From NCBI RefSeq assembly GCF_003478995.1, contig NZ_QUGI01000001.1:152795-182100 (forward strand): a stretch of 29,306 nucleotides of DNA, given 5' to 3'. Under the pieces are notes generated by a model. That model made no database searches. It had not been told where the DNA came from and was given only the letters and a program-made list of their open reading frames with translations. Made by a program: the position numbers and the translations under genes. Every line of letters begins with the position of its first letter. Position 1 is the first letter of the stretch. Below are positions 1 through 29,306 of the stretch, piece by piece. Origin of the DNA: Pseudoflavonifractor sp. AF19-9AC (GTDB taxonomy: Bacteria > Bacillota > Clostridia > Oscillospirales > Oscillospiraceae).

Positions 1-15
1 AGAGCGCCTTTCTGT

Positions 16-933
16 TTAAAGTTCCAGAGAAAAATCCGCCCGGGGCAGCTTTTCCCAACTGAAGAGGGGGAGCAGCTGACGGGGAGAGATGGGAGCCGGC
101 TCAGGAATGAGCCCGGCGGCGTGGGCCAGAATGCCCACCAGCTCCGGGGCGGAGTACCGCTCCTGGAGCATCCCCAGCTCCAAATCCCGGTCCCGCTTGG
201 CCAGCCGCCGGCCGTCGGGGGAGAGGAGGAGGGGGACATGGCCATATTCCGGGTGGGGCAGGCCCAGCTTCTCCTGAAGCCACAGCTGACGGGGGGTGGA
301 GGAGAGCAGATCGCTGCCCCGCACCACCTGGGTGACCCCCATGGCTCCGTCGTCCACCACCACCGCCAGCTGGTAGGCATATACGCCGTCGGAGCGGCGG
401 AGAATGAAGTCGCCGCAGTCCCAGGCCAGATTCTCCCGGCAGGGGCCCTGAAGCCGATCCTCAAACTGAATTTCCACCTGGGGCACCCGTACCCGCCAGG
501 CGGGGCGGCGGATGCGCCCCAGCTCCTCCAGCTCTGCCGCCGTGAGGGAGCGGCATCGGCCGTCATACACCTGTACCCCGTCGGAGCGGTGGGGGGCGCT
601 GGCGGCCAGGCGCTGGGCCCGGGTGCAGTAGCAGGGGTAGAGAAGGCCCTGTTCCTCCAGGGTGTGAAAGGCCTGGGCGTAGAGGTCAAAGCGGCGGCTC
701 TGATAGACGGGTTGGCCGTCCCAGTCCAGACCCAGCCATTCCAGATCCCGCATCACCTGGTCGCAATACTCCTGGCGGCACCGGTCCGGGTCCAGATCCT
801 CCAGCCGCAGCACCATTCCGCCTCCTGTACTCCGGGCGGCCAGCCAGGCCAGCAGACAGGACCACAGGTTGCCCAGGTGCATCCGCCCGCTGGGGCTGGG
901 GGCAAAGCGGCCGGTCACCGGTTTGGGTTCCAT
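16..933 (-). CDS. gluQ: Glutamyl-queuosine tRNA(Asp) synthetase (GluQRS)
   Basis: 305 aa. This family is a shortened glutamyl-tRNA synthetase catalytic core that glutamylates the queuosine base at the wobble position of tRNA(Asp), in the cytoplasm. The HIGH-like motif is seen as PSGRMHLGN near residues 13-21, and the KMSKS-like loop as LAKRD late in the protein. A zinc site of the GluQRS type is visible as CYC followed by YDGRC, which matches the CxC...YxxxC ligand pattern. The length of about 300 residues without an anticodon-binding domain separates it from GltX. The start follows GGAGG by a short spacer. It is the last gene of a minus-strand run, 21 bp after the metallopeptidase gene, so it is probably cotranscribed with it. 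Confidence 0.93.
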   Translation of the reverse strand: MEPKPVTGRFAPSPSGRMHLGNLWSCLLAWLAARSTGGGMVLRLEDLDPDRCRQEYCDQVMRDLEWLGLDWDGQPVYQSRRFDLYAQAFHTLEEQGLLYPCYCTRAQRLAASAPHRSDGVQVYDGRCRSLTAAELEELGRIRRPAWRVRVPQVEIQFEDRLQGPCRENLAWDCGDFILRRSDGVYAYQLAVVVDDGAMGVTQVVRGSDLLSSTPRQLWLQEKLGLPHPEYGHVPLLLSPDGRRLAKRDRDLELGMLQERYSAPELVGILAHAAGLIPEPAPISPRQLLPLFSWEKLPRADFSLEL

Positions 934-954
934 AGAGCCTCCTCCTTTCCGCCT

Positions 955-1329
955 CTAGTCGCCGTATTCCTCCCTGGCCTGGCGGAGAAACTCCGCATCC
1001 TTGTCATCCAGGGCGTGGAGGCCGGCGGTATCCTCCATGTGATGGGTAAATTCGTGGGCTACGGTGGCGAAGATCTCGTCCTTCCAGACCTCCTGCTCCT
1101 CCTCCGCCAGCAGCTGGACGAAGGAGCCGTAGTAGAGGACGATGTACCGCCCCAGCATGTCGTGGCAGTACTCACCCATAATGTACATCTCTCCCGGCGG
1201 AAAGTCGGGGTCGGGCAGCTCCTGCTCTTCCAGCTGGATGCCGCCGTCCAGCTCCTCGAAGAAGGCCTCAGGGAACTCCTGGGCGATTTCCTCCAGCCAG
1301 TCCCCCATCTGTTCGTAGGTGGGTACCAT
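955..1329 (-). CDS. Zincin-like metallopeptidase family protein (PF06262 type)
   Basis: 124 aa, cytoplasmic, with no signal peptide or membrane segment. The sequence shows HEFTHHME near residues 92-99, a HExxH zinc motif with H92, E93 and H96. The acidic N-terminal half and small size fit the minimal zincin family known as Zincin_1 (formerly DUF1025), whose substrates are not established. An AGGAGG-type site lies just upstream of the chosen ATG. It sits 15 bp after the U32 gene and 21 bp before gluQ, so the three are probably cotranscribed. The peptidase fold is a confident inference from the motif; activity is not shown. Confidence 0.8.
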   Translation of the reverse strand: MVPTYEQMGDWLEEIAQEFPEAFFEELDGGIQLEEQELPDPDFPPGEMYIMGEYCHDMLGRYIVLYYGSFVQLLAEEEQEVWKDEIFATVAHEFTHHMEDTAGLHALDDKDAEFLRQAREEYGD

Positions 1330-1344
1330 GGCGTTCCCTCCTTG

Positions 1345-2565
1345 TCAGGGCGTCAGGTCTGCCTGCCGGCGCAGCAGGGACAGGGGAGGCACAGGACAGG
1401 GCAGCTTCATGGAAAAGACCATCTGAGGCTTGCGGACTTCCGTGAGAGGAGTACCCTCCTCGTCCCACAGCCCTGCCACGGTCAGTGCCTGGGGGCGCAC
1501 ATCGGGGCCCACCAGCTCCAGCTGGTCACCCACCGCGAACTTGTTGTTCAGGGTGAGCCGGGCGTTGCCCTCCTCGTCGCAGGAGAGAACCTTGGCCACA
1601 ATCTGCCAGTCCCGGATGTACCGGGAGCTGTCGGTGTACTGGCCGGGCTGGCCGTAGAAAAATCCGGTGGAGTAGTGGCGGTGGCTGATGTGCTCCACCT
1701 CGTCCCGCCACACCGGGTCCAGAGGCTGTCCCGCAACGGCGGCATCGATGGCGTGGCGGTAGGCACCGGTGACAATGGCGGCGTAGTAGGCGCTCTTGGC
1801 CCGGCCCTCCAGCTTCAGAGAGTCCAGACCGGCCTCCAGCAGCTCGGGGACGTGGTCAATCATGCACATGTCCCGGGAGTTCATGATGTAGGTCTCCCCG
1901 TTTTCCTCGTAGACGGGGAAGTATTCCCCAGGGCGCTTCTCCTCCATGAGAGCGTACTGGTAGCGGCAGGGCTGGGCGCAGGCACCCCGGTTGGAGTCCC
2001 GACCCGTCATGTAGTTGGACAGCAGGCACCGGCCGGAGTAGCTCACGCACATGGCCCCGTGGGCAAAGACCTCTAGCTCCAGCTCCTTGGGGGCTTTGGC
2101 CCGAATCTCCCGAATTTCGTCCAGACTCAGCTCCCGGGCCAGAATGACCCGGCTGGCCCCCAGGTCGTGCCAGGCGGCGGCGGACTGGTAGTTCACCACG
2201 CTGGCCTGGGTGGAGATGTGGCACTGGACGTGGGGGGCGTGGCGCTTGGCCAGAGCCAGGGTGCCCACGTCGGCCAGGATGATGGCGTCCACGCCGGCGT
2301 CCTCCAGAAATTCCAGCCACTCCGGCAGCCGGGCGACCTCCTCATTGCGCGGCATGGTGTTGCAGGTAACATGGACCCGCACACCCCGGCTGTGGCAGAA
2401 GGTGACGGCCTGGCGCAGCTGCTCCGGGGTGAAGTTTCCGGCGAAGGAGCGCATGCCGAACATGGTCCCCGCCAGATAGACGGCGTTGGCCCCGTAGGCC
2501 ACCGCCATCTCCAGCCGCTCCGGATCCCCCGCGGGAGCCAGCAGCTCAATGGATTGTTTTCTCAT
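1345..2565 (-). CDS. trhP: U32 family peptidase-like tRNA hydroxylation protein (TrhP/YrrO type)
   Basis: 406 aa. The N-terminus ELLAPAGDPERLEMAV and the U32 signature around residues 165-183 (EVFAHGAMC, then GRCLLS) are diagnostic of this family. A further Cys pair follows in GACAQPC, which fits the Fe-S cluster cysteines proposed for these proteins. Members are annotated as collagenases for historical reasons. The E. coli YegQ and B. subtilis YrrN/YrrO proteins are now known to act in prephenate-dependent 5-hydroxyuridine formation at tRNA U34. The C-terminal 80 residues form the small beta domain of the YrrO-length subfamily. It lies directly downstream of mltG, the same neighbourhood as yrrL-yrrO in Bacillus. 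A strong hairpin separates the two genes. Confidence 0.85.
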   Translation of the reverse strand: MRKQSIELLAPAGDPERLEMAVAYGANAVYLAGTMFGMRSFAGNFTPEQLRQAVTFCHSRGVRVHVTCNTMPRNEEVARLPEWLEFLEDAGVDAIILADVGTLALAKRHAPHVQCHISTQASVVNYQSAAAWHDLGASRVILARELSLDEIREIRAKAPKELELEVFAHGAMCVSYSGRCLLSNYMTGRDSNRGACAQPCRYQYALMEEKRPGEYFPVYEENGETYIMNSRDMCMIDHVPELLEAGLDSLKLEGRAKSAYYAAIVTGAYRHAIDAAVAGQPLDPVWRDEVEHISHRHYSTGFFYGQPGQYTDSSRYIRDWQIVAKVLSCDEEGNARLTLNNKFAVGDQLELVGPDVRPQALTVAGLWDEEGTPLTEVRKPQMVFSMKLPCPVPPLSLLRRQADLTP

Positions 2566-2584
2566 ACTCGTTCCTCTCCAAAGG

Positions 2585-2614
2585 AAGGGGCAAGGGCCTG
2601 GACCCTTGCCCCTT
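2585..2614 (-). terminator. Hairpin between mltG and the U32 gene
   Basis: A perfect 12-bp stem (2585-2596 with 2603-2614) has a 6-nt loop and starts 5 nt beyond the mltG stop. On the minus strand it is followed only by TTCCTTT, so termination is probably partial. It may reduce expression of the downstream U32, metallopeptidase and gluQ genes relative to mltG. Confidence 0.6.
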
Positions 2615-2619
2615 GTTGT

Positions 2620-3744
2620 TTAATTGCTCTTGTAAAGCTCCTGGGTGGCCATGAAGGACTGCATCTCGTTGTAGGTCTTGAAGAAGTGGTGCTTCTCGTC
2701 GTCGCCCAGGGTGTAGTAGAAGTAGCTGGTGTCCTCGGGATCCAGCGCCGCCTTGATGGCCTCCAGGCCGGGATTGGCAATGGGGGCGGGGGGCAGACCC
2801 TTGTACTTGTAGGTGTTGTAGGGGGAGTCAATCTCCTTGTCCGCCGCGGTGGGCACCTTGCCGCCGTTGATATAGGCCAGGGTAGCATCAATTTGCAGAT
2901 AGCCCATGGTGCCCGCGTCGGGGTTGTCAAGACGGTTGTAGATGACGGAGGAGATGGTGCCCCGGTCGCTGCCGTCCGTCTCACGCTCAATCATGGAGGC
3001 GATGGTGAGGATCTCCCGGATGGAGTAGCCGCTGTCGGCCACCTGCTGGCGCAGCTCGTCCGTGTACTTGGCGTCAAAGTTCACCAGCATCTTGTTGATG
3101 GCGTAGACAGGGTCGTGAGGGGTATAGAAGTTATAGGTGTCCGGATAGAGGAAGCCCTCCAGCCGGATGGGATCTCCCAGGGGGATATCCTGAAGGAAGG
3201 AGAAGGCGTAGTCGTGGTTGGCGGCGGCCTCATTCAGGTCCTCCACCGTGGAAACGCCCTTGTCCTCCAACAGCTGGAAGATCTGGGCCAGCGTATAGCC
3301 TTCCGGGATGGTGATGGTCACCTCTGCCCGGGAGGAGGAGTAGATGCTCATGCCCGAGAGCAGGGCCCGGTAGTCCATGTCGGTGTTCAGGGTGTAGGTA
3401 CCCATGGTCACCTTGTCCTTGCCGTGGGTAAAGGTGGCAAAGAGCTTGAAGAGCAGCTTGTACTCAATGAGCCCCTCTTCCTCCAGGTGGTCCACCACGT
3501 CGTTGAAGGTGTCCTCGCTGGAGATGGTGAAGACCACCTCCTTCTCCGGCTTGTTCAGAGCCAGCACGTCGTTGGCGGCAATCCAGCCGATGCAGGCCAG
3601 AAGAATGGAGACGCCAATGACGCCGATGACGTACAGCGCGGCAAAGCTTATGGTGCTGCCGGTGGAACGGCGGCGGGAGCGGCGCTGGGGACGGGAGGAG
3701 GACGGTTGTTCAGATGTCTGGCGGGTTCTTCGTTCCTGTGCCAT
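2620..3744 (-). CDS. mltG: Endolytic murein transglycosylase MltG
   Basis: 374 aa, membrane anchored. MltG cleaves nascent glycan strands at the outer face of the inner membrane and is thought to set strand length. A basic, Ser/Arg-rich cytoplasmic N-terminus of about 30 residues precedes one membrane segment (about residues 32-56). The YceG catalytic domain shows ERET at about residues 253-256, where the first Glu aligns with the catalytic Glu of E. coli MltG. It is followed by VIYNRL and LQIDATLAY, then the typical GLPPAPIANPG substrate-groove motif near the end. The start has AGGAG 8 nt upstream. Length is normal for Firmicutes. The gene heads the mltG-U32-metallopeptidase-gluQ run. Confidence 0.93.
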   Translation of the reverse strand: MAQERRTRQTSEQPSSSRPQRRSRRRSTGSTISFAALYVIGVIGVSILLACIGWIAANDVLALNKPEKEVVFTISSEDTFNDVVDHLEEEGLIEYKLLFKLFATFTHGKDKVTMGTYTLNTDMDYRALLSGMSIYSSSRAEVTITIPEGYTLAQIFQLLEDKGVSTVEDLNEAAANHDYAFSFLQDIPLGDPIRLEGFLYPDTYNFYTPHDPVYAINKMLVNFDAKYTDELRQQVADSGYSIREILTIASMIERETDGSDRGTISSVIYNRLDNPDAGTMGYLQIDATLAYINGGKVPTAADKEIDSPYNTYKYKGLPPAPIANPGLEAIKAALDPEDTSYFYYTLGDDEKHHFFKTYNEMQSFMATQELYKSN

Positions 3745-3819
3745 AGGGTCAGCTCCTAATAAAAGGTCTTCCGCCCTGTCACCAGGGACAAGGGGAAACC
3801 ATAGAATGAGACAGAATCG

Positions 3820-3836
3820 CGGGACAGCGCGTCCCG
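3820..3836 (+). other. Small hairpin in the leader of the Cys-rich peptide gene
   Basis: CGGGAC (3820-3825) pairs with GTCCCG (3831-3836) across a 5-nt loop, about 25 bp before the start codon. A TAGAAT hexamer at 3802-3807 could be the -10 of this gene, but no convincing -35 is visible. Confidence 0.35.
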
Positions 3837-3861
3837 TAAATCTGAAATGAGGTGCATATAT

Positions 3862-4035
3862 ATGTGTTGCGGAAATAACAATGGCTTTGGTGGCTGCGGC
3901 TGCCTGTGGATCATCCTGCTGATCATCCTGCTGTGCTGCTGCTGCGGCGGTGGGAGCAGCTTCAGCGGAAATGGCGGCTGCGGCAATGGCTGCGGCCGGG
4001 ACAACAACTGCGGCTGCGACGACGGCTGCTGCTGA
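3862..4035 (+). CDS. Tiny Cys/Gly-rich membrane peptide
   Basis: 57 aa, unknown function. The peptide opens with CCGNNNGFGGCGC. A hydrophobic stretch WIILLIILL is followed by a run of four Cys, then a Gly/Asn/Cys-rich tail ending CDDGCC. I chose the ATG at 3862 over the in-frame ATG at 3847 because GAGGTG at 3849-3854 is correctly spaced for 3862 and would lie inside the coding frame of the longer version. Similar short proteins are recurrently annotated in Oscillospiraceae, sometimes under chorion-like high-cysteine names; that is recollection. It is the only plus-strand gene in this neighbourhood and is followed by a perfect terminator-like hairpin. A metal-binding or thiol-rich membrane role is a guess. 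Confidence 0.72.
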   Translation: MCCGNNNGFGGCGCLWIILLIILLCCCCGGGSSFSGNGGCGNGCGRDNNCGCDDGCC

Positions 4036-4052
4036 TTACACAGCCGGCAAAG

Positions 4053-4072
4053 GGCGGGGCTTCGGCCCCGCC
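4053..4072 (+). terminator. Hairpin between convergent genes, UUCG loop
   Basis: GGCGGGGC pairs perfectly with GCCCCGCC around a TTCG tetraloop, 17 bp after the Cys-rich peptide stop and 10 bp from the stop of the opposing gene. The U-tract is weak in either direction. Its position between convergent genes supports a bidirectional terminator. Confidence 0.65.
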
Positions 4073-4082
4073 GCTTCCCTGT

Positions 4083-4661
4083 TTAACCCAGGGACAGGCA
4101 TTCCAGCTCGGTGATCAGGGTGTCCACCTTGGTGTCGTGGGCCTCGGTGGGGACATGGTCCTGAAGGATGCAGCTGCGGCACAGGCCCACCCGGTAGCCA
4201 GAGAAGTGCTCCAGCCAGCGGTCGTAATATCCGCCGCCAAAGCCCAGGCGGTAGCCCTGCCGGTCATAGCACACGGCGGGCACCAGAATGAGGTCAATTT
4301 CCTCACGGGCAATGAGGGGACAGTCCTCCCCCGGCTCCTGAATGCCGAAGGCCACACTGTGCATGGGAATATTGGGGTCGTAGAGGCGCACCTCCATCTG
4401 GTGCTCCGGCAGCATCCGGGGCAGACCAACCCGCTTTCCCAGGGCAGTCAGCTCCTGCACCAGACGGCCGGTCTCCGGTTCCCGTCCGGGGATGCCCCAG
4501 AAGGCAAAGATGGTTTTGGCCTTCTCCATCTGGGGCAGAGCCAGGAAGCGGGCAAACATGGCATCGTCCTCCCGGCGCAGCTGCTCAGCCTCCAGCGAGG
4601 CCAGCTGGGAACGCACCTGGCGGCGTAACTCTTTTTTCTCCTGATCAGGCGTGAATGGCAT
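4083..4661 (-). CDS. fthC: 5-formyltetrahydrofolate cyclo-ligase
   Basis: 192 aa. The enzyme uses ATP to convert 5-formyl-THF to 5,10-methenyl-THF and recycles stored folate. The diagnostic motif FGGGYYDR is at about residues 141-148. The N-terminal KKELRRQVRSQLASL helix and a conserved segment around FAFWGIPGREPET also fit the family. An upstream in-frame start would add nine residues; I chose the ATG at 4661 because it has AGGAGG 7 nt upstream. The gene begins inside the end of the DJ-1 gene (17-bp overlap), which suggests translational coupling. It ends the wecG-tmk-DJ-1 operon. Confidence 0.92.
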   Translation of the reverse strand: MPFTPDQEKKELRRQVRSQLASLEAEQLRREDDAMFARFLALPQMEKAKTIFAFWGIPGREPETGRLVQELTALGKRVGLPRMLPEHQMEVRLYDPNIPMHSVAFGIQEPGEDCPLIAREEIDLILVPAVCYDRQGYRLGFGGGYYDRWLEHFSGYRVGLCRSCILQDHVPTEAHDTKVDTLITELECLSLG

Positions 4662-5184
4662 GACGCACCTCCTGAGCTTTCCGCTCACCGGCCAGCTGCT
4701 CGATGAGCGCCAGACCGAATTCCACCGCGGAGCCGGCGGCCTGGCCCGTGGTCAAAAGACCGTCCCGGACCACCCGGGTCTCCTCGGGGACCTGAGCACC
4801 GGTGAGCTGGCCCTCCAGGCCGGGGTAGCACACCGCCTTCTTTCCCTTCAACAGGCCCATGGAGCCCAGCAGGGTGGGGGCGGCGCAGATGGCGGAGACT
4901 GGGATTTCCCGGTCCACCGCTTCCTGAATGAGGGAGGATACCGCAGGGTGGGCGGACAGATTCCGTACTCCGTGGGCACCGCCGGGCAGCACCAGCATGG
5001 AGACCTGGGTCAGGTTTACCTTGGCCAGCTCCATGTCAACGACCACGGTGATGCCGTGACCTCCCATAACCTGTTCCCCCTCCAGGGAGGTGAGGGCCAC
5101 GGGGATTCCGGCCCGGCGCAGCAAATCGGCGGGCACGAGAGCCTCAATTTCCTCAAAGCCGGGGGCGAGAAGAATGTGTACCAT
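4645..5184 (-). CDS. DJ-1/PfpI family protein
   Basis: 179 aa, cytoplasmic. The sequence has the family's N-terminal beta strand and conserved acid (APGFEEIEAL, E14) and the nucleophile-elbow cysteine in ISAICAAPTLLG (C100). Close bacterial relatives of this size are YajL and ThiJ/PfpI-like proteins, variously assigned as chaperones, glyoxalases or protein and nucleotide deglycases. The exact activity cannot be read from sequence. The gene lies 26 bp downstream of the thymidylate kinase gene and overlaps the next gene by 17 bp, so it is part of a four-gene operon. Confidence 0.88.
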   Translation of the reverse strand: MVHILLAPGFEEIEALVPADLLRRAGIPVALTSLEGEQVMGGHGITVVVDMELAKVNLTQVSMLVLPGGAHGVRNLSAHPAVSSLIQEAVDREIPVSAICAAPTLLGSMGLLKGKKAVCYPGLEGQLTGAQVPEETRVVRDGLLTTGQAAGSAVEFGLALIEQLAGERKAQEVRHAIHA

Positions 5185-5210
5185 AAAAAGACCTCCTTAC
5201 CAGAGCGGCT

Positions 5211-5879
5211 TCACAGCAGGGGAGCCGCCAGTGTCCAGATCTCCTGATGAATGTCTTCAATGGAGCGCAGGCTGCCGGTGCTGTCCACACAGGGGACAAC
5301 CTTCCAGTCCAGAAGCTGGGCGGCCTGCAGCGCGCAGTCCCGGCAGGCGGCCAGATAGCCGTTGTCCAGCTCGTGGATGTCGGCGCTGGTGTGGGTGCTG
5401 GCCTCCCGGCTGCGGAGCAGCTGCACCGCCTGGGCGGTGGGCATGTCCAGATAAAGGACCAGGTCGGGCCGGGGCAGACCCATCTTGTTGTGCTCGAAAT
5501 CGTCCAGCCAGCGCAGGAAATCTCCCCGTTCCTCCGGAGTGCACTTCACCGCTTGGTGGACAGCGTTGGAAGTGGTGTACCGGTCGGTGAGCACCAGTCC
5601 CCCGTTTTCATAGTAGTCCCCCCACACCTTCTTCAGGGAGGCGTACCGGTCCACCGCATAGAAGGCGGAGGCGGCGTAAGGGTTGACGTCGGAGGGATGG
5701 GTGCCGAACTCACCGCCCAGATACATGCGGATGAGGGCGGAGGAGGGCTGGTCATACTGAGGGAAGACCAGCTTCTGGTATCCGCGGCCCAGATCATCCA
5801 CCCGGGCGCACAGACGGGCGAATTGGGTGGACTTGCCCGAACCGTCCGTTCCCTCAAAGACAATGAGCCGTCCGGGCAT
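5211..5879 (-). CDS. tmk: Thymidylate kinase (dTMP kinase family)
   Basis: 222 aa. The N-terminus carries the P-loop in FEGTDGSGKST, and DRY occurs in LTDRYTTSNAVHQ, as expected for dTMP kinases making dTDP. The region after the Leu-Tyr-Leu-Asp strand (LYLDMPTAQAVQLL) should hold the lid. Here it reads SREASTHTSADIHE rather than the more usual DRxE-rich lid, so a divergent second-copy nucleotide kinase is possible. I chose the ATG at 5879; a longer frame upstream only reads through the end of the preceding gene. Start and upstream stop overlap in TAATG, a typical coupling arrangement, and GGAGG lies just before. Confidence 0.8.
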   Translation of the reverse strand: MPGRLIVFEGTDGSGKSTQFARLCARVDDLGRGYQKLVFPQYDQPSSALIRMYLGGEFGTHPSDVNPYAASAFYAVDRYASLKKVWGDYYENGGLVLTDRYTTSNAVHQAVKCTPEERGDFLRWLDDFEHNKMGLPRPDLVLYLDMPTAQAVQLLRSREASTHTSADIHELDNGYLAACRDCALQAAQLLDWKVVPCVDSTGSLRSIEDIHQEIWTLAAPLL

Positions 5880-6619
5880 TACCCCTCGCCTCCCTGCTTT
5901 TTGCCCCGCGCCCGGGCGCCGGCAGCTTTCACCAGCACCAGCGGCAGCTTGGCCATGCGGCCAATGCGGCGGGGCTCCTTCTTCAGGCGGTAGGCCCACT
6001 CCAGTCCCAGCTTCTGCCAGGATTCCGGAGCGCGCTCCACATTACCGGCAAAGACGTCCAGACAGCCGCCCAGGCCGATGGCCAACTTGGCACCGGTGTG
6101 GGCGCCCCAGCGGGCCATCCACTTCTCCTGCTTGGGCGCACCCAGACAGACAAAAAGCAGGTCGGGCCGGGCCGCGGCTACCTGCAGCAGTACATCCTGC
6201 TCGTCCCGGAAGTAGCCGTCCCGGGTGCCGCACAGCACGATGTTGGGATAGCGCTCTAAAATGTTGGCGCCGGCCTGCTCAGCTACGCCGGGCTTGGCTC
6301 CCAGCAGATACAGCCGTCCGCCCATTTCGTTGAGGCAGGCCAGCATATCCTCGGCAAACTCCACACCGGGCACACGCTCTTTCAAGGGTGTACCCAGAAT
6401 TTTTGCAGAGTAAACCACCCCGATGCCGTCGGGCAGCACCAGGTCGGCCTTGTTCAGAATGTCACGAAAGACCGGGTCCTTCTCACAGGCGAGAAGAAAC
6501 TCGGGATTGGGGGTGACAACATAATGAAACTGATCCTCAGCCAGCAGCTGGGCGCCCCGCTGGGCGGCCTCCTGCCGGGTGAGGTTATCAAACTGGACTC
6601 CCAGAATTTCTGTTTTCAT
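5879..6619 (-). CDS. WecG/TagA/CpsF family glycosyltransferase
   Basis: 246 aa. The family (GT26) transfers N-acetylmannosamine or a related sugar to a lipid-linked GlcNAc acceptor in teichoic acid, capsule or enterobacterial antigen synthesis, at the cytoplasmic membrane. Motifs seen are TPNPEFL, LVLPDGIGVV, RVPGVEFAEDML, LYLLGAKPGV and LFVCLGAPKQEKW, in the family order, followed by the IGLGGCLDVFAG block. The basic C-terminus (KKEPRR, then RARGKKQ) fits membrane association. The ATG at 6619 has GGAGG 5 nt upstream; a start 15 codons earlier lacks a site. First gene of the four-gene operon. Confidence 0.92.
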   Translation of the reverse strand: MKTEILGVQFDNLTRQEAAQRGAQLLAEDQFHYVVTPNPEFLLACEKDPVFRDILNKADLVLPDGIGVVYSAKILGTPLKERVPGVEFAEDMLACLNEMGGRLYLLGAKPGVAEQAGANILERYPNIVLCGTRDGYFRDEQDVLLQVAAARPDLLFVCLGAPKQEKWMARWGAHTGAKLAIGLGGCLDVFAGNVERAPESWQKLGLEWAYRLKKEPRRIGRMAKLPLVLVKAAGARARGKKQGGEG

Positions 6620-6678
6620 TGGATCCTCCATGGATAAAACTGACGCGGAGAAAAGGCAAGGCACTCCACGACTTATCT

Positions 6679-6707
6679 ATTCTACCATGTAATGCAGGAA
6701 AAGTCTA
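6679..6707 (-). promoter_or_regulatory. Likely promoter of the glycosyltransferase operon
   Basis: On the minus strand TAGACT (6702-6707) and TAGAAT (6679-6684) are separated by 17 bp and lie about 60 bp before the ATG at 6619. The -10 is good and the -35 is weak. Confidence 0.5.
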
Positions 6708-6757
6708 TGAAATTTCCATGAAGGTTTTCCCTTTGCACCATTCATCAGACAAAAAAG

Positions 6758-6864
6758 AGCGGGCCGGGCGTCCCGCTGTCCGCAAAAGACGCTGTCATAA
6801 AAGTCAGGAGCTTCTGACATTCTGCCGACAGATTCTTTTGGGGAACTGGGGTGCCCGGCCCGCT
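6758..6864 (-). other. 107-nt nested inverted repeat ending in a U-tract
   Basis: AGCGGGCCGGGC (6758-6769) is perfectly complementary to 6853-6864. Inside it, three more complementary pairs are nested in the right order: CAAAAGA with TCTTTTG, CTGTC with GACAG, and GTCAG with CTGAC around a 6-nt loop. Read on the minus strand the outer stem is followed by CTTTTTTGT. It therefore looks like either an elaborate intrinsic terminator 50 nt after the recombinase stop or a small structured RNA. It does not carry SRP RNA or 6S RNA landmarks that I recognise. Confidence 0.55.
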
Positions 6865-6913
6865 GCCGTCAACGACGACTCAGCAGGAATATACCGTCTC
6901 CTTTGGGGGAAGG

Positions 6914-8584
6914 TTACTTCATGCCGTTCTCGTAGGCCTCGATCATCTTCTTGAACGTGTGACCCGTACGACCTCTGAGTTTAGAGAGATACTTGTCTGT
7001 TGTTTCGCCGGTAAAAATCTTGATTTGCAGGCGCATAGAGCCGTCCTCATCGGGAGTGGCGAAGATCTTGTCAATATACTGCTCCACAAACTCCTTGTTG
7101 ATTAGGCCCTGAGCCGCGTCCCGCTCCGCCTCCTGGAGCACCCGACGGATGGTATCGATGTGATTTTTGAAGTCGGAGGCGGAGTCCCGCTGCTGCTCCA
7201 GCTCCATCAGCTCCTGCCTGGCCTGTTCCAGCTCCTGTGCACATTGCTTGTTCATGGAGAGAAAATCCCGGTCAGAGAGTTCTCCCAGTGCGTTGAAGGT
7301 AAGCAGCTTCTGCTTCTTTTTCTCCACCGTGTCAATGGTGTGCTCCAGCTCCCCAATGCGCTTTGTCAGATCCCCGTCCCGGTCCAGTGATTTGTACATG
7401 GCGATGTACTCCTCAATAAGCGCTTTGGAGTCCACCTCCGTCTCGCGAAAAACCTGAAGCAACAGCGGCTTCAGCTCTTCCTCATAGATTGGAAAGGATG
7501 GGCAGGAGTCGCTGCCGTTTTTTATTTTTCCAGAGCAGACCCACTTGCTGTTTTTGTTCCCTGAGCGGTCCAAACTCTCCCGGCGGTAGTAAGCTGCCCC
7601 GCAGTGGGTGCAGTAGAGTTTCCCGGTGAGCAGGTTCTGGTGATTGCAGATGCCCTGCCGACCCTTCACGTCCTCACTGCGCTTCTTCAGCACGGCGTTG
7701 GCCTGGTCCCACAGTATTTCGTCTACGATAGCCGGGACAATCTCGCCAGTCTCGTCCTTGAACATCACCCAATCCTCGGGAGGCAAAAACTTCTGCTTTT
7801 TGGTGAACAGGTCGATGACCTTGACTTTGTTGCCCACATAATAACCCTTATACTTGGGATTGGAAATCATGCCCGACATGGTAGTGTGTGCAATCTTTTT
7901 GCCGTTGTGATTGCGGTAGCCCTTTTCCCAAAACAGAGTTTCAATCTGCTTCATGCTGTATTGTCCCGTGGCGTACAGTTCAAACAATTCACGCACCATG
8001 GGGGCTTCCTCCTCATCGATCACCAGCCGCCCGCTGTCCTTTCGGTAGCCGAAGATGCGGCTGTTACCCAGCACCACACTATTTTTGATGGCCTGTTGAT
8101 GCCCAAACTTTACCCGGCTGCTGAGCTTACGCAGCTCATCCTGGGCAATACCGGACATGATGGTAAGGCGCAGCTCACTGTCCTCATCCAGAGTATTGAT
8201 GTTGTCATTTTGAAAGAAGACACCCACCCCGGCCGTAAGCAGACGGCGGGTATAATGGATGGAGTCCAGAGTGTTTCTGGCAAAACGGGTAATCTCTTTA
8301 GTAATGATGAGATCAAACAGCCCCTTTTCCCCATCAGCCACCATCCGATGGAAGTTCTCCCGGTTCTTTGTGGTGGCTGCGGACAGGCCCTCATCAATGT
8401 AGCCCTCTACATAGGTCCACTTGGTGTTTTTCCGGATGAGGTTTTCATAGTACTGGATCTGATTGCCCAGGGAGTTGAGCTGCTCGTCTGACTCGCTGGA
8501 CACCCGAGCGTAAAAGGTCACCCGCAGAGGTAGGTCGTAAATGCTCCGTGTTTTCAATTGCTGCCGTACGCTGTGAATGTCCAT
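6914..8584 (-). CDS. Large serine recombinase (site-specific integrase)
   Basis: 556 aa. The N-terminal resolvase domain has the catalytic serine in YARVSS (S29), the conserved TKEITRFARNTLD block and QDELRKLSSRVKFG. The central Recombinase domain is at about residues 170-290. A zinc ribbon (LYCTHCG and later SDSCPS) follows at about 319-365. The long C-terminal coiled-coil region is rich in Glu, Lys and Gln. This is the architecture of integrases of transposons and integrative elements, which catalyse recombination between short att sites through a Ser-DNA link. GGAGG lies 7 nt before the ATG. The gene diverges from the unknown gene at 8758. It is at the left edge of the lower-GC block, consistent with a position near an element end. 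Confidence 0.95.
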   Translation of the reverse strand: MDIHSVRQQLKTRSIYDLPLRVTFYARVSSESDEQLNSLGNQIQYYENLIRKNTKWTYVEGYIDEGLSAATTKNRENFHRMVADGEKGLFDLIITKEITRFARNTLDSIHYTRRLLTAGVGVFFQNDNINTLDEDSELRLTIMSGIAQDELRKLSSRVKFGHQQAIKNSVVLGNSRIFGYRKDSGRLVIDEEEAPMVRELFELYATGQYSMKQIETLFWEKGYRNHNGKKIAHTTMSGMISNPKYKGYYVGNKVKVIDLFTKKQKFLPPEDWVMFKDETGEIVPAIVDEILWDQANAVLKKRSEDVKGRQGICNHQNLLTGKLYCTHCGAAYYRRESLDRSGNKNSKWVCSGKIKNGSDSCPSFPIYEEELKPLLLQVFRETEVDSKALIEEYIAMYKSLDRDGDLTKRIGELEHTIDTVEKKKQKLLTFNALGELSDRDFLSMNKQCAQELEQARQELMELEQQRDSASDFKNHIDTIRRVLQEAERDAAQGLINKEFVEQYIDKIFATPDEDGSMRLQIKIFTGETTDKYLSKLRGRTGHTFKKMIEAYENGMK

Positions 8585-8622
8585 GGTAAGTCCTCCAAAA
8601 AGTTCGTTTTATCATGTCCTAT

Positions 8623-8651
8623 ATTATAAATCTTTAGAGTAAGAACTTCAA
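8623..8651 (-). promoter_or_regulatory. Promoter of the serine recombinase
   Basis: On the minus strand TTGAAG (8646-8651) and a perfect TATAAT (8623-8628) are separated by exactly 17 bp, about 40 bp before the recombinase ATG. This is a strong sigma-A type promoter by inspection. Confidence 0.75.
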
Positions 8652-8708
8652 GAGGATTTTGGTGCCATGCAAAAGACGGCCCGCCGACCTGCCAGCTTTT
8701 CCTTATCA

Positions 8709-8736
8709 TTGCTTTTTTGCTCCAGGGCAGTATAAT
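8709..8736 (+). promoter_or_regulatory. Promoter of the unknown element gene
   Basis: TTGCTT (8709-8714) and a perfect TATAAT (8731-8736) are separated by 16 bp. The AGGAGG ribosome binding site follows at 8744-8749, so the leader is very short. It is divergent from the recombinase promoter only about 60 bp away, which would allow shared control. Confidence 0.65.
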
Positions 8737-8757
8737 GGAACAAAGGAGGCAGATTTT

Positions 8758-10473
8758 ATGAACAAAAGTCAGCGTTTCAGTGACATCTTTGAGGACCTAC
8801 CCTTTTCTGATAAGTTGGAAAAACGGATCGCTAATTTGACAAGCCTTCTTTCAGAGGCTGTTTCCTCCGGAAGTGATCGCGGCACTTTCGTGCGGATCTA
8901 CGATTGGAAAGATTCTACCGATACGATGCTGGAGATTTTGAAAAAAACTTACGCAGAACGCGTGAAGGCGTTCTGCGTTGATCCGCCTTCAATTACATTT
9001 GCAACAAAAAATGGCCAAAGAATTGACTGCGACTATCTTTGTGTGGAGCATAAACGGCTCTATTTTATTCCGTCTGATCGAGCCTCCCTCCGGCGTTTTA
9101 TCTATTTTGAAATTTATTATGACGAATATATTGTTTCTTGTTTGATGGATGCTCTCTCTTTCCATAAAAACGTCCCAATGGACGCTTTGGAAATGGATAC
9201 CGCCGAGTGGGCGCACGCCAAATTACAGATGAAGCTGTGGAATGAGGTTTTTTTGCCCGACATTGAGGAAATTGATCTTTCCGACACGGGGCCGTTATAT
9301 CAGCCGGCCATTCAGCGGTTAGAAACTTACTCGGATCTGTGGGATGCCAACATTCCGGCAGTGCTGCCACCGATTGAACCGATCTGGGTATTACTTACCT
9401 ATCTTCATCTGCTTCAAATCATGCCGTTTCTCTCCCCAAAACAGGTTCCCTGCTATGTCATTCATTTTGTATGTGCGCAGAACACTGACACATTTGTCCG
9501 AAATCTCTGCGCATTTCTCTCTGCATACTGGCAGGAAGATCGGGTGATGAATCGGCCTGTTTCCGTATCCCAGACATACCTTAAAAAAGAGCCGGGAAAA
9601 GATATTGCCGGAGCCGTTCAGCCGTATATCCTGCGGCCAAACCGTGCCAACAGCAAGGCCCTGCAAGAGATAGAGCGCGATGTACTTGACTATGATCGTT
9701 TACAGGTGCGGTCTTGGGAGCAGCACCCTTTCCTTAACACAGTCCCGATCATAGTGGCGGATGAAAAGCACGACTCCCAGGTCTTTTTGGACATCTCCGT
9801 TGATGGCAATATGGAATTCCCTGATGCCGCAGATGTAAGAAATGGCTTTTTGAGGTTTTGGTCCCAGTTGTATCGACATTTTTTCCCTTCGGGCAGAGTA
9901 GACCGCAAAAAGCTGAACAGGAGCTATGAAACAATGGACAGCCAGGTTTCCGCTCAGCTTTCTGAACCAAATCGAGTAGATCTGCAGCCACAGTTATATT
10001 CCTTGTGTGTCTGGTTCTGCCTGATGTACAATCAAAAGTCCATCGTCCGCAAAAAAATAAAATTAACAGATGACAAGCTTCTGTGGCTTCATGATTTGGA
10101 GAATTCCTGGAAGAAAAAAGATGTCTCCTTAGAAAGTGCCGTAAGCACTCTGCTGGATATCATCACAGCAGAGTGGAGGCAGCACCCGGGGACGCTTCCA
10201 CGGTCGAAGGAAGCGTGGGATCAAAACGATCTTGGCTTTATCAAGGTAGACATATCCGGCGAGGCCTGCCTAATCCGAAAGCCGGACTATTTTAAAAAAT
10301 TGATTAAAGAATCATGCGCTGATTTTCATACTGACGATATCATCAGTCATTTGGCAAAAGAAGGGTATCTCAGAACCAACGGAAACGAACCAACCTGCGT
10401 ATATAAAATTGAAAAGAAGAAAAGCGTTAGGACCTATGCGCTCTATTTTAATCGTCTGCCAATGGATTCATAG
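8758..10473 (+). CDS. Unknown 571-residue protein of the integrative element
   Basis: I do not recognise the family. The ATG at 8758 has AGGAGG 8 nt upstream; a longer frame back to 8659 lacks a site and overlaps the promoter. No signal peptide, clear membrane segment or Walker A motif is visible. The middle contains the hydrophobic strand-like stretches IWVLLTYLHLLQIMPFL and VPCYVIHFVC, then VPIIVADEK. The last 70 residues (ACLIRKPDYFKKLIKES to YALYFNRL) look like the winged-helix end seen in DUF927-type element ATPases. A degenerate ATPase of that class is one possibility, with low confidence. Base composition is clearly more AT-rich than the housekeeping flanks, which supports transfer. 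A strong terminator follows. Confidence 0.8.
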   Translation: MNKSQRFSDIFEDLPFSDKLEKRIANLTSLLSEAVSSGSDRGTFVRIYDWKDSTDTMLEILKKTYAERVKAFCVDPPSITFATKNGQRIDCDYLCVEHKRLYFIPSDRASLRRFIYFEIYYDEYIVSCLMDALSFHKNVPMDALEMDTAEWAHAKLQMKLWNEVFLPDIEEIDLSDTGPLYQPAIQRLETYSDLWDANIPAVLPPIEPIWVLLTYLHLLQIMPFLSPKQVPCYVIHFVCAQNTDTFVRNLCAFLSAYWQEDRVMNRPVSVSQTYLKKEPGKDIAGAVQPYILRPNRANSKALQEIERDVLDYDRLQVRSWEQHPFLNTVPIIVADEKHDSQVFLDISVDGNMEFPDAADVRNGFLRFWSQLYRHFFPSGRVDRKKLNRSYETMDSQVSAQLSEPNRVDLQPQLYSLCVWFCLMYNQKSIVRKKIKLTDDKLLWLHDLENSWKKKDVSLESAVSTLLDIITAEWRQHPGTLPRSKEAWDQNDLGFIKVDISGEACLIRKPDYFKKLIKESCADFHTDDIISHLAKEGYLRTNGNEPTCVYKIEKKKSVRTYALYFNRLPMDS

Positions 10474-10487
10474 TCTGTACCTTCGCA

Positions 10488-10540
10488 AGTGTTTTTCAAA
10501 CATTTTTTCGGTTACATCTCCTTGTAACCAGAAAAACACT
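10488..10540 (+). other. Nested hairpin after the unknown gene
   Basis: AGTGTTTTTC (10488-10497) pairs with 10531-10540, and inside it GGTTACA (10510-10516) pairs with TGTAACC (10523-10529) around a 6-nt loop. It lies directly upstream of the intrinsic terminator and could be part of the 3' end structure of the mRNA. Confidence 0.4.
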
Positions 10541-10562
10541 GTATTTTATAACTATTTTAAGT

Positions 10563-10609
10563 CACTCCAAGGAATAGGCTCTTCCAAGCCTGCCTTGGAG
10601 TGTTTTTTT
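10563..10609 (+). terminator. Intrinsic terminator of the unknown gene
   Basis: CACTCCAAGG (10563-10572) pairs perfectly with CCTTGGAGTG (10593-10602) and is followed by seven T. This is a textbook rho-independent terminator about 90 bp after the stop codon at 10473. The remaining DNA to 10833 shows only a weak TTGACA-like hexamer at 10787-10792 and no supported gene. Confidence 0.88.
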
Positions 10610-10833
10610 CGGTCCGTCGCTTTTCTTTGGACGCAGTTACGGGTTACGAAAAAATCTTCTCCGCTCATTTGACATAGTAAATCGCTTCTAAGCCGCCCTG
10701 CCGGGTCCGTCGGCCATACCGCGCCCGCCTCCTCACAACAGAGAAAACGTCCTTCTCTTTATGGTTTTCACAGGCCGTTTTCATTTTTGACAAGGCCTCT
10801 AACAAGTCTAAAAATGTAAAAGGAGGCCTACCT

Positions 10834-11016
10834 GTGAACCAACCTGCTCAGAATCAGGCCGAAATAATTTGGTTCCACTATTTTAACGAAACCGCCTTCA
10901 GGGCCGGACTCATTACTCAGAAGGAGAGGGACTTACTTCATCTGCGGATCCAGACCAGGCATCCGAAGCACACAGGAAAACAGCGCCCGGATGCTACTCC
11001 GGAAAAAGGCACATAA
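10834..11016 (+). CDS. Small helical protein with AGLIT motif
   Basis: 60 aa, starting at GTG with AGGAGG 7 nt upstream (10821-10826), which is the main support for it being a gene. The core FNETAFRAGLITQKERDLLHLRI resembles the short amphipathic AGLITxxE helices of SHOCT-like small proteins often encoded beside clostridial serine recombinases. That comparison is from memory of the pattern. The C-terminal third is basic and Pro-rich. Function is unknown; a role in element control or protein tethering is a guess. A hairpin overlaps its stop codon. Confidence 0.6.
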   Translation: MNQPAQNQAEIIWFHYFNETAFRAGLITQKERDLLHLRIQTRHPKHTGKQRPDATPEKGT

Positions 11017-11039
11017 AGTCAGTTTGCTCCTGTGCCTTT
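11005..11039 (+). terminator. Hairpin across the stop of the small protein gene
   Basis: AAAGGCACA (11005-11013) pairs with TGTGCCTTT (11031-11039). On the plus strand the following bases are CGTT rather than a T-run, so termination would be weak. On the minus strand the stem is followed by a short T-run. Confidence 0.45.
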
Positions 11040-11107
11040 CGTTGGGCCCCTATTAAGTTATACCTAGACTGTCACATTTTTCCTTAATTTACGATTTATC
11101 CCGCCTC

Positions 11108-11137
11108 TTGAGGCGTTTTAATCCGAAATTCTATTCT
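11108..11137 (+). promoter_or_regulatory. Possible promoter of the helicase-replication gene pair
   Basis: TTGAGG (11108-11113) and TATTCT (11132-11137) are separated by 18 bp, about 110 bp ahead of the GTG start at 11249. Only a moderate match. Confidence 0.35.
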
Positions 11138-11248
11138 GAGCGCCACAGGGAAAACGTTCACCATGTGGCATTAAAAAAAGATTACCCCCCTAACAGGGTT
11201 ATAGAGCCATGTCGGTTATGGTTTCATCACAATTTAGGAGGTATTTCT

Positions 11249-12535
11249 GTGAAATTTAACTACAATCTCAAGTATGCCATGGAACAGTTACATATCAAAA
11301 CATTACGCAAACATCAAATTAAACCCATCGACAGCATCCTGAACAGACAGGATACCTTGGTTATTTCTCCCACAGGTTCGGGTAAATCAGCAATTTTTCA
11401 ATGCACAGCTCTGGTCATGCATAAGAAGACTCGTGCCTGGACTTTGGTGATCGAACCCACCATCTCTCTTATGCTGGATCAGGTGGAAACGCTCAACTCT
11501 CTAGGCATCGGAGCCGAATGGATCTCTGGCACACACCCCATGAAGACGACCAGCATTACTTATCTCACCGATGAAGGCAAGGAGCGTCGCATTCAAATCG
11601 ACGCTCCTTTTCTCTATGTAACCCCCGAACGACTTGCCTCCCCATCATTTCGGAAAGCCGTTGCCCATAATCCCCCCGGTATGGTGGTCATCGATGAGGC
11701 CCACTGCATCCTTGAATGGGGATATACGTTCCGCTCCAGCTACTTAAAAATTTCCGACTTCATCGCCCAACTGAAACACCGTCCGGTCGTCGCTGCCTTT
11801 ACCGCTACAGCGCCAGAGTCTTATCGTGAGGAAATCTGCCGTTTACTGAAACTACGAGAGCCTAAGATTTTTTCAAACAGCCTGGTGCGGCCAAACCTCA
11901 TCTTACTGCATGAGAATTGTTCGAAGTTTTCCATAAAGCAGCGGCTGTCCAAAGTGAAGTACTGTGCAAAAAAATATGGTCAAGACGGCCGAGTTGTCAT
12001 CTACTGCGCTACACGCAAATACGTAGATATGGTGGCCAACTATCTCACAGGTCAGTTTCCAGGTGAGGTTGTCAAATGTCATGCCTACATGGATTCAGGC
12101 AAACAAGAGAAAAACGAGGTAGCCTTTATCCGTGGTAAAAAGAGAATTATGGTGGCCACTACAGCTTTTGGAATGGGCGTTGATGTGTCGGATATCCGCT
12201 TGGTCATTCACTTTAACCTGCCTCTAAGTGTTATCGACTACTACCAACAGATTGGACGAGCGGGCCGGGATGGCAACAAGGCCCACGCCGTACTGCTGTA
12301 CCACCCTGACGATATTGATTTAGCCAAACATATTGTCTCGAAAGAAAACCTCACGGATGATGTCAAGAAATGGCTTGCGAGACGAATTCAGGAAATGGCA
12401 GATCTTGCGGAGAGTAGTTCTTGTATCATGCAGCAGATGCTCTCTGCGCTGGGGGAGAAACACCCTAAAACCTGCCGTCATTGCACAAACTGTCAGCGAA
12501 TGAGGAGAGGTTACGATGCACCTGCAGAAGATTAA
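11249..12535 (+). CDS. RecQ-like ATP-dependent DNA helicase, short form
   Basis: 428 aa. Superfamily 2 motifs occur in order: SPTGSGKS (I), VIDEAHCILEWG (II, DEAH), AAFTATAPE (III), VIYCATRKYVD (IV), VATTAFGMGVDVSDIR (V) and QQIGRAGRDG (VI). The end carries one Cys followed 17 residues later by CRHCTNC, matching the RecQ zinc-binding subdomain. The winged-helix RQC and HRDC domains of full-length RecQ are absent. I chose GTG at 11249, which has AGGAGG 7 nt upstream; the longer frame from 11108 has no site and a poor N-terminus. The gene overlaps the following replication gene by 20 bp. A 3'-5' unwinding role during element replication is inferred from this pairing. Confidence 0.88.
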   Translation: MKFNYNLKYAMEQLHIKTLRKHQIKPIDSILNRQDTLVISPTGSGKSAIFQCTALVMHKKTRAWTLVIEPTISLMLDQVETLNSLGIGAEWISGTHPMKTTSITYLTDEGKERRIQIDAPFLYVTPERLASPSFRKAVAHNPPGMVVIDEAHCILEWGYTFRSSYLKISDFIAQLKHRPVVAAFTATAPESYREEICRLLKLREPKIFSNSLVRPNLILLHENCSKFSIKQRLSKVKYCAKKYGQDGRVVIYCATRKYVDMVANYLTGQFPGEVVKCHAYMDSGKQEKNEVAFIRGKKRIMVATTAFGMGVDVSDIRLVIHFNLPLSVIDYYQQIGRAGRDGNKAHAVLLYHPDDIDLAKHIVSKENLTDDVKKWLARRIQEMADLAESSSCIMQQMLSALGEKHPKTCRHCTNCQRMRRGYDAPAED

Positions 12536-13598
12536 GGCTGGAATTCACACCATTGAATTGTATGCTGCTAACCTGAAATATTGCGAGACACAAAAGGTTG
12601 TTGACCACCTGACGGACCAGAAGGCGATTCAACTGCGCAACTCTGATCCCTATAACATCGACCGCCGGATGAAGAGCAGTTACCTCATTGACCAGGGCAT
12701 AAACATGAGAATCCACCAGAGCCATAAGAAATCCAACGGGATCTCTTTTGCTGTCAATCCGTCCACCTTGTTATCCTCAGAATATCAGCCCTTGAAGCTT
12801 TTTAAGCCGACAAAGAGCAACGTGCGGGAGCTCTTGGAGCAATTTAAGGAAGTATTAGATGAGGTTCAACTGTCCCACCACGGTAAACTCGTCGTAACCC
12901 CGGAAGAGTTAAGCCTTAGCCGGATGGACTTAACCGTAGACCTCTATTTTAGCAAGGATGTGAATCTCGCCTCGCTCATCCGTATTTTCCGAAAATCCAA
13001 GTGCCCGCGATATTATAAGCGCCATGAATTGAAAGGAGAGAAAAAACACTATTTTTCTATTAAAACAAAAAAGGCCTGCTTTAAGGTCTATGACAAAATA
13101 TACGAGCTAAAGAAGTTTGATCGGTGTCCTCCTGAAAGGCAAGACCAGAAAATTCTTCGCCTTGAAATTACACTAAAACGTGAGAAGTTTTTGAAGTGTT
13201 TTAACCTGAAACGAGACGACGATCTGTACACCATGCTTAACGCCGGGTACAAGCAGATTCGCTACGTGCTCTATCAGTACCTGGGCAAGATGTTTCCTGC
13301 CTGTGGTACGCATTGGACATATGAAAAAGCAGTAAGAAAAATTAAATGGAGCGATTTGGAACAAACCGCCAAGGAGCAGATGTTGTTTTTGGTGGAAAAG
13401 ACGAGCCGCGGTGCTGGACTGGACACCGCAGCTCGTAAATGGGAGGAAGCTTATAGGGTTGTTAAGAAAAAAGAGTTTGATAAAATGATGCGGATGTTTG
13501 ATAAGATCGATGTGAATCCTATCACACTCGGAGCCAAAGAAGGTGAAATTCCATGCCTACGGAAAATGCTTGAAGCAGTCAAATTTCCTGGTACATAA
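12516..13598 (+). CDS. Probable rolling-circle replication initiator (G2P/RstA-like)
   Basis: 360 aa. The layout resembles filamentous-phage and plasmid replication initiators. An N-terminal segment ends in FAVNPSTLL, then come LSRMDLTVDLYF, KVYDKIYEL and ILRLEITLKREKF, the block order known for gene II/RstA-like proteins. Such proteins nick one strand with a tyrosine and start rolling-circle synthesis; I could not fix the nicking Tyr or a clear HUH motif by eye. The start has AGGAGAGG just upstream and lies inside the helicase gene (20-bp overlap), so the two are translated together. The C-terminal third is Lys-rich. A long hairpin follows. The alternative is another DNA-processing protein of the same element. 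Confidence 0.6.
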   Translation: MHLQKIKAGIHTIELYAANLKYCETQKVVDHLTDQKAIQLRNSDPYNIDRRMKSSYLIDQGINMRIHQSHKKSNGISFAVNPSTLLSSEYQPLKLFKPTKSNVRELLEQFKEVLDEVQLSHHGKLVVTPEELSLSRMDLTVDLYFSKDVNLASLIRIFRKSKCPRYYKRHELKGEKKHYFSIKTKKACFKVYDKIYELKKFDRCPPERQDQKILRLEITLKREKFLKCFNLKRDDDLYTMLNAGYKQIRYVLYQYLGKMFPACGTHWTYEKAVRKIKWSDLEQTAKEQMLFLVEKTSRGAGLDTAARKWEEAYRVVKKKEFDKMMRMFDKIDVNPITLGAKEGEIPCLRKMLEAVKFPGT

Positions 13599-13630
13599 AA
13601 AGCACCCTCCATTGCAATCGTAACACTCAG

Positions 13631-13667
13631 TCCCTGGAGTTAGGCATGACATGCCTAACTCCGGGGA
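13631..13667 (+). terminator. Long hairpin after the replication gene
   Basis: An almost perfect inverted repeat pairs 13631-13648 with 13650-13667 (one G-T pair). It is followed by CTTCTTT and lies 32 bp after the stop codon. It is most simply the operon terminator. In an element using rolling-circle replication an 18-bp palindrome could also be an origin feature. Confidence 0.6.
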
Positions 13668-14590
13668 CTTCTTTGCATACTGTCCCTTTTATGCCCTCTT
13701 TTGTCCTAGCGCATCCCTATCAACTGATCGGTCCGATCTGCCATGAATAAGGGAATGTTCAGCATATTGTCATCCAGCTTCAAGTTATCCAGCGAGAAAC
13801 GCTTCCGGAGGTCGATGATTTGCCTGTCTGTGGCTGATGCGTGGTCAAAGATGATCAGGCAACATACAAAGCAGAGAAAAGAATGCAAAAAAGTTAAAAA
13901 ACCAGATGCTTTCTTTTGAAAGAAGCGGATTTTATAATAGATGATACAGGACTTGAAGTTGGAAATATATAGCCCTTGTGTTTTGGAATAAAATTGTCCT
14001 ATACCATGGACGGGTCAAGAAATCCAGAGTTCCTTTGTGCCATCTGTTTTTTATGGGAGATTTTCTCCTTGAGGGAAAGCTTTTTCCTTTGGCCTCTTAC
14101 TGCAGACTGGCAAGGTCTAGGGTAACTCCCAACGGGAGTGCGGGGCTATGAACGCACAAAGAAGGGTGCGAAAAGTTCCTTCTGTGCCTGCTCCATACAG
14201 ATAACAAACTTTTCGCACCCTCAAACAAGTGCTCGTATTCTTTTTCGTGGGCATCCGAAAAAGTCAACATCTTCGGTGCAGCACCACAGCATCAAAGGAA
14301 AAGACAGCCGATGAACATAGTCCTCTTGCTGTCCCCTGAAACGGAGACAACAGCCGCAGGGCATTGCCCTGGCGGAAAACGGCTGAAGCATACAAGCCTA
14401 ACAGTGTGCGCAATGCGAGATACCTCCCTCGTTCACAGGTGAATCCTGCCCCGGAGTTCCACCGAGTACGCGCAAAGAATCAATAACAAATTCCATACAC
14501 CACAACATATTGCGCCTGTCAATGCCGATGAACCATATATATGATATTAACTGGAAGGTTTTCTCCACTTTTTTCGACAGAAAATAAAAA
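13668..14590. other. About 0.9 kb without a supported gene, likely decayed mobile DNA
   Basis: I see no gene with a ribosome binding site here. A 60-codon minus frame (13706-13888) starts only at TTG and looks like the C-terminal remnant of a larger protein. A 57-codon minus frame (14097-14270) and an unbroken 96-codon plus frame without an early ATG (14152-14439) overlap each other. Several hairpins are present, including CTCCC with GGGAG near 14127 and the 14-bp inverted repeat listed separately. The right end of the insertion probably lies in or near this stretch. Confidence 0.4.
14164..14220. repeat. 14-bp perfect inverted repeat
   Basis: GGGTGCGAAAAGTT (14164-14177) is the exact reverse complement of 14207-14220, with 29 bp between the arms. 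It may form an RNA or DNA cruciform hairpin, or be a binding site for an element protein. No poly-T run follows on either strand. Confidence 0.7.
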
Positions 14591-14621
14591 GCCGCCTCCA
14601 CAGCTTATATGTGGAAGCGGC
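14591..14621 (-). terminator. Intrinsic terminator of the envelope operon / receiver-like B
   Basis: GCCGC plus TCCACA (14591-14602) pairs with TGTGGA plus GCGGC (14610-14621), with one mismatch. On the minus strand it is followed by TTTTTATTT. It lies 110 bp after the stop of the receiver-like gene and probably ends the whole minus-strand cluster. Confidence 0.8.
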
Positions 14622-14730
14622 CTTATGCCAGATCGTGCGGGACATAATTTTTTCTCAACTGAAAGGCGGAGACGCCTAACAGCGGATGCGTCCTATGTTC
14701 CTATTGAAACTCATTTTACAACAACAAAAT

Positions 14731-15108
14731 TTATAATGCCTCTAACTTGGCAAGCAGATAGGTCAGAGAACTGTCATAAAAGACAAAATCATTTGCTAAA
14801 CCAGCATTTTTGGTGTCCACGGCCACTTTGCGCACAACGGCTTGTTCCGGTCGGACAAGGAGCAGAATTTTTACATCCTGCTTATTCTGCTGGATGGATT
14901 GACAAAGTTCAACTGCCTGATCCATGTCCATTTGATCTGCAATATCCAGGATCGCCACATCGGCATGGAAAACATCAACGCCGACGACAGCCTGTGAATA
15001 ATTGAGCTGGGCAGCCCATAGGAAATCAAGCTCCGGCTTTGACTGAAAGGCCGCCGACAATCCCTGCCCGAGCATCTTATTGGATGATATAAATAGAACT
15101 GTTTTCAT
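14731..15108 (-). CDS. Stand-alone receiver-like protein B
   Basis: 125 aa. The start MKTVLFISS and the end NDFVFYDSSLTYLLAKLEAL are closely similar to protein A at 28008-28385, which has exactly the same length. The overall pattern fits a response-regulator receiver fold: beta-1 at the N-terminus, ADVAILDIAD where the phosphoacceptor strand should be, ILLLVRPE, then FVFYD. The acidic pair after beta-1 is missing and the invariant Lys (YKS in the nearby LuxR regulator) is Asp here, so it is probably a pseudo-receiver, although an Asp remains in ILDIAD. I chose the ATG at 15108 because it matches the start of protein A. It follows the DUF6935 gene by 104 bp and precedes a terminator. Confidence 0.75.
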   Translation of the reverse strand: MKTVLFISSNKMLGQGLSAAFQSKPELDFLWAAQLNYSQAVVGVDVFHADVAILDIADQMDMDQAVELCQSIQQNKQDVKILLLVRPEQAVVRKVAVDTKNAGLANDFVFYDSSLTYLLAKLEAL

Positions 15109-15212
15109 GATCGGCATCCTCTATCCAACATAAACGTTTTCCTGATTGATTTCGATGGGTATCCTGCCCCTCAGTCACACGATGGGATTCCTTGGCGAAT
15201 CCTCCCGTTGGT

Positions 15213-15782
15213 TTACGCCCACGGGTCGGCGGCCTTCGGGGTACGGACACCGGTGAGCAGATACTGCTCCCAGAGAAACCATTTCCCGTCGCTGCCCCGC
15301 TGACGCATTTTAATCGGGCGTGGATCATCTGCGCCGCCGCAGGGAATAAACAGCTTCATATAGCCCTGTTCCTCGCCGGAAACATGGCTGCTTTCCACCC
15401 GGATAGTATAGGGCTGGGTGGGGGTGTAGTTGTTGTCGGGTGTGGAACCCACAAAGTAAGTAAAGGGCAGGTAGGTTTTTCCGTCACGAAAACGGTCATT
15501 CAGGAAGGAGATCTCCTGCCCGTTCAACGGGCGCGGCCCCCGCAGCCAGTTCAGCATGTCCAGACCGATCTGTCGGTCGGCGGCATAGGCACACAGAGCC
15601 AGGACGGTCAGTGCCGCCGTCTGAAAGGGGGTGTCAAGGGACGCCTCCGGAAGAGCCTGCAGCTGAGCAAGGCTCTCAGGAAGGGCCGGGAAGGTAAAGG
15701 TTTCACTTTTGTTTCCCATGGATGAGGCTGCCGTCATAACCGTGTCCATGGCGGAATGTTTCAGCTTGTCAAAAATACTCAT
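15213..15782 (-). CDS. DUF6935 family protein
   Basis: 189 aa, cytoplasmic by absence of signal or membrane segments. I recognise the pattern of DUF6935: ALPESLAQLQALPEASL, FQTAALTVLALCAYA, MLNWLRGPRPL, YTPTQPYTI, GADDPRPIK and a C-terminal WFLWEQYLL ending in DPWA. The function of the family is unknown. Members are, from memory, found with SPFH and zinc-ribbon genes in Clostridia, as here. AGGAG precedes the ATG by 7 nt. It lies 42 bp after a lipoprotein gene and is the last of the 12 tightly packed genes. Confidence 0.82.
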   Translation of the reverse strand: MSIFDKLKHSAMDTVMTAASSMGNKSETFTFPALPESLAQLQALPEASLDTPFQTAALTVLALCAYAADRQIGLDMLNWLRGPRPLNGQEISFLNDRFRDGKTYLPFTYFVGSTPDNNYTPTQPYTIRVESSHVSGEEQGYMKLFIPCGGADDPRPIKMRQRGSDGKWFLWEQYLLTGVRTPKAADPWA

Positions 15783-15824
15783 ACAAATTCTCCTTTCGCT
15801 CCCGCAAATATCTCACGTTTTTCC

Positions 15825-16934
15825 TCAGCCATAGGTGCGGAACAGGTCGATGCAATCCGTTTGCTCACCGAAGAAGGGCGGGCACACTCCGGTTTCCCAG
15901 TCCTGCTCGACGTAGAGGTATTCACCGGTGGGATCCATCCGCACCGGGAAACTTCCGCTGACAGAGCCGCCCATCCCGTCGGAGAGCTCCAGGCAAAGAC
16001 AGCCGCTCTCCATGCGCCAGACGCCGGTGTAGGCAAGCACATACTCCTGCCCGTCCGCCGGTTGCTGATAGAGATTGACGATGCCTTCATAGTCTGGATC
16101 TTCGCTGTCTCCCCAGCTGATTTCTATGTCCCAGTGTTCACAGGACCAGTTGGTGTAGGCCAGCTCCCAGGCCGTGGGCGGATCCCACCGGACGTCCTCC
16201 GAAGGCTCCCAGTCCTCGGGATAGTCCAGCCCGGTCACAACCCCCCAAATCTCAAAATCCATCAGGAGGGGCGCATCCGGATCGCCGGGTATCCTGGGAA
16301 CGCCGTATTCGTCCACCTCCGGAAACCAACCGCACATCGGACCGTTGTCTGGCTCAAGGGTGATACGGACATCCGGTAAGGGGTGAGAATCATCCAGGTT
16401 TTTAAAGATCAGCACCGGCTGGGCGCCTTTTGCCTGGTAGAGCACCTCCTCTGTGACCTCCCCCACTTCGAATTGGGAAGAAACCCATGTGATATGCTCT
16501 GCGGTCAGCATGGTGGTTTCATCCCGGGGGACGATGCAGAATAAATCACCGTAGCCCGGGCCAAGGATACGTTCGGCCGGTATATACAGCAGAAACGGCA
16601 TGGCCTCCGCCAATCCGGCACAATTCTCCCGCAGCCAGCTGGACAGTGGGGTGGAGTCCCCCTGCTCCCGGTATCCCAAGTAGGCCACTGCGCCGGCGTA
16701 CTGGTCGTCGAATGCCATAGCATCATATAACAGGTTCAGAGACTTCTCCGTCAGCTTCGAATCAACTCCCGCCGCAGAATCCTTTCCTCCCTTGCCGCCG
16801 GAAATGGTTCCCGCCGTGCTGCCGGTTTCCGTTTCAACGGGCGGGGTGTCTTTGTCGCCGCAGGCAGTCAGGCACAGAGCCAGCGCCACACACAGAACCG
16901 CCGGAAGAAGCCGGCATCGGATCAAATCCTTCAT
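15825..16934 (-). CDS. Lipoprotein, paralogue of the one at 19494-20705
   Basis: 369 aa, unknown function. A lipoprotein signal with lipobox LTAC places the lipidated Cys at residue 25. A Gly/Ser/Lys linker to about residue 55 follows. The first globular part (AVAYLGYREQ, MPFLLYIPAERILGPGYGDLFCIVPRDE, EEVLYQAKGAQPVLIF) matches the lipoprotein at 19494-20705 in order and spacing. The C-terminal part is Trp- and acid-rich and likely a beta domain (YVLAYTGVWRMESGCLCLEL). It should be anchored on the outer face of the membrane. AGGGGG precedes the start, and the gene sits 15 bp after the TPM gene. Confidence 0.8.
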   Translation of the reverse strand: MKDLIRCRLLPAVLCVALALCLTACGDKDTPPVETETGSTAGTISGGKGGKDSAAGVDSKLTEKSLNLLYDAMAFDDQYAGAVAYLGYREQGDSTPLSSWLRENCAGLAEAMPFLLYIPAERILGPGYGDLFCIVPRDETTMLTAEHITWVSSQFEVGEVTEEVLYQAKGAQPVLIFKNLDDSHPLPDVRITLEPDNGPMCGWFPEVDEYGVPRIPGDPDAPLLMDFEIWGVVTGLDYPEDWEPSEDVRWDPPTAWELAYTNWSCEHWDIEISWGDSEDPDYEGIVNLYQQPADGQEYVLAYTGVWRMESGCLCLELSDGMGGSVSGSFPVRMDPTGEYLYVEQDWETGVCPPFFGEQTDCIDLFRTYG

Positions 16935-16949
16935 GACGCAGCCCCCTTC

Positions 16950-18293
16950 TCAGAATTTTCCGCTGCGGCCGCTGCCCCCGCCGCCGCTTTCGCTGCGGGT
17001 ACTGCCGCCGCTTGAGCTTGATGTTTCAATTTTGGTGCGTGTCTCGGTGGTATGGGTATATTGGTCGTACTGCTGTGTGAGGTGTAGCCCCCCTTCAGTA
17101 AGGTACGCATTGGCCTCCTTCTTTTGACGGACCGACTTCATACCGCGCATGAGCCACATACAGATAGCCCCTGTCGGCAGGCAGGCAAGAACCGCAACTG
17201 CAGGAAAGTACTCCCAAAAGTACTCCCAGTAGGAAAGGCGCACCGGGTCGCCCGCATCGGCCTTGGTCAGAAATTCGTCACAGGCGTCCAGATAGTGGGA
17301 GATACCTCCGTACCAGTCGTTGTCCCCAAAGTCGCCCAGGAATTGTTCCTCCAGCTTTTCCTGACCGAAATCGTCGAAGGCATATTCGGCATACTCGCCG
17401 TAGACGAACGTGGCATAGTTCCGCTCCTCCATGCTCAGGAGCACGATGATGCCATCCCGGTCTTTTCCGAAGCCAAGCTCACTGCCGTGATAGAGCTGAT
17501 AGGTGACCTCGTATACGCTGCCGTCTCCATAATCCGTGAAGTCGTCCACCAGGGCAAAATAGACGCCGCAATGCTGGCGGTTGGAAATGTCTGCGGCACG
17601 GGTCTCCAGTTCCTCCCACTCCTCATAGGTAAGGAGGTCGCTGATATCAAACACATACTGCATGCTGACGCTGCTGGGCTCGGACGTTTCCGGTGCCTCC
17701 GGCACTGTCGGCGTCTCAGGTGTTTCCGGGACAGAACTGTCCGGCGAGCAGTTCGTGAGGATATAATCCTCCGCCGCCTGCGCCATGTCATACACCGCCT
17801 GGGTCAGCGCCACAGCGCTCATGGTGATGTCCTCGCCGTTCCAGGCCCGCTCCGCCATGGAGGGTTCCACCGCAGTGCGGATTGCCTCGGCCAGGGCCTG
17901 GCTGCTGCCCCGGTCTCCGCTCAGGTTGGCGTAAACGCACCAGCCGTCGGCAGGCATGGCGTAGGTGCCCGTGTCCTGCGGCTCCATCAGGATGGTCAAC
18001 GTAGCGCCTTCCCGTTCCTCACCATAGCCGTAATTGTATCTGGCATAGATCCCCGCGGCGGTATCAGTGATGCTGTCATAGCTCACCTGGGTCAGTACAT
18101 CTACACGCAGGTCGATTCCCAATTTTTCTGAAAGTTCCGGGAGGGTTTCTTCGCCCTGCATGGTCAGCACAGCCGAACCCAGTTCTTCGGTTTCATCATA
18201 GATCACGCCATATTCTGATGCAGCCAGAGCGGGCGTACAGAGGGATAGCGCCAGCAGGAGAATCAGTGCAAAAATGGAACACGTTTTCTTCAT
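16950..18293 (-). CDS. Membrane protein with two TPM domains (YdjH-like)
   Basis: 447 aa. A signal peptide (residues 1-24, cleavage near ALAA) exports the N-terminus. A first TPM-like domain covers about residues 27-170 and a Pro/Glu/Thr linker about 183-207. A second, clearer TPM domain spans about 212-340 (YVFDISDLLTYEEWEEL, GVYFALVDDF, GKDRDGIIVLLSMEERNYATFVYG). One membrane segment lies near 355-380. The tail ends in a Ser/Gly-rich SGGGGSGRSGKF, typical of TPM membrane proteins. TPM domains occur in photosystem II repair phosphatases and in YdjH-type proteins of phage-shock loci; enzymatic activity here is not shown. The zinc-ribbon gene lies 19 bp upstream, as in ydjG-ydjH. Confidence 0.85.
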   Translation of the reverse strand: MKKTCSIFALILLLALSLCTPALAASEYGVIYDETEELGSAVLTMQGEETLPELSEKLGIDLRVDVLTQVSYDSITDTAAGIYARYNYGYGEEREGATLTILMEPQDTGTYAMPADGWCVYANLSGDRGSSQALAEAIRTAVEPSMAERAWNGEDITMSAVALTQAVYDMAQAAEDYILTNCSPDSSVPETPETPTVPEAPETSEPSSVSMQYVFDISDLLTYEEWEELETRAADISNRQHCGVYFALVDDFTDYGDGSVYEVTYQLYHGSELGFGKDRDGIIVLLSMEERNYATFVYGEYAEYAFDDFGQEKLEEQFLGDFGDNDWYGGISHYLDACDEFLTKADAGDPVRLSYWEYFWEYFPAVAVLACLPTGAICMWLMRGMKSVRQKKEANAYLTEGGLHLTQQYDQYTHTTETRTKIETSSSSGGSTRSESGGGGSGRSGKF

Positions 18294-18312
18294 ATCTGCT
18301 CCACCTTCTTTC

Positions 18313-19446
18313 TCACAGTACCACGAAGACCGCCAGCAACGAGCCCAACACCGACAGAGGGGCGACTATGGCAGCAAACAGGCCCCAGAATCTGCCCCAG
18401 CTGACCGGGAGGTCGCCCACCAGTTTGCCGGTTTGTCCGTTCATGGCAAAGAGAAAGTCCTTCCCCCTCCATTTGCTGTTCAGCATCCACACGGGCATCA
18501 GGGCGTAATGCACTTTGCCACGCTTCAGATTGACGCTGTTATGGATCAGCGTGCAGGTATGATAACCGGTTACCGTGCCGCGCAGCGCCGAGGACAAGGT
18601 CCCCGCGCATCGCTGATCAGCCCTCTGCCGGCATTGCTCTACCGTCACGTCGAACTTATCAGCCAGAAAACCGGGGAGATAGGCCGTGGAGAAGGGCTTC
18701 AGCTCCTGATAGTCGTAGGGCTCGATGGAGTCCATGTGATCGTCCGGCATCTTGCTGGAGGCGTCCACCGGTATTTTCTCAAAGGAGATGGATCCAGCCC
18801 GATAGACGTCATAGTGCTCCGTCTCCGTGATCTTATAGTCCCCCGAGCGGTATGTATGGGAGCGGGTAGCTTCATAACGGGCATCGCCTTCCGCCTCACC
18901 GTCGAACATCCAGAAGGGAACGTAGATCCCCTGGATCTCCTGCACATGGTTCTCCTGGGTAAATCTTTTGGGTAAGAAAATTTTCCCTTTATAGTGGGCT
19001 TTGAGGGCTTTGACGGCATCCTCCTTGCTCAGTTTGAAGGGGATGATGAAATCCGGCCGCAGCTGCCCGGAAAACTGTCCCGGCACCACGGTGGGGTTGC
19101 CGCAGTAGGGGCAGGAGGTGGCCGCCGTATTTTCGTCGCAGATCAGCTCCGCGCCGCAGCTGGGGCAGCTGTAGGCCCGCATACCGTCGCCCTCCGTACC
19201 CCAGTCCTCAGAAAGAGAAGAGGTATCCCACTCGTCCCCGTCCGGGGACGGAGCATTCCGTCCGGCCTCCTCCGCTGCCTGCTGGGCTGCCGCCGCATTT
19301 TCTTCCTTCTCTGCATAAAGCGCCTCGATCTCTGCTACATCGTAACTGGCGCCGCAGTATTCGCACTCCAGCCTGCCGGACGCACCCACAAAATGGAGTG
19401 GGCCGGTACAAGATGGGCACTGATAATTGGTTACCTGTGTTGGCAT
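18313..19446 (-). CDS. TFIIB-type zinc-ribbon membrane protein (YdjG-like)
   Basis: 377 aa. The N-terminus holds a zinc ribbon with C10, C13, C28 and C31. An acidic, Ala/Glu-rich linker follows, then a second ribbon (YSCPSCGAELIC with TSCPYCGNP) around residues 90-120. The main domain includes IIPFKLSKEDAV, IYVPFWMFDGEAEGD and YALMPVWMLNSKW, the pattern of proteins misnamed primosomal protein N' superfamily and of B. subtilis YdjG. The C-terminal 28 residues form a hydrophobic membrane anchor. I chose ATG 19446, with AGGAGG 7 nt upstream, over a longer frame. It lies just ahead of the TPM gene, so the YdjG-YdjH pair is conserved. Confidence 0.85.
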   Translation of the reverse strand: MPTQVTNYQCPSCTGPLHFVGASGRLECEYCGASYDVAEIEALYAEKEENAAAAQQAAEEAGRNAPSPDGDEWDTSSLSEDWGTEGDGMRAYSCPSCGAELICDENTAATSCPYCGNPTVVPGQFSGQLRPDFIIPFKLSKEDAVKALKAHYKGKIFLPKRFTQENHVQEIQGIYVPFWMFDGEAEGDARYEATRSHTYRSGDYKITETEHYDVYRAGSISFEKIPVDASSKMPDDHMDSIEPYDYQELKPFSTAYLPGFLADKFDVTVEQCRQRADQRCAGTLSSALRGTVTGYHTCTLIHNSVNLKRGKVHYALMPVWMLNSKWRGKDFLFAMNGQTGKLVGDLPVSWGRFWGLFAAIVAPLSVLGSLLAVFVVL

Positions 19447-19493
19447 GTAAATGCCTCCTTTCCATACCGAAACAGCCCGGAATCCGCAGAGAA

Positions 19494-20705
19494 TCACCAG
19501 TCCGGGCTTTCGGTGAGCCAGCTGTCCAGTGTCAGGATACGCAGCTGCGCATCATACTTGGGCATAAACGGCAGGTGGGCACCGTTCTCTCCCGCACCCA
19601 ATACCATCTCCTCGCCGCTGGGACTGACCACAAGGGGATACGTATCCGAAATATCGTACGGGTCGTCTGAGACGCCATAGTTTTCTCCGCCCACCAGGGA
19701 CAGGCTGAGGGTCACATAGCTGGGTCCGTCCATGACGGATGTGATCTCCCAGGTGCCGCTCCACATCTCTTCAAAGAGATCCGAACCTTCGTACTGCCAA
19801 TCCAGATTGACGCTTCCGCCCGTCTCATCCTCGGGGAAGAACCATAGGTAGTAATTTGCGGTTTGGTTTGTATCCCATGCTGCCGCCTGCACCGTCCAGC
19901 AGCCCTCAAGTCCAGGGGCGTAGATCCCACTCCAGCCGTCTGCCAGCCACGGTGCAAGTTCCGAAGGCGTACCCCGCCAACCGTATTCCGAAAAGTCAAA
20001 GGAAAGATAATCCCCATTTTCCGAGAAACAGGGCACGATGTGCCCCGTTGACGTATAGAGCTGCGGATCCCATACGCAGTGGTTGCCTGCGTTGTCGACG
20101 ATCTGGACCTCGATGTAGGACCGGTATGCGTATGCATCGTCCCCGCCGGCTGTAAAGATCAGCACCGGGTCCCCGGATTCCGAACGATAGAGAACCTCGA
20201 TGATCTCTTCGTTGCCTGATTTCGGATCCAACCGCATGAGATTGACGGAAACTGTCGCATTTTCATCAATCGGTACGAGACAATACAGATAGTCGTCGTT
20301 TCCGATGGTATGCTCCGCATCAATTTCGGAAATAAAGGGATATTTCTGAAGCATCGACTGATCTGCTTCCGCCAGCCAGTCTCCATCGGAAGTCTCTCCG
20401 GTATAGCCCAGCAAGGCCACACCGAACATAGTCTGGGGGAAATCCATTCTGTCCCGCAGCCAAGCAAGTGATTGTGCCGCTTCCTGGGAAAACTCGGTCT
20501 GTACCGATCCGACATCGGGTCCACCGCCACCCGGACGCAGCACTTCCGGTGTTTTCTTGTCGGTCGTATTGGGGTTCGTTTCTCCGCCGGCGCTTATGTT
20601 CGGCCCATATGTTCCCGTTTGCGGCTTTTGCCCACAGGCACAGAGAGACAGCATCAGAACCAGCGTCAGAAGAAATGCGCTCACTTGTTTTGGTGTTCTT
20701 CTCAT
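19494..20705 (-). CDS. Lipoprotein, paralogue of the one at 15825-16934
   Basis: 403 aa, unknown function. Lipobox LCAC gives a lipidated Cys at residue 24. A Gly/Pro/Thr-rich linker to about residue 60 follows. The globular part begins with GVALLGYTGETS, PFISEIDAEHTIGNDDYLYCLVPIDE and EVLYRSESGDPVLIF, which line up with the paralogue at 15825-16934. The C-terminal half is rich in Trp, Tyr and acidic residues and probably beta-rich. I chose the ATG at 20705 with AAGGAG upstream instead of a TTG five codons earlier. A very stable hairpin lies between this gene and the preceding one. Confidence 0.8.
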   Translation of the reverse strand: MRRTPKQVSAFLLTLVLMLSLCACGQKPQTGTYGPNISAGGETNPNTTDKKTPEVLRPGGGGPDVGSVQTEFSQEAAQSLAWLRDRMDFPQTMFGVALLGYTGETSDGDWLAEADQSMLQKYPFISEIDAEHTIGNDDYLYCLVPIDENATVSVNLMRLDPKSGNEEIIEVLYRSESGDPVLIFTAGGDDAYAYRSYIEVQIVDNAGNHCVWDPQLYTSTGHIVPCFSENGDYLSFDFSEYGWRGTPSELAPWLADGWSGIYAPGLEGCWTVQAAAWDTNQTANYYLWFFPEDETGGSVNLDWQYEGSDLFEEMWSGTWEITSVMDGPSYVTLSLSLVGGENYGVSDDPYDISDTYPLVVSPSGEEMVLGAGENGAHLPFMPKYDAQLRILTLDSWLTESPDW

Positions 20706-20749
20706 AGCCGCTCCTTTCAAGCTTCATCAATCCATACCGTTACGCAAAT

Positions 20750-20790
20750 GGGGATCGCCCCGCCCCAAAAATGGGGCGGGAGCGATCCCC
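20750..20790 (-). terminator. Stable hairpin inside the operon
   Basis: GGGGATCGC (20750-20758) pairs with 20782-20790, and CCCGCCCC (20759-20766) pairs with 20773-20780. Together they give a 17-bp GC-rich stem with a single bulged base and an AAAAAT loop. It fills most of the 95-bp gap between two lipoprotein genes. On the minus strand only ATTTG follows, so it may be a partial terminator or an mRNA-processing and stability element. Confidence 0.55.
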
Positions 20791-20800
20791 ATTCCGGCTG

Positions 20801-21859
20801 TTATCCGATGTAGTCCGGCATGGACTCGCCCGATTCCATCAAAGGAAGATACCAGTCGTAATAGTAGTAAGGCAGATCTTCCTCGATCACATCATCCCAG
20901 TAGGTTCCCCACGGGCGCAGGTAGATATCATAGGAATACGCATCATCGCCGCTTTCATAGTAGCCGCTGATGTGGATCATGTCCGGGTAATCCACAAGGC
21001 CCGGGTCAACGATCCAGTCTGCGTGCTCCAGGGCAATGTCCGTGAACCATCCGCCCTCGGACATCATGGTGCCAAACTCGCTGGTTCCGGCTTCGTCCAG
21101 GCTGACCGAGGCGGATACCATAGGCTCGGACTTCGTGTAGTCCTCGTCCCAGAGGGTAACGGTGCCCATACCGTCCTCACCGATGTCAATGGTACCGCAG
21201 ATGTCCCACCAGTCGCCTTCCATATCTTCGTAATAGCCCCAGCAGCCGGTCATCACCCACCAGCCGTACCAGTCGCCGTTCCACCACTCACGCGGCTGCC
21301 CGCCGCCGGAGACAGCGGCTCCGCCGGATCCATCGCCCTTGTTGCCGCCGGTAAGGTTGGAAGCGCCGCTGCCCGCAGATTCCCGGCTGACGGTGGACAG
21401 GTCAATGGTGATGGAGTCATTTTTGCTGCCGGTCATCTCCTCAAAAATCACCTCGACCTCGCCGGTGGTATCGTCCAGCTCAAAGGCGGTTTGGATCTCC
21501 ACTGTGGCGCCGGGATCCACATTCTGATACTGGCTGTCATCCACGGACTCCAAGGTTTCCTCGTTGAGATAGACTATGGCCATATCCAGCTCCGTGTCGT
21601 TGTGCATGGCTGTTTCGTAAATGGCCCAAAAATAGTCGGTGGTCTCCTTGCTGTTGTTGGTGAAGTCCAGGGTCAAAACCAGGGCGTCGTTTCCCTCATA
21701 ATCCGTCATGATACTTGCGCCCTTATAGCGCAGCTCAAACTCTCCTACGGTGAGCAGGTTAGGATCTTCGGGTTCTTCTTTTCCCCCTTTGCCGCAGGCT
21801 GTCAGGCTGAGCAGCATGAGAACTGCAAGGAACAAGCAGAGCAGTTTTGTGCGTTTCAT
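20801..21859 (-). CDS. Lipoprotein with DUF5067-like domain
   Basis: 352 aa. Lipobox LTAC places the lipidated Cys at residue 22. The N-terminal domain (about residues 32-145, with ALVLTLDFTNNSKET and DPGATVEIQTAFEL) fits the DUF5067 Ig-like fold seen in many Gram-positive lipoproteins. A Gly/Ser/Asn linker leads to a Trp- and Tyr-rich C-terminal domain (WWNGDWYGWWVMTGCWG) reminiscent of small beta-barrels in related lipoproteins. I chose the ATG at 21859, with AGGAGG 7 nt upstream, not a TTG two codons earlier. Function is unknown; it should sit on the outer membrane face. Confidence 0.82.
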   Translation of the reverse strand: MKRTKLLCLFLAVLMLLSLTACGKGGKEEPEDPNLLTVGEFELRYKGASIMTDYEGNDALVLTLDFTNNSKETTDYFWAIYETAMHNDTELDMAIVYLNEETLESVDDSQYQNVDPGATVEIQTAFELDDTTGEVEVIFEEMTGSKNDSITIDLSTVSRESAGSGASNLTGGNKGDGSGGAAVSGGGQPREWWNGDWYGWWVMTGCWGYYEDMEGDWWDICGTIDIGEDGMGTVTLWDEDYTKSEPMVSASVSLDEAGTSEFGTMMSEGGWFTDIALEHADWIVDPGLVDYPDMIHISGYYESGDDAYSYDIYLRPWGTYWDDVIEEDLPYYYYDWYLPLMESGESMPDYIG

Positions 21860-21876
21860 GTTCAATCCTCCTTATG

Positions 21877-23343
21877 TTAGAAGCCGCTGATCTTGAATGC
21901 CACCAGTTCCATTGCGGACTCGTCCGCCCGGTCTTCGGTCATAATGGCCAGGATACTACCGTCGGCCAGCTTCGCGCCGCCGCAGAACCAGGGGTAACTG
22001 GTACCGAACAGATCGCTGTCTTCCGCCTCGCCGATATAGGTGCCGTCCTTGGCCCAGAGCACCACCTCGCGCATATTTCCATCCAGGGCGAGATAGCCGT
22101 TGGCCGTCTCTGCGACAAAGGTGACGCTTCCCAGGCTGCTGCCGTCGGAATCTGCCAGCGTCAGCTGCAGCACACCGTTGGTATCATAGACAAAGACCTT
22201 GTGGCCGCTTTCATCCGCGGCAGACCCGGTGACATAGATATGGTTCTCATCAATCAGCAGGTGGCTGATCAAATCAACCTCTTTGAACACGATGGTCTCC
22301 GTTTTTACCGCACCGCCGGAGAGGGTAATCTTCTCGCACTCCGAGCTGGAGAACCAGCTGATGCCCCAGGTTCCGGACGGATGCATGGTCACATAATCCG
22401 GGCCCTCATAGGACGCTGTCTTTGCGCCGTCTTTCCAGCTGATCAGCGGCTCCATGAACTCCGCAAGCCAGATGATCCCATTGGTATCGGCAGAAATATT
22501 CGTATATTCCGCATCCAGCGCAATATCCTCTGCAAAGGTCAGGGATGTACCGTCGTAATCGTAGCGCTTCAGCGCACCGTCCACCAGGAGGTACACCTGA
22601 TCCCCAATCACAGCGGCGGCATGGTTGAAGGTTTCCTTCGTTATCATGCAGTCCTTGATGGGGAGCCACTCACTGTTCAGCGTGTAGGTGCCTATCATGG
22701 CGCTGTGAGGCTGGGCGGAGAAGGGCTCGCCTTCCCAGTACCAGGGGCCGTCTTCATTCCCGATATCCTCCAGGTTGATCGTCAGCCCGGAGAGCAGCTG
22801 ATCTACACGCTCATCCTCATACTCGCCGATGATTTCAATCAAAACGGTCGCGTTGGCACCCTCCACACGGCTGAGATACCGCAGGCAGGGAGAGCCCCAA
22901 TAATTACCTTCGGCTTCGAGACAGTCAATGCCGCCGACGGGAGTAAAGTCATAGGCCTGATTGACCGCGTATTCGTACTCGTCGAAGCCGTAGCTGGTGA
23001 GATAGTCGCGGAAGTCTCCCGGATCTTCAATGGAAACATAGATATCGGCTATGACGAGGTTCCTATCAGCGCCTTCCTCGGGAAGCGTCATGCTGATGCT
23101 GGAATAGTCGTCATGATCATAAAAGTCATCTTCTTCGTAGACCCAGCCGTCCGCCTCATTGTAAGTAAGATCCCAAAGGTTGGCATGGATCGTCGTTTCG
23201 CTTCCTGATTCCACAGGAGGCTTTGTCTGCTCGGTTTCTTTCGACGCCGAGCTTGGCTCTGGACTATCCTTGCCGCAGGCTGCGAGGCTGAACAGCATCA
23301 GGGCCGCAAGAAGGAAACATGATATCCTGAACTTGTGTTTCAT
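21877..23343 (-). CDS. Large lipoprotein with possible beta-propeller region
   Basis: 488 aa, family not recognised. Lipobox LAAC gives a lipidated Cys at residue 23, followed by a Ser/Glu/Pro/Thr linker. The first domain (about residues 50-205) is acid-rich (EEDDFYDHDDYSS). From about residue 230 the sequence shows repeated strand-turn patterns (AAVIGDQVYLLVDGALKRYD, TNGIIWLAEF, HKVFVYDTNGVLQLT, ANGYLALDGNMREVVLW). These resemble a beta-propeller of NHL or PQQ-like type; this is inferred from periodicity only. GAGGAG precedes the ATG. Gaps to its neighbours are under 25 bp, so it is within the operon. Confidence 0.78.
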   Translation of the reverse strand: MKHKFRISCFLLAALMLFSLAACGKDSPEPSSASKETEQTKPPVESGSETTIHANLWDLTYNEADGWVYEEDDFYDHDDYSSISMTLPEEGADRNLVIADIYVSIEDPGDFRDYLTSYGFDEYEYAVNQAYDFTPVGGIDCLEAEGNYWGSPCLRYLSRVEGANATVLIEIIGEYEDERVDQLLSGLTINLEDIGNEDGPWYWEGEPFSAQPHSAMIGTYTLNSEWLPIKDCMITKETFNHAAAVIGDQVYLLVDGALKRYDYDGTSLTFAEDIALDAEYTNISADTNGIIWLAEFMEPLISWKDGAKTASYEGPDYVTMHPSGTWGISWFSSSECEKITLSGGAVKTETIVFKEVDLISHLLIDENHIYVTGSAADESGHKVFVYDTNGVLQLTLADSDGSSLGSVTFVAETANGYLALDGNMREVVLWAKDGTYIGEAEDSDLFGTSYPWFCGGAKLADGSILAIMTEDRADESAMELVAFKISGF

Positions 23344-23367
23344 TGCTATTCTCCTCTCCGATATTGC

Positions 23368-24051
23368 TTACTTTTTGTTGCTGAAAAACGGTGTAAGCAG
23401 TTCAGCCACCTTGCTGATGGGCATGGTCTGCAGGATCACCTTTCCGGGGCCGCGGACAACGGTATTAAAAATACCCTCTCCGCCCAGGAACATGTTCTTC
23501 GCGCCCTTGACCATCACAACGTCCATGGAACAGCTCTCTTCCATTGCCGCCAGATAGCCCGTGCTGACCAGCATCTCCTGCCCAGCGGCCAATTCATATT
23601 CTGCCGCATGTCCGTCGATTTCGATAAATGCGGTTCCATGGCCGCTCAGCTTCTGCATGATAAAGCCTTCTCCGCCAAAGAAGCCTGACCCCAGCTTTTT
23701 CTGGAAGTGCATGGACAGCTCCACACCATCTTCCGAGGCAAGGAACGCACTTTTCTGCACGATCATGGAGTGACCTGCGCTGATGTTCAGCGCTTTGATG
23801 GCCCCGGGGAAGCTGGAGGCAAAGGCAATGGTACCATTTCCGCCTTCCGCGGTGAATCGGTTCTGGAAAAGAGAATCCCCCGACACCAGGCGCCCCAGCA
23901 TCTTCTTCATTCCGCCGCCGGAAGTGGTCTCCATCTTGATGTTCGGGCTCATCCAGCTCATGCTTCCGCTCTCAGTGATCATGGATTCGCCGGCAGACAA
24001 TTCACATACGACAACAGGCAGATTCCCGCCTAAAATCTCGTAGCTTTTCAT
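23368..24051 (-). CDS. TIGR00266/AIM24 family protein
   Basis: 227 aa, no signal or membrane segment. The sequence follows the AIM24 beta-sandwich pattern: SAGESMITESGSMSWMS, FTAEGGNGTIAFASSFPG, GFIMQKLSGHGTAFIEI, ELAAGQEMLVSTG and FNTVVRGPGKVILQT. The mitochondrial Aim24 relative is involved in inner-membrane architecture. The bacterial function is unknown, although such genes commonly accompany SPFH, TerD or phage-shock genes. AAAGGGG precedes the start. The gene lies between the DUF4428 and large lipoprotein genes with short gaps. Family assignment is confident, role is inference. Confidence 0.9.
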   Translation of the reverse strand: MKSYEILGGNLPVVVCELSAGESMITESGSMSWMSPNIKMETTSGGGMKKMLGRLVSGDSLFQNRFTAEGGNGTIAFASSFPGAIKALNISAGHSMIVQKSAFLASEDGVELSMHFQKKLGSGFFGGEGFIMQKLSGHGTAFIEIDGHAAEYELAAGQEMLVSTGYLAAMEESCSMDVVMVKGAKNMFLGGEGIFNTVVRGPGKVILQTMPISKVAELLTPFFSNKK

Positions 24052-24098
24052 ATGTAACCCCTTTCATTTCCACGGACTTTTGTTTTTCCGCGGTATCC

Positions 24099-24947
24099 TC
24101 ATCCATTGACAGATCCGCCGCAGAATTCACAGCAGCCTCTGGAGTCCGGTGTGGTGGTTGCGCCGCAGAACGGGCAGGTCACCGCCGCTTTGGGAGCTGC
24201 GGCTGCGGCCGCCTCCTCCCGCGCCTGCTGTCGGACCTGGAGCAGCGCATCCCGGATCTCCATGCCCATCTCCTCATATTGCCGGTACTCTACACTGGCG
24301 CGCACTTCCTCTGCGTTGGAGGTGAGAGAGCCGCCCCGCATACCGCCGAAACCTCCGCGCATCCCACCGCGGGGCCTGCGCATGGCGTCCGGTCCATCCA
24401 GCAGCGTTTCCTCGTCGTTGTCCACAGCGCTGCTGTTCAACTGGAAACGGATCTCGTTGAAATAGGGGTTGTTCACATTGATGACGATGTAGAAATTATA
24501 GGAATAGGCATACCGCCTGGGGTTGAAGCTCTTCCGCTCCCCGTCCTTATCCTCGTATTCGATTTCCGTCTTGCTCTCGTCGATATCCAGCTTGCAGCCG
24601 GTCACATCAGAGAAAGACAGCACATCCGGATTGGCCTCCTCCCAATTTCTGGCGGAGGTGACCATAAACAGGCCGGCGTCTTCGTCCAGCAGCACTTTGG
24701 TGCGCTCGCCCAGGGTCCGGGTGGTACGGAATGCGGAAACTTTCGCCTGATTTGCCTCCCGATAGGCCAGCTGCTCCTGAATCTCTGCCACTGTGCTTTG
24801 GCGGCGGTCGCTGAACCAGGGAGAGAGCTTAGCGGCGCAGCTTTTGCAGAGGTTTCCGTCCTCCAGCTTGCGGTTGCCAAGCAGTCCGATCTCGCCGCCG
24901 CAGACGGAACACTCCTTCTTTTCAAATAACTTTCCAAACAGTCCCAT
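24099..24947 (-). CDS. DUF4428 protein with C-terminal zinc ribbon
   Basis: 282 aa, soluble. The N-terminal zinc-binding DUF4428 module is seen as C13, C16, C34 and C37 in the context CSVCGGEIGLLGNRKLEDG. The middle part (about residues 65-175, with TRTLGERTKVLLDEDAGLF and SYNFYIVINVNNPYFNEI) is likely a PH-like or membrane-proximal beta domain of the kind that often follows DUF4428. A Gly/Arg/Met linker, an Ala/Glu coiled segment and a second ribbon (CPFCGATTTPDSRGCCEFCG) complete the protein. The two-ribbon design parallels the SPFH protein of the same operon. Exact function is unknown. Confidence 0.83.
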   Translation of the reverse strand: MGLFGKLFEKKECSVCGGEIGLLGNRKLEDGNLCKSCAAKLSPWFSDRRQSTVAEIQEQLAYREANQAKVSAFRTTRTLGERTKVLLDEDAGLFMVTSARNWEEANPDVLSFSDVTGCKLDIDESKTEIEYEDKDGERKSFNPRRYAYSYNFYIVINVNNPYFNEIRFQLNSSAVDNDEETLLDGPDAMRRPRGGMRGGFGGMRGGSLTSNAEEVRASVEYRQYEEMGMEIRDALLQVRQQAREEAAAAAAPKAAVTCPFCGATTTPDSRGCCEFCGGSVNG

Positions 24948-24972
24948 ATCCCTCGTTCCTTTCTAAATCTGA

Positions 24973-25380
24973 TTAAACGCCAATGGCGTTCTTCATCTGC
25001 ATGGCGCCATAGATATACAGCCCCGGCAGCAGCAGATTGAGAACCAGGCTGGTAATGCTGAATTTTCCTCCGCCAACGATACCGATGATGATAGAGATGA
25101 TTGCTAAGACCGCGATGACAATGCCCCATTTGATGCAGGAAGCCGCCTTCTGGGGATCGCTGCAGGCGCCGATGCCCTTAATGCCCGCAATGAACTGAAT
25201 AATAGAGGCTACCGTTACAAGGCCGGAACTGACATAGAGCAGTCCGAAGCCCTCCGTGCTTCCCGAAAGCGCCGCCAGAGCACTGATGCCGAGAATGGCC
25301 AGCACACCTGCGATTACAGCAATCACGCCGCCGATGATCATGAGGATGGATGTCACCTTCAAAAGCTTCTGACCTTTCAT
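24973..25380 (-). CDS. Small four-helix membrane protein
   Basis: 135 aa. Four hydrophobic stretches are visible at about residues 8-36, 44-68, 80-103 and 108-128, with almost no extramembrane loops. I do not recognise the family. I chose the ATG at 25380 with AGGAGG 8 nt upstream; a frame extending 20 codons further has no site. It lies between the one-TM protein and the DUF4428 protein and is the most hydrophobic member of the operon. It may serve as a membrane platform for the soluble zinc-ribbon proteins, which is inference from context only. Confidence 0.78.
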   Translation of the reverse strand: MKGQKLLKVTSILMIIGGVIAVIAGVLAILGISALAALSGSTEGFGLLYVSSGLVTVASIIQFIAGIKGIGACSDPQKAASCIKWGIVIAVLAIISIIIGIVGGGKFSITSLVLNLLLPGLYIYGAMQMKNAIGV

Positions 25381-25448
25381 TTGTAATACCTCCTGTTTTA
25401 TGTTTTTATAAATGGATTTACATGTTATGGATGGTCCCATGCGATACG

Positions 25449-26030
25449 TTATAACGGAGGGATCTCCCGCCCGATGGGGTCGGCCAGCTCTTTCAGCAGA
25501 GCTACCAGAGTCGAAATGCGTTTATCGTTAGGAGAGGAGTACTTTATCCTCTGCTCACCCTCTTCCGTGTCCCAGATGAGAGTAATGCTGGAGGAGCTGC
25601 TTTCGTCCTTCGCGCCGCCCAACCAGCGTCCCAGGCTGCTCCACAGGTCTATCCTTGGCTCCGGCTTCGGCTTCATCAGCGGGTAAATCTCCAAGACGAC
25701 CTGCTCCACATCGGCCCACTGCTCGGCAGAGATGGGGACATTCTCTTTTTCGAATGGATCATGCCAGCCCACGCCTTTTGGAGGCTCCTCCGGGTAATAG
25801 AAGGTCTCCACGATGGCATCTGGGGAAAGCCAGATAAAGAAGTCGTTTCGGACTGTCATACCGCCGAAAACGCTGTACATGACACCGGTTAATACGCCGG
25901 GCGGTGCGGCAGGTTCCGTACCCAGCAGTGAATTGCCCTCTCGCTGCTTGAGGTAGAGGGCTCCTGTCAGCAGCAGGATCAGGGCCAGGGCTGCGGTGCA
26001 AAGCATTGCGGCTTTTTGGCCTTGTTTCAT
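25449..26030 (-). CDS. Single-TM anchored protein of unknown family
   Basis: 193 aa. One N-terminal hydrophobic segment (about residues 8-27) follows a short basic start, so it is an uncleaved anchor or signal peptide. The rest is likely extracytoplasmic, with WHDPFEKENVPISAEQWADVEQ, then a Ser-rich turn and a beta strand ITLIWDTEEGEQRIKY. No known domain is recognised. The start overlaps the SPFH gene stop in ATGA (26027-26030), which indicates translational coupling to that gene. It is the second gene of the operon. Confidence 0.78.
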   Translation of the reverse strand: MKQGQKAAMLCTAALALILLLTGALYLKQREGNSLLGTEPAAPPGVLTGVMYSVFGGMTVRNDFFIWLSPDAIVETFYYPEEPPKGVGWHDPFEKENVPISAEQWADVEQVVLEIYPLMKPKPEPRIDLWSSLGRWLGGAKDESSSSSITLIWDTEEGEQRIKYSSPNDKRISTLVALLKELADPIGREIPPL

Positions 26031-27367
26031 CCCTGTACGTCGCCGTCATCAAAGGGGTCGCCGCACTCGGGGCAGAACTTAGGGGGATGGGCGGGGTCGT
26101 CAGGCTCCCAGCCGCACTTGTCACACTTATACTGGGGAACACCTGCGGGCTTGGGTTTGCCGCACTCGGCGCAGAACTTACCCTTGTTTACCGTGCCGCA
26201 GGAGCAGGTCCAGCCGTCTGCGGCAGGCTTGGGCTTGCCGCACTCGGGACAGAATTTTCCGGTGGCGGTGGCCCCGCAGGAGCAGACCCAGCCGCTGGGG
26301 GCGGGAGGTGCGGGGGCGGGCGCCGGGGGAGGAGGGGGAGCGGGTTGTGCCTGCTGCTGGGCACCCATCTGATAGAGGTTCTGGGCGTTCATGCCTCCCA
26401 TCTGTCCGGCCATTCCCATGCCCATAAAGGCCATGGCGGGACCGGCATTGGGATTACTTGCCGCAGACTGCATGGCGCTGGCCTGGGCGCCCACCAGATG
26501 GGCCGCCGCCCGGCTGGGATCCATAAAGGCCGCATTGCGCTGCATTTCCTTGATCATCTGCTCGTCTTCCTCGTTGGCCTTGACGCTGGAGACGCCGAAG
26601 GAGACGATCTCGATGCCGCGCAGGTCACGCCAGCGGGAGGAGAGCTGCTCGTTGAGAGCTTCTGCCAGCTCCAGTGTGTGTCCGGGGAGGGAGGAGTAGC
26701 GGATCCCCATGTCCGAAATTTTGGCAAAGGCGGGCTGGAGAGCGGTCAGGAGTTCCGTTTTCATCTGCCCGGCGATCTGCTCGGTCTTGAAGTCCTCGGT
26801 GACGTTGCCGCAGACGTTTTTGTAAAACAGCATGGGGTTTGTCAGGCGGACACTGTACTCGCCGAAGCAGCGGATGCCGATGTCCATATCGATAGCCGCC
26901 CGCTGGTCCACCACCCGGAAGGGGACAGGGCTGGGGGTGCCGTACTTGTTGCCGGTGAGCTCCTTGGTGTTGAAGTAGTAGATCCGCTGATCCTTGGGGG
27001 CCTCGCCGCCGAAGGTGAAGCGCTTGCCGATGTTCTGGAACACGCTCTTGATGGATTCTCCCAGATCGCCGGTAAAGAGGCTGGGTTCTGTGGAAGTGTC
27101 GTAGGTGTACTCGCCCGGCTCGGCACACATATCCACAATTTGGCCCTGCTCCACGATGAGCATGCACTGGCCGTTTGCCACCGCGATGACAGAGCCATTG
27201 GTGATGATATTTTCATCCCCCTTGGTGTTGCTGGAGCGGCCCGTGACCTTCTTTTTTCCCTTGACGGCCAGCACATCCGCGGGGAGGGCTTCGCAGTAGA
27301 AAAACTCCTTCCACTGGTCGGCCATCACACCGCCGGCGGCTCCAAATGCAGCTTTAATTAGTCCCAT
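26027..27367 (-). CDS. SPFH-domain protein with three C-terminal zinc ribbons (YdjI-like)
   Basis: 446 aa. The N-terminal two thirds (about residues 20-300) match the SPFH/virion-core-like family of B. subtilis YdjI: DQWKEFFYCEALPADVLAVKG, EQGQIVDMCAEPGEYTYD, YYFNTKE, YSVRLTNP and GIEIVSFGVSSVKAN. A Met/Gly/Ala region and a Pro-Ala linker of about 25 residues lead to three ribbons: WVCSCG with FCPECGKPKP, WTCSCG with FCAECGKPKP, and YKCDKCG with FCPECGDPF. The first two are near duplicates. B. subtilis YdjI is known to work with PspA at the membrane. Here it is the first gene of the operon, with a leader of about 180 nt below an operator-like box. Confidence 0.92.
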   Translation of the reverse strand: MGLIKAAFGAAGGVMADQWKEFFYCEALPADVLAVKGKKKVTGRSSNTKGDENIITNGSVIAVANGQCMLIVEQGQIVDMCAEPGEYTYDTSTEPSLFTGDLGESIKSVFQNIGKRFTFGGEAPKDQRIYYFNTKELTGNKYGTPSPVPFRVVDQRAAIDMDIGIRCFGEYSVRLTNPMLFYKNVCGNVTEDFKTEQIAGQMKTELLTALQPAFAKISDMGIRYSSLPGHTLELAEALNEQLSSRWRDLRGIEIVSFGVSSVKANEEDEQMIKEMQRNAAFMDPSRAAAHLVGAQASAMQSAASNPNAGPAMAFMGMGMAGQMGGMNAQNLYQMGAQQQAQPAPPPPPAPAPAPPAPSGWVCSCGATATGKFCPECGKPKPAADGWTCSCGTVNKGKFCAECGKPKPAGVPQYKCDKCGWEPDDPAHPPKFCPECGDPFDDGDVQG

Positions 27368-27479
27368 AGTGCATAATCTCCTCTCTGTTTTTATTTGGTT
27401 GAGGTGTCAGGAACATCCACCCGCTTGCGAGATACTCGTCTGTATGGGGGCTGGGTCAGAGATACCGGACCTACTCCCT

Positions 27480-27516
27480 GGTGCGTTTGATATGCAGGCA
27501 CAGACTCAAACGCACC
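27480..27516 (-). other. Leader hairpin of the SPFH operon
   Basis: GGTGCGTTTGA (27480-27490) is perfectly complementary to TCAAACGCACC (27506-27516), giving an 11-bp stem with a 15-nt loop. It lies in the roughly 180-nt leader between the putative transcription start (near 27545) and the SPFH start codon. No T-run follows on the minus strand, so it is not an intrinsic terminator. A protein-binding or stability role is possible. Confidence 0.55.
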
Positions 27517-27551
27517 TTCGGGGCGGTTAGAGACTTCTCTGCTATGGTTTT

Positions 27552-27596
27552 ATTTTACTTGGCTTTGTTGGTTTGCACCCTACCCGCAGCGGGTAG
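27552..27596 (-). promoter_or_regulatory. Operator box plus -10 of the 12-gene operon
   Basis: The palindrome CTACCCGCAGCGGGTAG (27580-27596, 8-1-8 symmetry) is separated by exactly 22 bp from a minus-strand -10, TAAAAT (27552-27557). The hexamer 17 bp above the -10 is GGGTGC, so no -35 is recognisable and an activator would be needed. The box centre would be at about -43, a typical activator position. An identical box at the same distance precedes receiver-like A. Confidence 0.72.
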
Positions 27597-27616
27597 TTTT
27601 TGGATAAAAAGCAAAA

Positions 27617-27644
27617 AAGCGGAGCGGTATTTACCGCTCCGCTT
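27617..27644 (-). terminator. Intrinsic terminator after the secreted peptide gene
   Basis: AAGCGGAGCGGTA (27617-27629) pairs perfectly with 27632-27644. On the minus strand the stem is followed by TTTTTTGCTTTTT. It separates the frameshifted secreted peptide gene from the SPFH operon promoter. Confidence 0.88.
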
Positions 27645-27673
27645 GCTGTATATACCGAAATTTTTGTGAAAGC

Positions 27674-27866
27674 TTACTGTTTCTCAAAGGTCACGATCAC
27701 TTCCTCCATATCAATGACGATGGTCTTTCCATCATAGATGCAGGCCATACGTTCCGCCGCTGGTGATCTCGGGAGCCTCGGCGGCGCTGGCCGTCACGCC
27801 CAGAGCGGGCACCAGTGAGAATATCATGGCCAGGGTCAGCAGCAGACTGGTGATCCGTTTTCTCAT
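27674..27866 (-). pseudogene. Small secreted peptide gene with frameshift
   Basis: A good ribosome site (GGAGGAG) precedes the ATG at 27866. The first frame encodes a clear signal peptide (MRKRITSLLLTLAMIFSLVP, cleavage near ASAAE) and stops after about 44 codons, at CTA TGA. The +1-shifted frame continues with IYDGKTIVIDMEEVIVTFEK and stops at 27674, right before a strong terminator. The total of 193 bp is one base more than 64 codons, so removing one base near 27740-27756 would give a 63-residue secreted protein. It may be a real mutation, a sequencing error in the assembly, or programmed slippage. The family is not recognised. Confidence 0.65.
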
Positions 27867-27943
27867 GTCTTTTCTCCTCCTTTTCCAAAGTATCGTTGTT
27901 TCCGTCCACGAACCGTGTTTCAGGCTGTGTCAGAAAAGGGGAC

Positions 27944-27988
27944 CCACGCCTATTTCATAGGCGTGGAAATGGGGGTGCCCCCATTTCC
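27944..27988 (-). other. Two abutting perfect hairpins after receiver-like A
   Basis: CCACGCCTAT (27944-27953) pairs with 27957-27966, and GGAAATGGGGG (27965-27975) pairs with 27978-27988. The two stems share two bases. They lie 20 bp after the stop of receiver-like A on the minus strand and are followed, after GTCCCC, by TTTT. They are probably a tandem terminator or an mRNA-stabilising 3' structure. Confidence 0.55.
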
Positions 27989-28007
27989 AAAGGATTTCTG
28001 TCCGCCG

Positions 28008-28385
28008 CTAAAGAGACTGCAGGCTGGCGGCCAGATAATCCAGGGACACATCATAAAATACAAAATCATCGATCTCCCCCTTCCGCTTGGCCTCGATGGC
28101 CCGGTGGACCGCCTCCGTCTGCCCCTCCGGGCACATGAGCATGAGGCGGCAGTGGGGCGTGACCTCCCGTAGCCATGCGCACAGGGCCAGACAATAGCCG
28201 ATGTCCTGGGCGCCGTCCTCGGCCACCTCCAGCAGCGCCCCGGTGGCCAGGTGGGAGCGGATGGCCACATCTGCGTTGGCATAGTCCGGCTCGTAGCACA
28301 GCTGGAGGCCGGGGTCGTCCCGTGCCTTGGCCATCAGGCCCTGGGCCAGCGACGCCCGGCGCATGATGAGCACTACGGTTTTCAG
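28008..28385 (-). CDS. Stand-alone receiver-like protein A
   Basis: 125 aa if translation starts at CTG 28385. That codon has GGGAGG 8 nt upstream, and the resulting protein has the same length and the same MKTV start as protein B at 14731-15108. No ATG or usable GTG fits. The C-terminus DDFVFYDVSLDYLAASLQSL aligns with the last helix of the receiver domain in the neighbouring LuxR regulator, but the invariant Lys is Asp. The expected phosphoacceptor strand reads ALLEVAED, with Glu in place of Asp, and the beta-1 acidic pair is absent. It is therefore probably a phosphorylation-independent pseudo-receiver. It has its own operator-like box and -10 just upstream. Function unknown; a partner or antagonist of the two-component system is inferred. 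Confidence 0.68.
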   Translation of the reverse strand: MKTVVLIMRRASLAQGLMAKARDDPGLQLCYEPDYANADVAIRSHLATGALLEVAEDGAQDIGYCLALCAWLREVTPHCRLMLMCPEGQTEAVHRAIEAKRKGEIDDFVFYDVSLDYLAASLQSL

Positions 28386-28421
28386 CGTCCCCACCTCCCT
28401 GCATATCAGATATCTTGATTT

Positions 28422-28466
28422 ATTGTAGCGCTCTTTTGCGCCCGGCGCCCTACCCGCAGCGGGTAG
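28422..28466 (-). promoter_or_regulatory. Operator box plus -10 of receiver-like A
   Basis: CTACCCGCAGCGGGTAG (28450-28466) stands exactly 22 bp from TACAAT (28422-28427 read on the minus strand). The hexamer at -35 spacing is GGGCGC, not a consensus. The start codon is about 30 nt below the expected transcription start. Box and spacing are identical to the promoter at 27552-27596. Confidence 0.75.
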
Positions 28467-28485
28467 TCTTTTGCACCAAAGAAAA

Positions 28486-28512
28486 AATCCACCGGCGCGG
28501 GGCCGGTGGATT
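28486..28512 (-). terminator. Intrinsic terminator of the response regulator gene
   Basis: AATCCACCGGC (28486-28496) pairs perfectly with 28502-28512 around a 5-nt loop. On the minus strand it is followed by TTTTTTCTTT. It lies 17 bp after the regulator stop codon and isolates it from the receiver-like A promoter. Confidence 0.9.
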
Positions 28513-28528
28513 GCAGGAGCATATTCTC

Positions 28529-29146
28529 TTAATACAGGGGGTTGATCCAGCCGTTGGAAATCATGTAAAAGGCCAGATCCACCGCCTTGGAAAAGCCGGT
28601 CTTGCCCAGCATGTTCATCTTGTGATATTTCACGGTGTTCTCGCTGATGAACAGCTCCCGGGCGATCTCTTTTGTGGTCATGTGCTTGCACATCAGTCGG
28701 AGCACCTCCATCTCACGGTCGGTGAGGGGGGCCTCCCCCTGGGGCAGGGGGATGGTCTTGGGCTCCGGGAAGCGGCTGTCTCCCGCCATCACTGCCCGGG
28801 CCACCTCCAGGAAATCGTTCAGGCTCCGGCTTTTGTAGATAAAGCCGTTGGCCCCGGCGGCCTTGGCCCTGGGGATGTAGGTGATCTCATCAAAGGCGGT
28901 CATAACGATGATTTTGATCCCCTCGCCGGCCTTGCGGATGTCCTCCACCGCCTTCAGCCCGGAGGCGCCCCCCTCGGTACAGACGTCCATCAGAACCAGA
29001 TCGGGGTGCAGGTGGCGGCAGAAATCCAGGGCGTAGTCGGCGTTTGGCACCTCTCCCACCACGGAGAAATCCCCTGACGCAGTCAGTGCCGCCGCCAGTG
29101 ATTCCCGCATGGATGCGTGGTCCTCCACGATCAGCACTTTGGTCAT
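28529..29146 (-). CDS. LuxR/NarL-family response regulator
   Basis: 205 aa. The receiver domain (about residues 1-120) has the acidic VEDH start, the phosphoacceptor Asp in LVLMDV, the Thr in VMTAF and the Lys in FIYKS, all intact. A linker leads to a LuxR-type helix-turn-helix (LTDREMEVLRLMCKHMTTKEIARELFISENTVKYH, split here as LTDREMEVLRLM and TKEIARELFISENTVKYH). It should bind DNA as a dimer after phosphorylation by the kinase encoded just upstream, with which it overlaps by ATGA. Such regulators bind short palindromes. The two CTACCCGCAGCGGGTAG boxes downstream are the obvious candidates, though binding is inferred. A terminator follows its stop. Confidence 0.93.
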   Translation of the reverse strand: MTKVLIVEDHASMRESLAAALTASGDFSVVGEVPNADYALDFCRHLHPDLVLMDVCTEGGASGLKAVEDIRKAGEGIKIIVMTAFDEITYIPRAKAAGANGFIYKSRSLNDFLEVARAVMAGDSRFPEPKTIPLPQGEAPLTDREMEVLRLMCKHMTTKEIARELFISENTVKYHKMNMLGKTGFSKAVDLAFYMISNGWINPLY

Positions 29147-29306
29147 GTTCGCTCAGCCTCCATTGGAACAGATAGTTCAATGCGGAACCGGGGGGAAGTG
29201 TAGAGCTCCATGCTGCCGCCCAGCCGGGCCATGCGGCGGCGCATCCCGCCGATGCCGCCCCCCTCACGGACTGGACCGGCGGGGGGGGTGCCGTTGTCGG
29301 GGACCG
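29143..29306 (-). CDS. Histidine kinase, C-terminal end (cut by window edge)
   Basis: Only the last 53 codons are in the window. They read as the end of a HATPase_c domain: DNGTPP, then REGGGIGGMRRRMARLGGS, corresponding to the G boxes of NarX/DesK-type kinases, then a final strand RFRIELSVPM. The stop overlaps the regulator start as ATGA, the usual coupling in such pairs. The sensor and dimerisation domains lie beyond the right edge, so the signal sensed cannot be read here. Confidence 0.88.
   Translation of the reverse strand, partial: VPDNGTPPAGPVREGGGIGGMRRRMARLGGSMELYTSPRFRIELSVPMEAERT

What the first reader, a model, noticed from the sequence alone, without database searches (positions are those of the whole stretch)
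27552..28466. Two identical 17-bp palindromes at identical spacing from -10 hexamers define a small regulon
CTACCCGCAGCGGGTAG occurs at 27580-27596 and 28450-28466. Each is exactly 22 bp from a -10 (TAAAAT and TACAAT, minus strand). The 22-bp spacers differ in sequence, so spacing rather than recent duplication is conserved. Neither promoter has a -35. The LuxR-type regulator encoded next door is the natural activator, which would link the two-component system to receiver-like A and to the 12-gene SPFH operon.
Basis: partly seen in the sequence, partly recalled or inferred. Interest (0 to 1): 0.85.

Follow-up and report, generated by a model that had tools for sequence, protein, structure and literature searches.

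The report
Mobile gene cluster's own promoter switch
Two identical 17-letter DNA palindromes mark promoters that are very probably switched on by the neighbouring NarL-type regulator, and the same promoter design recurs in related gut bacteria in a membrane-protein gene cluster that in some of them lies on mobile elements.

Summary
CTACCCGCNGCGGGTAG sits 22 bp upstream of a -10 with no -35. A scan of 84,980 species genomes for the box plus TAnnnT at 14-30 bp gave 31 stretches: all 23 labelled clostridial have it at 22 bp, one unlabelled at 21, and 0 of 7 from other groups at 22. Of 16 boxes found without asking for a -10, 15 have it at 22 bp; of 6 stray boxes in genomes without the regulator, none. 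The regulator ortholog is in 18 of 20 box genomes, and in genome samples box and regulator go together. The site resembles NarL's inverted heptamers (TACCC...GGGTA), centred near -43, an activator position. One regulator with a changed recognition helix has a changed palindrome at the same place. In relatives another such promoter drives the sensor-kinase-regulator operon itself, and the module lies on two different conjugative-element backbones. Targets A and B are degenerate receiver proteins. Limits: some SPFH operons and some regulator genes have no box nearby; binding, activation and starts are untested.

The parts
28450..28466 (-). Box 2, palindrome CTACCCGCTGCGGGTAG upstream of gene A
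28422..28427 (-). -10 TACAAT, 22 bp from box 2
27580..27596 (-). Box 1, palindrome CTACCCGCTGCGGGTAG upstream of the SPFH operon
27552..27557 (-). -10 TAAAAT, 22 bp from box 1
27575..27601 (-). Box 1 with conserved flanks AAAAA and GGTGC
28445..28471 (-). Box 2 with conserved flanks AAAGA and GGCGC
28529..29146 (-). NarL-type response regulator (receiver + GerE HTH), proposed activator
   Evidence: Pfam; PDB relatives DesR, VraR, NarL; co-occurrence
29143..29304 (-). C-terminal 53 residues of the sensor kinase, cut by the window edge; its stop overlaps the regulator start
   Evidence: relatives' kinase
28486..28512 (-). terminator-like hairpin after the regulator gene, directly before box 2
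28008..28394 (-). Gene A, degenerate receiver (128 aa from GTG 28394; a CTG start at 28385 is also possible)
27677..27866 (-). remnant of an S-layer-like gene that is long in relatives
27617..27644 (-). terminator-like hairpin directly before box 1
26027..27367 (-). SPFH (Band_7_1) protein, first gene of the operon
25449..26030 (-). 193-aa protein of the operon, no Pfam match
24973..25440 (-). 155-aa protein of the operon, no Pfam match
24099..24947 (-). DUF4428 protein
23368..24051 (-). AIM24 protein
21877..23343 (-). 488-aa probable lipoprotein
   Evidence: no Pfam match; lipoprotein judged by eye
20801..21865 (-). DUF5067 probable lipoprotein
19494..20720 (-). 408-aa probable lipoprotein
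18313..19497 (-). zinc-ribbon membrane protein
   Evidence: (weak Trm112p match), reading of sequence
16950..18293 (-). TPM domain protein
15825..16934 (-). 369-aa probable lipoprotein
15213..15782 (-). DUF6935 protein
14731..15117 (-). Gene B, degenerate receiver, 31% identical to A, last gene of the operon
14588..14624 (-). strong terminator-like hairpin (15 pairs) after gene B

Best explanation
The two palindromes are operator sites of the NarL-type response regulator encoded next door. Phosphorylated by the kinase encoded just before it, the regulator binds as a dimer to the inverted half-sites TACCCGC/GCGGGTA, centred about 43 bp upstream of the transcription start. There it stands in for the missing -35 element (the class II activator position) and recruits RNA polymerase to the -10 exactly 22 bp away. 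This turns on gene A, a degenerate receiver, and the 13-gene SPFH operon that ends with a second degenerate receiver, B. In relatives another promoter of this design drives the sensor-kinase-regulator operon, so the circuit is probably self-amplifying. Shown: sites, spacing, flanks, lack of -35, conservation, co-occurrence with the regulator, gene targets, and conjugative-element context in relatives. Inferred: direct binding, activation rather than repression, start points, the signal, and the function of the cargo.
For: Spacing: 23 of 23 stretches labelled clostridial at 22 bp, one labelled 'uncultured bacterium' at 21, 0 of 7 others at 22; 15 of 16 boxes found without a -10 demand, 0 of 6 stray boxes. 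No -35 in 46 distinct promoters. Co-occurrence: family sample of 250 genomes, box in 5, regulator in 5, both in 4; order sample of 394, exact box in 3, regulator in 4, both in 3; regulator in 18 of 20 box genomes. Of 9 regulator genomes found by protein in the three samples, 8 have such a promoter at 22 bp, G853 and G322 not through the box scans. Half-sites like NarL's TACCCCTAAAGGGGTA and position like napF and yeaR (PMC4549865 passages). SENTVKYHK in 12 of 12 aligned regulators of CTACCC loci; SERTVKYHK in G322 with CTGTCCC...GGGACAG at the same place and spacing; the changed residue corresponds to DosR Lys179, a base contact (PMC4082495 passage).
Against: No binding or expression data. G208 has a 53% identical regulator but no recognisable box. 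No box was found in the stretches fetched around the regulator of G007, G009 and G018, nor around SPFH genes of G013, G016, G017 (second copy), G018, G019 and G208. G008 has a box but no regulator hit. One box (G002 C182) lacks the flanks. Many of the genomes are fragmentary and related, so p-values are too good. The box-regulator covariation is a single case.
Confidence: 0.85

Rival explanations
1. The regulator binds the box but as a repressor, holding A and the SPFH operon off until a signal releases it.
For: Co-occurrence data do not tell activation from repression. NarL-type proteins can repress (NarL at frdA, PMC4549865 passages).
Against: None of 46 promoters has a -35, and the site is centred near -43, where activators of this class sit, with a fixed 22-bp phase to the -10. 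A repressor would not need that phase.
Confidence: 0.07
2. The box is read by the membrane protein with a LuxR-type HTH that is encoded in the box-driven operon of some relatives, not by the response regulator.
For: It has a GerE domain and is encoded behind a box in several relatives.
Against: Close orthologs (64% identity or more) in only 8 of 24 genomes searched; no match in 10 of 24, of which 7 are box genomes from the scan, while the regulator is in 22 of 24. The genomes are partly fragmentary.
Confidence: 0.05
3. The box is not a regulator site but a weak terminator or a repeat spread by local duplication.
For: With its T-rich flank it scores as a terminator-like hairpin on the plus strand; 43 nt around the two copies are 81% identical.
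Against: No plus-strand gene was seen to end there. The -10 phase is fixed across diverged loci, boxes are few and go with the regulator, and a regulator change goes with a box change in place.
Confidence: 0.02

Closest known systems
E. coli NarL 7-2-7 sites, such as those of napF and yeaR (PMC4549865 passages)
   Same: Inverted TACCC/GGGTA heptamers read by a NarL-type response regulator dimer, centred between about -42 and -45
   Different: One base between the heptamers instead of two; wider palindrome with conserved flanks; one strict spacing to the -10; no -35 at any of the promoters; different sensors and targets
B. subtilis ydjFGHI operon (PspA with YdjI SPFH, YdjG, YdjH; PMC8581546 abstract, PMC11237479 passages)
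   Same: SPFH protein with zinc-ribbon and TPM-domain partners, tied to envelope stress
   Different: No PspA among the 19 window proteins scanned; AIM24, DUF6935, several lipoproteins and degenerate receivers added; controlled here by a two-component regulator rather than SigW (SigW link from search listing)
LiaSR/VraSR-type two-component systems (PMC11237479 passages)
   Same: NarL-type regulator linked to membrane or envelope genes; VraR and DesR are among the nearest solved relatives
   Different: Different sensor (7TM protein plus kinase), different targets, mobile setting; fits no named NCBIfam equivalog

Membership tests
NarL/FixJ-type response regulator regulon | Receiver domain plus GerE HTH | tested here: met
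   Response_reg 1.4e-21, GerE 5.6e-17
NarL/FixJ-type response regulator regulon | Cognate kinase next door | tested here: met
   Kinase C-terminus overlaps the regulator start in the window; kinase adjacent in relatives; HATPase_c match below the curated cut-off
NarL/FixJ-type response regulator regulon | Inverted-repeat operator in target promoters | tested here: met
NarL/FixJ-type response regulator regulon | Direct binding after phosphorylation | not testable with these tools
   Needs purified protein
Class II activator-dependent promoter | Activator site centred near -41.5 to -45 replacing the -35 | tested here: met
   Geometry and lack of -35; the start point itself is assumed 7 bp past the -10; class II positions recalled, NarL examples
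Class II activator-dependent promoter | Transcription depends on the activator | not testable with these tools
   Needs reporter assay
Phage-shock / ydjFGHI operon | PspA family protein | tested here: not met
   None among the 19 window proteins scanned with Pfam
Phage-shock / ydjFGHI operon | SPFH, zinc-ribbon and TPM partners | tested here: met
Integrative conjugative element (relatives G226, G003) | Coupling protein or relaxase, VirB4-like ATPase and a recombinase around the module | tested here: met
   G226: T4SS-DNA_transf, MobL, VirB4-like, serine recombinases; G003: VirB4-like and tyrosine integrase, coupling protein by 25% similarity only. Ends and transfer not tested
Integrative conjugative element (the window itself) | Conjugation genes and element ends | tested here: inconclusive
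   Only a serine recombinase at 6914-8584; no conjugation gene matched in the window; the other side is outside the window and no whole genome is held

The most novel reading that the evidence does not exclude
A portable envelope-maintenance regulon that brings its own sensor, kinase, activator and a private promoter code (palindrome plus fixed 22-bp spacing, a few sites, nearly all inside the module), so that a conjugative element can run it in hosts of different families without touching host genes; and whose two degenerate receivers, one with Glu in place of the phospho-acceptor Asp, are made by the circuit as built-in modulators of its own kinase or regulator.
Probability: 0.35. Interest if true: 0.75.

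Novelty: new variant of a known kind. Interest (0 to 1): 0.58.

Why it matters
It gives a concrete regulator-to-promoter assignment, with a strict rule (palindrome, 22 bp, no -35), for a group of response regulators that fits no named NCBIfam equivalog, in gut bacteria. It ties an SPFH/TPM/AIM24 membrane operon to a two-component signal and, in relatives, to horizontal transfer, and it turns two odd receiver-like proteins into testable parts of a feedback circuit. The pair SENTVKYHK/CTACCC and SERTVKYHK/CTGTCCC is a ready case for testing how NarL-type recognition changes.

Tried and rejected
Chance: rejected. Recent local duplication: the local repeat is 43 nt at 81%, but the same flanks and spacing occur in 46 distinct promoters (near-identical orthologs included, and this set required TAnnnT at 22 bp). 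A -35 hidden at the box edge: GGGYGC falls there and does not resemble TTGACA. The membrane LuxR-type protein as reader of the box: disfavoured. Phage or plasmid carriage: no box in viral contigs, no regulator relative there, none in the plasmid collection at 1e-30. Defence assignment of the cargo: in PADLOC no match for SPFH, the 155-aa, DUF4428, AIM24, TPM, DUF6935 and 604-aa proteins; a marginal one for the zinc-ribbon protein (PDC-S64, 3.4e-4) and only HTH-level ones for the regulator. Literature: one search found 25 papers holding at least one of four box strings; in the 20 listed only the 8-mer occurs, never the palindrome; 5 were not shown. Searches for SPFH with conjugative elements or two-component systems listed nothing on this module; two searches gave nothing usable. 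The library lacks most subscription papers.

G208: by eye a TGACCC-TTTT-GGGCCA element lies near a TACAAT upstream of its zinc-ribbon gene, but its centre is shifted; a lead only.

Full report
What was claimed and what is there. Both 17-bp palindromes are at the stated places, the only two within 3 mismatches in the window. Read on the minus strand each is followed by 22 bp and then TAAAAT (27557-27552) or TACAAT (28427-28422). The first leads to the SPFH operon, the second to gene A (GTG at 28394, or possibly a CTG at 28385 behind a GGGAGG). Both boxes lie just after terminator-like hairpins. The shared unit is larger than 17 bp (43 nt at 81%).

Is the design real beyond this window? One scan of 84,980 species genomes for CTACCCGCNGCGGGTAG with TAnnnT at 14 to 30 bp gave 31 stretches. 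Sorted by spacing: all 23 stretches labelled as Clostridia or members of it have TAnnnT at 22 bp; one labelled 'uncultured bacterium' (L013, regulator 93% identical) has it at 21; of 7 from other groups (Bacteroidota, Proteobacteria, a Paenibacillus) none has it at 22. The 24 stretches come from 20 genomes. That pattern demanded some TAnnnT, so a second test used boxes found without it: all 13 one-mismatch boxes of those 20 genomes plus the 3 boxes of G226. Of these 16, 15 have TAnnnT at 22 bp in one orientation and one at 21. Several are near-identical orthologs, and one (G002 C182) lacks the flanks. Of 6 one-mismatch boxes in 5 genomes without the regulator ortholog, none has it at 22. Over 25 distinct promoters the consensus is AAARA-CTACCCGC-T-GCGGGTAG-GGYGC-N17-TAYAAT. 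Over 46 distinct promoters none has 4 of 6 -35 letters at 16-18 bp, and the promoter-distal half-site deviates less than the proximal one (7 against 23 deviations). That set required TAnnnT at 22 bp, so it does not test the spacing again.

Does it go with the regulator? Genome samples were drawn without regard to the box, except that the centre, G003, is a box genome. Family sample of 250: regulator ortholog (E up to 1e-45) in 5, boxes up to 1 mismatch in 5, both in 4. The fifth box genome (G148) has one lone one-mismatch box without a -10 at 22 bp; the fifth regulator genome (G208, 53% identical) has no recognisable box. Order sample of 394: regulator in 4, exact box in 3, all three among the 4; the fourth (G322) has a divergent box; 5 further genomes have only one-mismatch boxes and no regulator ortholog, fewer than the roughly 15 genomes in which the reversed control pattern occurs (my count of the listing). 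Over the 602 different genomes of both samples (my count of handles): exact box 5, regulator 7, both 5, Fisher 3e-11; without the centre 3e-9. The genomes are related, so these values are too good. Class sample of 391: regulator in 3 (E up to 1e-42). One of them, G853, was not among the box-scan genomes; it has two boxes on the contig of its regulator, one directly after the regulator gene, and one about 1.7 kb upstream of an SPFH gene, all at 22 bp, with 2-3 mismatches. Conversely 18 of the 20 box genomes encode the regulator, once each. Of the two misses, G020's contig ends 53 bp beyond the box on the side where the regulator would lie; G008 is unexplained.

Limits of the pairing. In the stretches I fetched, no box lies next to the regulator of G007, G009 or G018, although each of these genomes has a box on another contig. 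No box was found around SPFH genes of G013, G016, G017 (second copy), G018, G019 and G208. So SPFH is a frequent, not an invariant, target.

How specific is the protein-DNA pairing? All 12 regulators aligned from CTACCC loci have SENTVKYHK in the recognition helix; G853 has SENTVKYHI. G322 has SERTVKYHK, and in its next intergenic region, with the flanks AAAGA and GGTG and 22 bp to a TAGACT, lies CTGTCCCGGGGGGACAG, the only exact match to CTGTCCCNNNGGGACAG in that genome. G208 has SESTVKRHI. By matched ranges in a PDB comparison (query 5-59 to DevR 149-203, taken as ungapped) the changed residue corresponds to DosR Lys179, which with Lys182 and Asn183 contacts bases (PMC4082495, passage). This is one case; it supports but does not prove.

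What kind of site? A NarL paper prints an engineered 7-2-7 site as TACCCCTAAAGGGGTA and places NarL sites of napF and yeaR at -40 to -49 and -38 to -47 (PMC4549865, passages). The box here is C-TACCCGC-N-GCGGGTA-G, that is 7-1-7, centred about -43 if the start is 7 bp past the -10. The likeliest mechanism is a regulator dimer at the class II position in place of a -35. The HTH matches NarL, DosR, VraR and DesR structures; the protein is below the cut-off of every NCBIfam equivalog among the 25 shown of 71. Its relatives in the protein collection are many (4660 proteins at E up to 0.001; the 120 listed are 74-96% identical and unnamed).

What else belongs to the regulon? In G226 the order is: solute-binding lipoprotein, membrane protein with LuxR-type HTH, small zinc protein, 806-aa protein with a 7TM kinase-type region, kinase, regulator, box, A, S-layer-like protein, box, SPFH operon, B. 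A further box stands before the solute-binding gene in G226, G012, G003, G004, G014 and G006, so the regulator probably drives its own operon there. In the window the kinase is cut by the edge; its last 53 residues are visible and its stop overlaps the regulator start. Other box-driven genes in relatives are small lipoproteins, a zinc-ribbon protein and proteins I did not identify.

A and B. Neither has a Pfam match at 0.001. A profile of 16 relatives matches the DevR receiver at 6.6e-4. The predicted structure of A (mean pLDDT 93) has the receiver fold (Foldseek probability 1.00, TM about 0.7-0.8 to many receivers). In the alignment A-type proteins have Glu and B-type proteins mostly Asp at the acceptor position, and the stretch that is FIYKS in the regulator reads FVFYD or similar, without the Lys (my reading). 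That they modulate the circuit is inference.

Mobility. In G226 (3.2-Mb contig) the module is flanked by a coupling protein, a MobL relaxase, a VirB4-like ATPase and serine recombinases; G012 carries the same module followed by matching recombinases. In G003 the module sits near a different VirB4-like ATPase (21% identical to the first) and a tyrosine integrase. Mediterraneibacter glycyrrhizinilyticus An427, of Lachnospiraceae, has the module with four boxes at 22 bp, regulator 85% and SPFH 81% identical, on a 23-kb contig whose assignment I could not check. The window itself shows only a serine recombinase at the corresponding end, so its mobility is inferred. Element ends and transfer were not tested.

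What the cargo does. SPFH, zinc-ribbon and TPM proteins recall the ydj operon of Bacillus subtilis, where YdjI with YdjG/H localises PspA to the membrane (PMC8581546 abstract; PMC11237479 passages), but no PspA was found among the 19 window proteins scanned. An envelope-maintenance role is the best guess, with low certainty; the signal is unknown.

Verdict. The finding is real and its interpretation largely right: a new regulon of a known type of regulator, with an unusually strict promoter design and, in relatives, a mobile setting.

Noticed in passing
window 6914-8584: Large serine recombinase at the end of the module where G226 and G012 carry theirs; beyond it come housekeeping genes (by eye), so an element end probably lies near 6.7-6.9 kb.
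   Followed up: partly
window 11108-12535: RecQ-like helicase scoring 339 bits against PADLOC DpdF models, next to 604-aa and 360-aa proteins without a Pfam match.
   Followed up: no
window 27677-27866: Short remnant of an S-layer-like gene that is 1547 aa long in G226 (SLH domains).
   Followed up: partly
L068 16372-18792 and relatives: 806-aa protein with a 7TM histidine-kinase region (HisKA_7TM) always next to the kinase where both sides of the regulator were seen: possibly a two-protein sensor.
   Followed up: partly
L011 552-1444 and L127: A Christensenella contig carries three box promoters within about 900 bp, two of them back to back in opposite directions.
   Followed up: no
window 27597-27601 and 28467-28471 (AAARA side), 27575-27579 and 28445-28449 (GGYGC side): The box flanks are nearly as conserved as the box; GGYGC falls at the -35 place without being a -35. 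Role unknown.
   Followed up: partly
promoter set: The promoter-distal half-site is better conserved than the proximal one, mostly at the inner positions.
   Followed up: no
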